A stretch of 55,473 nt of DNA from an uncultured Eubacteriales bacterium. GTDB lineage: Bacteria > Bacillota > Clostridia > Christensenellales > Aristaeellaceae. Below, one piece after another: positions 1 to 55,473 of the stretch; position 1 is the stretch's first letter; every line of letters starts with the position of its first letter. The position numbers were made by a program, and so were the translations under genes. Below the pieces are notes generated by a model. It was not told where the DNA came from. It was given only the letters and a program-made list of their open reading frames with translations, and searched no databases. The DNA is taken from assembly GCA_902764285.1 (NCBI GenBank), contig CACWVN010000003.1:1-55473 (forward strand), in the 5' to 3' direction.

Positions 1-109
1 CCTCGGATTTCATCAGGTAGCAGCCCGGCGAATCCGGCAGGTTGGCGATCTTGAACTCCAGCGCCGGCGACATGCGCGCGCCGTTCCAGGGCTTTCGGAT
101 TTCAGACAT
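1..109 (-). CDS. uvrC: UvrC, excinuclease ABC subunit C (N-terminal fragment)
   Basis: The first 36 codons of a gene that runs off the left edge. The peptide contains FKIANLPDSPGCYLMKSE, which matches the opening of the GIY-YIG nuclease domain of UvrC, where the family reads NLPxxPGVYxMK. UvrC makes the dual incisions in nucleotide excision repair with UvrA and UvrB. The ATG at 109-107 is preceded by a good GGAGGG ribosome site. It lies only 36 bases after the stop of the LRR gene, so it is probably the distal gene of the same transcript. Only the N-terminus is visible, so the assignment rests on a short but characteristic motif. Confidence 0.85.
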   Translation of the reverse strand, partial: MSEIRKPWNGARMSPALEFKIANLPDSPGCYLMKSE

Positions 110-145
110 GGTTCCCTCCGGGAAATGGATGCTTTGGCCGTTCTA

Positions 146-1504
146 TCAGCCCTCGGCGAGGACGAAGTTCAGCTCGTTCTCCCGGCAGTACTGTTCGGCA
201 TAGGAGCCGGCCGATACCGTGAGCGTGAGGTTTTCGCAATCGTCGAAGGCCAGTCTCTCGATCTTCTCCACGCCCGCGGGGATCGACAGGGCGGTCAGCC
301 CGGCGCAGCCGTTGAACGCGGCCAGGCCGATTTCCGTGACGCTCTCGGGAATATTCACTTCGGTCAGATTGCCGCAGTCGATGAAAGCCCTGGCGCCGAT
401 GACAGTCACGCCCTCGGGGATCGCGACGCGGGTCAGCCCTTCGCAGTAGGCGAAGATGTCGTTGCTGAGGACGGTGACGCCGGCGGGGATCGTTACTTCC
501 GTCAGCCCGTCGCAGCGCGTGAACGCACTCTTGCCGATTTCGGTGACGCTGTCGGGAATGGCGATGGCGGTCAGATCGGAGACGGAGAACGCATCGTCTT
601 CGATTGCGGTGACGCTGTCGGGAATGGTCACGCCCGTGAAATTGCAGCAGGAAAAGGCGTAGGCGCCGATGGTTTCGATGCCCTGCGGGATTTCGTAGAT
701 TTCGCCGGACATGGCTGGGGGACAGCAGACCAGCCGATGATCCGCCTTGTCGAACAACACGCCGCCGAGGGCTTCAAAAACGGGATTGTCGGGCGAGACC
801 TCTATGCTTTCCAGTAAGAAGCAGCCGTCAAACGGATTGACGCCGATTTCCTTTACGCTGTCGGGAATCGCGACGGTTTTCAGCATCATGCACCAGGAGA
901 AGGCGCTGCCGTCGATGATTTCGGTGCCCTGCGGGATATCGAAGGTGAGCGCGGGAAGCTTCGCGGGACAGCAGATCAGCCGGTGATCCGCCTTGCCGAA
1001 CAGGGCGCCGTCGATGATCTCCAGCGCGGGATGGTCGGCCGGGACCGTGATGGACGCCAGCGCGGAACAGCTTGTGAACGGATTGACGCCGACCTCCGTC
1101 ACGCTGCCGGGAATCGCAATTTCCGCCAGACTCTCACAGCCGGAGAACGCCTCATTGCCGATGGCGGTGACGCCTTCGGGGATCGTCACGCCGGTCAGCG
1201 CCGTGCAGTAGACGAACGCCTTTTCGCCGATGGACGTCACGCCCTCGGGAATCGTCACGGCGGTGAGGGAGTCGCAGGAGCTGAACGCGCGCCGGCCGAT
1301 CGCGGTTACGGGCAGGCCGTCCAGCTCGGCGGGGATGTCCAGCGCGTCCGCCGCGCCGGTATACTTCGCGATCTCGGCGGTGCCGTCCTCCAGGACGACG
1401 TATTCGTAGTCGCCGGAGACGGTGGGTTCGACCGTTTCCGCCGTCGCGGGCAGAAGCGCCAGGCACAGCAGGGCACACAGCATGAGGGAAATCAGCTTTT
1501 TCAT
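146..1504 (-). CDS. Secreted BspA-type leucine-rich repeat protein
   Basis: A 452-residue protein. The open frame continues upstream into the permease region, but the start is set by ATG at 1504 with AAGGAGG upstream. A signal peptide of about 22 residues ends in PATA. From about residue 50 to the end there are repeated units of the form IPxGVTxIGxxAFxxC, the LRR_5/BspA class. Longer spacer units contain LEIIDGALFGKADHRLICC. The C-terminal cap AGSYAEQYCREN closely matches the cap of the LRR protein at 34174-35310, so the two are paralogues. No LPXTG motif, transmembrane anchor or other domain is seen, so it is either released or wall-associated. Binding to host or substrate polymers is typical of the family; the actual ligand cannot be read. 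Confidence 0.85.
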   Translation of the reverse strand: MKKLISLMLCALLCLALLPATAETVEPTVSGDYEYVVLEDGTAEIAKYTGAADALDIPAELDGLPVTAIGRRAFSSCDSLTAVTIPEGVTSIGEKAFVYCTALTGVTIPEGVTAIGNEAFSGCESLAEIAIPGSVTEVGVNPFTSCSALASITVPADHPALEIIDGALFGKADHRLICCPAKLPALTFDIPQGTEIIDGSAFSWCMMLKTVAIPDSVKEIGVNPFDGCFLLESIEVSPDNPVFEALGGVLFDKADHRLVCCPPAMSGEIYEIPQGIETIGAYAFSCCNFTGVTIPDSVTAIEDDAFSVSDLTAIAIPDSVTEIGKSAFTRCDGLTEVTIPAGVTVLSNDIFAYCEGLTRVAIPEGVTVIGARAFIDCGNLTEVNIPESVTEIGLAAFNGCAGLTALSIPAGVEKIERLAFDDCENLTLTVSAGSYAEQYCRENELNFVLAEG

Positions 1505-1587
1505 GGGATAGACCTCCTTAATAATGGTCGTCGGTGGGGCAGCGGTGGTTTTCGCGATGCGTTTCGGTTTGCGGGCAAACCGAAGGA

Positions 1588-2344
1588 CTACAGGTTCACC
1601 TTCCGGTCCAGCAGCCAGGCGGAGGCCGAGGCGAAGACGGCGCAGAGGGCGCCGTTCAGCAGCAGCGACCAGCCGATGACGCCGGAATAATCGTTCAGCG
1701 TGCAGCACCCGGGCCAGCTTGGAGCAGCCCCAGGTGAGCCCGACGAACAGCAGCAGGCTGATCAGCGCGCGCAGGAAGCCCTTCTTGTTCTGCAGCAGCG
1801 TGGCCGACAGCGTGATGGCCAGGTAGGCGGTGCACATCGTCAGCATGATTTCGATGAGCACCGTGACCGCCAGGAAGCCGGCGCGCATCAGTATCTGCTG
1901 GACGCTGGCGTTGGCGCTGAGCCCGAAGCGCAGGATCATGTTGATCTGGTCCAGCACCTGCGGGTCCACGTCCAGGCGGTTGAACAGCCACCGGTAATCC
2001 AGATAGGCCGCCAGGCCGAATATCGCCGTGGCGACGATGGCCGCCAGCGCCGTGAACAGCAGCTTTGACAGCACCACGCCGATGGGCCGCACCGGCGCCA
2101 TGAAGATCAGATAGCCCGATTTTTCCTTCAGCTCGCGGGAATAGCTGGCCATGCCCGCCAGCAGGATGTAGGCGTAGACCACGAACACCAGCAGCGTGAT
2201 CAGCCCCAGGCAGATGGCCGCCAGCTCGGATTTTTCGTTATTCACGCCGAACAGGAAGCCGATTTCCAACGCGACGAGGATTCCCAGCATCGCCAGCAGC
2301 GCGCCGCGCAGCTTGCGGAATTCGTATTTCATCAGCTTAAGCAT
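1588..2344 (-). pseudogene. ABC-2 type transporter permease, interrupted by a one-base frameshift
   Basis: The ATG at 2344 overlaps the end of the ATPase gene by 8 bases. The frame encodes MKYEFRK followed by hydrophobic segments, including AICLGLITLLVFVVYAYILL, as in ABC-2 permeases partnered with an ATPase. After GLTWGCSKLARV (near 1700-1716) this frame turns into arginine-rich nonsense and stays open into the LRR gene. One frame over, the sequence continues as NDYSGVIGWSLLLNGALCA, then SAWLLDRKVNL and a stop at 1590-1588, a proper final membrane helix and tail. The total from start to that stop is 757 bases, one more than a multiple of three, so one base is surplus at or near GGCCCGGGTG. 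The cause may be sequencing error, a real mutation or recoding. Confidence 0.75.
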
Positions 2345-3068
2345 CGGCTTCGACCTCCTCGCTCTCGTCCACGGGCTCCAGGGAAATATGGCCGTAGATG
2401 TCCAGGTACATGTCCTTCAGCGTGCGGCCGCCGCACACCTCCGCCTTGTCGCCCGCGGCGATCAGCTTGCCCTTTTTCAGGAACACCACGGTGTCTACCA
2501 CGTCCTCCAGCTCGTCCACCAGGTGGGTGGAGACCAGCATCGTGCGGCCGTCGGCGCGGTTGGCCAGGATGGCTTCGATCACCTGGGTGCGGGTGAGGAT
2601 GTCCACGCCGTTCAGCGGCTCGTCGAACATCATCAGCCCGGCGTTGCGGCTGAGCGTCAGCGCCAGGCGCAGCTTCGCCGCCATGCCCGACGACAGCTGC
2701 CGGATGCGGTCCGGCAGGTCCAGCTCCATCGCGGAGATCAGCCGTTCGAAGTGGGCGCGGTCGAAATCGTCGAAGAAATCGGAATAGTATTTTTCCGCGT
2801 CGCGCACGGACATATAGCTGTAGAAATAGTTTTCCGTGGGCATGTAGGCGATGCGCGCCTTGGTGGCCTTGCCGATGGGCATGCCCTCAAAGCGGATCTC
2901 GCCCGACGTGGGCCGCGCCAGCCCGGCGATCAGCTTCATCATGGTGGTCTTGCCGCTGCCGTTCGGGCCCAGCAGCAGGCAGGTCTTACCCGCCTCCAGC
3001 CGCAGCGATACGTCGTCCAGCGCCGTGCGGCGGAGGTACTTCTTGGTGATGTTGTTCAGTTCAAGCAT
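2337..3068 (-). CDS. ABC transporter ATP-binding protein
   Basis: A 243-residue ABC ATPase that would power the adjacent ABC-2 permease. It has Walker A LGPNGSGKTT near residue 40, the signature LSSGMAAKLRLAL, Walker B LMMFDEP with the catalytic glutamate, and the switch histidine in LVSTHLVDE. The length fits a single-domain exporter ATPase. The start MLELNNITKKY at 3068 has AAAGGA upstream and lies one base after the stop of the DUF5655 gene. A longer upstream reading in this frame is antisense-like arginine-rich sequence overlapping DUF5655 and is rejected. The substrate cannot be told; the C-terminus is acidic (ESEEVEADA). Confidence 0.93.
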   Translation of the reverse strand: MLELNNITKKYLRRTALDDVSLRLEAGKTCLLLGPNGSGKTTMMKLIAGLARPTSGEIRFEGMPIGKATKARIAYMPTENYFYSYMSVRDAEKYYSDFFDDFDRAHFERLISAMELDLPDRIRQLSSGMAAKLRLALTLSRNAGLMMFDEPLNGVDILTRTQVIEAILANRADGRTMLVSTHLVDELEDVVDTVVFLKKGKLIAAGDKAEVCGGRTLKDMYLDIYGHISLEPVDESEEVEADA

Positions 3069-3069
3069 G

Positions 3070-3489
3070 TCATATCCGTCCTTTCGTGGAGGGTTTGTTC
3101 GTTCCGGGCCGCAGCGCGAAGGCGTGGGCTTCGCGGATCCAGCCGGCCAGTTCGTCGTCGATGCCGGGCTCCGGACCGATGACGACGTGGTTCGTCCAGC
3201 GGTTCGGGCGCACGGGCACCGCCAGCGCCCGCGGGGAATCCAGCGGCCGGGGCAGGCCGAGGGTGACGGTGAGATACGGGTCGGGGCGCTCTGTTTTGCG
3301 CCGCACCGGCGCCAGCGAGGCGCAGGCGAACAGCCGGCCTTCGTAAAAGCCGATCTGCGTCTTCCGGACGCGGATTTCGGCGTTTTCGTATTCGGCGAGG
3401 ATCCGGCCCGCCAGCGCTTCGTACAGCATGAGCGCGCCGGGCTGCCCGTCGAAGAAGAACAGCGCGTCCGGGGTGATGATTTCGGGCAT
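3070..3489 (-). CDS. DUF5655-domain protein
   Basis: A 139-residue soluble protein without signal or membrane segments. The sequence KTQIGFYEGRLFACASL, LDSPRALAVPV and RWTNHVVI, then IDDELAGWIREAHAF, follows the DUF5655 pattern, a small domain of unknown function common in Clostridia. The start ATG at 3489 has GGAGG upstream. It is sandwiched between the PBP gene (22-base gap) and the ABC ATPase (1-base gap), so it is co-transcribed, but the neighbours do not define its role. Family assignment is from recognised sequence pattern only. Confidence 0.72.
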   Translation of the reverse strand: MPEIITPDALFFFDGQPGALMLYEALAGRILAEYENAEIRVRKTQIGFYEGRLFACASLAPVRRKTERPDPYLTVTLGLPRPLDSPRALAVPVRPNRWTNHVVIGPEPGIDDELAGWIREAHAFALRPGTNKPSTKGRI

Positions 3490-3511
3490 GGGCGATCCTC
3501 CAACAGCGGCC

Positions 3512-4918
3512 TTATCCCACCATCTCCACGGCCTTTTTCAGGGCCTTGGCGGCCAGCTCGCTGGGCATGCGCGCGCCGGCGCCGCCGCCTTCGATGACCA
3601 CGGAGATGGCGTAGGGATGGGCTTCGTCGTACAGAAATCCGGTGAACCAGGCGTTGGTCTCCACGGACTTGTCGTCGCTGATTTCGGCCGAGCCGGTTTT
3701 GCCGCAGACGTTCAGGCCCTTGATGGCGGCGCGGGTGGCGGTGCCGCCGCGGACGGTTTCATACATGTATTCGGCGATCGTGCCGGCCGCCGGTTCGCTG
3801 AGCACCCGGCGGTAGGCCGCCGGCGCGCCCTCGGAGGTTTCCGCGCCCAGGGAATTGACGATGCAGCGGACCAGCCAGGGCTTCATCATCACGCCGCCGT
3901 TGGCCACGGTGCCGGAGATCAGCGCCATGTGCAGCGGCGTGACCAGCACCTGGCCCTGGCCGATGCCCGCCCACACCAGCTCGTTCATGTTGTCGATGCG
4001 GGTGGGGAACGAGGAATTATAGACCACGAAATCGCCGAACTTGAAATTTTCGTTGAAGCCGAAGCGCTCGGCGGTCGCCTTCAGCCGGTCCAGCCCCAGC
4101 TGGTAGGCCAGCTTGCCGAACGTGACGTTGCAGCTGCGCTTGAACGCGGTCTTCAGGTCCACGTCGCCGTGGGCGGTGCCGCCGAGGCACACGATGTGCC
4201 CGCCCTCGTATTCCCATTCGCCGGCGCAGGTGAACGGCTGGGTGACGACGTTCGGGTCGTGGGTGACGGCCGAGGCCAGCGTGATGATCTTGAACACCGA
4301 TCCCGGCGTGTACAGGCCCTGCAGGCAGCGGTTCAGGAAGGCGGTGTCCTCCACGGTGGCTTCCGATCGCGCGGCCAGGTCGTAGGGATCGTAATTGGGC
4401 ATGGACACCATGGCCAGGATCTCGCCGGTCTTATAGTTGATCAGGCATACCGCGCCGCGGTAGCCGCGGGGGAACTGGCTGGCGATCCAGGCCTGCAGCG
4501 GGCCGTCGATGGTCAGCTGCACGCTGCTGCCCACGTGGCGCGTGCTGTGGAACAGCTCGCTCAGCCGGTCGGTCAGCGACGAGGAGATATCCAGCAGCGT
4601 GGACGACCAGAAGGTTTCCACGCCGGTGCCGCTCATGCCCGCGGTATCGCCCACCGTCTGGGACAGCGCCCGCCGCGCCAGCGCGTTTTCGGTGTACAGG
4701 CGCGTGCCGTCTTCGGCGGTGGTGGCCAGCACGTTGCCGTCCCGGTCGGTGATATCGCCCCGCAGGCTGCCGGTGGTCTTCAGCCGGCTGTTGTGCACGT
4801 CGGAGGCCCAGATATTGCCCTGGGCGTAGACCGTCATGGCGAACCAGGCCGCCAGCCCCACGAACAGCACCACCGCCAGCGTGCCGATAAAGCGCATGTT
4901 GCGCCGAAGCTCCTTCAC
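3512..4918 (-). CDS. Class B penicillin-binding protein (PbpA/FtsI type transpeptidase)
   Basis: A D,D-transpeptidase that cross-links peptidoglycan, anchored by one N-terminal helix (FIGTLAVVLFVGLAAWFAM). The dimerisation segment LRGDITDRDGNVLA is followed by the catalytic motifs: S-x-x-K in PGSVFK near residue 207, S-x-N in RSCN near 262, and KTG in CGKTGSAE near 407. At about 468 residues it lacks PASTA domains, like the shorter PbpA group that pairs with a RodA/FtsW and an FHA protein, as here. I chose the GTG at 4918 because AAAGGGGG lies 9 bases upstream; a GTG three codons earlier (4927) would sit on the Shine-Dalgarno itself. It is co-directional with ftsW, 92 bases downstream. Confidence 0.93.
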   Translation of the reverse strand: MKELRRNMRFIGTLAVVLFVGLAAWFAMTVYAQGNIWASDVHNSRLKTTGSLRGDITDRDGNVLATTAEDGTRLYTENALARRALSQTVGDTAGMSGTGVETFWSSTLLDISSSLTDRLSELFHSTRHVGSSVQLTIDGPLQAWIASQFPRGYRGAVCLINYKTGEILAMVSMPNYDPYDLAARSEATVEDTAFLNRCLQGLYTPGSVFKIITLASAVTHDPNVVTQPFTCAGEWEYEGGHIVCLGGTAHGDVDLKTAFKRSCNVTFGKLAYQLGLDRLKATAERFGFNENFKFGDFVVYNSSFPTRIDNMNELVWAGIGQGQVLVTPLHMALISGTVANGGVMMKPWLVRCIVNSLGAETSEGAPAAYRRVLSEPAAGTIAEYMYETVRGGTATRAAIKGLNVCGKTGSAEISDDKSVETNAWFTGFLYDEAHPYAISVVIEGGGAGARMPSELAAKALKKAVEMVG

Positions 4919-4937
4919 CAGATTCACCCCCTTTGGG

Positions 4938-5004
4938 AGAGTTGAGAGTTTAGAGTTCAGAGTTGAGAGGAAGAGTGCCGGGTAACTTTATCTGAACTCT
5001 GAAC
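4938..5004. repeat. Heptad repeat array (AGAGTTN) with inverted arm
   Basis: Between the PBP and ftsW genes four consecutive 7-base units read AGAGTTG, AGAGTTT, AGAGTTC and AGAGTTG (4938-4965). The complementary sequence AACTCTGAAC at 4995-5004 pairs perfectly with GTTCAGAGTT at 4955-4964, so the region can form a 10-bp stem with a 30-base loop. It has no poly-U run. It may modulate read-through or mRNA processing within the operon, but no function is shown. Confidence 0.7.
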
Positions 5005-5010
5005 ACTCAG

Positions 5011-6312
5011 TCAGTCATTCATTTCCTCGCGCAGCTCCAGCTGCTCGATGTCCCGGGCTTCGTCCTCGGCGTTCATCGACGAGATGCCCAGCAGCAGCCC
5101 CATCGAGAAGAACGTGCTGACCAGCGACGAGCCGCCGTAGCACACCAGCGGCAGCGTGACGCCGGACAGCGGCAGCAGCTTGGTGTTGCCGCCCACGATC
5201 AGCATCGTCTGCAGGCCCAGCATGATCACCAGCCCGAAGGAGGCCAGCGAGTGGAAGGACGTGCGGGCGTTGAAGGCCACGATCAGCCCGCGCATGATGA
5301 TCAGCACGTAGACCGCGATCAGCCCGATGGCGAAGATCAGCCCGAATTCCTCCGTGATGGAGGCGAATATGAAATCGGAATAATACAGCGGGATGTTGCG
5401 CGGCATGCCCATGCCCAGCCCCATGCCGAACAGGCCGCCGGAGCCGATGGCGATCAGCGACTGGATCAGCTGGTAGCCGCTGTGCTCGTAATCCGACCAG
5501 GGGTTTTGCCAGATGGCCACGCGGGCCTGCACGTAGGGCAGCGCCCGGTAGGCCAGCACCGCCGCGCCCGCGCCCATGCCCAGCCCGGCCAGGCTGATGA
5601 ACGCGTTGGAGGTGGCGACGTAGTACATGGCCACGGTGGTCAGGAAGTACAAAAGCACCGCGCCCAGGTCCTTTTCCGCCAGCAGTATGCCGCAGCACAC
5701 CGCCGCGAAGCCGATCACCGGCAGGCACTTCACGAACCGCGGCCGGTTGGAAAAGCCCGCGGCCAGGCAGACGATCACGACGGGTTTCATGAACTCGCTG
5801 GGCTGTACGGTGAGGACGTTTTCGATGCCCACCCAGTTGCGCGCGCCGTTTTTGCTGATGCCGAACTTCGGCAGGTAGGGCGTCAGCAGCGCGATCACGC
5901 ACAGCGCCATCAGCAGCGGCAGCGTCTTTTTCCAGCTCCGCCAGGAGCGGATCAGCGCCGCGCCGATGAACATCACCACGATGCCCGCGCAGGCGTAGAC
6001 GGCGTGGGTCCGGGGCGTGACGTCGGATCTGGCGATGTCGGACAGCGCGATCACGCCGATGCTGCACAGGAACAGCACCAGGATCAGTATCGCGCGGTCG
6101 ACCGGCCAGATCCTGCCCATCACCACGGTCACCAGCGCCGTGCCCAGCGGCAGCGCGGCGGCCAGGATCAGCGCCTGGACGTTGATCGCGCCCTTCTGGA
6201 AGGCGATCAGCAGCATCGCCGCCGCCTGGAACAGCATCACCGCCGACAGCAGCAGCCGCGTATTCGAGCGCATCAGCGCTTTTTTCATTTTTTCGACTTT
6301 GTTCCTCGCCAT
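5011..6312 (-). CDS. FtsW/RodA/SpoVE family SEDS glycosyltransferase
   Basis: A polytopic SEDS-family peptidoglycan polymerase of about 433 residues that works with a cognate class B PBP. Conserved family stretches are GISKNGARNWVGI, LTVQPSEFMKPVVIVCLA, the aspartate of AEKDLGAVLLYF, GYQLIQSLIAIGSGGLFGMG and LVCYGGSSLVSTFFSMGLLL. The stop lies 92 bases before the PBP start, matching the usual FHA-SEDS-PBP order. The start ATG at 6312 is 4 bases after the FHA stop without a clear ribosome site, so translational coupling is likely. An ATG at 6288 with GAGGAA upstream is an alternative. Whether it serves division or elongation cannot be told. Confidence 0.93.
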   Translation of the reverse strand: MARNKVEKMKKALMRSNTRLLLSAVMLFQAAAMLLIAFQKGAINVQALILAAALPLGTALVTVVMGRIWPVDRAILILVLFLCSIGVIALSDIARSDVTPRTHAVYACAGIVVMFIGAALIRSWRSWKKTLPLLMALCVIALLTPYLPKFGISKNGARNWVGIENVLTVQPSEFMKPVVIVCLAAGFSNRPRFVKCLPVIGFAAVCCGILLAEKDLGAVLLYFLTTVAMYYVATSNAFISLAGLGMGAGAAVLAYRALPYVQARVAIWQNPWSDYEHSGYQLIQSLIAIGSGGLFGMGLGMGMPRNIPLYYSDFIFASITEEFGLIFAIGLIAVYVLIIMRGLIVAFNARTSFHSLASFGLVIMLGLQTMLIVGGNTKLLPLSGVTLPLVCYGGSSLVSTFFSMGLLLGISSMNAEDEARDIEQLELREEMND

Positions 6313-6316
6313 GGAA

Positions 6317-6949
6317 TTACCAGTTTTCTCCGTCGTCGGTATCAAAGTATTCGTCCACGTCGATCGGACGGCCCAGGCGCCTTTCGGGGTCCCGGCGCCG
6401 GGATGCGCGACCGGTATCGAAGAAATCCGCCTCCGGCTCGTCGCGGCGCGGGCCGCGCGGCTGGCTGCGGCGGTCGGCCCTGCGGCGGGCGGGCTCGGGC
6501 GCTTCCGACAGCACCAGCAACAGCCGCACCTTTCCCACGCAGAATTCGGCGCCGTCGGAGAGCGTGATCTGACGCACCGGGCGCCCGCGGTCGTCCCGCA
6601 GCGGCGCGCCCGCATGGGACCGCAGCATCAATCCGTCCTCCGTCAGCTGGAAATAGGCGTGTCGGCGGCGCACGCTGCTGTGGCGGATGCGGATGTCCGC
6701 CCGGCGGGAGGCGCCGATCATGCCCTCGCGGATCACCGGGTATTTCATGCCGCGGCGGGCCTTTTCATCGCCCGAGACCACCACCAGCTCGCCGCTGATG
6801 CCCGTTTCCGGGGACATGCGGCGCAGGCGGCCGGCCCGGCGGCTGTCGACGATGGTGATGCGCCAGGCCCGCAGCACGATCAGCAGCATAAGCCCGGCGA
6901 ACGCATACCGCCCCGCCAGGGCCAGTATTTCGTACAGGCTCCTGCCCAT
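6317..6949 (-). CDS. Membrane-anchored FHA-domain protein
   Basis: A 210-residue protein with one N-terminal membrane helix (YAFAGLMLLIVLRAW) and a cytoplasmic FHA phosphothreonine-binding domain around residues 70-145. Seen there are IGASRRADIRI, the loop SVRRRHAYF that carries the phosphopeptide-binding residues, and LSDGAEFCVGKVRLLLV. The C-terminal tail is arginine-rich and probably disordered. It is the first gene of the FHA-FtsW-PBP operon, an arrangement in which FHA proteins connect Ser/Thr kinase signalling to cell-wall synthesis. No kinase is in this window. The start at 6949 has AAAGGTGG upstream. Confidence 0.88.
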   Translation of the reverse strand: MGRSLYEILALAGRYAFAGLMLLIVLRAWRITIVDSRRAGRLRRMSPETGISGELVVVSGDEKARRGMKYPVIREGMIGASRRADIRIRHSSVRRRHAYFQLTEDGLMLRSHAGAPLRDDRGRPVRQITLSDGAEFCVGKVRLLLVLSEAPEPARRRADRRSQPRGPRRDEPEADFFDTGRASRRRDPERRLGRPIDVDEYFDTDDGENW

Positions 6950-6988
6950 GCCCGCGCACCACCTTTCACCTTATAATAAACCTATTTT

Positions 6989-7017
6989 ATTATAGACGCA
7001 GGCGTATGAAGATACAA
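6989..7017 (-). promoter_or_regulatory. Sigma-A-type promoter of the FHA-FtsW-PBP operon
   Basis: On the minus strand TTGTAT (7017-7012) and a perfect TATAAT (6994-6989) are separated by 17 bases, about 40 bases before the FHA start codon. It is back-to-back with the promoter of the TauE/SafE gene. Confidence 0.7.
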
Positions 7018-7098
7018 GGCCGGGGCAGCGACGCATTCCGTCAAAATTATGACGAAATTTGGGCCGGCTGAGCGTATTTGTACCAATTTCTCCGCGAA

Positions 7099-7127
7099 TT
7101 GACAACCGCGGCGTGATATAATAAAAT
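7099..7127 (+). promoter_or_regulatory. Sigma-A-type promoter of the TauE/SafE gene
   Basis: TTGACA at 7099-7104 and TAAAAT at 7122-7127 are separated by 17 bases. TATAAT at 7117-7122 overlaps but has the wrong spacing. The likely start point falls close to the start codon, giving a very short leader. Confidence 0.7.
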
Positions 7128-7150
7128 CGGTAGAGTATGGGGGAATGGAT

Positions 7151-7909
7151 ATGCAACTGACGCCGCGGATGTTCCTGATCGTGTTGCCGATGGCCTTCCT
7201 GGCGGCGCTGGTGGACGCCATCGCGGGCGGCGGCGGGCTGATCTCGCTGCCAGCCTATACCATCGCCGGGCTGGAATACGATTTCGCCGCCGGCAGCAAC
7301 AAGCTGTCCGCGGCCTGCGGCACCGTGGTGGCCACCATCCGCTACTGGCGCAGCGGGAAGCTATTGGTAAAGCCGTCGCTGTGGGCGGCAGCGCTGGCGC
7401 TGCCGGGCAGCTGGCTGGGCACGCGGGCGTCCATGGCGCTGGGCAGCCGGTTCATGAACATCTTCATGGTGGCGGCGCTGCCGGTGGTGGGCGCGCTGGT
7501 GCTGCTGAAGAAGAACGGCCCGGAGGAACCGCGGCCCGTGACGCCCCGGCAGTATCCGCTGTGCGCGGGCATCGGGCTGGCCATCGGGTTCTACGACGGC
7601 TTCTTTGGCCCGGGCACCGGCACGCTGCTGATCCTGCTGTTCACGATGCTGCTGGGCATGGACATGGTCACGGCCTCGGCGACGTCCAAGCCGGTGAACC
7701 TGGCCAGCAACATCGCCTCGCTGGTCACGCGCGTGGCCGCGGGGCAGGTGGTGTACGCGCTGGCGGTTCCCGCTGTGGCCTGCGCGGTGGCGGGCGGCTG
7801 GCTGGGATCAAAGCTGGCGCTGACGAAGGGCGCGCGGCTGGTGCGCTGGGTGATGCTGGGCGTGCTGGCGCTGCTGACCGCGCGGCTGGCGGCGGATTTG
7901 TTTGTATAA
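7151..7909 (+). CDS. TauE/SafE (TSUP) family membrane carrier
   Basis: A polytopic membrane protein of 252 residues with about eight hydrophobic helices. The family hallmarks are visible: an N-terminal AALVDAIAGGGGLISLPAY, AGSNKLSAACGT, and a second half-repeat GFYDGFFGPGTGTLLILLF followed by ATSKPVNLASNIASL. TSUP members export or import sulfite, sulfoacetate or related organosulfur anions; the substrate here is unknown. The ATG at 7151 is chosen over that at 7145 because GGGGG then sits at a normal distance. It is 70 bases before the SpoIID gene, with no clear terminator between. Confidence 0.88.
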   Translation: MQLTPRMFLIVLPMAFLAALVDAIAGGGGLISLPAYTIAGLEYDFAAGSNKLSAACGTVVATIRYWRSGKLLVKPSLWAAALALPGSWLGTRASMALGSRFMNIFMVAALPVVGALVLLKKNGPEEPRPVTPRQYPLCAGIGLAIGFYDGFFGPGTGTLLILLFTMLLGMDMVTASATSKPVNLASNIASLVTRVAAGQVVYALAVPAVACAVAGGWLGSKLALTKGARLVRWVMLGVLALLTARLAADLFV

Positions 7910-7979
7910 CGGGGAAAAACCGTCCCATACTTGGTAACAAATGACAAAACGGCGGGCGCCGCCCGCCCATGGAGGACAT

Positions 7980-9848
7980 ATGAAAACCACGAAACTGCAC
8001 CGGATACTGGCGTTGGCGCTGGCGCTGGGGATGCTGATGACCGCGCCGGCGAGCGCCGCAGGGCTGCTGGGCTGGCTGTTCGGCGACGACGACGAGGAGG
8101 CCGTGGAGGCTTCGGCCACGGTGGCGCTGACGGTGGACGCCACGCCCGCGCCGGAGGCGGCCGCCGAGCCGGACGCGACGCCGTTCATCCCGCCGCAGAT
8201 CCCCGACTGCCAGCTGCGGGACGACGGCATGCTGCGGGTGTTCCTGCGGTCGCTGGGCGCGCCGGAGCAGCTGAATCTGACGTTCGCGGGCGTCTACGCC
8301 GTGGACGGCGATCCGGGCTTTCGGTTCGAGCGCGGCACGCGGGCGTGCCTTTCGGCGGCGGACGGCTGCGTGTACCTGTCCGTGGGGGGGCTGACGATCA
8401 ATTTGGGCGGCAGCGCCGTGTTTACCCGGCACCGGGCCGCCGACGGCGCGGAAAACGGGATTTACATCGATGAATCGGAAAAGAACGCGCTGTACTGCGG
8501 CGATCTGACCGTGTCCGCGGACGCGAACGGCGGGCTGCGGGCGGTGCTGAAGATCCAGGTGGAGGACTACCTGTACGGCGTGGTGGCCTACGAGATGAGC
8601 GATTCCTTCCCCATCGAGGCGCTGAAGGCCCAGGCCGTGGCCGCGCGCACCTACGCCATGCAGCGCAAATCGAGGTCCGCCGGCCGGGATTACGACCTGG
8701 TGGACACCACGGCCGACCAGGTGTACAAGGGCTTTGACGCCCAGTACGCCAACGTGATCGCGGCGGTGGACGCCACCCGCGGCGTGGTGGGCCTGCACGG
8801 CGGCAGCTACGCGATCTGCTATTACACCGCCAGCAACGGCGGGCAGACCGCGCTGGCCAGCCAGATCTGGGGCAGCGCCGACAACGACGGCTATCTGGCC
8901 ATGAAGGACGACCCCTACGACCTGGAGAACCCGCGCAGCCTGCAGAACGAACTGACCGTCTCCGCCCGCTGCGAGGGCAGCGCGTCGCTGAAGGCCATGC
9001 TGGAGGCGGCGCTGGGCGAGCAGCTGGCCGCGGAGGGCTACGGCGACGGGGAATGGCAGCTGGATTCCATCGAATCCATTGAGCCGGTGAACCCGCGCTT
9101 CGAGGGCAGCCGGATGTATGAAGGGCTGCGGTTCACGCTGCGGGCGAAGCTGTTGAAGCCCCTGGCGACGGCTGCGCCCCTGGCGACGACAGAGCCCGGC
9201 GCGACGCCGGAGGCGGACGGCATGCCCTTGGCCCCGGAGGCGGTGGAAAAGGAATGGGTGCTGTCCGACGGGACCTGGGACGTGACACTGGACGTGTACG
9301 GCCAGATCAAGGGCGCGCTCGCCCTGGGGCTGAACGGATCGGATTACGAATTGATCTCGGTGGAAACCGCCCGGGACGAATCCGGCGCGGCGCAGTCGTT
9401 CACGATCATCATGCGGCGCTACGGCCACGGCGTGGGCATGAGCCAGCGCGGCGCCCAGTGGATGGCCGGGCACTACGGCAAGGGCTGGCAGGAGATCCTG
9501 GCCTTCTATTACCCCGGCATGTCCGTGGAGCGGATGAGCTGGCCGGAATTTGAGCTGACCGACCTGGCGGCGCTGCCCGCCGGGGTGGGCGCGGCCCGGC
9601 CGAAGCCCACGCCCGCGCCCACGCCCGCGCCGCTGCCCGCGCTGCAATCGGGCGAATATTACGCAAAGGTGACGGCTGACCTGCTGAACGTGCGGGAAAG
9701 ACCCACCACGTCCTCTCCGGCCATCGACCAGCTGGCCCGGGGCCGGCGGGTGATCGTGTGCGGCGAGGCGGACGGCGACGGCTGGGTGCCGATCAAGACC
9801 GCGGAGCTGTCGGGTTACGTGAAGCTGGAGTATTTGAAGAGGGAGTAG
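7980..9848 (+). CDS. Secreted SpoIID/LytB-domain protein with C-terminal SH3 domain
   Basis: A 622-residue exported protein, with a signal peptide ending APASA at about residue 23. A SpoIID domain starts with VEDYLYGVVAYEMSDSFP near residue 193 and EALKAQAVAARTYAMQ. The glutamate of the YEM segment corresponds to the catalytic glutamate of SpoIID lytic transglycosylases, which cut stem-peptide-free glycan. The second half, RRYGHGVGMSQRGAQWMA near 480, is separated by a long alanine- and proline-rich insertion. The C-terminal 60 residues, LLNVRERPTTSSPAI to GYVKLEYL, form a bacterial SH3 wall-binding domain. ATG at 7980 has GGAGG upstream. At 622 residues it is longer than sporulation SpoIID (about 340), so a vegetative wall role is as likely. 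Confidence 0.9.
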   Translation: MKTTKLHRILALALALGMLMTAPASAAGLLGWLFGDDDEEAVEASATVALTVDATPAPEAAAEPDATPFIPPQIPDCQLRDDGMLRVFLRSLGAPEQLNLTFAGVYAVDGDPGFRFERGTRACLSAADGCVYLSVGGLTINLGGSAVFTRHRAADGAENGIYIDESEKNALYCGDLTVSADANGGLRAVLKIQVEDYLYGVVAYEMSDSFPIEALKAQAVAARTYAMQRKSRSAGRDYDLVDTTADQVYKGFDAQYANVIAAVDATRGVVGLHGGSYAICYYTASNGGQTALASQIWGSADNDGYLAMKDDPYDLENPRSLQNELTVSARCEGSASLKAMLEAALGEQLAAEGYGDGEWQLDSIESIEPVNPRFEGSRMYEGLRFTLRAKLLKPLATAAPLATTEPGATPEADGMPLAPEAVEKEWVLSDGTWDVTLDVYGQIKGALALGLNGSDYELISVETARDESGAAQSFTIIMRRYGHGVGMSQRGAQWMAGHYGKGWQEILAFYYPGMSVERMSWPEFELTDLAALPAGVGAARPKPTPAPTPAPLPALQSGEYYAKVTADLLNVRERPTTSSPAIDQLARGRRVIVCGEADGDGWVPIKTAELSGYVKLEYLKRE

Positions 9849-10026
9849 GGAGTAGGCAGTAGGGGAACGCTGCCGCTCCATCTTCCGGTAGGGGCGCCGA
9901 TGCGGCGCCCGCCTGTGGTGAATAAGGGAACAGGGAACAGGTAACAGGGAGACCGAGCGCCCGGGAAACAGTCAGGCGGACTGTTTTCAGCGAGGTCGGG
10001 CCGGCAGGCCCTGGGAACAGGGAACA
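9841..10026. repeat. Two heptad-repeat families between the SpoIID and caspase-like genes
   Basis: Units GGGAGTA, GGGAGTA, GGCAGTA run from 9841 to 9861 and overlap the SpoIID stop codon. A second family, GGGAACA, GGGAACA, GGTAACA and a degenerate fourth unit, occupies 9926-9953. GGGAACA occurs twice more at 10013-10026, directly against the next start codon, so the repeat supplies the purine-rich sequence in the ribosome-binding position. The first family recurs at 19037-19080. Confidence 0.7.
9889..9911. repeat. AGGGGCG-type palindrome
   Basis: GGGCGCCG at 9892-9899 and CGGCGCCC at 9903-9910 form an 8-bp perfect stem with a 3-base loop, preceded by TAGG. Its outline resembles the larger palindrome at 28442-28473. 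No U-run follows, so it is not a standard terminator. Confidence 0.5.
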
Positions 10027-10029
10027 GGA

Positions 10030-12045
10030 ATGACGAGAGGGATCTTGCGCATCGCGTTGGTTTGGCTGGCGGCGCTGGCGGCGGCGTCCGGCCTGGCTGC
10101 GCCCGCGCGAGCCGATGCCGCGGTCCTGCCCGCCGGCGCGCTGGCGGAAGTGAACCTGGACGGCGGCGAGGCGGTCTACGCCTTCACGGCGGCGTCCAAC
10201 AGCGTCTACGACGTCTGCCTGTTCCCGGCGGAGGACGCCGCGCCCGAGATCCGCGCCCAGCTGTGGCAGGGCGACGCGCTGCTGGCCGAGGGCGATGGCG
10301 GCGTATCCGCCGTCAGCCTGCGGCTCACGGCGGGCGAACGCTACCAGATCCGGCTGTCGGGATCGGGCCGGGCGCGCCTGGAAGTGGCGCGGCACGCGCT
10401 GTCGCGCTGCTTTTCCATGCCCATGCCGCTGGATGCCGCGGGCGACAGCTACGCCAAGGCCTTTGCCCGCGCGGGCGACGCGCACTGGTATCTGGTGGAG
10501 GCCGGGACGGCGCTGCCTGTGGCGCTGGCGGGCGTGCCCGCCGACGCAGGGCTGCGGCTGGAGATCCGGCTGTTCGACGAGGACGGCCGCCTGGCGGCCG
10601 AGGGCATGCCCACCGCCGGAGGAGCCTGTCTGCTGGATTTCACGCCGGAGGCCGGGCAGCGGCTGTGGCTGCGGGTATCGGCCCGGGACGGCGCGACGGG
10701 CCTGTACGCGCTGCGCCTGGAGCGCGGCGCCGGCGGCGAGACGCCGGACCGGCTGACCCTGTCGCGCCGGGAGATGACGCTTTCGGGCCGGGAATCCGCG
10801 CGGCTGACCGCCCGGTTCAGCCCGGAGGGGACCGGCGGCCTGGTGTACTGGGAGAGCAGCGATTCCGCCGTCGCCGGTGTGGACGACCAGGGGACGGTGA
10901 CCGGCCGCAGCCCCGGCGAGGCGGTGGTGACGGCCTACGGCGCGGACGGGATATCGGCCCGCTGCCGCGTGAAGGTGGAATACGTTCCGGTCGAGGGCGT
11001 CGAACTGCTGGCGGAGCGCGTGACGCTGAACGCGGGCGACGACGCGGCCATCGAATGCGCCGTGCTGCCCCCGAACGCCACCGATCCGACGCTGGAATAT
11101 GAAATCGAGCCGTCGGACGTGGCCGGGATCGACGCCAGCGGCGTGCTGCGCGGGCTGAAAGAGGGATGGGCCACGCTGACGGTGCGCGCCGCGGACGGCG
11201 GATGGGAGGATTCGATCGACGTGCTCATCGGGCCCGCGCCGAAGCGCTGGCGCGCGCTGCTGGTGGGCGAGCAGGGCTATGCCAGCACGGTGGCGGCGGT
11301 GCGCACGGGATCGGCCAATTCGGTGGCGGGCATCCGCAGCATGCTGGGCGAGCTTTCGATGGACGGCGCGCGCTGGCAGGTCACCACGCGGCTGGACGTC
11401 TCCCGGGACGGCGCGCTGGCGGCCATTGGCGAAGCCTTCGCCGGGGCCGGCGACGGCGACATGAACCTGTTCTACATCACCTGCCACGGCGAGTACACCG
11501 GCGGGATGACCTGCTTTCGGATGTACGACGGATCGGTGCTGACGGCGGCGGAGCTGGCGCAGGCGCTGGCCGGCGTGCCGGGGCGGATGCTGGTGGTGAT
11601 CGACTGCTGCGGCAGCGGCGGGGCGATCGGCCGGGCCGGCGGGCCGGAGGATATTCTGGAGGGCGTCGACGCCGTGTTTTCCGGCATGCGCGGGCCCGCG
11701 GTGATGGGCGGCAGCCGGTTCATGGTGCTGGCCAGCGCCGCGCAGGAACAGGACAGCTACCGCATCAGCTTCGGCGAGGGCGGCGCGGAATCCGGCATGG
11801 CCACGGTGTTCGCCCGGGCGCTGTGCGAGGCCGGCGGCTGGAGCATCGACCGCGGCGGCCGCGGCGCCATGCGCGCCGACGCGGATTACGACGGCGCCGT
11901 GACGCTGAGCGAGCTGTACAGCTATACCGCCCGGCGCGTGATGTGGTATCTGTCGCTGGCGGGCCGGCTGTCCGGCGGCGCGGCGTATGCCCAGAGCGTG
12001 CAGGTGTGGCCCGAGGGCTGCGCCGAGACGGTGTTCGCGCGGTAG
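10030..12045 (+). CDS. Secreted Big2-domain protein with C-terminal caspase-like (C14) peptidase domain
   Basis: A 671-residue exported protein with a signal peptide ending APARA near residue 29. Residues about 30-240 form beta-rich segments not assigned to a family. Two Ig-like Big2 domains follow (about 240-400), with VYWESSDSAVAGVDDQGTVT and GVLRGLKEGWATLTV. The C-terminal domain begins RWRALLVGEQGY near 408. It carries a histidine in YITCHGE (H486) and a cysteine in VIDCCGSGG (C527), the D-x-C-x-S-G pattern of caspase-fold peptidases. Family members cut after basic or acidic residues; the target is unknown. It follows the SpoIID gene by 181 bases and ends at a strong terminator. The start has no clean Shine-Dalgarno, only GGGAACAGGA from the heptad repeat. 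Confidence 0.82.
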   Translation: MTRGILRIALVWLAALAAASGLAAPARADAAVLPAGALAEVNLDGGEAVYAFTAASNSVYDVCLFPAEDAAPEIRAQLWQGDALLAEGDGGVSAVSLRLTAGERYQIRLSGSGRARLEVARHALSRCFSMPMPLDAAGDSYAKAFARAGDAHWYLVEAGTALPVALAGVPADAGLRLEIRLFDEDGRLAAEGMPTAGGACLLDFTPEAGQRLWLRVSARDGATGLYALRLERGAGGETPDRLTLSRREMTLSGRESARLTARFSPEGTGGLVYWESSDSAVAGVDDQGTVTGRSPGEAVVTAYGADGISARCRVKVEYVPVEGVELLAERVTLNAGDDAAIECAVLPPNATDPTLEYEIEPSDVAGIDASGVLRGLKEGWATLTVRAADGGWEDSIDVLIGPAPKRWRALLVGEQGYASTVAAVRTGSANSVAGIRSMLGELSMDGARWQVTTRLDVSRDGALAAIGEAFAGAGDGDMNLFYITCHGEYTGGMTCFRMYDGSVLTAAELAQALAGVPGRMLVVIDCCGSGGAIGRAGGPEDILEGVDAVFSGMRGPAVMGGSRFMVLASAAQEQDSYRISFGEGGAESGMATVFARALCEAGGWSIDRGGRGAMRADADYDGAVTLSELYSYTARRVMWYLSLAGRLSGGAAYAQSVQVWPEGCAETVFAR

Positions 12046-12065
12046 CCCCCGGGCCGCCGCCATAG

Positions 12066-12112
12066 AAAAAGCCCTTTACGCAGGTCTTTTGGACTTGCGT
12101 AAAGGGCGCTTT
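12066..12112. terminator. Bidirectional intrinsic terminator
   Basis: The arms GCCCTTTACGCA (12071-12082) and TGCGTAAAGGGC (12096-12107) form a strong hairpin between the convergent caspase-like and thrS genes. The better U-run (five U) lies on the thrS side. Confidence 0.85.
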
Positions 12113-12120
12113 GTTTGCCC

Positions 12121-14016
12121 TTATTCCGCGGGCACCTCGCCGATCAGCTCCAGCGGGCGCTCCTCGTTCATCTTGTTGCACATCTTCACCAGCGTCTCCA
12201 GCTTCACGTCGTGCAGCTGCTGCTTCTGGCCGCGCACCGTGATGGCCACGGTGCCCTCAGCGGCCTCCTTGTCGCCGACGACGATGATGTAGGGATCCTT
12301 CATGGTCTTGAAGTGCTTGATCTTCTCGTTCATGTTCTTGTCGGCATAGTCCACTTCCACGCGGATGCCCTCGTCCTCCAGCGCCTCGACCACCTTCTTC
12401 GCGTAGTCGTTGTGCTCCGGGCGGATCGGCACCACGGCCACCTGGTAGGGGCTGAGCCAGAAGGGGAACGCGCCCTTGAAGTTTTCGATGATGATGCCGA
12501 TGAAGCGCTCCAGCGAGCCGTACAGCGCGCGGTGGATGACCACGGGCATCTCCATGCCGCCCTCCTTGGTCTGGTAGGTCAGGCCGAAGTTGTGGGGCAG
12601 CTGGAAGTCCAGCTGGATGGTGCCGCACTGCCATTCGCGGCCCAGCGCGTCCTTGATCTGCAGGTCGATCTTCGGGCCGTAGAAGGCGCCGTCGCCCTCG
12701 TTGATCTCGTAGCCGCCCTCGCCGTACTTCTTGTCCAGGATGCTCTTCAGCGCGGCCTCGGCGCGGTTCCACACCTCGATGTCGCCCATGAAGTCGTCCG
12801 GGCGGGTGGAGAACTCGGCGCGGTAGGTGACGCCGAACGTGGCGTAGATCTCGTCGGCGATGGCGATGATGTCGGCGATCTCGTCCTCGATCTGGCTCTC
12901 CATCACGAAGGTATGGTCGTCGTCCTGCCGGAACTCCTGCACGCGGAACAGGCCGTTCATCTGGCCGGATTTCTCCTTGCGGTGCAGCACGTCGTATTCG
13001 CTGTAGCGGATCGGCAGCTCCTTGTAGGAGTGCACGGTGCGCTTGTAGGTCATCATGGCGTTGGGGCAGTTCATCGGCTTGGCGCCCATGGTGTCATCCA
13101 GATCGCGGTTGAACAGCGGGCTGCCGGCGGGCAGCTTCACCGTCGCCGTCTCGTCCAGGCCGTCCTGCGGGTTGTCCAGCACGCCGGGGATCTCGGCGTC
13201 GGCGGCCATGAAGCCCTCCAGGCCCGGCACCATGAACATGTTGTTCTGGTAGTGGGCCCAGTGGCCGGAGATGACCCACAGCTTCTTTTTGTTGATCAGC
13301 GGCGCGGAGATCTCCGTGTAGCCGTGCTTTTCCTGCAGCTTGCGGGAATAGGCCAGCAGCGTCTGGTACAGCTTCCAGCCGCGGGGCAGCCAATAGGGCA
13401 TGCCGGGCGCGGTCTCGTCGAACATGAACAGGTCCAGCTCCTTGCCCAGCTTCTTGTGGTCGCGCTCCTGGGCCTCGCGAATCATGTTCAGGTGGGCCTT
13501 CAGCTGCTGCGGGTCCGGGAAGGCGTAGACGTACACGCGCTGCAGCGAATCGCGCTTCTCGTCGCCGCGCCAGTAGGCGCTGGACACGGCGCGGATCTTG
13601 TAGGCGACGGACAGCAGCTCGGAGGAGTTCTCCACGTGCGGGCCGCGGCACAGGTCCACGAAATCATCGCCGGTATAGTAGACGGTGATCGTCTCGCCCT
13701 CGGGCAGGTCGTTGATCAGCTCTTCCTTGTACTTCTGCCCCTTGAAGATCTCCAGCGCTTCGGCCTTGGAAACCTCCCTGCGGGTCCAGGCCTCCCTGCG
13801 CTTCATGATCTCCTTCATCTTCGCCTCGATGGCGGGGAAATCCTCGGTGCTGATGCCCCGGGGCAGCAGGAAATCATAGTACATGCCGTCGGCGATCTGC
13901 GGGCCGATGGCGATCTGCACGTTCTCCCGGCCGAAGATCTCCATCACGGCCTTGGCCAGGATGTGCGCCAGCGAGTGGCGGTAGACTTCCAGGAATTGTT
14001 CGCGATCCATGTGCAT
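12121..14016 (-). CDS. thrS: Threonyl-tRNA synthetase lacking the TGS domain
   Basis: Charges tRNA-Thr with threonine in the cytoplasm. The 631-residue protein starts almost at the editing domain: HSLAH (residues 14-18), and CRGPH near 123-127 which supplies the other editing-site residues. The usual 60-residue N-terminal TGS domain is absent. The class II catalytic core shows MNCPN, the motif 2 region FRVQEFRQDDDHTF, GAFYGPKIDLQIKDALGREW, and motif 3 VIHRALYGSLERFIG. The anticodon-binding domain is at the end (VAVVPI to the C-terminus). An insertion of roughly 35-40 residues lies at about 265-305, between MFMVPG and KPMNCP, where most ThrRS proteins have a short connection. ATG at 14016 has AAAAGGAG upstream. 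Expression is under the T-box leader. Confidence 0.95.
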   Translation of the reverse strand: MHMDREQFLEVYRHSLAHILAKAVMEIFGRENVQIAIGPQIADGMYYDFLLPRGISTEDFPAIEAKMKEIMKRREAWTRREVSKAEALEIFKGQKYKEELINDLPEGETITVYYTGDDFVDLCRGPHVENSSELLSVAYKIRAVSSAYWRGDEKRDSLQRVYVYAFPDPQQLKAHLNMIREAQERDHKKLGKELDLFMFDETAPGMPYWLPRGWKLYQTLLAYSRKLQEKHGYTEISAPLINKKKLWVISGHWAHYQNNMFMVPGLEGFMAADAEIPGVLDNPQDGLDETATVKLPAGSPLFNRDLDDTMGAKPMNCPNAMMTYKRTVHSYKELPIRYSEYDVLHRKEKSGQMNGLFRVQEFRQDDDHTFVMESQIEDEIADIIAIADEIYATFGVTYRAEFSTRPDDFMGDIEVWNRAEAALKSILDKKYGEGGYEINEGDGAFYGPKIDLQIKDALGREWQCGTIQLDFQLPHNFGLTYQTKEGGMEMPVVIHRALYGSLERFIGIIIENFKGAFPFWLSPYQVAVVPIRPEHNDYAKKVVEALEDEGIRVEVDYADKNMNEKIKHFKTMKDPYIIVVGDKEAAEGTVAITVRGQKQQLHDVKLETLVKMCNKMNEERPLELIGEVPAE

Positions 14017-14089
14017 ACGCTCCTTTTCATTTGGAAATTGGAAACGGGCGGCAGGGGTGCGGGGGAAGCCGGTCTCCCGCCAACAGGAT

Positions 14090-14309
14090 AAAAAAACAGC
14101 CTTCGCCCGTGCGTCACGCCGGGACGAATGCTGTGCATCCGCGGTTCCACCCTGCTTGTGTAAACCCCTCGATCGCGCTGTATCGCGCGCGAAACGCCTG
14201 CCATCGAGGGGCGGTATCCCGCGGCGGCCGCGGTACGCGCTTTCAGCCTGCGGCGCATACTCTCTTGCCGTGCCCTTCCGGGGGACTTGTTCCCTGTCAC
14301 CTGATAGGT
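14090..14309 (-). promoter_or_regulatory. T-box riboswitch leader of thrS
   Basis: The minus-strand leader contains the T-box sequence AGGGTGGAACCGCGG (14153-14139), the antiterminator element that pairs with the uncharged tRNA 3' end. Next comes a terminator hairpin around 14135-14097 whose arms include TTCGTCCCG and CGGGCGAA, followed by seven U (14096-14090). Upstream lie AGAGAGT and GGCTGAAAG, typical of Stem I. An ACC triplet at 14234-14232 is a plausible threonine specifier. When tRNA-Thr is uncharged the antiterminator should form and thrS be transcribed. Confidence 0.9.
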
Positions 14310-14315
14310 GAATTG

Positions 14316-14344
14316 ATTCTATCACGTTTCCGGGGGCTTGTCAA
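14316..14344 (-). promoter_or_regulatory. Sigma-A promoter of thrS
   Basis: Consensus TTGACA (14344-14339) and TAGAAT (14321-14316) with 17 bases between, immediately upstream of the T-box leader on the minus strand. Confidence 0.88.
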
Positions 14345-14619
14345 CGCCTGAACCGGGCCGCAGAGGCGGGGAATCGCCGCCGCGAACCGAAACTTGACGT
14401 GGATTTAACGCAAAAACGCCCCAAAGCGCAACTCCGGCGCCGCAATTGCGGGAGGCGCCCCCGAAAAGAGTCCGGGAAGGCCCGAACGCGCCCGCGATTT
14501 AACGAAGCAATCTGCAATTATTTAAACGAATATGTCAATCCGCGCCCGGAAAGGATGATAAGATAATCGCGTCGGGCGGGACGGCTGCCCGGCAGAGGGA
14601 ACCCAAGGAGGTAAGCATT
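14345..14619. other. Intergenic region without recognisable gene
   Basis: This stretch separates the thrS promoter from the 47-residue ORF. It is GC-rich with interspersed A-runs. A degenerate promoter for the small ORF may lie at 14532-14567 (ATGTCA, then AT-rich GATAAGATAAT), but the spacing is not convincing. Nothing else is supported. Confidence 0.5.
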
Positions 14620-14763
14620 ATGAACAATTGGTATGAATTGCAGAACATGAGCACCCGCCTGTCCGAGGACGTCGGCGCGCCGGAACTGCGCAGCCCCAGC
14701 GTCAGCGGCATGCGCCCGCAGACCGGCTGGTTTGCGCGGCTGGTGAAGGCGATCGTCGGCTGA
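14620..14763 (+). CDS. Small protein of 47 residues, unknown
   Basis: An ATG at 14620 with a consensus AAGGAGG 6-12 bases upstream opens a 47-codon frame ending in TGA. A perfect intrinsic terminator follows 17 bases later. The peptide starts MNNWYELQNMST and ends WFARLVKAIVG, a short amphipathic basic-hydrophobic helix. There is no signal peptide or cysteine motif. It is isolated between the thrS promoter and the glycosidase operon, facing the opposite way from both. The ribosome site plus terminator make it a credible monocistronic small gene. I recognise no family; a membrane-active or regulatory peptide is conceivable. Confidence 0.7.
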   Translation: MNNWYELQNMSTRLSEDVGAPELRSPSVSGMRPQTGWFARLVKAIVG

Positions 14764-14780
14764 GCGCGGACGCATAGAGA

Positions 14781-14814
14781 AAGCCCGCTTCCCGGAATGG
14801 GAAGCGGGCTTTTT
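14781..14814. terminator. Intrinsic terminator after the 47-residue ORF
   Basis: AAGCCCGCTTCCC (14781-14793) pairs perfectly with its complement starting at 14799 around a short loop and is followed by five T on the plus strand. It can also terminate the convergent GH1 transcript, though with a poorer U-run. Confidence 0.88.
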
Positions 14815-14827
14815 GCGCCCTTTGCCG

Positions 14828-16174
14828 TCAGTCGTTCAGGCACGCGCCGTTGGTTTCGATCACCTTCGCGTACCAGCGGGCGGAATCCTTGGGGATGCGC
14901 CGCAGCGTGGGATAATCCACGTAGATGATGCCGAAGCGCTCGTCGTAGCCGCTGGCCCATTCGAAGTTGTCCAGGAAGCTCCACTGCAGGTAGCCCAGCA
15001 CCGGCGCGCCCTCGGCGATGGCCTTCGACAGCTCGGCCAGATAGCGGTGCAGGAAATCGATGCGCTTGGGATCGTGCACCTGGCCGTCGCGGAAGATCAT
15101 ATCGTTGCAGGACAGGCCGTTTTCGGTGATCATCACCGGCAGCCCGTACCGGCGGTACAGGTTCAGAGGGCCGTAGTGCATCACCTCCGGCGTGACGGGC
15201 CACTTGCATGCCGTGCGCGGGAACCCGCGGAAGGGCGGCAGGTCGCGGCCGGCGTCGTCCACCCTGTTGCCGTTGTAGACGTTGATGCCGATGAAATCCG
15301 GGGCCTCCATGGCCGCCCAGTCGGATTCGGGGACGGTGGCGGCGAACTTCTTCACCGCGGCGGGCGCGCTGTCGTCGTACTGGCGCAGGATCACGCTGTC
15401 CAGGACGATGTTGTGGCAGCCCTGCCAGCCCTGGGACAGATCGAAGGTGGCGCGGTAGGCGGCCTCGCGGTTTTCGGGCGTGTCCTGCTGCGGGAAGCAC
15501 AGCCGCCCGCAGGGCACCAGGCCCACCACAGTCTCCGGGTCCACGGCCTTGATGGCGCGCTGGGCGGCGCTGTGGGCCAGCGCGATGTGGTGGTACAGCC
15601 GGGCGATGTCCTCGTCGGGGCAGCGCCAGCCGGGCGCCATGACCTCGGTGGTGTAGCCCAGGGCGATGCACTGGGGCTCGTTGATGGTCATGTACTTCTT
15701 CACGCGGCCCTTGAACCGGCGGGCGACGACATCGGCGTAGCGGGCGAAGATATCGACGATCTCCCGGTTCAGCCATCCGCCGCGGTACTGCAGCGCGCTG
15801 GGCAGGTCCCAGTGGTACAGCGTGATCATCGGCTCGATGCCCTCGGCCAGCAGCCGGTCGACGAGGTCGTCGTAGTAGGCCATGCCGGCTTCGTTGACGG
15901 CGCCGTCGCCGTCGGGCATCACCCGCGCCCAGCTGATGGAAAAGCGGTAGGCCCGGATGTTGTGCTGCTTCATCAGCGCGATGTCCTCGGGATAGCGGTG
16001 GTAGCTGTCGCAGGCGACGTCGCCGTTGTCGTTGTTCTTCACGGGGCCGCCGCCGACGCGGTGGGTGAAGTCGTCCCAGATGTTCGGCCCCTTGCCGTCG
16101 GCGTCCCAGGCGCCTTCGCACTGGTAGGACGCGCAGGCCACGCCCCAGATGAAATCCTTGGGAAACTGTATCAT
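14828..16174 (-). CDS. GH1 family glycosidase (beta-glucosidase/6-phospho-beta-glucosidase type)
   Basis: A cytoplasmic retaining glycosidase of 448 residues, the normal GH1 length. FPKDFIWGVACASYQCEGAW opens the barrel. The acid/base glutamate is in TINEPQ (E166) and the nucleophile in ITENG (E351). LGYLQWSFLDNFEWASGY and RFGIIYVDY are the family's C-terminal signatures. ATG at 16174 has AGGAGG 8 bases upstream. The frame remains open upstream into the GNAT gene with no stop between, so an in-frame GNAT-GH1 product is possible. It is the last gene of the GH2-GH3-GNAT-GH1 operon and probably hydrolyses short beta-glucosides or beta-mannosides taken up by the cell. Confidence 0.93.
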   Translation of the reverse strand: MIQFPKDFIWGVACASYQCEGAWDADGKGPNIWDDFTHRVGGGPVKNNDNGDVACDSYHRYPEDIALMKQHNIRAYRFSISWARVMPDGDGAVNEAGMAYYDDLVDRLLAEGIEPMITLYHWDLPSALQYRGGWLNREIVDIFARYADVVARRFKGRVKKYMTINEPQCIALGYTTEVMAPGWRCPDEDIARLYHHIALAHSAAQRAIKAVDPETVVGLVPCGRLCFPQQDTPENREAAYRATFDLSQGWQGCHNIVLDSVILRQYDDSAPAAVKKFAATVPESDWAAMEAPDFIGINVYNGNRVDDAGRDLPPFRGFPRTACKWPVTPEVMHYGPLNLYRRYGLPVMITENGLSCNDMIFRDGQVHDPKRIDFLHRYLAELSKAIAEGAPVLGYLQWSFLDNFEWASGYDERFGIIYVDYPTLRRIPKDSARWYAKVIETNGACLND

Positions 16175-16747
16175 CGATAGACCTCCTCGGTGTGTTTCGC
16201 CCGATCCGTCCTTGCGATAGCGCCTGGGGCTGAAATCCGGCGCGCATTCGCGCACCCGGGTCACCAGCGCTTCATAGGCTTCGCGGTCGAAGGGCGGGTC
16301 GCTGCAGACGATTTCAAATTCGGTTTCCATGTAGAACTGGTACCAGCCGGTGGCGTGGAACCCGTTGCGCAGGTAAAACCCGCGGCGGCGCAGCCGCTGG
16401 GCGTGGTTGGGCGCATCCGGGTCGGGCGCCTCGAAATCCACTACGATCTGGCGGCCGGGATACCGTTCGGGCAGCAGGCGCAGCGCGCGACTGCCCACGC
16501 CCCTGCCCCGGCATTCGGCGCGGACGGCGAAATAACAGACGTAGGCGCAGCGCCCGCAGGCCAGCACGCTCACAAACCCGGCAAACCGCCCGGCCTCGTA
16601 GATGCCCAGCAGATCGCGCTTCAAGCCGTTCAGGTCGGCAAACAGCTGGGCAACGGTGAGCCGCTCCTGCGGGGGAAAGGCCTCGTCGTTCAGCGCCTGC
16701 AGCGCGGCCGTGTCGGCGCAGCCGGGGAAAAGCGGGATCAGCTCCAT
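16175..16747 (-). CDS. GNAT family N-acetyltransferase, reading in frame into GH1
   Basis: A 191-codon acetyltransferase segment starting at ATG 16747, which shares one base with the GH3 stop codon (TGATG), so translation is coupled. The acetyl-CoA-binding motif is CYFAVRAECRGRGVGSRALR. GFYLRNGFHATGWYQF and a C-terminal FEIVCSDPPFDREAYEAL are typical of small-molecule GNATs. There is no stop before the GH1 ATG: the frame runs through the GH1 ribosome site and continues as GH1. In the next frame a TGA overlaps the GH1 start (ATGA), where a normal stop would be expected. It may therefore be a true fusion with internal re-initiation, or a gene whose end has shifted frame. The acyl acceptor is unknown. 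Confidence 0.8.
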
Positions 16748-19014
16748 CAGCCGTTCAGCTGTTCCAGCAGCCGGTCCAGGAAATCCGGGGGCAGCTGGTC
16801 GCCGCCGAAGGAGATGATGCCGCGCAGCGGCATGTAGTTCATCATCGCCAGGGTCATCTCGGTGGAGATGGCTTCCTCGGCGGCGCTGCCCTCGCCGCCG
16901 CCGAAGGTGGCGGTCAGGGCGTCGATGATGGGTTTCATGGCCGCGGCGCCGGCGGGAGACTTCATCACGTCCAGCAGGATGCTGTTGGCATCGTAATGCA
17001 TCGGCACCGCCACCGTGGATTCCACATGGACCGGCGCGCTGACCTCGATGTCGCGGCTGGACTGGCCGATCTCCACGGCGTAGTCGCCGGACTCCACGTG
17101 CCAGTCGTGCAGGGCCGCGTTCCAGTAGGCGAACGAGCGCTTGTCCAGCGTGAAGGTCACGTCCTTCGCCTCGCCGGGCTGCAATTCGATCTTTTCAAAG
17201 CCCTTCAATTCGCGCACCGGGCGGATGACCTCGCCCTCGCCGGCGCGCACGTACAGCTGCACTGCCGTCTTGCCCGGGCGGCCGCCGGTGTTCTTTACGG
17301 TGACGGTGGCGGTGAGCGCGTCGGTATCCTTGACGGACGCGGCGCTCAGCCGCAGGTTGGAGTATTCAAAGGCGGTGTAGGACAGGCCGTAGCCGAAGGG
17401 GAACAGCACGTCCATTTCCTTTTTATCATAGTAGCGGTAGCCCACGAACACGCCTTCGCGGTATTCGGTGGCGTCGCCCTCGCCCACGTAATAGAGATAG
17501 GAGGGGTTGTCCTGCAGGCGCAGGGGGAAGGTCTCCGCCAGGCGGCCGGAGGGATCCGCGTCGCCGAACAGCACCCGCACGGTGGCCAGGCCCACGGCCT
17601 GCCCGCCCAGGTAGGCCTCCAGCACGGCCTTCACCCTGCCGATCCAGGGCATCTCCACCGGGGAGCCGTTGTGCAGCACCACGACGGTGTTGGGGTTGGC
17701 GTCGGCCACGGCCTCGATCAGCTTCACCTGGCATTCGGGCATGCGCATGTGCCTGCGGTCGTAGCCCTCGGATTCGTAGGAATCCGGCAGGCCCGCGAAC
17801 ACCACGGCCACCTTCGCGGCCTTCGCCGCGGCCACGGCTTCGGCGATCATGGCGTCGTCGGCGCGGTCGGCGGCCGTGTCATAGCCCCGGGCGTAGGTCA
17901 CGTTCAGGCCCTCGGCGGCCTGGACGGCGCTGGTGGTTTTGAAGCAGTGGATGTGGCTGCTGCCGCCGCCCTGGAAGCGGGGCTTCTCGGCGAACTCGCC
18001 GATGAAGGCGACGGAATCGGCCTTGGAAAGCGGCAGGATGCCGCCCTCGTTCTTCAGCAGCACCATGCACTCCGCGGCGATCTGGGCGGACAGCTCGTGC
18101 TGGGCCTCCATGTCCCAGGGCGTGTCCGGCTTCGCGTTCTCCGTGTAGCGGTAGACGATGTTCAGGATGCGCTCGCAGGCCAGGTCCACGTCGCTCTCCG
18201 CCAGCGTGCCCGCGCGCACGGCCGCGACGATCTTCCGGTCGTTGATGCCGCCGGAGGAGGGCATCTCCAGGTCCAGCCCGGCGTGCACGCCCACGGCGCG
18301 GTCGGCGGTGGCGCCCCAGTCGGACATCACGTAGCCCTCGAAGCCCCATTCATCGCGCAGCACGTCGGTCAGCAGCCAGCGGTTTTCCGAGGCGTAGACG
18401 CCGTTGATGCGGTTGTAGCTGCACATCACCGTCCAGGGCTGGGCCTTCTTCACGGCGGTTTCAAAGGCGGGGAAATAGATCTCCCGCAGGGTGCGCTCGT
18501 CGGCTTCGGAGGAGGAGGACATGCGCCGGTGCTCCTGGCTGTTGGCGGCGAAATGCTTGATGGAGGTGCCCACGTTCTGGCTCTGCACGCCCTGGATGTA
18601 GGCGGCGGCCATCTCGCCGGCCAGGTACGGGTCCTCGCTGAGATATTCGAAATTGCGGCCGCACAGCGGGCTGCGCTTGATGTTCACCGCCGGGCCCAGC
18701 ACCACGGACAGCTTTTCATGCTGGCAGGATTCGCCGATGGCCCGGCCCATGCGGTTCACCAGCGCCTTGTCGAAGGACGCGGCGGTGGCGCAGCCGGCGG
18801 GGAAGCACACGGCCTCGATGCTGTCGTTCACGCCCAGGTGGTCGGCGCCGTCGTCCTGCTTGCGCAGGCCGTGGGGGCCGTCGGAGACCATCGTGGCGGG
18901 CACGCCCAGGCGCTCGACGGCCTTGGTATGCCAGAAATCGGCGCCGGAGCACAGCCCGGCCTTTTCCTCCAGGGTCATTTCGGCGATCAGGGAACGGATT
19001 TTGGTGATGTCCAT
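16747..19014 (-). CDS. GH3 family glycosidase (beta-glucosidase type)
   Basis: A 755-residue retaining glycosidase without a signal peptide. The N-terminal barrel shows MVSDGPHGLRKQ, SIKHFAANSQEHRR and the nucleophile aspartate in YVMSDWGA (D232). The alpha/beta sandwich domain follows, with VVVFAGLPDSYESEGYDR, which supplies the likely acid/base glutamate region. A fibronectin-III-like domain (about 570-670) contains LFPFGYGLSYT and ELKGFEKIELQPGE. An extra C-terminal segment with DFLDRLLEQL follows. It shares its stop with the GNAT start. It removes terminal beta-linked sugars from imported oligosaccharides; exact linkage is not readable. The start has AGGAGCC upstream at a normal distance. 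Confidence 0.93.
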   Translation of the reverse strand: MDITKIRSLIAEMTLEEKAGLCSGADFWHTKAVERLGVPATMVSDGPHGLRKQDDGADHLGVNDSIEAVCFPAGCATAASFDKALVNRMGRAIGESCQHEKLSVVLGPAVNIKRSPLCGRNFEYLSEDPYLAGEMAAAYIQGVQSQNVGTSIKHFAANSQEHRRMSSSSEADERTLREIYFPAFETAVKKAQPWTVMCSYNRINGVYASENRWLLTDVLRDEWGFEGYVMSDWGATADRAVGVHAGLDLEMPSSGGINDRKIVAAVRAGTLAESDVDLACERILNIVYRYTENAKPDTPWDMEAQHELSAQIAAECMVLLKNEGGILPLSKADSVAFIGEFAEKPRFQGGGSSHIHCFKTTSAVQAAEGLNVTYARGYDTAADRADDAMIAEAVAAAKAAKVAVVFAGLPDSYESEGYDRRHMRMPECQVKLIEAVADANPNTVVVLHNGSPVEMPWIGRVKAVLEAYLGGQAVGLATVRVLFGDADPSGRLAETFPLRLQDNPSYLYYVGEGDATEYREGVFVGYRYYDKKEMDVLFPFGYGLSYTAFEYSNLRLSAASVKDTDALTATVTVKNTGGRPGKTAVQLYVRAGEGEVIRPVRELKGFEKIELQPGEAKDVTFTLDKRSFAYWNAALHDWHVESGDYAVEIGQSSRDIEVSAPVHVESTVAVPMHYDANSILLDVMKSPAGAAAMKPIIDALTATFGGGEGSAAEEAISTEMTLAMMNYMPLRGIISFGGDQLPPDFLDRLLEQLNG

Positions 19015-19036
19015 TTGAAGGCTCCTTTCGGGGTTA

Positions 19037-19080
19037 GGGAGTAGGCAGTAGGGAGTAGGGAGTAGGCAGTAGGGAGTAGG
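19037..19080. repeat. Heptad repeat array GGGAGTA/GGCAGTA
   Basis: Six consecutive 7-base units read GGGAGTA, GGCAGTA, GGGAGTA, GGGAGTA, GGCAGTA, GGGAGTA (19037-19078). The same units occur at 9841-9861. The array lies just upstream of the GH3 start, inside the presumed operon. Confidence 0.85.
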
Positions 19081-19100
19081 GGAGCGCGCTGGTAACCGTA

Positions 19101-19288
19101 GGGCCGCCGAATGGCGAGCAGGCAGCCGACCAAGAGCGAGGCCGAAGGCCGAGGAGCGGCGAGGTCACCGGCGAAGCCGGATGGCTGACCCGCCGCGAAG
19201 CTGCGGGCCGCCGAATGGCGAGCAGGCAGCCGACCAAGAGCGAGGCCGAAGGCTGAGGAGCGGCGAGGTCGCCGGCGAAGCCGTATGG
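19101..19288. repeat. 84-bp direct repeat in two copies
   Basis: Copies at 19101-19184 and 19205-19288 are 84 bp each and differ at three positions. A 20-base spacer separates them, giving a 104-bp period. The sequence contains GAATGGCGAGCAGGCAGCC and ends CGGCGAAGCC. It lies between the GH2 stop and the GH3 start. It could be a dispersed intergenic element of this genome duplicated here; no other copy is seen in the window. Confidence 0.9.
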
Positions 19289-19304
19289 TGGCACGCAGCC
19301 GACT

Positions 19305-21740
19305 TTACCGGATGTCGTAGACGCTGCGGGCGGAGACGTTCTCCGGCGTTCCGCGCAGCACCTTCACCCGGCGCTCGCCGGCGTTCATGTCGAAGAAGTT
19401 GTCCTCCAGCAGCACGTCCGGGCCGCACCGCAGCTCCACCGAGCGGGCGTAGGCCGCCGCGGTGACGACGACCTCGTCGCCCTCCAGCCGCGCTTCCAGC
19501 CGCGGGTCGGCGAACCGGAAGTGCTTCGGCGGGCAGAACAGCACGCTGCCACCGCCCACGGTCTCGCCGCGGTCGTCAATCAGCTCGTAGGAATAATAGC
19601 AGCCGTAGGTGTCCTCGTCGTGGAAATCCTGTTCGGGCAGCCAGACGGCGGACATCGGCGGCACGGACACGTCGAAGCTGCCCTCGCGGATCACGGAGGC
19701 GTCGGGCCGGCGCAGCGCCCAGCGGGCGGTGCCGGCGAAGGGCGAAAGCGTCTCGTTCGACACGTTCAGCCGCGCGGTCTTTTTCAGGTCGAAGGGCTCG
19801 GCGTTCACGTTGGTGTCCTGGGAGAGGATGCCCTCTTCGTGGCAGGAGATCAGCACCGGCGCGAAGAACCGCTTTTCATAGTAGTGCAGCGCCTTCCAGC
19901 GGCCGTAGTAATCGATGCTGGCCCAGCTGACCACCGGCCAGCAGTCGTTCAGCTGCCACACCACCGCGCCCATGCAGCGGCCGCCGGTGCGGTTGCGGCG
20001 CCAGTGCTCCACGCCGTACTGCATGGCCTGCGCCTGCAGCAGCTGCGAGGCGTACACGAAGCCGTCCAGCGTGGACGGGTACAGGTAGTTCTGGGACAGG
20101 TAGGCGGCGATGCGGCCGTTGGCGGAGGAATTGCGCTGGTGCTTCTCCATCACATAGGAGAACACGTTCCTGTCCTCCGGCAGGGTGAACGATTCGATGG
20201 TCGCCATGCAGGGGAACGACTGGAACCCGAATTCGGACACGTAGCGGAACAGATAGTTCCGGTAGTCGGTGAAGGGCTTCAGGCCGTGCCACACGTCCCA
20301 GTAGTGCACGTCGCCGCGGTCCGGGTCCTGGGGCTCGTCAAAGCTGCCGCCCGAGGACGGGCTGGCCGGCCAATAGAAGGTGCCCGGGTCCTCTCGCTTC
20401 AGCACCTGGGGCAGGATGTATTCGTACATCTTGATGTAATCGGCCACCTGCCGCTTGCTGGACACCCATTCGCCGCAGGCCACGAACTGCTCCATTTCGT
20501 TGTTGCCGCACCACAGCGCCAGCGAGGCGTGGTGGCGCAGGCGGCGGATGTTGTCCGCGAACTCGGCGCGGATATTCTCCTCAAATTCATCGGTCAGGTT
20601 GTACACGGCGCAGGCGAACATGAAGTCCTGCCACACCAGCAGGCCCAGCTCGTCGCAGGCGTCGTAGAACCAGTCGTCGGGGTAGTAGCCGCCGCCCCAC
20701 ACGCGCACGCAGTTCATGTTGGCCAGCTTCGCGTCCTCCAGCAGCCGGCGGGTACGCTCGGGCGTCACCCGGGGCAGCAGGTTGTCCTCGGGGATATAAT
20801 CGGCGCCCATGGCGAACACGTCCACGCCGTTGACGGTGTGGCAGAAGCTCTCGCCCCATTCGTCTTTCCGGCGGGTGACCGTCAGCGTGCGCAGGCCGAT
20901 GCGCCTCTCCCAGCGGTCCAGCTCCGCGCCGTTCTTCAACAGCCGCACGCAAAGCGTGTACAGCGGCTGGCCGCCCAGCCCGTTGGGCCACCACAGCTGC
21001 GGATCGGCGATCTCGATGACCGATCCGCCGCCGGGGATCGCTTCGCCGTCGGGGCCGGTGAGCGCGGTGACCACCTGCACGCCGGAAGCGTCGTAGCGGT
21101 CCAGCGACGGCAGCACCGTCAGCGTGACGGAGCCGTCGGCGTGGTGCTGCTGGTGCACGCGCACGGATTCGATGCGGGCCTTCTCCACGCCGATGACGGC
21201 GATGTCCCGCCAGATGCCGGCGTCGGGCAGCCGCGGGCCCCAGTCCCAGCCGAACATGCAGTGGGCCTTGCGCAGCAGCGGGAAGCCCACCATGGCGTCG
21301 GTGGTGCCGTCGGCGCGGCTCTCGGCATAGGCGGAGCGGATGTAGCGCGTGGGCGAGGCGAAATCGACGCGGATGGTGTTTTCGCCGGGGCGCAGCACTT
21401 CCTTCACGTCAAATTCCCAGGTGCGGTGCATGTTGGCCAGCTGTGGGCTGCTCCATTCATCGTTGAGGGTGATCGTCGCCAGCGTGTCCAGCCCCTCGCA
21501 GCGCAGCAGCACCGCGTCGCAGTCCAGCAGCGCCGCCGGCACGTCGAAGCTGCGGGCGTAGCTGAAGTCGTGCTCCATCAGCTTCAGCGCTTCGTTTTCG
21601 TTGTCGCGGTAAAAGGGATCGGGGATCTCGCCGGCGGTGAGCAGGTCGTGGTACACCGACCCGGGCACCGTGGCCGGGACCTCGTGATCCCAGCCGGAAA
21701 CCCGCAGCGTCCAGCCGCCGTTCAGGGAGAGCTTTTTCAT
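19305..21740 (-). CDS. GH2 family beta-mannosidase
   Basis: An 811-residue enzyme that removes terminal beta-mannose from short mannosides. The N-terminal jelly-roll starts with LNGGWTLRVSGWDHEVPATV and continues with FGWDWGPRLPDAGIWRDI, strongly characteristic of beta-mannosidases. The barrel carries the acid/base glutamate in WCGNNEMEQF (E415) and the nucleophile in YVSEFGFQS (E503). There is no signal peptide, so it acts on sugars already inside the cell. The ATG at 21740 has GGAGGAA upstream; the longer frame upstream crosses the promoter and is not used. It is the first gene of the glycosidase operon, divergent from the Opp-type importer. Confidence 0.93.
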   Translation of the reverse strand: MKKLSLNGGWTLRVSGWDHEVPATVPGSVYHDLLTAGEIPDPFYRDNENEALKLMEHDFSYARSFDVPAALLDCDAVLLRCEGLDTLATITLNDEWSSPQLANMHRTWEFDVKEVLRPGENTIRVDFASPTRYIRSAYAESRADGTTDAMVGFPLLRKAHCMFGWDWGPRLPDAGIWRDIAVIGVEKARIESVRVHQQHHADGSVTLTVLPSLDRYDASGVQVVTALTGPDGEAIPGGGSVIEIADPQLWWPNGLGGQPLYTLCVRLLKNGAELDRWERRIGLRTLTVTRRKDEWGESFCHTVNGVDVFAMGADYIPEDNLLPRVTPERTRRLLEDAKLANMNCVRVWGGGYYPDDWFYDACDELGLLVWQDFMFACAVYNLTDEFEENIRAEFADNIRRLRHHASLALWCGNNEMEQFVACGEWVSSKRQVADYIKMYEYILPQVLKREDPGTFYWPASPSSGGSFDEPQDPDRGDVHYWDVWHGLKPFTDYRNYLFRYVSEFGFQSFPCMATIESFTLPEDRNVFSYVMEKHQRNSSANGRIAAYLSQNYLYPSTLDGFVYASQLLQAQAMQYGVEHWRRNRTGGRCMGAVVWQLNDCWPVVSWASIDYYGRWKALHYYEKRFFAPVLISCHEEGILSQDTNVNAEPFDLKKTARLNVSNETLSPFAGTARWALRRPDASVIREGSFDVSVPPMSAVWLPEQDFHDEDTYGCYYSYELIDDRGETVGGGSVLFCPPKHFRFADPRLEARLEGDEVVVTAAAYARSVELRCGPDVLLEDNFFDMNAGERRVKVLRGTPENVSARSVYDIR

Positions 21741-21803
21741 CGCAGTATTCCTCCGGCCGCGCGCTTTTTTCGGTTCATACGGGCGGCGCGGCCAATCACC
21801 ACC

Positions 21804-21832
21804 AATATACTTTATTTTGTAACGTCCGTCAA
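21804..21832 (-). promoter_or_regulatory. Promoter of the glycosidase operon
   Basis: TTGACG (21832-21827) and TATATT (21809-21804) with a 17-base spacer on the minus strand, about 65 bases before the GH2 start. Confidence 0.85.
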
Positions 21833-21949
21833 TATATTTACGGATTAATTTGTTCCGGGCGGCCGAACGGGCGCGCCGCGGCGGGATTCGGGGCTGCGGG
21901 AAGGGGACGGAAAGCGATGGAAAACAGGTGTTATGCCGCAACAAAGGCC

Positions 21950-21978
21950 TTGACACCGTATGGCCGGAATGATATACT
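21950..21978 (+). promoter_or_regulatory. Promoter of the Opp-type importer operon
   Basis: TTGACA (21950-21955) and TATACT (21973-21978) with 17 bases between and a TG one base before the -10 element. A small palindrome TGTTAACA at 21994-22001 sits just after the probable start point and could be part of an operator. The leader to the first gene is about 150 bases. Confidence 0.88.
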
Positions 21979-22049
21979 TATCCCGCTGAATGTTGTTAAC
22001 AGAAGCATAATAATTTTGTTGTCGAATGAGGAATGCGGCGCGGCCGCGC

Positions 22050-22076
22050 CGTTCTTTTCCGGGGACGAAAAGAACG
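22050..22076 (+). other. Stem-loop in the importer mRNA leader
   Basis: CGTTCTTTTC (22050-22059) and GAAAAGAACG (22067-22076) form a perfect 10-bp stem. A GC palindrome lies just before it and a short AAGCCCC/GGGCTT hairpin just after. No U-run follows. I match it to no known riboswitch class. Confidence 0.5.
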
Positions 22077-22136
22077 GGATTGAAAACGTCGCTCAAGCCC
22101 CAAGGGCTTAGCAAATAAAGATTGGAGGAAGAATCC

Positions 22137-23924
22137 ATGAAGAAACTCCTGTGCCTGGCCATCGCCCTGATGCTGGCTCTGACCGCCATCGGCGCGCTGG
22201 CCGAAACCACCGACCTGCCCCGCAATGAGACGCTGTATTTCGCAGGCCAGCAGTGGGGCTCCGTCAACAGCTGGAACATCATCGGCACCAACCAGAACAA
22301 CTCGATGGCGATCGCGGGCAACGCCGGCGGCTATCGCACCCTGATGTTCGAGACGCTGTACATGTACAACTTCCTCAACGGCGAGCTGATCGGCCTGCTG
22401 GCCAACGATGACTACGCCTGGAACGAGGACATGACCCAGCTGACCCTGACCATCAAGGACGCGGCCAAGTGGTCCGACGGCACCCCCGTCACCGCCGCTG
22501 ACGTGCAGCGCACCTTCGATATCGGCGTCGAGATCGGCAACGGCACCGGCACCGGCCTGAAGGGCTACATCGAGAGCATCGAGGCCGACGGCAACAAGGT
22601 GATCATCAACGCCAAGCTGAACGACGAAGGCAAGCCCGTGAACCCCCTGAAGATCATGGACTTCCTGACCGGCACCCCCATCGCCCAGGCCGCGTGGATC
22701 GACACCGTGGTCGAGCGCAACAACGGCGACGCCGTGTCCATCCTGAACGACGCCGGTGAAGACGTCGTCTGGTCCGGCCCCTACACCAAGTACTTCGCCG
22801 ACGACCAGAAGGTCGTGCTCATCCGCGACGACAACTACTGGGGCCAGGACGAGTCCATGTGGGGCAAGCTGCCCGTGCCGAAGTACATCGCCCATGCGAT
22901 CTACGCCGACAACCCCGCCGGTGAGAACGCCCTGAAGGCCGGCGAAGTGGACGTCTGCCAGCAGTTCATCGGCAACGTGCAGAACCTGTGGCTGGAAGAC
23001 GGCCTGCCGATCTCCACGTTCTATGAAGAGGCGCCCTACGGCGTCTGCCTGACCATGCCCACCGCGTGGTACAACTTCAACATCCCCGTGCTGGCCGAGA
23101 ATCCGGCGCTGCGCAAGGCCATCGCCATGGCCGTTGACTATGACACCATCATCGCCAACGCCATGACCAACCAGAGCCCCTCCTTCTCCGACGTGCCGCG
23201 TTCTCTGATGAACCCCACCGAGGGCGAGCAGGCTCTGTATGACCACGAGGCGGTTGCCGACCTGCAGTGGGCCGGCATGGATATCGACGGTGCCAACGCC
23301 CTGCTGGACGAGGCGGGCCTGGTCGATACCGACAACGACGGCTGGCGCGAGTACAACGGCGAGAAGATCTCCCTGAACGCCGTGTGCCCCAACGGCTGGA
23401 CCGACTGGCAGGCTTCCATGGAAGTGGTTGCGGCTGCCGGCAAGAACATCGGCATCGAGATCACCACTCTGTATCCGGAATGGGATATCTATCAGACCGT
23501 GTTCACCAATCCCAGCCAGACCGATTACGCCATCTTCATGTGGTCTCCCGACGCCGCCGCTCCGTCCAACCCCTGGCAGCGCGTGAACCAGTTCATGGGC
23601 GGCGAGTTCGTGGGCGTCGAGAACAACTGGAGCGGCAACTGGGGCCAGTATGTGAATCCGGAAGCCGACGAGCTGCTGAAGAAGATCCCGCTGACCACCG
23701 ATGCTGAGGAGCTGAAGGCTCTGTACACCGAGCTGACCAAGATCTATCTGACCGAGGTTCCCAGCTTCTCCCTGATGTATCGTCCGTCCCTGTTCCACGC
23801 CGTGAACGAGTCCGTCTGGACGAACTTCCCCGCTGGCGACGACGGCCGCAACATCCCGCCGGCCGACTGCACCGACGGCTACGGCATCCGCGCTCTGTAT
23901 GAGCTGGAGCTCGTGGAGGGCTAA
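22137..23924 (+). CDS. Opp/Dpp-type ABC transporter substrate-binding protein (SBP_bac_5)
   Basis: A 595-residue extracytoplasmic binding protein for the importer encoded downstream. The fold family is shown by LIGLLANDDYAWNEDMTQLT, then IKDAAKWSDGTPVTAADVQ, ALRKAIAMAVDYDTII, and a C-terminal YTELTKIYLTEVPSFSLMY. The signal peptide ends GALA|E, a signal peptidase I site, and there is no lipobox cysteine, which is unusual for a Gram-positive binding protein. ATG at 22137 has GGAGGAA upstream. Family members bind peptides, but in several bacteria this cluster binds beta-oligosaccharides. The divergent GH2/GH3/GH1 operon favours the latter as an inference. Confidence 0.92.
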   Translation: MKKLLCLAIALMLALTAIGALAETTDLPRNETLYFAGQQWGSVNSWNIIGTNQNNSMAIAGNAGGYRTLMFETLYMYNFLNGELIGLLANDDYAWNEDMTQLTLTIKDAAKWSDGTPVTAADVQRTFDIGVEIGNGTGTGLKGYIESIEADGNKVIINAKLNDEGKPVNPLKIMDFLTGTPIAQAAWIDTVVERNNGDAVSILNDAGEDVVWSGPYTKYFADDQKVVLIRDDNYWGQDESMWGKLPVPKYIAHAIYADNPAGENALKAGEVDVCQQFIGNVQNLWLEDGLPISTFYEEAPYGVCLTMPTAWYNFNIPVLAENPALRKAIAMAVDYDTIIANAMTNQSPSFSDVPRSLMNPTEGEQALYDHEAVADLQWAGMDIDGANALLDEAGLVDTDNDGWREYNGEKISLNAVCPNGWTDWQASMEVVAAAGKNIGIEITTLYPEWDIYQTVFTNPSQTDYAIFMWSPDAAAPSNPWQRVNQFMGGEFVGVENNWSGNWGQYVNPEADELLKKIPLTTDAEELKALYTELTKIYLTEVPSFSLMYRPSLFHAVNESVWTNFPAGDDGRNIPPADCTDGYGIRALYELELVEG

Positions 23925-23973
23925 TGGATAAACGCCGGGCAACCTGAGACCGCGAGGCCGCGGGTTTCCCAAT

Positions 23974-24007
23974 GGGACATGCCCCATCTGCCGGTGGGGC
24001 ATGTCCC
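23974..24007. other. Perfect stem-loop between binding-protein and permease genes
   Basis: GGGACATGCCCC (23974-23985) pairs perfectly with its complement at 23996-24007 around a 10-base loop. No U-run follows. Such hairpins after a binding-protein gene often stabilise the upstream message and reduce read-through, giving more binding protein than permease. The rest of 23925-24162 holds no supported gene. Confidence 0.75.
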
Positions 24008-24162
24008 CACGTTTATCCGGCGCGCGTTTCCCGGAGATCCCCGATTGTGGGGGCGCCGATTCGGGGCCGATCAGGTTTCCCAGCGCCGCGCCGGCCAGAC
24101 CGGCGCCGAACCGGCATCCCTGCATCCCGTTCTTTCACTACGCATGACATGGGGGAATCGAT

Positions 24163-25170
24163 ATGAAAGGATACCGCAAATACTTCGGAAAGAAGCTGGC
24201 GTGGTTTCTGATCACGCTGGTGGTTGCCGTGATCCTGAACTTCGTGCTGCCGCGGCTGATGCCGGCCGACCCGGTGTCGGCCATCACGGGCAAGATGGCC
24301 CAGGGCATGACCGACGCCAGCGCGGTGCAGGAGATCTACAAGCGCTACGAGGCGGAGTTCGGCACCAACAAGCCCATGATCGAACAGTTCTTCATCTTCG
24401 TGAAGAACCTGTTCCGGGGCGATCTGGGCACCTCGTTCAGCCAGTATCCCCGCAAGGTGAGCAACATCATCTCCAGCGCCATCGGCTGGACCATCGCGCT
24501 GCAGCTGCCGGCGATCATCGTGGGCTGGCTGCTGGGCAACCTGCTGGGCGCGCTGGCGGCCTACATCCGAAAGGGCTTCGACAAGGTGCTGCTGCCCATA
24601 TCGCTGTTTTTGAGCAACGTACCGGCGTTCGGCATGGCGGTGACGCTGCTGGTGCTGTTCGCCGTCAACTGGAAGATCGCGCCGATCGGAGGCGGCTACG
24701 CCTTCGACATGATCCCCAATTTCAGCTGGCGGTTCGTCAAATCGGTCATCAGCCACTACCAGCTGCCGTTCTGGTCGATCGTGCTGGTCTCCATCGGCGG
24801 CCAGGCGGTGGGCATGCGCTCCATGTCCATCTATGAGCTGAACGCCGACTACGTGAAGTACGCCCGCTTCCTGGGCATCAAGGACCGCAAGATCGTCGGC
24901 TACGTGTTCCGCAACGCCATGCTGCCCCAGGTCACCGGCCTGGCGCTGTCCATCGGCACCATGATCGGCGGCGCGCTGGTGGCCGAGATCATATTCAGCT
25001 ATCCGGGACTGGGCAGCACGATGTATTCCGCGGTCACCGCCGCGGACTACCCTCTGATCTCCGCCACGACGCTGATCATTACCATCATGGTGCTGATCGT
25101 CACGTTCGTGCTGGATATCGTGTACGGCTTTATCGATCCGCGCGTCAAGGCCGCGCAGTTCGACGCGTAA
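24163..25170 (+). CDS. ABC transporter permease, OppB/DppB type
   Basis: The first of two membrane subunits of the importer, 335 residues. [23 protein letters not shown] is the first helix and typical N-terminal motif. The cytoplasmic EAA loop reads [18 protein letters not shown], and the C-terminal helices include [25 protein letters not shown] at 24163 has GGGGGAA upstream. Thirteen bases separate its stop from the next permease start, so the two are translated together. Confidence 0.95.
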
Positions 25171-25183
25171 GGGGGTGTGAGGC

Positions 25184-26431
25184 ATGAAGAATACGCTTCG
25201 ACAGGTGTTTCATTCCTCAAAGTTCCTGGTGGGCTTCATCATCTTCGTCGCCATACTGCTGACGATGTTCATCTACCCGCTGATCAACCCCGGCAATCCG
25301 CTGGAGATGATCGGCGTGGGCACCTTCGCCCGCCCGGGCACCTACGTTTCGCTGTATGACGCCGCCAAGACGCCCACCGAGACGCTGCGCCTGGCCGACG
25401 CCGACGACAAGCGCCTGGCCAAGCAGCTGTCCGACGAGGACCGCGTGGCCATGGTGGAATGGTTCTCCGCCACGGGCGTGGATATCGAGGGCCTGGATAT
25501 CAGCGATACCGACGCGCTGCTGGAGCTGTGGCGCGCGAATTACGACCCCGCCGTCAAGCCCAAGGGCATGACCCAGGCCAAGCGCAATTACTACAAGCGC
25601 CTGGACGCGGCCATCAAGGAAGTGGGCGCCGCCGACACGCTGATCATCGCCGATACCGGCGAGGGCGGCGCGCTGGAAAAGCAGGGCGCCATCACCAAGA
25701 CCGATTACGTGAACGTCGGCCAGGTGGCGAACGTGAAGATCCTGCCGCTGGGCACCGACAACTTCGGCCGCGACGTATTGAAGGAGCTGGTCTCCGCCGC
25801 GGGCACGTCCATCGTCATCGGCCTGCTGGCCGGCCTGGTGGCCACGCTGATCGGCCTGTCGCTGGGCCTGCTGTCCGGCTACGTGGGCGGGATCTGCGAT
25901 GACATCATCATGTTCATCACCAACATCTTCACGGTCATCCCCGGATTCGTGCTGCTGATCCTGATCAGCTATTCCATCGGCCAGGAGCAGCGCGGCGCCG
26001 CCGTGGTGGCGCTGGTCATCGGCCTGACCAGCTGGACGTGGACGTGCCGATCCGTGCGTTCGCAGGTCATCTCCCTGCGCAACCGCGACCACGTGAACCT
26101 GTCCAAGCTGTCGGGCCACAGCCTGTTCCGCATCATACTGACCGACATCCTGCCCTACATCGCCAGCTACGTGGTGATGGCGTTCATCCTGCAGGTGTCC
26201 TCGGGCATACTGGCCGAAGCGCAGCTGTCGCTGCTGGGCCTGGGCCCGAAGACCACCGAGGTGCCCACGCTGGGCCTGATGATGAACTGGGCCATGCTGT
26301 ACTCGGCGCATACGAACGGTTCCTGGTGGGCGTATTTCCCGGTCATACTGACGATTACGCTCATCTCGTTCTCGCTGAATCTGATGAATACCGGCCTGGA
26401 CCAGGTGTTCAACCCGACCCTGAGAGACTAA
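25184..26431 (+). CDS. ABC transporter permease, OppC/DppC type, with a long extracytoplasmic insertion
   Basis: The second membrane subunit, 415 residues against about 300 for the family. After the first helix ([20 protein letters not shown]) the hallmark LGTDNFGRD appears only at residues 189-197. Roughly 110 extra, mainly hydrophilic residues therefore precede it (about 60-175, including [15 protein letters not shown] and [17 protein letters not shown]). The EAA loop is [17 protein letters not shown]. The C-terminal part [20 protein letters not shown] is typical. The insertion lies in the loop expected to face the outside, where it might contact the binding protein. Start ATG at 25184 has GGGGGTG upstream. 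Confidence 0.93.
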
Positions 26432-26446
26432 GGAGGAGAGACGGAC

Positions 26447-27523
<1,077 letters not shown>

Positions 27524-27526
27524 CAC

Positions 27527-28366
27527 GTGAGTGAGACCAAAGCGATCCGCCGTGATCTGGCGAACGCGCCTTCCTGCCTGCGCGGCGAGGGCGTGACCCG
27601 GTATTTCCACACCGGCAAGATTACTACCAAGGCCGTCGACCACGTGAATTTCGATTTCCACGAGGGCGAGCTGGTCAGCATCGTGGGCGAGTCCGGCTCC
27701 GGCAAGACCACCCTGTCCAAGATGCTGCTGGGCCTGCTGAAGGAGACCGACGGCAAGATCTACTTCCAGGGCAAGCCCAGGGACATCTCCTCCCGGGCGA
27801 AGCTGAAGGAATACTGGTCGGGCATCCAGGCCATCTTCCAGGACCCGTTCTCCTCCTTCAACACCTTCAACAAGATCGACACGGTGCTGCTGGACTGCAT
27901 CAACATGCGCGGCGGCAAGAACCTGCCGAAGGAAAAGAAGATCGAGATGATGACGGAGGCCTGCTCCTTCGTGAACCTGAAGTTCGCGGAACTGACCAAC
28001 AAGTATCCCTTCGAGCTGTCCGGCGGCCAGATGCAGCGGCTGATGATCGCCCGCATCTTCCTGCTGAAGCCGAAGATCCTGCTGGCCGACGAGCCGACAT
28101 CGATGATCGACGCCTGCTCCCGCGCCACGATCCTGGACATGCTGCTGCAGCTGCGCGACGAGATCGGCATGACCGTTATCTTCATCACCCACGATATCGG
28201 CCTGGCCTATTATATCTCCGACAGCATCTATATCATGGAGCACGGCAAGTTCGTGGAGAGCGGCCCCGCCGACGAGGTCATCCTGAACCCCCAGGCGCCC
28301 TATACCAAGCGCCTGATCAGCGACGTGCCGAAGATCCACGAGCCCTGGGACCTGTCCACGGTTTAA
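27527..28366 (+). CDS. ABC transporter ATP-binding protein, OppF/DppF type
   Basis: The second ATPase, 279 residues, starting at GTG 27527 with GGGGGTG upstream. Walker A is GESGSGKTT, the Q-loop [11 protein letters not shown], the signature [13 protein letters not shown], and Walker B ILLADEP followed by TSMIDACSR. The cysteine-containing C-terminal extension of OppF is nearly absent, so it is a short form (usual length about 320). It closes the operon, 75 bases before a perfect palindrome. Confidence 0.94.
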
Positions 28367-28441
28367 GGCGCGTTTCCAAATCCGCAAAATGCATTTGGAA
28401 ACACATTCCAAGGGCGGAAACGGGGCGAAACCACCATCTCA

Positions 28442-28473
28442 CGCGCAGGGGCGGCCATGGCCGCCCCTGCGCG
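28442..28473. repeat. 32-bp perfect palindrome after the importer operon
   Basis: CGCGCAGGGGCGGCC and its complement meet at a central CATG, forming an uninterrupted palindrome at 28442-28473. No U-run follows, so it is not a textbook terminator. It shares the AGGGGCG outline of the element at 9889-9911. It may work as a transcript end or processing site, or be a dispersed palindromic element. Confidence 0.75.
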
Positions 28474-28530
28474 GCTGTCCGTCGAAGCCGCCTTGCGTTT
28501 TCCGGACGGCACAGATGGCGCGGGGCGCAC

Positions 28531-28559
28531 TTGATTCAATCGTCCGGACGTGGTATAAT
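28531..28559 (+). promoter_or_regulatory. Promoter of the GGDEF gene
   Basis: TTGATT (28531-28536) and perfect TATAAT (28554-28559) with 17 bases between and an extended -10 TG. The 75-base leader holds one hairpin (GGCGG and CCGCC arms, 28580-28601), not a recognised cyclic-di-GMP riboswitch. Confidence 0.88.
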
Positions 28560-28636
28560 TTTCCTATGATATAAAAAAAGGCGGGGTATACCCTCCGCCG
28601 TCCGTGGTTGAGCGGCAATACAGGAGCAAAAAACAA

Positions 28637-30001
28637 ATGGCTTTATTGAAAAAGGCGAAAAGAGAAGGCGTTTCCCTGAGAACCATTCACGGATGGCTGG
28701 TCATTCTGGCGATCATTACGTGCGGGCTCTTGATCGCATCCACGTTCTATTCCTTCGCAACTTTCCGGCATCTTTCCGAGGCGACCGACGATTACATCGA
28801 GCTGCAGAAGGCGGCCTACGAGCTGATGAACGCCTCCGATTATCTGACGGAGATGGCCCAGCGCTTCGCGGCGTCCGGCGACATGGAATACCTGGAAGGC
28901 TATTTCAACGAGGCGTTTGAGACCAGGCGCCGCGAAGACGCCGTGGAGAAGATGTCTGAAAAACCCGAGAACGCCGACGCGCTGGCGCAGCTGCAGGAGG
29001 CCATGAACGGCTCCGTGAAGCTGATGGAACGGGAATACTATTCGATGAGGCTGGTCGTCGAGGCCTATGGCTATACGGATTATCCCGACGTGCTGCGGGA
29101 GGTCGAGTTAACGCCGGAGCACGCCGCGCTGTCTGCCGAGGAAAAGAAGGAACTGGCCGAGGACATGGTGCTGGGCAGGGATTATTATGTGGAAAAGGAT
29201 ATGATCCGCACCGACATGCGCGAGAGCCTGGAGGCGCTGGAGAACACGACCCACGCCACCCAGACCCGGTCCACGTCGGCTTTGGAAACCGCGCTGGTCA
29301 TCATGCGCATCGCCATCATCATCCAGACGATCGGCATCCTGGCCATGATCTGGCTGACGACCCGCCTGGGCATCAACCCGGTGCTGAAGGCCGTGGACCG
29401 CATTCGGGACGACAGCCCGATCCCCGTCACCGGCGCCAACGAATTCCGCTATCTGGCCCGGGCCTACAACCAGATGTACGAGGCCTACAAAAAGAGCGTG
29501 GAGCGCCTGAACTTCAAGGCTTCCCACGACGAACTGACGCAGGTCTACAACCGCGCCGGATACGACATGCTGCTGTCCAGCCTGGACATGGACAAGCTGT
29601 ACATGCTGGTATTCGACGTGGACAACTTCAAGCTGGTCAACGACAACTACGGCCACGAGATCGGGGACAAGGTGCTGAAAAAGGTGGCGGAGACCGTGCG
29701 GCACAACTTCCGGTCGGACGACTACGTCTGCCGCTTGGGCGGGGATGAGTTCGTGGTGCTGATGGTGCACGTGGCCAGGAACCAGACGCGGCTGATCCAA
29801 ACGAAGTTCACCCGGATCAACGAGGAATTGGCCGACACGGCGGACGGACTGCCGAAGGTATCGGTCAGCGTTGGCGCGTCCCACGGGGTGAACGCCTCCG
29901 ACGCCCGGGAGCTGTTCACCCAGGCGGATCGGGCGCTGTACGAATCCAAGCGCCGCGGCCGGTGTGATTTCACGTTCTTTACCGGCGAGGCCGGGGCATA
30001 A
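28637..30001 (+). CDS. Membrane-bound diguanylate cyclase (GGDEF)
   Basis: Makes cyclic-di-GMP from two GTP. A 454-residue protein with two membrane helices (WLVILAIITCGLLIAS near residue 20; IMRIAIIIQTIGILAMIWL near 225) flanking a helical extracytoplasmic sensor region. A HAMP-like linker precedes the GGDEF domain (about 300-450). There LVFDVDNFKLVNDNYGHEIGD supplies the metal-binding aspartate, and an intact LGGDEF lies near 368-372. No RxxD inhibitory site is obvious. ATG at 28637 has AGGAG upstream. It probably shares a transcript with the EAL gene 109 bases downstream, giving a paired synthesis and breakdown module. Confidence 0.93.
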   Translation: MALLKKAKREGVSLRTIHGWLVILAIITCGLLIASTFYSFATFRHLSEATDDYIELQKAAYELMNASDYLTEMAQRFAASGDMEYLEGYFNEAFETRRREDAVEKMSEKPENADALAQLQEAMNGSVKLMEREYYSMRLVVEAYGYTDYPDVLREVELTPEHAALSAEEKKELAEDMVLGRDYYVEKDMIRTDMRESLEALENTTHATQTRSTSALETALVIMRIAIIIQTIGILAMIWLTTRLGINPVLKAVDRIRDDSPIPVTGANEFRYLARAYNQMYEAYKKSVERLNFKASHDELTQVYNRAGYDMLLSSLDMDKLYMLVFDVDNFKLVNDNYGHEIGDKVLKKVAETVRHNFRSDDYVCRLGGDEFVVLMVHVARNQTRLIQTKFTRINEELADTADGLPKVSVSVGASHGVNASDARELFTQADRALYESKRRGRCDFTFFTGEAGA

Positions 30002-30110
30002 ACGAGGTTTTCCCGCGGGAACCGGACCGCCGGTCCCGCCGATACATACCGCGCGCGTTTTGCGGTGAGGCCAGCCCACCGCAGAGGACGGCGAGGAAGG
30101 GTCACGGGTT

Positions 30111-32426
30111 ATGAGACAACTGTTCGCGCTGATTTTCCTGGTTTTGATCGCGGCGCTCGGCGCGTGCGCGGTCATGGCCCGGCGTTCCCGACGGGCCATC
30201 GGCCGTGCCGTGGCGCGGCTGCTTCTCGCGCTCATGCCGCCGGTCGTCGGCAACCTGATCCTCGTCGTTTCCCATGAAAAGCTGGTTTCGACCGTCGGCT
30301 GCTATATCTATTTCCTGGGCATGGATCTGGTCGTCTATGCCCTGCTGCGGTTCACCTTCATCTATTGCCGCATCCGGCGGCCGCACTGGGCGGTGCGGGC
30401 GTTTGTGTATTTGATCCTGACGGCCGACGCGATCCAGCTGCTGTGCAATCCGTTTTTCCACCACGCGTTCAGCATGGAAAAAATCATCGTGGACGACGCG
30501 CCCTATTTCCGCCTGCTGCCCTATGCCGGGCAGACGTTCCACCGGGTGGTGGGGTACGGCATATTCGCCGCGGTGGTGGTCATTTTTATCGTGAAGCTGG
30601 TCCGCTCTTCGCGCATCTATTCCGCGCGCTATTCGGCGATCCTGTTCACGCTGGTGGTTGCGGGGGTCTGGCAGACGTTCTACATCTTCTCCAGGACGCC
30701 CGTGGACCGTTCGATGGTCGGCTTCGGCGTGTTCGGGCTGCTGGTGTTCTATTTCTCGCTCTGCTATCGATCGATGCGCCTGCTGGACCGCATGCTGGCC
30801 AGCATCGCGTCGGGCATGCAGGAGGCGCTGTTCTTCTTCGATACCATGGGGCGGTGCATCTGGGCGAACACCCCCGGCAAGAAATTGACCGGCACCCGGA
30901 ACGATGATTTCGAGCAGGCCGCCGCGCAGCTGGGCGAAATGTTCGGCGACGTCGGCCAGGAGAGCGGCGAATGGTCGTCCCGGCGCGTGCTGGGATCGGG
31001 CGACGACGCCCGGTATTTCGCGCTGGAGCGCCATACGGTGGAGGACAAGCGGCATCGGATGGCGGGCTCGTTCCTGAGCATCCGCGATACCACGGTGGAG
31101 GAAAAGGCGCTGTCGCAGGAGCGCTACGCCGCTTCGCACGACGCCCTGACGGGACTGTATACCCGGGAACACCTCTACGAACGGATCCGCGAGACGATCG
31201 CCGCCCATCCCGACGGGCATTACATGGTGGCGTTCGTCGACGTGAAGGATTTCAAGATCGTCAACGATATCTTCGGCAGCGCGTTCGGCGATTTCGCGCT
31301 GAAGCGCATCGCGGACTGGATCCGGTCGAACATGTCGGAAAACTGCGTATACGGGCGGCTGGCGGGGGACACGTTCGGGGTTTGCCGGCCCGTTTCCGAA
31401 TTTGACCCGGAGATGATCGAGGAGGAGCTGGCGCGCTTCTCCGTCACCGACGGTTCGGTGGTCCACCACATTCTGATCCACCTGGGCGTGTACGAGATCG
31501 CGGAATCCGACCTGGATGTGTCCGTGATGTTCGACCGCGCCCACCTGGCGCTGTCCACCATCAAGGACGAATACAAGACCCATATCGCCTATTACGACGA
31601 CGCCATGCGCAAAAAAGTGCTGTGGAGCCAGCACATCTCCACCCAGCTGCACGACGCCCTGGCCCAGCGGCAGATCCGCCCCTATCTGCAGCCCATCGTG
31701 GACGGCGAAGGCAGGGTGGTGGGCGCCGAGGCGCTGGTGCGGTGGATCCACCCGACGGACGGATTCCTGTCGCCGGCCGCGTTCATCCCGGTGTTTGAGG
31801 AAAACGGCATGATCGCCGAAGTGGACAAGCACATGTGGCGCTGCGCCTGCGAGATCCTGGCCCGGTGGAAGTCCGTCCGCGACGATCTGTTTATTTCGAT
31901 CAACATTTCGCCCAAGGATTTCTACTTCATGAAGGTGGACGCCGAGCTGCGCGCCATCGTGGCCGAATACGGCGTGGATCCGTCCCGGCTGCGCATCGAA
32001 ATTACCGAGACCGTGATGATGACCGACATCGAAAACCGCGTGAAGATCCTGAACGATCTGCGCCGGTCGGGCTTCGTCGTGGAGATCGACGATTTCGGCA
32101 GCGGCTATTCATCGCTGAACATGCTCAAGGACATGCCGGTGGACGTGCTGAAGATCGACATGATGTTCCTGAACAAATCGAACGACGACGAAAAATCGCG
32201 GACGATCCTGCGCAACGTCATCGGCATGTCGGAGGATCTGGGCATCTCTCCGCTCACCGAGGGCGTGGAAACCCAGGCGCAGTACCGGATGCTGTCGGAC
32301 ATGGGCTGCCACCTGTTCCAGGGCTATTACTTCGCCAAGCCCCTGCCGTTGGACGAGTTTGAAAAGCTGTACTTTTCGGAGGCGTCCGCCGAAAATGGCG
32401 AGGGGGAGGGTACACCTTCCGTCTGA
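30111..32426 (+). CDS. Membrane-bound PAS/degenerate GGDEF/EAL phosphodiesterase
   Basis: A 771-residue protein. Residues 1-225 hold about seven membrane helices, resembling the histidine-kinase-type 7TM sensory region. A PAS-like segment follows (ASGMQEALFFFDTMGRCIWAN). The GGDEF domain is degenerate, with AGDTF at about 418 in place of the catalytic motif, so it is probably regulatory. The EAL domain (about 515-755) looks active: EALVRW near 540, SINISPKDF, ITETVMM, EIDDFGSGYSS, LKIDMMF, EGVET and QGYYFAKPLP are all present. It should hydrolyse cyclic-di-GMP, opposing the upstream cyclase. A strong terminator follows. Confidence 0.92.
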   Translation: MRQLFALIFLVLIAALGACAVMARRSRRAIGRAVARLLLALMPPVVGNLILVVSHEKLVSTVGCYIYFLGMDLVVYALLRFTFIYCRIRRPHWAVRAFVYLILTADAIQLLCNPFFHHAFSMEKIIVDDAPYFRLLPYAGQTFHRVVGYGIFAAVVVIFIVKLVRSSRIYSARYSAILFTLVVAGVWQTFYIFSRTPVDRSMVGFGVFGLLVFYFSLCYRSMRLLDRMLASIASGMQEALFFFDTMGRCIWANTPGKKLTGTRNDDFEQAAAQLGEMFGDVGQESGEWSSRRVLGSGDDARYFALERHTVEDKRHRMAGSFLSIRDTTVEEKALSQERYAASHDALTGLYTREHLYERIRETIAAHPDGHYMVAFVDVKDFKIVNDIFGSAFGDFALKRIADWIRSNMSENCVYGRLAGDTFGVCRPVSEFDPEMIEEELARFSVTDGSVVHHILIHLGVYEIAESDLDVSVMFDRAHLALSTIKDEYKTHIAYYDDAMRKKVLWSQHISTQLHDALAQRQIRPYLQPIVDGEGRVVGAEALVRWIHPTDGFLSPAAFIPVFEENGMIAEVDKHMWRCACEILARWKSVRDDLFISINISPKDFYFMKVDAELRAIVAEYGVDPSRLRIEITETVMMTDIENRVKILNDLRRSGFVVEIDDFGSGYSSLNMLKDMPVDVLKIDMMFLNKSNDDEKSRTILRNVIGMSEDLGISPLTEGVETQAQYRMLSDMGCHLFQGYYFAKPLPLDEFEKLYFSEASAENGEGEGTPSV

Positions 32427-32455
32427 ATGCGAATGAGGCGCCGGCGCCGCAGAAC

Positions 32456-32487
32456 AAAAAACCGAACCTGTAAGGGTTCGGTTTTTT
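32456..32487. terminator. Bidirectional intrinsic terminator
   Basis: AACCGAACC and GGTTCGGTT arms with flanking A and T runs, between the convergent EAL and fumC genes. Confidence 0.9.
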
Positions 32488-32553
32488 GAATTGTGCGCGA
32501 CCAGGGAAAAGGAGCGTTTTACGGGTCGGCGGAGGGAAAAGCCCCGCGGGGTT

Positions 32554-33930
<1,377 letters not shown>

Positions 33931-34116
33931 CGTCTGTCCCCCTCAATCGTCAGGATGTAAACGGCCGCCGAAAGGCTTTCGGATGGCTCCGCATGGATAT
34001 TCTCCACGGGAGAGGTCGATCCCTTCAAATCCGGGCATAAAATTCTCGTTGCGCGATCCGGCCCGCTGAAAGGGCCGCGCGGCGCGCGCGGAACGGCCGC
34101 TTTTCAGGACTCGTTA

Positions 34117-34145
34117 TTGTAATTGTCGATCCGGTGTGGTAAAAT
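34117..34145 (+). promoter_or_regulatory. Promoter of the second LRR gene
   Basis: TTGTAA (34117-34122) and TAAAAT (34140-34145) separated by 17 bases, with TG before the -10 element, about 30 bases upstream of the start codon. Confidence 0.75.
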
Positions 34146-34173
34146 GGAGAAAACAAAGAAGGAGATGGCGAAA

Positions 34174-35310
34174 ATGATGAAACGACTGGCAATCCTGGTT
34201 CTCGCCGTTTGCGTGCTGATGTGCGGCGCGACGGCGCTGGCAAGCGAGGAAGACGAGTATCTGTGTACGCTGTACGATGATGGCGTCAAGGTTTTGGCGT
34301 ACTACGGAAGCGACACGACCGTCGTCATTCCCGAAACGCTCAGCGGTTATCCGGTGAGGGCGCTCGATGAATTCTTCAGCCAGTATTCCACTTCGTCAGA
34401 CGTCGAAGTCCTCGTCATTCCGGATTGTCTGACGACCGTCATGCCGAATGCGCTGTTCGACTTTCCGAATCTGCAGTCGATTGAGGTTTCCCCGAACAAC
34501 GAGGGGCTTGAATTCGTCGACAGCATCCTGTACGACAAGATCAACCACGCGCTCATCATGGCTTGCCCGACGAAAACCAGCGGTGCGCTCGTGATTCCCC
34601 AGGGCGTGCAATCGGTCTGTGAAGGCGCGTTTTTGCGGTGCGGGATAACCAGCGTTTCATTCCCGGACAGCCTGACCAGGATCGACAAAACGGCGTTCAA
34701 ATACTGTGACAAACTGTCCGAAGTCAACCTGCCGGAAGGGCTGATCGAGCTGGGAAATAACGCTTTCTTTGACTGCGACGCCATCGAAACGGTGCGCATC
34801 CCTTCGACGGTGACGACCATCGGCAGGAACCCCTTTGAGGGCTGTTCGGGATTAAAGTCCATCGAGGTAGCCGAGGGGAATGGAGCCTACGCGGCCGTCG
34901 ACGGCGCGCTGATTTGTACGTTGGACGGCACGCTGGTGTGTTACCCCTGCGGGAAAAGCGACGCCAGCAGCTATGCCGTTCCCGAGGGCGTGAAGGTGAT
35001 CGGCCCGGGAGCGTTCAGGAGCTGCAAGAGCCTCGAGGAGATCACCCTGCCGGAGGGCCTGACGGAGATCGGCGACTACGCCTTTGAGGGCCTTAACAAA
35101 CTGCGCAGTCTGGAACTGCCGGGCACGGTGACGACCATCGGCTGGAGCTCCTTCCTGAACTGCTGGGATCTGGAGACGCTGACCATTCCCGCGAGTGTGA
35201 CGAAGATCAAGAATCTCGGCGTGAATAGTTCCACGACGGTCAGGGTCGCGGCGGGAAGCTACGCGGAGCAATTCTGCAAGGAAAACGGCATCAACTACGA
35301 AAACTACTAA
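34174..35310 (+). CDS. Secreted BspA-type leucine-rich repeat protein
   Basis: A 378-residue exported protein. The start MMKRLAILV at 34174 is placed 9 bases after AAGGAG and lies downstream of the promoter; longer starts overlap the -10 element. The signal peptide ends TALAS. LRR_5 units follow, such as LPEGLTEIGDYAFEGL and IPSTVTTIGRNPFEGC. The cap AAGSYAEQFCKEN matches that of the LRR protein at 146-1504. Base composition is less GC-rich than the flanking genes, with more A/T third positions, which may indicate later acquisition or weaker codon bias. No anchor is present; the ligand is unknown. Confidence 0.88.
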   Translation: MMKRLAILVLAVCVLMCGATALASEEDEYLCTLYDDGVKVLAYYGSDTTVVIPETLSGYPVRALDEFFSQYSTSSDVEVLVIPDCLTTVMPNALFDFPNLQSIEVSPNNEGLEFVDSILYDKINHALIMACPTKTSGALVIPQGVQSVCEGAFLRCGITSVSFPDSLTRIDKTAFKYCDKLSEVNLPEGLIELGNNAFFDCDAIETVRIPSTVTTIGRNPFEGCSGLKSIEVAEGNGAYAAVDGALICTLDGTLVCYPCGKSDASSYAVPEGVKVIGPGAFRSCKSLEEITLPEGLTEIGDYAFEGLNKLRSLELPGTVTTIGWSSFLNCWDLETLTIPASVTKIKNLGVNSSTTVRVAAGSYAEQFCKENGINYENY

Positions 35311-35489
35311 AACGGGTTTCCCAAATGCGGTTCGGGCGTTTTGAACCGGGCTTCGATCTGCGTTTGCCGCGATTTGCCAGGATCCTGACGCGCGTTCTCC
35401 TTTGCGCTTTTCCGAAGGATGTCCTTCGGCTTTGAGTTACGGCCCCGCGGCGGTCCGGCAGGCTCGACGAGTCACGGCCGCCCGGGGCA

Positions 35490-37319
35490 TTAATAGATCA
35501 GGATCACCACGGAACCGCGTTTGCAGTGCTCGAACAGCCACTTCGCGTCCTTCACTTGCAGCCGTATGCAGCCGTGGGACGCGGGGCTGCCCAGCGCGTA
35601 TACGGAATTCACGCGCAGGGTGCTCTCGTCCTGTGCGCTGTACAGCACGGAATGGAACATGATGTTCCCCTCGATGACGAAGGAATACTGCGCCCAGCAA
35701 TCGAATTTCGTGAAATAATGCCAGCGGTTGACGGGGAATCCGTCCAGGAAGATCCCGCGCGGCGTGGAGCCGTGCAGGCCGGAGGAGCACGGGAAGCGCT
35801 TGACTTCGTCATAGCCGCCCTGCCCGTTCAACTGGTAGACGGTGACCGTCTGGGCGGCCAGGGACACCTCCACCCGGTAGGGATACGGCTTGGCGACCGC
35901 CGCGGAGGAGAAGAGCCTTTCGAGCGTGGAACGATCGGCTTCGCCGGTCTCCCCGAGGCCGTTGGCCGCCTGGAACGCGCGGAGGGCGTTTCGGCTGTTT
36001 TCCCCAAACTGTCCGTCCACGCCGTCTTTGGACAGGTAGTACAGCGAATGGAGCCGGCGCTGGATGCGCCTGGCTTCGGCCTTGTCGGCCGTATCCCCGG
36101 AACCGGCGCCGAGCAGACCGTCCAGGAGCGCCGTGACCGCTTCTTTGGACAGCTGCGTTTTATCGGCAAACAGCGCGGCGGTATCGGGCGAGGACTGCAG
36201 GTATTCACAGAGCCGCTCGACGGCGGTCTCCACCGCGGAATTGTAGCGGCCTCCGGGCGGGATGACCGACATGCCGCCGGTCAGCAGCGCCTCTTCCACA
36301 TAGCGCACGACCAGGCCCTTGTCGCCGGTGGAGATGCCGTGTAGGGCGCATCGGTCGGCGGCGGGCGCAGAGGCGGAAAAGAGCGATGTAATGGTCTCGC
36401 GGTCGGCGACGCCGCTGGCCGGGAGCTGGGCTTTGTTCTGGAAAAGGGTGAGCGCCTCCACCGCGTATTCGTCAAAGGAATCGTCCGCCGCCGCGTCCAT
36501 GTAGCCCAGGGAGGCAAGCCGCGTTTCCACGCGCTGCGCTTCGCTGCCGGTGGTGCCGAGGGAGACGTCGCTCAGGTAGGAGGAATAGTTCTCTCCATAC
36601 AGGTAGTAGAGGGTGAGCGACGAGGCCGTTCCGTCGACCTTGACGGAGACGCCCTGCCCGGCCAGGTGGCGCTGGAAGGCGGACACCGCCTTGGCGGTTT
36701 GCTTCCCGTAGGCCCCGTCGGCTTTGCCGGCGAGGAACCCGAACTGGATCAGCTTCTGCTGGAGGACGGCGACCTCTTCACCCTTGGAGCCGACGGGCAG
36801 ACCCTTGGGCAGGGCGACCGCGCCCTCGGAAAAGAGTGCGTCGATCAATTCGCTGCGGGAAACGCCGGTTTCGGGCAGGCCGTTGAGCTGTTGGAAGACC
36901 TCGATGGCCGCCGCGGATTTGGGGCCCCATATTCCGTCCGCGCGCCCCTGCAGGTAACCCAGGTCGATGAGCCGCTGCTGCACATCGGCGATGGAAGCGC
37001 TGCTCGATGCGAGCTGCGACAGCAGGGACAGGGTCTCGGCGTCCAGATGGCCGGTGGCGGAGAGGCCGTTGTCCTGCTGGAAGGCGCGGAGCGCGGCCTC
37101 GGTCTTCGAACCGAAGATGCCGTCGGCGCCGCCCGCCAGATAGCCCAGCGCGATCAGATGCCGCTGGGCCTGGCGGAGGGTATCGGGCTGATCGTCGAGA
37201 CTGACGTAGGGAGAATCGACGGCGACGGGCATTTCATCCTCCCGGATCTCCTCGGAAAGCGCGGAAAAAGGCAAAATAACTGCGATGACGCAGATGAACA
37301 CGGCGAAGCGTTTGAACAT
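35490..37319 (-). CDS. Secreted L,D-transpeptidase (YkuD) with multiple peptidoglycan-binding domains
   Basis: A 609-residue exported protein, signal peptide ending SALSE. The N-terminal two thirds contain several PG_binding_1 repeats: LGYLAGGADGIFGSKTEAAL, LGYLQGRADGIWGPKSAAAI, FGFLAGKADGAYGKQTAKAV, a degenerate LGYMDAAADDSFDEYA, and LYYLSKDGVDGQFGENSRNA. The YkuD catalytic domain at the C-terminus has PRGIF, FHSVLY, and SHGCIRLQ with the catalytic cysteine (C584). It forms 3-3 cross-links or attaches proteins to peptidoglycan. It differs from the other L,D-transpeptidase at 45578, where the catalytic domain is N-terminal. ATG at 37319 has GGAGG upstream. Confidence 0.93.
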   Translation of the reverse strand: MFKRFAVFICVIAVILPFSALSEEIREDEMPVAVDSPYVSLDDQPDTLRQAQRHLIALGYLAGGADGIFGSKTEAALRAFQQDNGLSATGHLDAETLSLLSQLASSSASIADVQQRLIDLGYLQGRADGIWGPKSAAAIEVFQQLNGLPETGVSRSELIDALFSEGAVALPKGLPVGSKGEEVAVLQQKLIQFGFLAGKADGAYGKQTAKAVSAFQRHLAGQGVSVKVDGTASSLTLYYLYGENYSSYLSDVSLGTTGSEAQRVETRLASLGYMDAAADDSFDEYAVEALTLFQNKAQLPASGVADRETITSLFSASAPAADRCALHGISTGDKGLVVRYVEEALLTGGMSVIPPGGRYNSAVETAVERLCEYLQSSPDTAALFADKTQLSKEAVTALLDGLLGAGSGDTADKAEARRIQRRLHSLYYLSKDGVDGQFGENSRNALRAFQAANGLGETGEADRSTLERLFSSAAVAKPYPYRVEVSLAAQTVTVYQLNGQGGYDEVKRFPCSSGLHGSTPRGIFLDGFPVNRWHYFTKFDCWAQYSFVIEGNIMFHSVLYSAQDESTLRVNSVYALGSPASHGCIRLQVKDAKWLFEHCKRGSVVILIY

Positions 37320-37350
37320 ATCGGCCTCCAGCAGAGCTTGGTGAGGTTAC

Positions 37351-37379
37351 AGTATACCACCCAAATGGTGGACATTTGG
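37351..37379 (-). promoter_or_regulatory. Promoter with operator-like inverted repeat before the L,D-transpeptidase
   Basis: On the minus strand TATACT (37356-37351) has an extended TG, with no good -35 element. The inverted repeat CCAAATG-5-CATTTGG (37361-37379) covers the spacer and -35 position. That placement fits a repressor site, or an activator site replacing the -35 contact. Confidence 0.6.
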
Positions 37380-37522
37380 TTATGAAAATGGAGATTTCAC
37401 AAGAATAAAATATAAACGGAATTTGACAAAATTCGACGCCGGAATGATCCGGCAGTTTGGAACCGATGTTCGCGTCCGTGAGTCCAAAAGATGGAAAACG
37501 AAAACCGGGGGAGGTATTCCAT

Positions 37523-38320
37523 ATGAATAAGATGACGCGCATCCTGCTGATTTTGGTTGGTTTGGTTCTGATTATCGGCGGCGCGGCAGGGATCCGCGGC
37601 GCCGTCGCCGACGGGGTCGAAACCGCGGGCGTTCCATTTGAAACGGCTGTGGAGCTGAACGACGGCGCGGGGAATCCCGTGGCCACGCTGTCCACCCGCT
37701 GCATCTTCAACGGCGAAGAGCGGCAGGTCGGCGTCGCCTACACGCTGGTCAATCACGGAGAGCGGGCGCTGACCCAGCTGAACTTCTCCGTGACCTACCT
37801 GGATTCGGACGGCAACGACCTGCGGGGCAAGTCGATCTACGTGATGATCGGCCTGATGGATGCGCCGGTGCAGCCCGGCGAGGCCCGGGAGTTTGTGAAG
37901 CGGCATTACTTTGACGGCGCCGAAGCCACCGCCTCGGTGGTGCTGGACCCGATCGACGTCAAGGACGAGGAGGAACTGCCGCCCTGGACCGAGCCGCAGC
38001 CGGGCAATCTGCTGCTGGATTTCTGCAACTACGCGCCCTTCAGCGCGTACTTTGAAAACCTCGACACCAACCCGCCGGTGAAGATGGAATATCACAAGGA
38101 TCAGACCTTTGATGAAACCGTCACCGACGTGGACGAGATCCTGGCGGAGATCGAAAGCCTGAGGAACATGCGCATCGGCGGGGAGAGCGATATCCGGGTC
38201 ACGGATTCGGGCATCTCCTACTGGTTTACGATGGCTGACGGAACGGAATGGGGCGTCAGCTTTGAAGCGCCCGGCCTGTTCTGCTGGCATAACAAGGTCT
38301 ACGAGGTGCTGCACGACTGA
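37523..38320 (+). CDS. Membrane-anchored extracytoplasmic protein, unknown
   Basis: A 265-residue protein not recognised. The start ATG at 37523 has GGGGGAGG 8 bases upstream. One N-terminal helix (ILLILVGLVLIIGGAAGI) lacks a clear cleavage site, so it probably stays as an anchor. The next 130 residues look like an immunoglobulin-like beta fold: CIFNGEERQVGVAYTLVNHG, then LTQLNFSVTYLDSDGNDL, as in domains that handle solvent-exposed neutral charges. A second part (about 190-265) with VTDSGISYWFTMADGTEWGV resembles a small beta domain. It precedes the phosphatase gene by 65 bases and may be co-transcribed with it. Confidence 0.7.
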   Translation: MNKMTRILLILVGLVLIIGGAAGIRGAVADGVETAGVPFETAVELNDGAGNPVATLSTRCIFNGEERQVGVAYTLVNHGERALTQLNFSVTYLDSDGNDLRGKSIYVMIGLMDAPVQPGEAREFVKRHYFDGAEATASVVLDPIDVKDEEELPPWTEPQPGNLLLDFCNYAPFSAYFENLDTNPPVKMEYHKDQTFDETVTDVDEILAEIESLRNMRIGGESDIRVTDSGISYWFTMADGTEWGVSFEAPGLFCWHNKVYEVLHD

Positions 38321-38385
38321 CGACCCGCCGCGATGCCGCCGGGCGGCGAATCGAAGCGGGGAGCGCTCCGGGAGGTTTTTGGGAT

Positions 38386-38850
38386 TTGATCAGGATACTT
38401 TTCATCTGCCACGGCAACATCTGCCGGTCGCCGATGGCGGAGTTCGTGATGAAGAAGCTGGTGCGGGACGCCGGCGCGGAGGACCGCTTTGAGATCGCCT
38501 CCGCCGCCACCAGCCGCGAGGAGATCGGCAACCCGGTGTATCCGCCCGCAAAGGCGGAGCTGGCGCGGCACGGCATTTCCTGCAAGGGCCACGCCGCCCG
38601 GCAGATGACCCGCGCGGATTACGATTACTTCGATTACCTGGTGGCCATGGAGCCGTACAACATCCGCAACATGCTGCGCATCTGCCCGGACCCGGAGGGG
38701 AAGATGCGGCTGCTGCTGTCATTCGCGGGCTCGGACGCGGGCATCGACGACCCCTGGTACACGGGGCGCTTTGAGGAGGTATACCGGCAGATCGAAACCG
38801 GCTGCCGGGCGATGCTGGAGAACGAGTTCGGGATCCGGCCGGGAAGGTGA
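38386..38850 (+). CDS. Low-molecular-weight protein-tyrosine phosphatase
   Basis: A 154-residue cytoplasmic phosphatase. The P-loop CHGNICRS (C-x5-R-S) is at residues 8-15, and the general-acid loop is DDPWYTG near 126, with tryptophan where DPY or DPF is usual. In bacteria these enzymes dephosphorylate tyrosine kinases that control polysaccharide export, or arginine-phosphorylated proteins; no kinase is nearby. It starts with TTG at 38386, preceded by GGGAGG at a normal distance, and no in-frame ATG precedes the motif. Its terminator overlaps the lgt stop codon. Confidence 0.93.
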   Translation: MIRILFICHGNICRSPMAEFVMKKLVRDAGAEDRFEIASAATSREEIGNPVYPPAKAELARHGISCKGHAARQMTRADYDYFDYLVAMEPYNIRNMLRICPDPEGKMRLLLSFAGSDAGIDDPWYTGRFEEVYRQIETGCRAMLENEFGIRPGR

Positions 38851-38865
38851 AGGGTTTTATAAAGG

Positions 38866-38895
38866 AAGCCGCTGACGTCAGTCAGCGGCTTCTTT
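38866..38895. terminator. Intrinsic terminator overlapping the lgt stop codon
   Basis: AAGCCGCTGAC (38866-38876) and GTCAGCGGCTT (38881-38891) pair perfectly around a 4-base loop, followed by CTTT. It lies between the convergent phosphatase and lgt genes and includes the lgt stop codon. Confidence 0.8.
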
Positions 38896-39799
38896 CGGTC
38901 GTCCTCGCGTTTTGGACCAGCCCGGCGGCGGCGCAGGCCAGCGCCAGCGCGGCGGGGACGAGCGCCCAGGCCAGCCGGCCCGACAGCGCCGGCGGCGCCA
39001 TGGCGGTGCAGCAGGCGAGGGCGGCGGCGGGCCATTTTTTATCCCGGGCCCGGGCCAGCATCAGCGCGGCGCTGGCCAGCAGCGCCACGAGGCTGAGCAG
39101 CTGGGAGACCCGCAGCGGGCCCAGGTACAGGCTGTCGGTGCGCAGCCCCTCCACCAGCGCGCGCTCCAGCGCGTACAGGAACACGTAGGCGAGGAAGCCG
39201 TCGCCGTCCCGGCGGAACAGCTTTTTCCCGTCGGCGGCCAGCAGCGCGGCGACGATCAGGAAGCACCAGGCGGATTCGTAGAAGAACGTGGCGTAGTGCC
39301 ACGCGCCGTCGGCCTGGATGAACACGCCGACGGGGAAGCGCTGCTGCCAGGCGCGGCGCACGGCGGCGCCGTAGGCTTCCTGGTTGATGAAATTGCCCCA
39401 GCGGCCGATGGCCTGGCCCAGCGCGATGGACGGCGCGGCCAGGTCGGCCAGTTTCAAAAACGGCAGCTTCTTGCGCCGGGAATAGATCCAGCCCGCCAGC
39501 ACGCCGCCGATGATGCCGCCGTAGATGGCCATGCCGCCCTCCCAGATGCGAAAGACGCGCAGCGGGTCGCCGGCGTAGGCGCTCCAGGAGAAGGCCACGT
39601 AGTACAGCCGCGCGCCGACGATGGCCGCGGGGATGCCGGCCAGCGCCAGGTCCAGCACGGTATCCCGGGGCAGGCCCATGCGGCGGGCGCGCAGCGCGGC
39701 CAGGCCCACGGCCAGCGCCATGCCCAGCGCGATGATCGCGCCGTACCAGTGCACCGTCAGGCCGAAAACATGCAGCGCGGTGGGTGTGATATAAACCAA
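38882..39799 (-). CDS. lgt: Prolipoprotein diacylglyceryl transferase
   Basis: Transfers diacylglycerol from phosphatidylglycerol to the lipobox cysteine of prolipoproteins, the first step of lipoprotein maturation. The 305-residue polytopic protein has HWYGAIIALGMALAVGLAAL, GGMAIYGGIIGGVLAG and the signature GRWGNFINQEAYG, plus FFYESAWCFLIVAALL. The C-terminus carries extra alanine-rich hydrophobic stretches. I chose TTG at 39799 because GGAGG lies 7 bases upstream; the frame extends further but crosses the promoter. It has its own promoter at 39880-39909. Confidence 0.94.
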   Translation of the reverse strand: MVYITPTALHVFGLTVHWYGAIIALGMALAVGLAALRARRMGLPRDTVLDLALAGIPAAIVGARLYYVAFSWSAYAGDPLRVFRIWEGGMAIYGGIIGGVLAGWIYSRRKKLPFLKLADLAAPSIALGQAIGRWGNFINQEAYGAAVRRAWQQRFPVGVFIQADGAWHYATFFYESAWCFLIVAALLAADGKKLFRRDGDGFLAYVFLYALERALVEGLRTDSLYLGPLRVSQLLSLVALLASAALMLARARDKKWPAAALACCTAMAPPALSGRLAWALVPAALALACAAAGLVQNARTTERSR

Positions 39800-39879
39800 G
39801 GGAGCACCTCCGGGGAAGGGCTTTGTCCGGGTTCGGGATTCGCGGCGGCGAAGGCCCGTCCGGCCCAATTTGTCCACTC

Positions 39880-39909
39880 ATTATAATCATTTTGGCATGG
39901 AAAAGTCAA
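39880..39909 (-). promoter_or_regulatory. Promoter of lgt
   Basis: TTGACT (39909-39904) and TATAAT (39885-39880) with 18 bases between on the minus strand. Confidence 0.85.
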
Positions 39910-39919
39910 TACATGCGCA

Positions 39920-39948
39920 TTGCATCCGGGGCCGATTGGCGTTATAAT
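39920..39948 (+). promoter_or_regulatory. Promoter of the division/envelope operon
   Basis: TTGCAT (39920-39925) and perfect TATAAT (39943-39948) with 17 bases between, 85 bases before the HlyD-like gene. It is back-to-back with the lgt promoter. Confidence 0.87.
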
Positions 39949-40033
39949 AAAGGTTACCATGGTTGTACTCTGTCCAAACCATGGCCGCGGCATGCGCTGC
40001 GGCGCCGCATTACCATCGATCGGAGCGTGAGCT

Positions 40034-41215
40034 ATGCGCAGAATTAGAGTGACCGGCAGGTTTTACATATTCGTGCTGGCCCTGCTGGTAATCGCGTTCC
40101 TGATCCTGCGGCTGCTGCTGTTCCGCGGCACCCGGGAGACCGTCATCATGATGGCCAACGCCTCCCAGCGGCAGACGGTGGACTGCGTCATCATCCGCGA
40201 CGAGACCGTCACCGTTTCCGATTCCGCCGCCCGGGTGGAATACATCGCCGCTGAAAATTCGCTGGTATCTCAGGGCGACAACGTGGCCAATATCTATGCC
40301 ACCGGGTATTCGGAGAGCCTTCTGAGCAACCTGGAGAACACCCGCAAGAACATCCAGGAATACCACAAGCAGCTGCTGGCCAACATCGTGGACGCCGATT
40401 TGAGCCGCCTGGACGCCGTGGTGAACCTGATGGCGCTGGAATTCAAGAATCTGATCACGCGCCGGACCACCGGCAACCTGAAGATCGTCACCAGCCAGCT
40501 GGAGACCGCCATGGTGAACCGCCAGGAATACCTGCGCCAGAACAAGCGCGGCGACAACAAGCTGACCAAGCTGTACGAGGAAGAGAACGCGCGCCTGGCG
40601 AGTATCCAGTCCTGGCGCAAGGTCTCCGAGGCCGGCCGGTCGGGCGTGGTTTCATTTTATATCGACGGGTATGAAAACGATTTGACGCCCGACGCGCTGG
40701 GCACGCTGTCCATTTCCGACGTGCGCGCGGTGCTGGCGGGGGACAACCTGCCCAACACCAGGGCGACCCGCAGCGGCGGCATCTACCGCATCGTCGATCA
40801 GAACAAATGGTACGTGGCCGTGCTGTCCGACGGCAACACGTGGACGCCCGTGGTGGGCCAGGACAATTACTTCATGCAGCTGGAGGGCTTCGACGATCTC
40901 GGCTTTACCGCTTCGGTGACCAGCGTGCAGAAGGAAGACGGCACCACGCTGGCCGTGTTCGAGATCGACGATCCCATCGGCCCGCTGATCTACCAGCGCA
41001 CCGGCAAGGCGCAGTTCAGCATCACGCTGACGGGCCTGTCCGTGCGCACCGAGGCGCTGTACAACCAGAACGGCCAGATGGGCGTGTGGGTGTACGACGT
41101 GCCCGGCGGCACCTTCGTGCCTGTGGAGGTGCTGTCCACCGACGGCAGCATCGCCATGATCCAGCCGCTGGTGGAAAACGCGCTGCAGCTGGGCCAGCCG
41201 ATTTTGATTAAATAA
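40034..41215 (+). CDS. HlyD-like membrane-fusion/adaptor protein
   Basis: A 393-residue protein with one N-terminal membrane helix (FYIFVLALLVIAFLILRLLLF). A barrel-sandwich half-motif follows (VIIRDETVTVSDSAARVEYI, LVSQGDNVANIY), then a helical hairpin region (about 95-180), and beta-rich C-terminal domains. This is the layout of HlyD-family periplasmic adaptor proteins. In Clostridia such a protein often stands before yggS-sepF, as here, with no transporter partner in the operon. Its role in division or envelope transport is not established. ATG at 40034 has CGGAG upstream. Confidence 0.8.
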   Translation: MRRIRVTGRFYIFVLALLVIAFLILRLLLFRGTRETVIMMANASQRQTVDCVIIRDETVTVSDSAARVEYIAAENSLVSQGDNVANIYATGYSESLLSNLENTRKNIQEYHKQLLANIVDADLSRLDAVVNLMALEFKNLITRRTTGNLKIVTSQLETAMVNRQEYLRQNKRGDNKLTKLYEEENARLASIQSWRKVSEAGRSGVVSFYIDGYENDLTPDALGTLSISDVRAVLAGDNLPNTRATRSGGIYRIVDQNKWYVAVLSDGNTWTPVVGQDNYFMQLEGFDDLGFTASVTSVQKEDGTTLAVFEIDDPIGPLIYQRTGKAQFSITLTGLSVRTEALYNQNGQMGVWVYDVPGGTFVPVEVLSTDGSIAMIQPLVENALQLGQPILIK

Positions 41216-41230
41216 GAAGGCATGAGCGAC

Positions 41231-41923
41231 ATGGACCGCGAAGCACTGATCGCCAATATCCGCGAATGGCAGGCGCGCATCGGCGAGGCCGCCGCGAAAT
41301 GGGGCGGCGCCGAGATCTGCGGCGTCAGCAAGACCGTGGATCCCGAGACCGTGAACCTGGCCTGGGAGGGCGGCATCCGCACGCTGGGCGAAAACCGCGT
41401 GCAGGAGCTGCTGGGCAAGATCGACCGGCTGAACCCGGATTTCAAGATCCACCTGATCGGGCAGTTGCAGACCAACAAGGTGAAGTACATCATCGACAGG
41501 GTGGCCATGATCCAGTCGCTGGACCGGCCGGCGCTGGCGCAGGAGATCTCCCGCCGGGCCGTCGCCGCGGGCGTGGAGATGCCGGCGCTGGTGCAGGTGA
41601 ACATCGCCCGCGAGCCGCAGAAGGCGGGCATCGACGAAGAATCGCTGGTGCCGTTCATCCGGGAAAGCGCGCAGCTGCCGGGGCTTCGGATCCGCGGGCT
41701 GATGGCGATCATGCCCATCGCGGACGACCCCGAGGACGTGCGCGGGTATTTCCGGCGCATGCGCCAGTGGTTCGAGCGCCTGCGGGATATGGATATCCCC
41801 GGCGCGCGGATGGACGTGCTGTCGATGGGCATGTCCGACGACGCCGTCGTCGCCGCCCAGGAGGGCGCCACGATGGTGCGGCTGGGCCGGGCGCTGTTCG
41901 GCGCCAGGCCGGCGAAGATCTGA
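41231..41923 (+). CDS. yggS: YggS/PROSC family pyridoxal-phosphate homeostasis protein
   Basis: A 230-residue single-domain PLP-binding barrel without known catalytic activity, which buffers pyridoxal phosphate. The PLP lysine is in ICGVSKTV. Other family motifs are GENRVQELLGK, HLIGQLQTNKVKYI, the VNIAREPQKAG stretch, LRIRGLMAIMP, LSMGMSDD and VRLGRALFG. The ATG at 41231 is preferred because AAGAAGG lies 10 bases upstream; the ATG at 41222 would be only one base from it. It stands directly before sepF, the usual position in Bacillota and Actinobacteria. Confidence 0.93.
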   Translation: MDREALIANIREWQARIGEAAAKWGGAEICGVSKTVDPETVNLAWEGGIRTLGENRVQELLGKIDRLNPDFKIHLIGQLQTNKVKYIIDRVAMIQSLDRPALAQEISRRAVAAGVEMPALVQVNIAREPQKAGIDEESLVPFIRESAQLPGLRIRGLMAIMPIADDPEDVRGYFRRMRQWFERLRDMDIPGARMDVLSMGMSDDAVVAAQEGATMVRLGRALFGARPAKI

Positions 41924-41978
41924 TATTACCTTGCCGCGGCCCCGCGGCGCAAGATAAGATTCCAGGGAGGGAAACGCT

Positions 41979-42695
41979 ATGGCGCGCAAACAATCCGGCG
42001 GCTTCAACAAGCTGCTGAATTTCATCGGTCTCGTGGACGACGACGATTCCCGGGACACCTATGGCGAGGAATACTCCAACGGCAATTACGGACGCCAGGG
42101 CGCCTATACGCCCAGGCAGCCGCGCACCGCGCCGGGCAGCCGCTCGTCGTCGCGCCAGCCGGCCCAGCGCCGGCTGCCGGAGCCCGCGCCCCGCAGCCGC
42201 TATGATGACGACGGCGGCCGGTACGATGCCCGCGGCCGCGGCGATGCGCGCGCGCCCAGGGGCTATGACGATTACCGGCCCGTGGAGCGGCGCGTCAATT
42301 CCCGGTTTGACGATTCCGGCTACGATTATCAGGCCCGGTCCCAGCGCGAGCCTTCGCGCTACGGCCAGCCCGACGCCCGGTACGGCGGCAGCAACCTGCC
42401 CCAGCGCGCGCCCCAGCAGCGCCCGCGGGTCAGCCAGCGCTCGCGCACGGTGATGTATTCGCTGCATTCCCTGGAGGACTGCTGCGAGGTCATCGACCAG
42501 CTGATCGCCAACAACACCGTGGTGCTGACGATGGACGAACTGGACGGCCGGCTGCTGCAGCGCGCCGTGGACACGCTGTCCGGCGCGGTGTTCGCGCTGC
42601 ACGCCAACATCCGCAAGGCGTCGGACAAGACGTATCTGATCGCGCCGATGTCGGTGGAGGTCAACGAGGCCTACGATTTCGACCGGCGGTTCTGA
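41979..42695 (+). CDS. sepF: Cell division protein SepF
   Basis: Polymerising membrane-associated protein that anchors and aligns FtsZ filaments at the septum. The N-terminus carries a short amphipathic membrane-targeting helix (FNKLLNFIGLV). Residues about 30-150 are a long, arginine-, tyrosine- and proline-rich disordered linker. The conserved SepF domain starts near SRTVMYSLHSLEDCCEVID and includes IANNTVVLTMDELDGRLLQRAVDTLSG. At 238 residues it is longer than the usual 150 because of the linker. GGGAGGG precedes ATG 41979. Confidence 0.94.
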   Translation: MARKQSGGFNKLLNFIGLVDDDDSRDTYGEEYSNGNYGRQGAYTPRQPRTAPGSRSSSRQPAQRRLPEPAPRSRYDDDGGRYDARGRGDARAPRGYDDYRPVERRVNSRFDDSGYDYQARSQREPSRYGQPDARYGGSNLPQRAPQQRPRVSQRSRTVMYSLHSLEDCCEVIDQLIANNTVVLTMDELDGRLLQRAVDTLSGAVFALHANIRKASDKTYLIAPMSVEVNEAYDFDRRF

Positions 42696-42736
42696 TCCGC
42701 CGGCTGGTTCTCATTCTGGCAGGGAGGTGAAGGCGC

Positions 42737-43027
42737 GTGCGGGGGTTGTACGAGGTGTTTTACGCGGGCTACCTGTTCCTGCGGCTGATCACCGCGGCGA
42801 TACTCATCTACTGCATCCTCAGCTGGTTCCGGCCCACGTTCCGGGCCTACGAATGGCTGGGAAGGTTCATCCAGCCGTTCATTTCGCCGTTCCGGAAGCT
42901 GTCGATGAAGGCGATGCGCTATTTCCGCGCGCCGGTGGACTTTACCTGCCTGTTCGCGCTCATCGGATACCAGATCATCGAACGGCTGTGGTGGCGGCTG
43001 TACATCCTGCTGGCGCGGGCGCTGTAG
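42737..43027 (+). CDS. YggT family membrane protein
   Basis: A 96-residue protein with two hydrophobic segments (YLFLRLITAAILIYCILSWF; VDFTCLFALIGYQIIERL) separated by a loop with LGRFIQPFISPFRKLS, which matches the YggT pattern RxxxPxxxPFR. It is conserved next to sepF in many Bacillota and linked to division or osmotic homeostasis, without a defined biochemical role. GTG start at 42737 follows GGGAGG. Confidence 0.9.
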   Translation: MRGLYEVFYAGYLFLRLITAAILIYCILSWFRPTFRAYEWLGRFIQPFISPFRKLSMKAMRYFRAPVDFTCLFALIGYQIIERLWWRLYILLARAL

Positions 43028-43170
43028 CGGGATGCGGTTCGCGGCGCGAAAACAAATTATTATGCCGCGCAGGCAGGAATTTGCAAGGGTCGCGGCGAAA
43101 AGATCATAAATAGGCGAAATTTGGCGCATGCGCCAGTCACAATACCCGGCATGAAAGGAAGGTTATCAAC

Positions 43171-43731
43171 ATGGCGATCAGCGTACGCGATATTCAGGAG
43201 AAGGAATTTGCAACCCAGGCTACCGGCGGCTATAACATCGAGCAGGTCGACGATTTCCTGGACGAGGTTTCCGAGCAGCTGGCCGCTCTGGTTCGCGAGA
43301 ACCTGGAGCTGGGCCAGAAGGTGCAGGCCCTGCAGGCCGATGTGAAGGCCGTGGAGGCGAAGGTTCCGGATTACAACGAAAAGGATTATTTCCAGAACCT
43401 GCAGAACGCCATGCGGGAATCGCTGATCGGCGCCCAGCGGATCGCCGACGAGACCACCGAGGAGGCCAACCGCAAGGCCGACCAGACGCTGGCCGACGCC
43501 CAGGCCCAGGCCGATCAGATCACCGCCGAGGCCAAGGAAAAGGCCGACGCGCTGCTGAGCCAGGCGAAGGAAGAGGCCGAGAAGCTCGCGGCCGACGCCA
43601 AGGAAAAGACCGCCGCGCTGGAGGAACGCTTCGCCGCGCTGAAGGCTTCCGCAGCCAGCTACAAGGCCGAATTCAGCCGCGTGCTGGACAAGCAGGCCGC
43701 CGCGCTCAAGGAGAGCGCCGGTCTGTTCTGA
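43171..43731 (+). CDS. divIVA: DivIVA-domain protein
   Basis: A 186-residue coiled-coil protein that marks negatively curved membrane at poles and septa and recruits partners. The N-terminal DivIVA lipid-binding domain contains IQEKEFATQATGGYNIEQVD and FLDEVSEQL. A second region follows LQNAMRESLIGAQRIADET, and then a long alanine/lysine/glutamate coiled coil (about 110-160). YlmH, often placed between yggT and divIVA, is missing. It is followed by a terminator. ATG at 43171 has AGGAAGG upstream. Confidence 0.94.
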   Translation: MAISVRDIQEKEFATQATGGYNIEQVDDFLDEVSEQLAALVRENLELGQKVQALQADVKAVEAKVPDYNEKDYFQNLQNAMRESLIGAQRIADETTEEANRKADQTLADAQAQADQITAEAKEKADALLSQAKEEAEKLAADAKEKTAALEERFAALKASAASYKAEFSRVLDKQAAALKESAGLF

Positions 43732-43745
43732 TCGGACGATGATCC

Positions 43746-43773
43746 AAGGCGCTTCCGCGGGAAGCGCCTTTTC
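43746..43773 (+). terminator. Intrinsic terminator after divIVA
   Basis: AAGGCGCTTCC (43746-43756) and GGAAGCGCCTT (43760-43770) form a perfect stem with a 3-base loop, followed by a short T-run. Confidence 0.8.
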
Positions 43774-43832
43774 AATGCATACCCTTCGGGCCGGATGGGA
43801 AAAATACCCATAAAAGCCGGGAGGGGAACGAC

Positions 43833-44105
43833 GTGACGGGACGGGAAAGGGCGGCGCTGGAGCGCCTGCTGGACGCGCTGGAGCGCATGCGGCTGGACGA
43901 GTACGTGGAATACGTGTCCAACCGCAGGCGGATGATCGGGCAGAACATACTGTACGGCCTGTGCCGGGGACTGGGCTTTACGCTGGGGTTTTCGGTGCTG
44001 GGCGCGCTGCTGGCGGTGGCGCTGCGGTCGCTGGTGGTGGAGAACATACCGCTGATCGGCGGTTTCCTGGCGGAGGTTATCCATGCGATTGAGGCGAGGA
44101 TGTAG
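43833..44105 (+). CDS. DUF5665-type small membrane protein
   Basis: A 90-residue protein with an N-terminal amphipathic helix (RLLDALERMRLDEYVEYVSN) and one hydrophobic segment containing GLCRGLGFTLGFSVLGALLAVAL, matching the DUF5665 pattern. Its function is unknown. The GTG start at 43833 has GGGAGGGG upstream. Its end overlaps the lspA start by 23 bases, so the two are translationally coupled. Confidence 0.78.
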   Translation: MTGRERAALERLLDALERMRLDEYVEYVSNRRRMIGQNILYGLCRGLGFTLGFSVLGALLAVALRSLVVENIPLIGGFLAEVIHAIEARM

Positions 44106-44559
44106 GGGATGGTGGATCGCGCTGCTGGCGGCGCTGGCGGATCGGATCACCAAGGCGGCCGTGCTGGCCGCGCCGCGGGCGGACGGCCCGCTGATCCCCG
44201 GCATAATGAATATCCGGCTGACCGCCAACCGCGGCATGGCCTTTTCCATGCTGTCCGGGCAGACGCTGGGGCTGACGCTGCTGACGGCGGTGCTGGTGGC
44301 GGCGCTGACGGGATGGCTGATCGCCCGGCCGGACGAACCGAAGCTGCTGCGCGCCGGACTGTGGATGATCGTGGGCGGCGGCCTGGGCAACCTGTACGAC
44401 CGGCTGACCCGCGGCAGCGTGGTCGATTTCCTGGAGCCGGCGTTCGTGCGCTTCGCGGTGTTCAACGTGGCCGACGCCTGCATCACCGTGGGCGCGGCGC
44501 TGGCGATACTGGCGCTGGTGCTGGGCGAACTGCGGGGGAGGAAGACCCATGGCGGATGA
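44083..44559 (+). CDS. lspA: Signal peptidase II (lipoprotein signal peptidase)
   Basis: Cleaves the signal peptide of diacylglyceryl-modified prolipoproteins, after Lgt. A 158-residue protein with four membrane helices. ADRITKAAV contains the conserved first-helix aspartate. NRGMAFSML, GGGLGNLYDRLTRGSVVDF and FAVFNVADACITVG carry the two catalytic aspartates (VVDF and VADA). ATG at 44083 has GGAGG upstream and overlaps the preceding gene. The last 11 bases overlap rluD. Confidence 0.95.
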   Translation: MRLRRGCRGWWIALLAALADRITKAAVLAAPRADGPLIPGIMNIRLTANRGMAFSMLSGQTLGLTLLTAVLVAALTGWLIARPDEPKLLRAGLWMIVGGGLGNLYDRLTRGSVVDFLEPAFVRFAVFNVADACITVGAALAILALVLGELRGRKTHGG

Positions 44560-45472
44560 GGCGCGGATCATCGAAGGGCGGCTGCCGGCGGAGCGCGGCG
44601 GCGAGCGGCTGGACGTGTTCGCGGCGGAGCTGGCGGACATCACCCGTTCGCGGGCGGGCGCGCTGGTGCGCGAAGGCCGCGTGCGGGCCGGCGGCGAGGT
44701 CCAGTCAAAGCCGGGCTTCAAACTGAAGCCGGGCGACGCCGTGCGGGTGGAGATCCCGCCGGCGGCCCCGGCGGGCGTGGCCGCGGAGGATATCGAGCTG
44801 CGGATCGTCTACCAGGACGACGACCTGGCCGTGGTGTTCAAGCCTTCGGGCATGGTGGTGCATCCCGCCGCGGGCAACGAGAGCGGCACGCTGGTGAACG
44901 CGCTGCTGAAGCACCTGGACAACCTGTCCGGCATCGGCGGGGAGATCCGCCCCGGCATCGTGCACCGGATCGACAAGGACACGTCGGGGCTTCTGCTGGT
45001 GGCGAAGAACGATTTCAGCCACGTGGCGCTGTCGGAACAGATCCGGGCGCACACCGTGCAGCGGGCCTACCGCGCCATCGTGATCGGCGGGTTCCGGGAG
45101 GACGAGGGCGTCGTCAGCGGGCCCATCGGCCGGCATCCCGTGGATCGAAAGAAGATGGCCATCGCGCCGGGCGGCCGGGAGGCCGAGACCCACTGGCGGG
45201 TGCTGGAGCGGCTGCGCGGCGCGACGCTGATCGAGGCGCGGCTGACCACCGGGCGCACCCATCAGATCCGCGTGCACATGGCTTCCATCGGCCATCCGGT
45301 GCTGGGCGACCCGGTGTATGGGCCGAAGAAATCGCCGTTTCCCGTGGCGGGCGGACAGCTGCTGCACGCCTTCCGCATCGGGTTCGTGCATCCGCGCACC
45401 GGCGAGGAGATGCTGTTCGAGGCCGAGCCGGAGCCGCGGTTCACCCGCTGGCTGGAAAAGCTGAGGATGTGA
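44549..45472 (+). CDS. rluD: RluA/RluD family 23S rRNA pseudouridine synthase
   Basis: Isomerises uridine to pseudouridine in 23S rRNA. The 307-residue protein has an N-terminal S4 RNA-binding domain (GERLDVFAAELADITRSRAG to KPGDAVRVEIP). The catalytic domain carries HRIDKDTSGLLLVAK with the catalytic aspartate, VFKPSGMVVHP, and TTGRTHQIRVHMASIGHPV. ATG at 44549 has GGGGGAGGAAG upstream and overlaps lspA. The exact target site within the RluA group cannot be told from sequence alone. Confidence 0.93.
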   Translation: MADEARIIEGRLPAERGGERLDVFAAELADITRSRAGALVREGRVRAGGEVQSKPGFKLKPGDAVRVEIPPAAPAGVAAEDIELRIVYQDDDLAVVFKPSGMVVHPAAGNESGTLVNALLKHLDNLSGIGGEIRPGIVHRIDKDTSGLLLVAKNDFSHVALSEQIRAHTVQRAYRAIVIGGFREDEGVVSGPIGRHPVDRKKMAIAPGGREAETHWRVLERLRGATLIEARLTTGRTHQIRVHMASIGHPVLGDPVYGPKKSPFPVAGGQLLHAFRIGFVHPRTGEEMLFEAEPEPRFTRWLEKLRM

Positions 45473-45517
45473 GCGCCGTTTTTGCGCAAAAATATTTCAG
45501 AAGTATTACGAAACTTC

Positions 45518-45546
45518 TTGTTTTTTCCCCTCCGTTGTGATAAAAT
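45518..45546 (+). promoter_or_regulatory. Promoter of the second L,D-transpeptidase gene
   Basis: TTGTTT (45518-45523) and TAAAAT (45541-45546) with a 17-base spacer. It lies after any upstream in-frame ATG, so it rules out longer starts for the gene. Confidence 0.75.
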
Positions 45547-45577
45547 GGCAGTACCATTTTTGAATGGAGGGGTTTTC

Positions 45578-47473
45578 TTGCAATTCAGGCGGTTTTTCTG
45601 CGCGCTGCTGGCGCTGTGCCTGCTGGCGGCGGCGGTGCCTGCGTTCGATCTGACGGCGCGGGCGGCTTCCCCGTATTACGTCGAGGTGGATCTGACCAAT
45701 CAGATCGTCACCGTTTACGATAACGGCAACGTTTCGGAATCCGGCATCGTCCGGCAGATGATCTGCTCTTCGGGCAAGGCGAGCACGCCCACGCCCAAGG
45801 GCACGTTTACGCTGCCGAAGAAATCCCGCGCTTCCGAGCGGAGCGAGTGGTATTACTTCGCCAGCAGCCGCTGCTACGCCAAGTGGGCCACCCGCATCAA
45901 CGGCGGCATACTGTTCCATTCCATACTGTTCAACAGCAAGAAGGGCAAGCCCACCAGCACGTCCGTGAACGCGCTGGGCACGAAGGCTTCGCACGGCTGC
46001 GTGCGGCTGAAGATCGAGGACGCCTACTGGATCGCCATGAACGTGCCCGCGGGCACGAAGGTGAAGATCTTCGACGGCAAAAAGAACAGCGCGCTGCACA
46101 AGCTGATTCTGAAGAAAACCTTCTCCCGCGACAGCCAGACCTACGACAGCTATCTGGGCCGCGCGCCTTCCGACCCCAACCTGCTGGGCAGGTACAGCAA
46201 CAGCGAAAATGTGCGCGCGCTGCAGAACAGGCTGGCGGCGCTGGGCTTCCACGACGGCGCGACGAACGGCTATTTCGATGCCGTGACCGTGGCGTCCGTG
46301 AAGCGGTTCCAGGCCGCGATCGGCGCGGCTGCGACCGGATCGATTTACATCGGCGGCGACGATTGGAACCGGTTGTTCGCCGGGGACGCGCCGCTGTCCA
46401 CCTTCGCCACGCTGTCCCAGGGCGAGCAGGGCCCGGCGGTCCAGGCGCTGCAGCAGGCGTTGAAGGATTGCAAGATGTACGACGGCCCCGTGGACGGCAA
46501 TTTTGACGCCGCTACCGCCGACGCCGTGCGCCGCTATCAGGCGGGCTTCGGCTTTGTCGCCAACGGCGCGGCCGCGACCGCCATGCAGGACGATGCCCTC
46601 CGGCGCGCCGCGGACCTCCGCCAGCAGTTCGGCGACGCCGAATACCGGCTGGTGGAGACGAGCAATCCCATCCTGCTGGCCAGGGTGAAGCCGCGCACGC
46701 TGTACATGCGCAAGAAGAAGTCCACCCGCGCGAAGACGGTCAAGAAGCTGAAGAAGAACAAGGCCGTGCGCGTGCTGAGAAGGGGCAGCTGGTGCCTGGT
46801 TCAGTCCGGCAGCAAGGTCGGATACGTCCAGAAACGGTATCTGAAGTTCTATTACGGATCGGAGACCGTGTTGACTTACGAAGCCGTGCCGCAGGAAACG
46901 CCGGATCCCACGCCGTTCATTCCCGCGCAGGATTCCGACGTGCAGGTGGCCGCCCTGCCGATGGCGCCCGATCCGACGCCCGTTCCCGAAGCGGAACCGG
47001 TAGCCGCGCCCATAGAGGCGCCGGCGGCTGTGCCCGAGGCGGCGCCGGCAGTTGTGCCCGAGGCGGCGCCGGCGGCTGCCGAACCGGTGCAGGCGCAGCG
47101 CTGCGCCGTGGCCCTGAGGGACGGCGTGAAGCTGTTCGCCGGCCCGGACGCGGAGGTTGAACCCGTCGCGGTGATGAGCGCCGGCGCGGGGCTGGATGTC
47201 GTCGCGGTCGAGGGCGATTGGGTGAAGGTCAACTGCGAAGGCTGCGTGCTGTACGTTGCGGCGGCGGACGTGGAACTGACCGACGCGCTGCCCGCGGCTT
47301 CCCCGGAGGGCGAACTGCAGCCCGGCAGCGAACCCGAGAGCGCGCCGCAGGCTGAGGCGCAAGCCGCGGACGAGACCGCAGGCACGGGCCTGGTGATCGA
47401 GGAGGCCTCCGAGCTGGATCAGGCCGACGGCTCCGGCGTGGAGATCGGATCGACCGGAGAGACGAACGAATAA
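45578..47473 (+). CDS. Secreted L,D-transpeptidase (YkuD) with peptidoglycan-binding and SH3 regions
   Basis: A 631-residue exported protein starting with TTG at 45578, preceded by GGAGGGG. The signal peptide ends ARAAS. The YkuD domain is N-terminal (about 30-165): YYVEVDLTNQIVTVYDNG, TPTPKGTFTLP, ILFHSILFN and ASHGCVRLK with the catalytic cysteine (C141). Two PG_binding_1 repeats follow (LAALGFHDGATNGYFDAVTV; LKDCKMYDGPVDGNFDAATA). Next comes a basic SH3-like segment (TLYMRKKKSTRAKTVKKLKK), a proline/glutamate/alanine-rich linker, and a final SH3-like domain (RDGVKLFAGPDAEVEPV). It forms 3-3 cross-links. The domain order is the reverse of the enzyme at 35490. Confidence 0.92.
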   Translation: MQFRRFFCALLALCLLAAAVPAFDLTARAASPYYVEVDLTNQIVTVYDNGNVSESGIVRQMICSSGKASTPTPKGTFTLPKKSRASERSEWYYFASSRCYAKWATRINGGILFHSILFNSKKGKPTSTSVNALGTKASHGCVRLKIEDAYWIAMNVPAGTKVKIFDGKKNSALHKLILKKTFSRDSQTYDSYLGRAPSDPNLLGRYSNSENVRALQNRLAALGFHDGATNGYFDAVTVASVKRFQAAIGAAATGSIYIGGDDWNRLFAGDAPLSTFATLSQGEQGPAVQALQQALKDCKMYDGPVDGNFDAATADAVRRYQAGFGFVANGAAATAMQDDALRRAADLRQQFGDAEYRLVETSNPILLARVKPRTLYMRKKKSTRAKTVKKLKKNKAVRVLRRGSWCLVQSGSKVGYVQKRYLKFYYGSETVLTYEAVPQETPDPTPFIPAQDSDVQVAALPMAPDPTPVPEAEPVAAPIEAPAAVPEAAPAVVPEAAPAAAEPVQAQRCAVALRDGVKLFAGPDAEVEPVAVMSAGAGLDVVAVEGDWVKVNCEGCVLYVAAADVELTDALPAASPEGELQPGSEPESAPQAEAQAADETAGTGLVIEEASELDQADGSGVEIGSTGETNE

Positions 47474-47630
47474 CCGAATAAAGGTGATCTCGAAAAACCC
47501 GGCTTTGCCGTATACTGAATGGTCAAAGTACGCAAATACAGGGCTTTTCGAAGTCGCCTGAAGATGAACCGCAGCCGGAAGCGGTGGGCAAGCCCGCCGC
47601 TTCCGCGCGGCGTATTTTGGAGGAAATGCT

Positions 47631-48332
47631 ATGAGCCGCTTGGGCGATACCATTCGTACCGCGCGCCTGAAGGCGAAGATGACGGAAAAGGCGCTGGGCC
47701 GCAAGTGCGGCCTGGCGGAGAGCTATATCAAGGATCTGGAATCGGGGCGCAAGATCGTGTCCGACGAGCAGGCCCAGCGCATCCTGAAGGTGCTGGGCGT
47801 GGACAATCCCGTATCCACCGAGCTGGAGGTGGCCGCCGAGCCGCCGGTGAAGCTGCGCCCGAAGCCCCGGGCCTATGTGCTGCCGGTGGAGGACCAGGTG
47901 GAGGCCGCGAAGAACGCCGAGGCGGAATCCTCGGACGCGTGGCTGGACGCGCTGGGCGGCGTGGTGAAGCGCGTGCCGGTGATGGCGCCGGACGGGCTGG
48001 TGATCGACCATGTGCTGACGCCCGTGGTGAACGGAAAGATCGAGGGCGGCGCGCCGGACAAGGTGCTGTATTACCGCTGCCCGGACGACATGCTGCGCGG
48101 TTTTCGCGTGCACGCGGGCGATCTGCTGCTGGTGGTGCCCGCGGGCCGGGCCGAGGACGGCCGGCTGATGCTGGTGGATTACCGGGGCCAGCGCATGGTG
48201 CGCAAGGTGCTGAAGATGGACGGCGAGCGCATCCAGCTGCAGGCCTTCGACCACGAGTTTTCCTCCGTCACCGGCACGACCATGGACGTGCGCGTGCTGG
48301 GCCGCTGCGTGAAGCTGCTGCGAACGCTGTAG
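47631..48332 (+). CDS. XRE-family regulator with C-terminal S24/LexA-like domain
   Basis: A 233-residue DNA-binding protein. The helix-turn-helix is at about 5-60 (LGDTIRTARLKAKMTEKALG, then GLAESYIKDLESGRKIVSDE). After a linker comes a domain with MLRGFRVHAGDLLLVVPAG and YRGQRMVRKVLKMDGERIQL, resembling the S24 fold of LexA and cI repressors. The catalytic serine is not seen at its usual place, so self-cleavage is unlikely. It is monocistronic, with GGAGG before ATG 47631 and a terminator after the stop. Its targets are unknown; the adjacent L,D-transpeptidase is a candidate. Confidence 0.82.
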   Translation: MSRLGDTIRTARLKAKMTEKALGRKCGLAESYIKDLESGRKIVSDEQAQRILKVLGVDNPVSTELEVAAEPPVKLRPKPRAYVLPVEDQVEAAKNAEAESSDAWLDALGGVVKRVPVMAPDGLVIDHVLTPVVNGKIEGGAPDKVLYYRCPDDMLRGFRVHAGDLLLVVPAGRAEDGRLMLVDYRGQRMVRKVLKMDGERIQLQAFDHEFSSVTGTTMDVRVLGRCVKLLRTL

Positions 48333-48343
48333 CGATATTGCAG

Positions 48344-48377
48344 AAAAAACCCGCATGCATCGCATGCGGGTTTTTGT
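48344..48377. terminator. Bidirectional intrinsic terminator
   Basis: Arms with ACCCGCATGC and GCATGCGGGT flanked by A6 and T5 runs, between the convergent XRE and BMP-type genes. Confidence 0.9.
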
Positions 48378-48397
48378 TTGGCCCGATCTTCCGCAGA

Positions 48398-49576
48398 TCA
48401 GTTGGACAGCTCCTCGATGCCGTCGATGATCAGGTTGAAGTAGGGCGCGGACTGCGCTTCGGACTCGTGGAACTCGCCGTCGTAGATGTAATCGGCGTAG
48501 GCGGCGCCTTCCTCGGTCTGGGCGAAATCCTCGGGGGTCAGGCCGCCGATGGTGAAGGTGGCGGTGTCGAACACCTTGATCTCGCCGGCGATCAGCTTCG
48601 CGATGGCCTCGTCAACGGCCTCGGCGGTGCCTTCGGCCACGGCGGCATCGTTCAGCTCGGTCAGCGCCACGGCGCCCTCGGCGAAGCCCTGGCACCAGTC
48701 GGTGTCGAAATTCGTGCCGTCCATCACGCACTGCAGGGCCATGGCCATGTAGGCGGACCAGTCGATGCGGGAGGAGACCAGCGCGCAGGTGGGCGCGACA
48801 CTGATCATGGAGATGTTGTAGCCCACGCAGGGAACGCCGGCGGCCTCACAGGCGATGGATTCGCCGGTGGTGTCGGCATGCTGGCTGATCAGCACGCAGT
48901 TGTAGTTGCCGATCAGCGCCTCGGCGGCTTCCTTTTCCATGGCGGGGTCGCCCCAGCTGTTGATGTACTGCACGGCCATGGTGGCGGTGGGGCACACGGA
49001 GCGGGCGCCCAGGAAGAAGGAGGTGAAGCCGCTGATGACCTCGGCGAAGGGGAACGCGCCCACATAGCCGATCTTGGCCTGTTCGGGGGTGATCTTGCCT
49101 TGGTCGATCATCTCGTTCAGCTTCATGCCGGCCACGATGCCGGCCACGTAGCGGGCTTCGTAGATGCTGGCGAACGCGTTGTGCATGTTCGGCAGGCCGC
49201 TGCCGGCGGCCTTGAAGCCGGTGGCATGGGAGAACTGGATATCCGGGTAATCCGCGGCGACCTGGATCACGTAATCCTCATGGCCGAAGGAATCGGCGAA
49301 GATGTAGTTGCAGCCGCTCTCGGCCAGCTCCACGGCGGCGTCCTCGGCGCCCTCGCCGTCACCGGCGTTGAACTTGATGATCAGCTGGTCTTCGCTCAGA
49401 CCCAGGCTGGCCAGCGCCTTCTTGGCGGCGTCGATGAAGTTCACGTCATAGCCGCTGTTCTCGTCGCCGATGCAGATCAGGCCCATCTTGATGTCTTCGG
49501 GAGCCACGCCCTCCGCGAACGCGGCGGCGCAGAGCAGCATTGCCAGAACCAGGAACATGGAAACGATTTTCTTCAT
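48398..49576 (-). CDS. BMP family (PnrA-like) substrate-binding protein
   Basis: A 392-residue extracytoplasmic binding protein of the basic-membrane-protein family, whose members bind purine nucleosides for ABC import. Seen are MGLICIGDENSGYDVNFIDA, CNYIFADSFGHEDYVIQVAA, PDIQFSHATGF, ASIYEARYVAGIVAGMKLN, KIGYVGAFPFAEVISGFTSF and NCVLISQHADTTGES. The signal peptide ends AAAFA|E with no lipobox: the only cysteine is in MLLCAAA, where leucine rather than a small residue precedes it. No nucleoside-type ATPase or permease is adjacent, so it is an orphan here. The start ATG at 49576 has AGGGG upstream. Confidence 0.92.
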   Translation of the reverse strand: MKKIVSMFLVLAMLLCAAAFAEGVAPEDIKMGLICIGDENSGYDVNFIDAAKKALASLGLSEDQLIIKFNAGDGEGAEDAAVELAESGCNYIFADSFGHEDYVIQVAADYPDIQFSHATGFKAAGSGLPNMHNAFASIYEARYVAGIVAGMKLNEMIDQGKITPEQAKIGYVGAFPFAEVISGFTSFFLGARSVCPTATMAVQYINSWGDPAMEKEAAEALIGNYNCVLISQHADTTGESIACEAAGVPCVGYNISMISVAPTCALVSSRIDWSAYMAMALQCVMDGTNFDTDWCQGFAEGAVALTELNDAAVAEGTAEAVDEAIAKLIAGEIKVFDTATFTIGGLTPEDFAQTEEGAAYADYIYDGEFHESEAQSAPYFNLIIDGIEELSN

Positions 49577-49723
49577 GGTAAATGTCCCCTTCTTTGTATT
49601 AGCCCCGGCGGGGCTTCATCATTATCATACACAAGCAAAGTTACATCCCGGCGCTGTATTTGTAAATTGTCGGCATTTTCAACGGGAAAGTTCGTGTTTA
49701 CGGGCAGATTTCGGGATGATGCG

Positions 49724-49750
49724 ACAAAACGCGCCGCGTTTCGCGGCGCG
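49724..49750 (-). terminator. Intrinsic terminator after the HAD gene
   Basis: On the minus strand CGCGCCGCG, loop AAA, CGCGGCGCG, then TTTTG. It lies about 30 bases downstream of the HAD stop codon and separates it from the BMP gene. Confidence 0.75.
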
Positions 49751-49780
49751 CAGAAGCCAAAAGGCGAACAATGGGGCGAT

Positions 49781-50335
49781 TCACCAGGGCAGGACGCGGT
49801 CGCCCTTCACCAGGAAGGCCTCCTTTGACAGGGCGGCCAGCGGCGCGTCGGAGCGGGAGTCGGAATAGAAGCGGTCGATTTCGTCGCCGGGGAATCGGGC
49901 CCGGAAGCGATTGACCTTTTCCGCGCCGTGGCAGTTCGGGCCCAGGAACAGGCCGCTGCGCTTGTCCACCGGCGAGCCGATGACGGTGCGAATGCCCAGC
50001 TTTTCGCAGGCCGGGCGGATCAGGAATTCCGGCGAGGCGGAGATCACCACGTCGTCGTCGCGGCGCTGCGCCGGGTACCAGGCCTTCACCCGGGGCAGGT
50101 TTTCCTTCCAGAAGGCGTCCACGGCGGCGTCCACGTCGCCGATCAGCGTGACGAAATGCAGCATGCGCTGCTTGAAGACCTGCTTCGGCCGGAGGCGCAG
50201 CACGAACAGCAGGCCGTTCCACGCCTGGGCCGGCGCGTCGCGCCACATGCGGGGACGGTGCCGCAGGCACCAGGCGAAAAACCGCGCGGTGCTGTCGCCG
50301 CGGAGGATGGTGTTGTCAAAATCGTAGACGTTCAT
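49781..50335 (-). CDS. HAD superfamily phosphatase (SerB-like, subfamily IB)
   Basis: A 184-residue hydrolase. Motif I DFDNT is at residues 5-9, with the nucleophile aspartate and the next acid residue replaced by asparagine; motif II is VISAS; the motif III/IV region is DEIDRFYSDSRSDAPLAAL. The spacing, with a helical cap containing YPAQRRDDDVV, fits the HAD-IB phosphoserine-phosphatase-like group. Many relatives act on phospholipid or sugar phosphates. DFDNT instead of DxDxT is known in this subgroup. ATG at 50335 begins MNVYDFDNT, with only a weak GGGG upstream. It is monocistronic. Confidence 0.85.
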   Translation of the reverse strand: MNVYDFDNTILRGDSTARFFAWCLRHRPRMWRDAPAQAWNGLLFVLRLRPKQVFKQRMLHFVTLIGDVDAAVDAFWKENLPRVKAWYPAQRRDDDVVISASPEFLIRPACEKLGIRTVIGSPVDKRSGLFLGPNCHGAEKVNRFRARFPGDEIDRFYSDSRSDAPLAALSKEAFLVKGDRVLPW

Positions 50336-50472
50336 GGGCAATAATCCCCTGATGATGGAAATGTTGGGTTTTCTATTCTGCCCGGATGGGCCGAAATCCT
50401 GCGTGCATGTGCCAAAATCAGGCATTTTTCGTCGATGTCGGGTTGATTTGTTGTTGTTTTTTGGATATGCGG

Positions 50473-50501
50473 TTGATTTTAACCATCGCGGCTGATACAA
50501 T
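50473..50501 (+). promoter_or_regulatory. Promoter of the LCP gene
   Basis: TTGATT (50473-50478) and TACAAT (50496-50501) with 17 bases between, 50 bases before the start codon. Confidence 0.8.
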
Positions 50502-50551
50502 TATGGGCACCAATACGATATATGTTTTGATGATTCACCGGAGGAGTGCAG

Positions 50552-51688
50552 ATGATTGTAAAGAAATGGATGGCGCTGGCGATCGCGCTGTGCCTGGCGC
50601 TGAGCGCTGTGGTCGGCGCGGCGGCGGAGGAACCGGACGTGATAGGCGATTTGCTGAGCGCTTTCCTGGGCGGCGCGCCCGCCGAGGAGCAGCCCGCCGA
50701 GGAACAGCCCGCCGAGGAACAGCCCGCCGAGGAGCAGCCCGCCGAGGAGCAGCCCGCGGAAGAAGCGTCTGCCGAGGCGTATCCCCAGATCGACGAGAGC
50801 TATGTGTACGACGCCTGGGATCAAGAGGATGAAATCGTGGTGGACGAGCTGATCCAGGTGGACGATTATGCCATCACCGAGGGACTGCCCGAGGACTGGC
50901 AGAACATCCTGCTGCTGGGCACCGACAACCGCGGCACCAGCAAGTACAGCCGTACCGATACCATGATCATACTGTCCGTCAACGCCAAAACCGGCGAAGC
51001 CAAGCTGTCTTCGATCATGCGGGACACCTGGGTTTCCCTGCCCGGGCACAGCGGCGCGAAGCTGAACGCGGCGTGCGTGTACGGCGGCCCGCAGCTGACG
51101 ATGCGCACCATCAACGAATACTTCGATCTGAACATCGAATACTACGTGCTGGTGAACATGCGCTGCCTGGTGGATATCGTGGAGGCGCTGGGCGGCATCC
51201 GCATCGACGTGTCCGAGGCCGAGCGCAAGGCCATGAACGCCCTGATCACCTCCGACGCCGAATCGGAGGACGCGGGGGATCGCGCGTTCGCCACTTCCCT
51301 CGTGTCGAGCAGCGGCCCGAGCGTGCTGCTGAACGGCAAGCAGGCGCTGGCCTATGCCCGCATCCGCAAATCGGATTCCGATTACGCGCGCACCGAGCGC
51401 CAGCGCAAGGTGCTGGTCACCATCGCCAAGCAGCTGCAGCAGGAGAACGTGTTCGCGCTGGCGGGCATCATCACGAACCTGCTGCAATACGTGGAAACCA
51501 ACCTGACCTTTGACGAGATCATGAATCTCGCCGCCGTGGGCATGCAGCTGAACGTGGACGGCATGCCCCAGCTGCGGATTCCTGCGGACGGCACGTATAC
51601 GTCCGGCATGCTGGGCGACGTCTGGTGCATCCAGCCGAATTTTGAGGAGAACGCGAAGATCCTGCGCGCGTTCATCTACGGAGAATAA
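50552..51688 (+). CDS. LytR-CpsA-Psr (LCP) family protein
   Basis: A 378-residue exported enzyme of the family that transfers teichoic acid or capsule precursors from a lipid carrier to peptidoglycan. An N-terminal hydrophobic segment (MALAIALCLALSAVVGAAA) acts as signal or anchor. It is followed by five AEEQP repeats (about 43-68) and an acidic linker. The LCP domain shows NILLLGTDNRGTSKYSRTDT, MIILSVNAKTGEAKLSSIMR with the conserved arginine, KLNAACVYGG, and ARIRKSDSDYARTERQRKV. ATG at 50552 has GGAGGAG upstream. A strong hairpin follows the stop. Confidence 0.93.
   Translation: MIVKKWMALAIALCLALSAVVGAAAEEPDVIGDLLSAFLGGAPAEEQPAEEQPAEEQPAEEQPAEEQPAEEASAEAYPQIDESYVYDAWDQEDEIVVDELIQVDDYAITEGLPEDWQNILLLGTDNRGTSKYSRTDTMIILSVNAKTGEAKLSSIMRDTWVSLPGHSGAKLNAACVYGGPQLTMRTINEYFDLNIEYYVLVNMRCLVDIVEALGGIRIDVSEAERKAMNALITSDAESEDAGDRAFATSLVSSSGPSVLLNGKQALAYARIRKSDSDYARTERQRKVLVTIAKQLQQENVFALAGIITNLLQYVETNLTFDEIMNLAAVGMQLNVDGMPQLRIPADGTYTSGMLGDVWCIQPNFEENAKILRAFIYGE
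50681..50755 (+). repeat. Five 15-bp tandem repeats encoding AEEQP
   Basis: Five copies of a 15-base unit (GCCGAGGAGCAGCCC with single G/A third-base changes) code for five AEEQP units in the LCP linker, with a degenerate sixth. Copy number may vary between strains by slippage without breaking the frame. Confidence 0.92.
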
Positions 51689-51723
51689 TGACCGGCGCCT
51701 GTGAAGGGCACCGGGCGGGACGG

Positions 51724-51763
51724 CGGGCGCCGGCGGATTGAAGGATCCGCCGGCGCCCGTTTC
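51724..51763 (+). terminator. Terminator hairpin after the LCP gene
   Basis: CGGGCGCCGGCGGAT (51724-51738) pairs perfectly with its complement at 51745-51759, followed by TTT. Confidence 0.78.
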
Positions 51764-51870
51764 CATGCGCGCGGCCTTCGGGAGACGATCCGATCCGGGC
51801 CGCGGATCGAACGGCAATAAAATTTGTCATCGACAATTCATACTTTCTTCCATTCTGGCGGGCGGAAAGC

Positions 51871-51879
51871 TGGTATACT
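51871..51879 (+). promoter_or_regulatory. Extended -10 promoter of the unknown secreted protein gene
   Basis: TGG followed by TATACT (51874-51879), 62 bases before the start codon. No convincing -35 hexamer is seen 17 bases upstream, so this is a weak or activator-dependent candidate. Confidence 0.45.
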
Positions 51880-51940
51880 GAAACCACAGGACGCGGCCCG
51901 GGGCGGGCCGATACGGCGAAACACGCGAGGAGGAGAGAAC

Positions 51941-53002
51941 ATGAGGAAGACGTTTGGCGCGAGGATTCTGGCGCTGGCGCTGGTCTGCGCGCTGCTGGCC
52001 GTGCTGCCGGCGGTCGCGGCGGCCGAAGGCGACCGGTGGGATTACATCGCCGATGTCGATGCCGACGGGAACATCTGCTATACCTTCGACGAGGTCATCG
52101 TTACCCTGCCCGCCGACTGGATGGGCAAGTATTACATGGAAATCGGCGACGATTACGTGTCCTTCTACCAGGCGACGGGCTATCTGCTGTACCAGTATAC
52201 CTACGGTTATTCCGGCGGCCTGCTGTTCTCCGTGGGCTATTCGGAGAACACCGATTACAGGAACCTGCCCTCCTATGACGAGCTGGGTCCCGGCGCGGAG
52301 GGCTATTATTTCCTGGTCTATCCCACCGATTACCAGGCCTACATGGAAGACGAATCCGTCCGCCGGGAATTTGACCAGATGCAGAAGGGCGTCGAGTTCG
52401 TCACGGCGAATTCCTACAGCTTCATCTTCCACACCGATCCGGTGACGCCCGCGGAGACCGACGTGCAGACCGGCGGCAAGGTGAGCGCTTCCAGCGGCGC
52501 GGTTTCCGCCGTGGACGACGAGCTGGAGGGCAACATCGCCTTCACCGAGGCGGCCGCCGGCTTCCGGGGCACCTGGGTGCCCTTCCGGGACGGCTTCCAG
52601 ATCTACCTGCCCTCCGAATGGGTGTATTACGTGCTGGACGACCAGGAGACCGCCAAGGGCGTGCTGTACCACGCGGGCAACGACGGCCGCGACAGCCTGG
52701 TGGGCGCCGCGCGCATGGACGTGGTGGTCTGCTACAACGAAGCCGGGCAGCTGCGGACGCTGGGCGACCTGGAGGCCAAGCTGTCGGCCAACTACACCGG
52801 CGTGCAGAAGATCGGCATCAACGGCATTCCCTGCGTCACGTATGAATCCGCGCAGGGGGATTACCGCGGCGTGGCTTTCTTCCACCCCAGCAACCCCAAT
52901 TACGTCTTTACCGTGAGCGTATCGCCCTTCGGCGCGAACGACCAGAACGTCAGCGACGTGGGTTCGGCCATACTCTGTTCGCTGAGCCGCTATGTCGGCT
53001 GA
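51941..53002 (+). CDS. Secreted protein of two similar-sized halves, unknown
   Basis: A 353-residue exported protein, signal peptide ending VAAAE. I recognise no family. Two segments have a similar opening: FDEVIVTLPADWMGKYYM near 50 and FRDGFQIYLPSEWVYYVL near 220. Each is followed by a mixed alpha/beta stretch of 100-130 residues, suggesting an internal duplication. The linker between (about 175-205) is serine- and alanine-rich. Tyrosine and acidic residues are abundant, especially in YQATGYLLYQYTYGYSGG. There is no membrane anchor or catalytic signature. ATG at 51941 has AGGAGGAGAG upstream. It is monocistronic and ends at an 18-bp hairpin. Confidence 0.75.
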   Translation: MRKTFGARILALALVCALLAVLPAVAAAEGDRWDYIADVDADGNICYTFDEVIVTLPADWMGKYYMEIGDDYVSFYQATGYLLYQYTYGYSGGLLFSVGYSENTDYRNLPSYDELGPGAEGYYFLVYPTDYQAYMEDESVRREFDQMQKGVEFVTANSYSFIFHTDPVTPAETDVQTGGKVSASSGAVSAVDDELEGNIAFTEAAAGFRGTWVPFRDGFQIYLPSEWVYYVLDDQETAKGVLYHAGNDGRDSLVGAARMDVVVCYNEAGQLRTLGDLEAKLSANYTGVQKIGINGIPCVTYESAQGDYRGVAFFHPSNPNYVFTVSVSPFGANDQNVSDVGSAILCSLSRYVG

Positions 53003-53026
53003 CGGGCCGATCCGTTCCGCGGGACG

Positions 53027-53072
53027 CAGAAATCCCTTCCGAACCATGGCGTTCGGAAGGGATTTCTGTTTG
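53027..53072. terminator. 18-bp perfect bidirectional terminator
   Basis: CAGAAATCCCTTCCGAAC (53027-53044) is exactly complementary to 53051-53068 with a 6-base loop, between convergent genes. It is followed by a broken T-run on the plus side. Confidence 0.85.
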
Positions 53073-53082
53073 TTCTGCGGGT

Positions 53083-53706
53083 TTACTGGGCGTCGTCTTC
53101 CATGCGGGCCAGGCGCTCTTCCAGCGCGGCCAGCCGGGCGGCGATCACGTCCGGCACGTCCTGCTGGTTCAGATCGTCGCTGGGCACCACGCGCGTGCCG
53201 TTTTCCCGCACGATCCGCGCGGGCACGCCCGCGGCGGTGACGTTCGGCGGCAGGCTGGTCAGCACCACGCTGCCGGCGGCGATGCGGGAATTGCTGCCGA
53301 TGGTGACGGGGCCGAGGATGCTGGCGCCCGCGCCGATCAGCACGTTGTCGCCGATGGTGGGGTGGCGCTTGCCGGCGTCCTTGCCGGTGCCGCCCAGCGT
53401 GACCTGGTGGTAGATGGTGCAGTTCGCGCCGATCTCGGCGGTTTCGCCGATGACGATGCCCATGCCGTGGTCGATGAACAGCCCGGGACCGATGGTGGCT
53501 CCGGGGTGGATTTCGATGCCGGTGCGCCGGCGGGCGCGCTGGCTGATCTGCCGCGCCAGGAAGAACCGGCGGTGCCGGTACAGCCAGTGGGCGATCCGGT
53601 GGTGCACCAGCACGTGAAAACCCGGGTACAGCAGCACGACCTCCAGCACCGAGCGCGCGGCGGGGTCTTTGGATTGTATGTTCCTGGCATCCGCAATCAG
53701 GCTCAT
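53083..53706 (-). CDS. cysE: Serine O-acetyltransferase
   Basis: Makes O-acetylserine, the cysteine precursor, from serine and acetyl-CoA. The 207-residue protein has a short N-terminal helical part ([16 protein letters not shown]) and a left-handed beta-helix of hexapeptides: [40 protein letters not shown] and [20 protein letters not shown]. The catalytic aspartate/histidine pair sits in IDHGMG. The C-terminus ends in a basic/acidic coiled region rather than the usual terminal isoleucine that binds CysK, so complex formation is doubtful. ATG at 53706 has GGAGG upstream. It follows the pyrophosphatase gene by 63 bases. Confidence 0.94.
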
Positions 53707-53769
53707 GGAAACCTCCAGATCGGTCGAATCTCCCGGCGTTTTCCGGGCGCGGGCGGCGCGTTCCCGGCG

Positions 53770-55386
53770 TCAGCCCCAGAACACCGACAGCGCCGGGATG
53801 ATCTGCTTCTTCCGGGAGAGTATGCCCGGCAGGAAGGCGTGATTCCCGTCGGGCCGCACGTTGAACGCCTGGGCGATCACGTCGGACGCGCCCAGGAACA
53901 GCAGGTGCGAGCCCTCCTGCAGCATGTCGGTGATCATGAACAGCATCATGTCCATGGATTTCTCCTCCATGCGCTGGCGCATGACGTCCAGGAACTCCGC
54001 CTCCCGGCGCAGCACGCGCTCGGAATCCAGCGTCACTACCTGGCCCACGCCCAGCGTGTGGCCGGAGATCATGAACTCCTTGTAGTCCTGGAACGCCACG
54101 TCGGCGGCGGACTTGTCGTCGGCGGTGGAGGCGGAGAAGATCATGCGGCCCAGCTCCTCGGCGGAGACGTGGGCAATGCTGGCCATGCGCTCGGCGGTCT
54201 GCACGTCGCGGGGCGTGCAGGTGGGGGATTTGAACATCAGCGTGTCGGAGACGATGGCGCAGCACAGCAGTCCCGCCATGGCCATCGTGGGCATCAGCCC
54301 GCGCTCCATGAACATGCCGGCCACGATGGTGGCGGTGCTGCCCACGGGCTCGTTGCGCATGTAGATGGGGTTGCCGGTCTGCACGTCGGCCAGGCGGTGG
54401 TGGTCGATGATCTCCAGGATCTCGGCCTGCTCCAGCCCGGGAACGGACTGGGCCACCTCGTTGTGGTCCACCAGCACCACGCGCTTGCGCCGCGGTTTCA
54501 GCAGGTGGATGCGGCTGAGCGTGCCCACGACTTTGCCGTCCTCGTCGATCACGGGGAAGGCGCGGTGTTTGTTGTCCTGGGCCATTTCGCGCACGTCGTC
54601 CACGTAGTCGGTCAGCCGGGCGGGGCACAGGTTCGTGGTGCGGCACACCCGGGAAATGGGGATGGACTGGAAGATCATCCGCGCGGCGCGGTAGGGCTCA
54701 TGGGGCGTGGAGATCACCAGGCTGCTGCAGTCGATCTGCCGCGCCTCTTCGGGGATGCCGGCCTGGCACACCACGATGCAGGGCACGTCGGCCCGCAGCG
54801 CCGCCAGGATGACGTCCGGCTGGCTGCCGCAGATCAGCAAGGTGTTCCGGTTCAGGGGCAGCGCCTCTTCGCCGTTGGCCGGCAGCGCGATGGTTACGCG
54901 GCCGCTGACGCGGTTGGTGGGCTCGCCGGCGTCCAGCACGATGCTGCCCTCCAGCGCGCTGACCAGGTTGAACACGGGGATGTCATCGATCTCCGGGTGC
55001 AGCACCGAGCGCATGTCCTGGGCGGCGATGGTGTTGGTGGACAGCATGCCGAACAGCGTGCCGTCGTCCTCCACCACCGGCAGGGCCACGGTGTTTTCGT
55101 CCTGGTGCAGCAGCTGCCAGGCGTGGTCCACCGTCACGGCCTTGTTCAGCACCGGCGGGGTATCGAAGTTCAGGTCGCTGACCTGCGTGCGCAGGTTGTG
55201 GATCAGCACCGGCGGCTCAAAGCCGAAGCGGTTCAGCACCAGCTGGGTCTCGTCGCTGACGCGGCCCAGCCGCGCCGCCACGTATTCCCGGTCGCCCAGC
55301 GCGTTGCGCAGCTGGGCGTAGGCCATGGCGGAGACGATGGAATCGGTGTCGGGGTTGCGGTGCCCGGTGACGTAGATCGGATCCAT
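53770..55386 (-). CDS. ppaC: Mn-dependent inorganic pyrophosphatase with CBS-DRTGG-CBS insert
   Basis: Hydrolyses pyrophosphate; family II (DHH) enzyme, 538 residues against about 310 for the CBS-free type. The N-terminal metal site is GHRNPDTDS (8-16). An inserted regulatory region (about 70-300) has a first CBS half (ENTVALPVVEDDGTLFGMLS), a DRTGG-like segment and a second CBS half (HRAFPVIDEDGKVVGTLSRI). The DHH motif EIIDHHRLADV follows near 330. The C-terminal DHHA2 domain ends in SRKKQIIPAL, which binds substrate phosphate. Relatives are inhibited by AMP or ADP and activated by diadenosine polyphosphates through the insert. ATG at 55386 has GGAGG upstream. Confidence 0.95.
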   Translation of the reverse strand: MDPIYVTGHRNPDTDSIVSAMAYAQLRNALGDREYVAARLGRVSDETQLVLNRFGFEPPVLIHNLRTQVSDLNFDTPPVLNKAVTVDHAWQLLHQDENTVALPVVEDDGTLFGMLSTNTIAAQDMRSVLHPEIDDIPVFNLVSALEGSIVLDAGEPTNRVSGRVTIALPANGEEALPLNRNTLLICGSQPDVILAALRADVPCIVVCQAGIPEEARQIDCSSLVISTPHEPYRAARMIFQSIPISRVCRTTNLCPARLTDYVDDVREMAQDNKHRAFPVIDEDGKVVGTLSRIHLLKPRRKRVVLVDHNEVAQSVPGLEQAEILEIIDHHRLADVQTGNPIYMRNEPVGSTATIVAGMFMERGLMPTMAMAGLLCCAIVSDTLMFKSPTCTPRDVQTAERMASIAHVSAEELGRMIFSASTADDKSAADVAFQDYKEFMISGHTLGVGQVVTLDSERVLRREAEFLDVMRQRMEEKSMDMMLFMITDMLQEGSHLLFLGASDVIAQAFNVRPDGNHAFLPGILSRKKQIIPALSVFWG

Positions 55387-55420
55387 AGCCGTCCCTCCGT
55401 AGTTTCGATTTCCTACGGAC

Positions 55421-55449
55421 AGTATAGCACATTTTCGGGGAGATTGCAG
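55421..55449 (-). promoter_or_regulatory. Promoter of the pyrophosphatase gene
   Basis: On the minus strand CTGCAA (55449-55444) and TATACT (55426-55421) with 17 bases between and an extended -10 TG, about 35 bases before the start codon. Confidence 0.78.
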
Positions 55450-55473
55450 TAAAATTTCGGTAGAGATGGAGAG

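What the first reader, a model, noticed from the sequence alone, without database searches (positions are those of the whole stretch)
14828..28366. Divergent GH2-GH3-GNAT-GH1 operon and Opp-type importer as one beta-oligosaccharide locus
Seen: two strong promoters back to back (21804-21832 minus; 21950-21978 plus). One drives cytoplasmic beta-mannosidase, GH3 and GH1 enzymes, the other a complete five-gene Opp/Dpp-type importer. Known: some SBP_bac_5 importers in thermophiles carry beta-mannosides or cello-oligosaccharides instead of peptides. Inferred: this importer takes up beta-manno- or gluco-oligosaccharides that the glycosidases degrade. No regulator gene is present, so control must come from elsewhere.
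Basis: partly seen in the sequence, partly recalled or inferred. Interest (0 to 1): 0.72.

Follow-up and report, generated by a model that had tools for sequence, protein, structure and literature searches.

The report
Opp-type importer for beta-oligosaccharides
A gut-type Clostridia gene cluster whose importer looks like a peptide transporter is most likely a sugar transporter that feeds beta-linked oligosaccharides to the enzymes encoded beside it, a relative of a system known from heat-loving Thermotoga.

Summary
One correction: the GNAT domain reads in frame into GH1. (1) By sequence, profile and fold the binding protein's nearest solved relatives are Thermotoga cellobiose/laminaribiose- and mannoside-binding proteins; four of five alignable sugar-stacking tryptophans are identical, the fifth is Phe. 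(2) Of 80 related loci, 40 have both ATPase genes and at least 2.5 kb on both sides; 37 of these 40 carry GH1/2/3/94 within 5 kb. Ten of 80 add a cellobiose phosphorylase-type GH94, pointing to gluco- more than manno-oligosaccharides. Twenty-one of 80 carry a LacI gene, 17 of these with a matching operator; the window has neither, so outside control is right here but not typical. The kind is known (Thermotoga bgl/cel loci); this is a broad gut branch of it. Side finding: the importer mRNA has a covarying leader hairpin that also precedes other substrate-binding-protein genes of the genus.

The parts
14828..16174 (-). GH1 beta-glucosidase (448 aa from its own ATG)
   Evidence: PF00232 445.8 bits; TIGR03356 478.7 bits against a cut-off of 478.5; nearest solved chains are named beta-glucosidases; NEP and TENG motifs present (motif roles recalled)
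16175..16747 (-). GNAT acetyltransferase domain, in frame with GH1 (one 639-aa frame 14828-16747)
   Evidence: PF00583/PF13508; a relative 64% identical lies directly downstream of a GH1 69% identical in G013
16747..19014 (-). GH3 beta-glucosidase-type enzyme, no signal peptide evident by eye
   Evidence: PF00933/PF01915/PF14310; nearest solved chain 7ms2 Thermostable beta-glucosidase B, 918 bits
19305..21740 (-). GH2 beta-mannosidase-type enzyme, no signal peptide evident by eye
   Evidence: PF22666, PF17786 Mannosidase_ig; nearest solved chains are named beta-mannosidases, 490 bits
21804..21832 (-). promoter of the glycosidase genes
   Evidence: kept in L021 and L085
21950..21978 (+). promoter of the importer genes
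   Evidence: both hexamers identical in L021 and L085, spacer diverged
22079..22136 (+). leader element: covarying hairpin roughly 10-20 nt upstream of the Shine-Dalgarno of the SBP gene
   Evidence: RNAalifold found no consensus structure
22137..23924 (+). SBP_bac_5 binding protein, sugar-binding branch; signal-peptide-like N-terminus without lipobox
23925..24162 (+). SBP-permease gap folding into very strong stem-loops (-118 kcal/mol over 238 nt)
   Evidence: role (uneven expression of SBP and permeases) inferred
24163..25170 (+). permease 1 (OppB-like)
   Evidence: PF00528
25184..26431 (+). permease 2 (OppC-like), 415 aa
   Evidence: PF00528; Opp4C aligns to residues 170-411 only
26447..27523 (+). 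ATPase 1 (OppD-like)
   Evidence: PF00005, PF08352
27527..28366 (+). ATPase 2 (OppF-like), short C-terminal region
   Evidence: PF00005, PF08352 over half its length

Best explanation
The cluster is a beta-oligosaccharide utilisation locus. An exported binding protein of the sugar-binding branch of SBP_bac_5 captures short beta-linked oligosaccharides, most likely cello- or mixed-linkage gluco-oligosaccharides and possibly glucomannan fragments, with the terminal sugars stacked in a tryptophan cage. The two permeases and two ATPases import them. Cytoplasmic GH3/GH1 beta-glucosidases and the GH2 beta-mannosidase-type enzyme then release monosaccharides. Shown: gene content, family relationships, conserved promoters, conserved linkage, conserved subsite-one residues. 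Inferred: the ligand, enzyme location and activity, co-transcription and joint regulation. In this branch the LacI gene that accompanies 21 of 80 relatives is absent together with its operator, so control must come from another factor or be lax.
For: Binding protein: best PDB matches are tmCBP (2o7i/4jsd) and TM1223/TM1226. A model of pLDDT 85.8 has only these as its seven best Foldseek hits (query-normalised TM 0.77-0.82); ranks 8-11 are Vibrio chitin-oligosaccharide binders. From the printed alignments and the residue list in PMC3850815, tmCBP W15/W380/W383/W426 correspond to W40/W421/W424/W469 and W510 to F553. Linkage: 37 of 40 informative loci; GH3 within 600 nt downstream on the same strand in 37 of 52; GH94 in 10 of 80, one of which (L069) scores 1,055 bits to cellobiose phosphorylase, 409 to chitobiose phosphorylase and 74 to cellodextrin phosphorylase, the other nine being 79-96% identical to it. 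The own genome has an exported GH5 whose best match is a beta-1,3-1,4-glucanase and no GH26 match. Precedent: Thermotoga bglREFGKL-TM0026-bglB-lamA and CelR(LacI)-celEFGKL with cellobiose phosphorylase (PMC3750489, passages).
Against: Identity to tmCBP is only 27%. Its subsite-two residues D33 and Q34 align with R67 (invariant here) and T68, so longer ligands may be bound differently; W535 could not be aligned. The window has no GH94 and no endo-glycanase beside the cluster. GH3 scores best in NCBIfam against an exo-alpha-L-arabinopyranosidase model (847 bits, below its cut-off of 1300). L041 and L042 carry the importer beside an AraC-type gene with none of the four GH families within 5 kb. 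From Foldseek rank 12 on, NikA and peptide binders mix with the chitin binders. No ligand has been measured.
Confidence: 0.85

Rival explanations
1. The importer carries beta-manno-oligosaccharides only; GH3 and GH1 are auxiliary.
For: The divergent partner gene is GH2 of beta-mannosidase type, within 5 kb of the importer in 30 of 80 loci; TM1223/TM1226, solved with mannobiose and mannohexaose, are structural neighbours ranked 2-7.
Against: GH3 accompanies the importer more often (43 of 80) and cellobiose phosphorylase-type GH94 in 10 of 80; no GH26 match in the own genome; best sequence and fold match is the cellobiose/laminaribiose binder. GH113 and GH5 mannanase subfamilies were not sought.
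Confidence: 0.15
2. It is an ordinary oligopeptide importer that happens to sit beside glycosidase genes.
For: NCBIfam's best-scoring models for the binding protein and permeases are oligopeptide or nickel systems, all far below their cut-offs.
Against: Glycosidase linkage in 37 of 40 informative loci; peptide binders rank well below the sugar binders; none of the four other SBP_bac_5 proteins of the genome has the GWTDW-like motif.
Confidence: 0.04
3. It imports another beta-linked ligand, such as chito-oligosaccharides, xyloglucan fragments or plant beta-glucosides.
For: Vibrio chitin-oligosaccharide binders are the next structural group (ranks 8-11); subsite two differs from tmCBP.
Against: No chitin- or xyloglucan-type partner enzyme among the 20 window and neighbour proteins that I scanned with Pfam; most neighbour genes were not scanned.
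Confidence: 0.1

Closest known systems
Thermotoga maritima bgl locus (bglREFGKL-TM0026-bglB-lamA; tmCBP)
   Same: Importer of five genes with a tmCBP-type binding protein next to a beta-glucosidase gene (PMC3750489 passages; PMC3850815); subsite-one aromatic cage conserved.
   Different: No adjacent regulator and no laminarinase gene in the window's cluster; GH2 and GH1 added; divergent arrangement; subsite-two residues differ; host is a gut-type Clostridia genome. That bglB is GH3 is recalled.
Thermotoga maritima CelR regulon (celEFGKL, cellobiose phosphorylase)
   Same: A LacI gene, the importer and GH94 occur together in several relatives of the window.
   Different: Neither LacI nor GH94 is next to the importer in the window.
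Thermotoga TM1223/TM1226 mannoside-binding proteins
   Same: Fold ranks 2-7; the GWTDW motif is shared.
   Different: Best sequence match is tmCBP; partner enzymes are more often of beta-glucosidase type.
Blautia producta mixed-linkage glucan locus
   Same: Gut Firmicute that imports beta-gluco-oligosaccharides and splits them inside the cell; GH94 present (PMC10318527, passages).
   Different: Its binding protein is described as cluster D-I, not SBP_bac_5, so the importer is of another kind.

Membership tests
Opp/Dpp-type ABC importer | SBP_bac_5, two BPD_transp_1 permeases, two ABC ATPases with oligo_HPY | tested here: met
tmCBP-like sugar-binding branch of SBP_bac_5 | closest to sugar- rather than peptide-binding structures | tested here: met
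tmCBP-like sugar-binding branch of SBP_bac_5 | subsite-one tryptophans (W15, W380, W383, W426, W510, W535) | tested here: met
   4 identical, W510 is F553, W535 not alignable; W421/W424/F553 invariant and W40 at least 90% in the 42-sequence alignment, W469 majority only
tmCBP-like sugar-binding branch of SBP_bac_5 | subsite-two/calcium residues D33, Q34 | tested here: not met
   aligned with R67 and T68
tmCBP-like sugar-binding branch of SBP_bac_5 | binds beta-gluco- or manno-oligosaccharides | not testable with these tools
   needs ITC or thermal shift
Thermotoga bgl/cel-type locus | beta-glucosidase gene linked to the importer | tested here: met
   window; GH3 in 43 of 80 loci
Thermotoga bgl/cel-type locus | adjacent sugar-responsive repressor with operator | tested here: not met
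   absent in the window; LacI in 21 of 80 relatives, operator motif in 17 of those 21, one of the 21 having no upstream DNA
Thermotoga bgl/cel-type locus | GH94 cellobiose phosphorylase | tested here: not met
   absent in the window's cluster; 10 of 80 relatives
GH2 beta-mannosidase | closest to known beta-mannosidases, catalytic Glu motifs | tested here: met
   NNE and SEFG motifs in the translation (roles recalled); activity not testable

The most novel reading that the evidence does not exclude
Gut Clostridia hold a large clade of Opp-fold beta-oligosaccharide importers, easily taken for peptide importers, with a remodelled second subsite. Their mRNA opens with a covarying hairpin upstream of the ribosome-binding site that belongs to an undescribed, lineage-wide leader RNA heading substrate-binding-protein genes of several ABC and TRAP families: a shared post-transcriptional layer that would set binding-protein output irrespective of substrate.
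Probability: 0.3. Interest if true: 0.6.

Novelty: new member of a known kind. Interest (0 to 1): 0.4.

Why it matters
NCBIfam's nearest named models for these parts are oligopeptide or nickel systems, all below cut-off, so predictions of what gut and rumen Clostridia eat may miss a set of fibre-oligosaccharide importers. The conserved pairing with GH3, GH1, GH2 and GH94 gives a simple genomic rule for telling sugar-type from peptide-type SBP_bac_5 importers, and a defined ligand screen to test it.

Tried and rejected
LacI operator in the window: the motif CGWWWWCGWWWWCG, common in LacI-bearing relatives, has no match within 2 mismatches at 21741-22137. A palindrome at 21825-21844 over the minus promoter's -35 is not kept in L021, L085 or L023 (read by eye), so I reject it as an operator. 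The perfect inverted repeat 22049-22077 falls in a stretch absent from L021 and L085. The three LacI genes of the own genome lie on other contigs; those on C43 and C45 are about 35-44% identical to importer-linked LacI proteins, that on C60 under 30% over part; no operator ties any of them to this locus.

Rfam: in 14000-29000 at E up to 1 only a T-box below its gathering score before thrS and two chance miRNA hits; none at gathering score in five relatives. Against the hairpin reading: RNAalifold found no consensus structure on the leader alignment; the 22 leaders aligned were chosen by eye from 52, so the pair counts lean towards the hairpin; in the folding control the gap before permease 1 also folds strongly. 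A first ORF caller gave antisense shadow genes and was replaced.

Literature: seven search listings were obtained. Of papers I saw PMC3850815 (outline, first fifth of the text, sections 7, 8 and 10), and passages only of PMC10318527, PMC5217386, PMC3750489 and PMC6851124. In what I saw, no Opp-type beta-oligosaccharide importer of gut Clostridia and no such leader hairpin is described; for the hairpin only bears on it, and it returned no paper. Fibrobacter succinogenes, a rumen bacterium, has Opp-like proteins assigned to cellobiose import by homology (PMC6851124, passage).

Full report
Observation. The window is contig C3 of a 2.82-Mb, 176-contig genome. The two divergent promoters match the consensus, and in an alignment with L021 and L085 both keep their hexamers and spacing while the plus-strand spacer diverges, as expected of working promoters. 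The GNAT part is not a separate gene in this sequence: PF00583 and PF00232 sit in one 639-aa frame, although GH1 keeps its own ribosome-binding site and start. A lost stop or a base error cannot be told apart from a true fusion here.

Which branch the binding protein belongs to. phmmer against PDB sequences ranks tmCBP (2o7i and 4jsd, 1e-60), TM1223 (1e-46) and TM1226 (1e-45) first, then Vibrio chitin-oligosaccharide binders (1e-14); the first peptide binders are 7z8e (a YejA, 4e-11) and OppA 8are (1e-8). A profile from 42 sequences gives the same grouping. A predicted model (pLDDT 85.8, pTM 0.84) has as its seven best Foldseek matches only Thermotoga cellobiose or mannoside proteins, then at ranks 8-11 Vibrio chitin-oligosaccharide binders, and from rank 12 NikA and peptide binders mixed with them. 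In tmCBP six tryptophans contact the first two sugar rings (PMC3850815, section 7). By the printed alignments W15, W380, W383 and W426 are W40, W421, W424 and W469 here, W510 is F553, and W535 is outside the alignment. W421, W424 and F553 are invariant and W40 at least 90% conserved in the 42 sequences; W469 is a majority residue only. The subsite-two residues D33 and Q34 align with R67 and T68. So the disaccharide cage is kept and the second subsite is remodelled. The four other SBP_bac_5 proteins of the same genome lack a GWTDW-like motif.

Linkage. A scan with the binding protein alone returned 80 loci, the best of 106 confirmed candidates, from records mostly titled uncultured Clostridiales, Clostridia, Lachnospiraceae or Oscillospiraceae, one Anaerolineaceae; many titles name rumen, other ruminant gut or rabbit samples. 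With a simple codon-usage gene caller and clustering, 40 of the 80 loci have two called ATPase genes and at least 2.5 kb on both sides; 37 of these 40 have GH1, GH2, GH3 or GH94 within 5 kb, the exceptions being L026, L041 and L042. Over all 80, 53 have such a gene (GH3 in 43, GH2 30, GH1 16, GH94 10); many of the others are cut short by contig ends. GH3 lies within 600 nt downstream on the same strand in 37 of 52 loci with two ATPase genes and at least 2.5 kb downstream. The own genome has six GH3 matches in 2.8 Mb, so chance neighbours are rare. The layout is modular: L021 and L085 share the GH1-GH3-GH2 divergent set (without GNAT), while L020, L022, L025 and L079 have GH3 downstream of the importer. 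The association, rather than the divergent layout, is what is conserved.

Substrate. The GH94 proteins lie between GH3 and GH1 in all 10 loci that have one. That of L069 scores 1,055 bits to cellobiose phosphorylase, 409 to chitobiose and 74 to cellodextrin phosphorylase; the other nine are 79-96% identical to it. The window's GH3 is closest to Thermostable beta-glucosidase B, its GH1 to beta-glucosidases, its GH2 to beta-mannosidases. The own genome has five GH5 matches; one protein with a signal-peptide-like start is closest to a beta-1,3-1,4-glucanase; no GH26 was found. I read this as gluco-oligosaccharides first, with glucomannan fragments explaining the GH2. Ligand binding is not shown.

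Regulation. Twenty-one of 80 loci carry a LacI-family gene as the next gene upstream of the binding protein; one (L031) was scanned by Pfam and the other 20 are 39-53% identical to it. A motif CGWWWWCGWWWWCG, one mismatch allowed, lies within 400 nt upstream of LacI in 17 of 21 loci (one of the four misses, L044, has no upstream DNA), against a mean of 0.38 and a maximum of 3 loci in 200 block shuffles. The motif was read off some of these same loci, so the count is partly circular. It is absent from the window and from 8 of 9 LacI-less relatives tested. Gene and operator are thus missing together in this branch. Three LacI genes elsewhere in the genome are candidates, without evidence.

Leader hairpin. 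Just upstream of the Shine-Dalgarno of the binding-protein gene the leaders form a short hairpin. In a folding test 69% of 52 such leaders fell more than one s.d. below their shuffles, against 19-30% for most other gene starts of the same loci, but also 47% for GH1 and 55% for permease 1. On 22 leaders picked by eye from the 52, 75.4% of cells pair against 66.5 +/- 1.8% in shuffles, and cells changed on both sides number 21 against 8.8 +/- 2.2; the automatic consensus fold found nothing. A covariance model finds 64 matches at E up to 10 in 78 sources; the 27 with E at most 0.02 are the 22 training leaders and five new ones (L020, L025, L028, L037, L039), each just upstream of the binding-protein gene, and weaker ones are mixed. 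In 28 genomes of the genus, where at most 150 candidates per genome were scored, there are 35 matches at E up to 0.05. Eleven are at this importer, in all 11 of these genomes that have it, 8 of the 11 being training sequences. Of the other 24, 17 precede proteins with a Pfam substrate-binding domain (Peripla_BP_4, SBP_bac_1, SBP_bac_8 or DctP; one, a 61-aa fragment, below cut-off), 2 precede unassigned proteins with an exported look, and 5 precede others: a GLUG protein, ribosomal protein S18, a biotin protein and two unassigned. Several of the 17 are the same gene in different species. In the own genome 11 of 18 other binding-protein leaders fold more than one s.d. below shuffles, against 4 of 22 other genes of the window (Mann-Whitney p 0.03); 7 of the 25 matches listed were dropped because no clear start or signal was seen. 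The feature is therefore general to binding-protein genes, not specific to this operon.

Known or new. The T. maritima bgl and cel loci (PMC3750489, passages) are the same kind: a five-gene importer, a beta-glucosidase or cellobiose phosphorylase gene, and a ROK or LacI repressor. The present cluster is a new member in a gut lineage. The Blautia producta mixed-linkage glucan locus (PMC10318527, passages) does the same job with a different importer class. I file it as a new member of a known kind.

Noticed in passing
22079-22136; L110-L139, L173-L177: Covarying hairpin before the Shine-Dalgarno of binding-protein genes; 28 of 35 genus-wide model matches precede a gene with a substrate-binding Pfam domain (11 at this importer, 17 others). 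No Rfam family matched the leader in the window or in five relatives.
   Followed up: partly
14828-16747; L106:3663-5569: GNAT domain in one frame with GH1; in G013 a GNAT relative (64%) sits directly downstream of a GH1 (69%) in another context, so the GNAT-GH1 pairing recurs.
   Followed up: partly
22137-22210: The binding protein has a signal-peptide-like start but no lipobox, and the genome has no Omp85 match; 26 of 80 relatives match a loose lipobox pattern (two doubtful). If the cell has no outer membrane, how an unlipidated binding protein stays at the surface is unclear.
   Followed up: partly
23925-24162: Very stable nested stem-loops between the binding-protein and permease genes (-118 kcal/mol).
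   Followed up: no
14117-14309: T-box-like leader before thrS on the minus strand, 36.8 bits, below the gathering score of 93.
   Followed up: no
28604-32426: A GGDEF protein and a GGDEF-EAL protein follow the importer; a promoter-like site at 28531-28559 suggests a separate unit.
   Followed up: no
25184-26431: The second permease is 415 aa; Opp4C aligns only to residues 170-411, leaving a long extra segment in the first half. The cluster of 71 relatives has a median length of 415 too.
   Followed up: no
L041, L042: These two loci carry the importer with an AraC-type gene instead of LacI and without GH1/2/3/94 within 5 kb; by eye a sugar-kinase-like gene lies further upstream, so the substrate may differ.
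   Followed up: no
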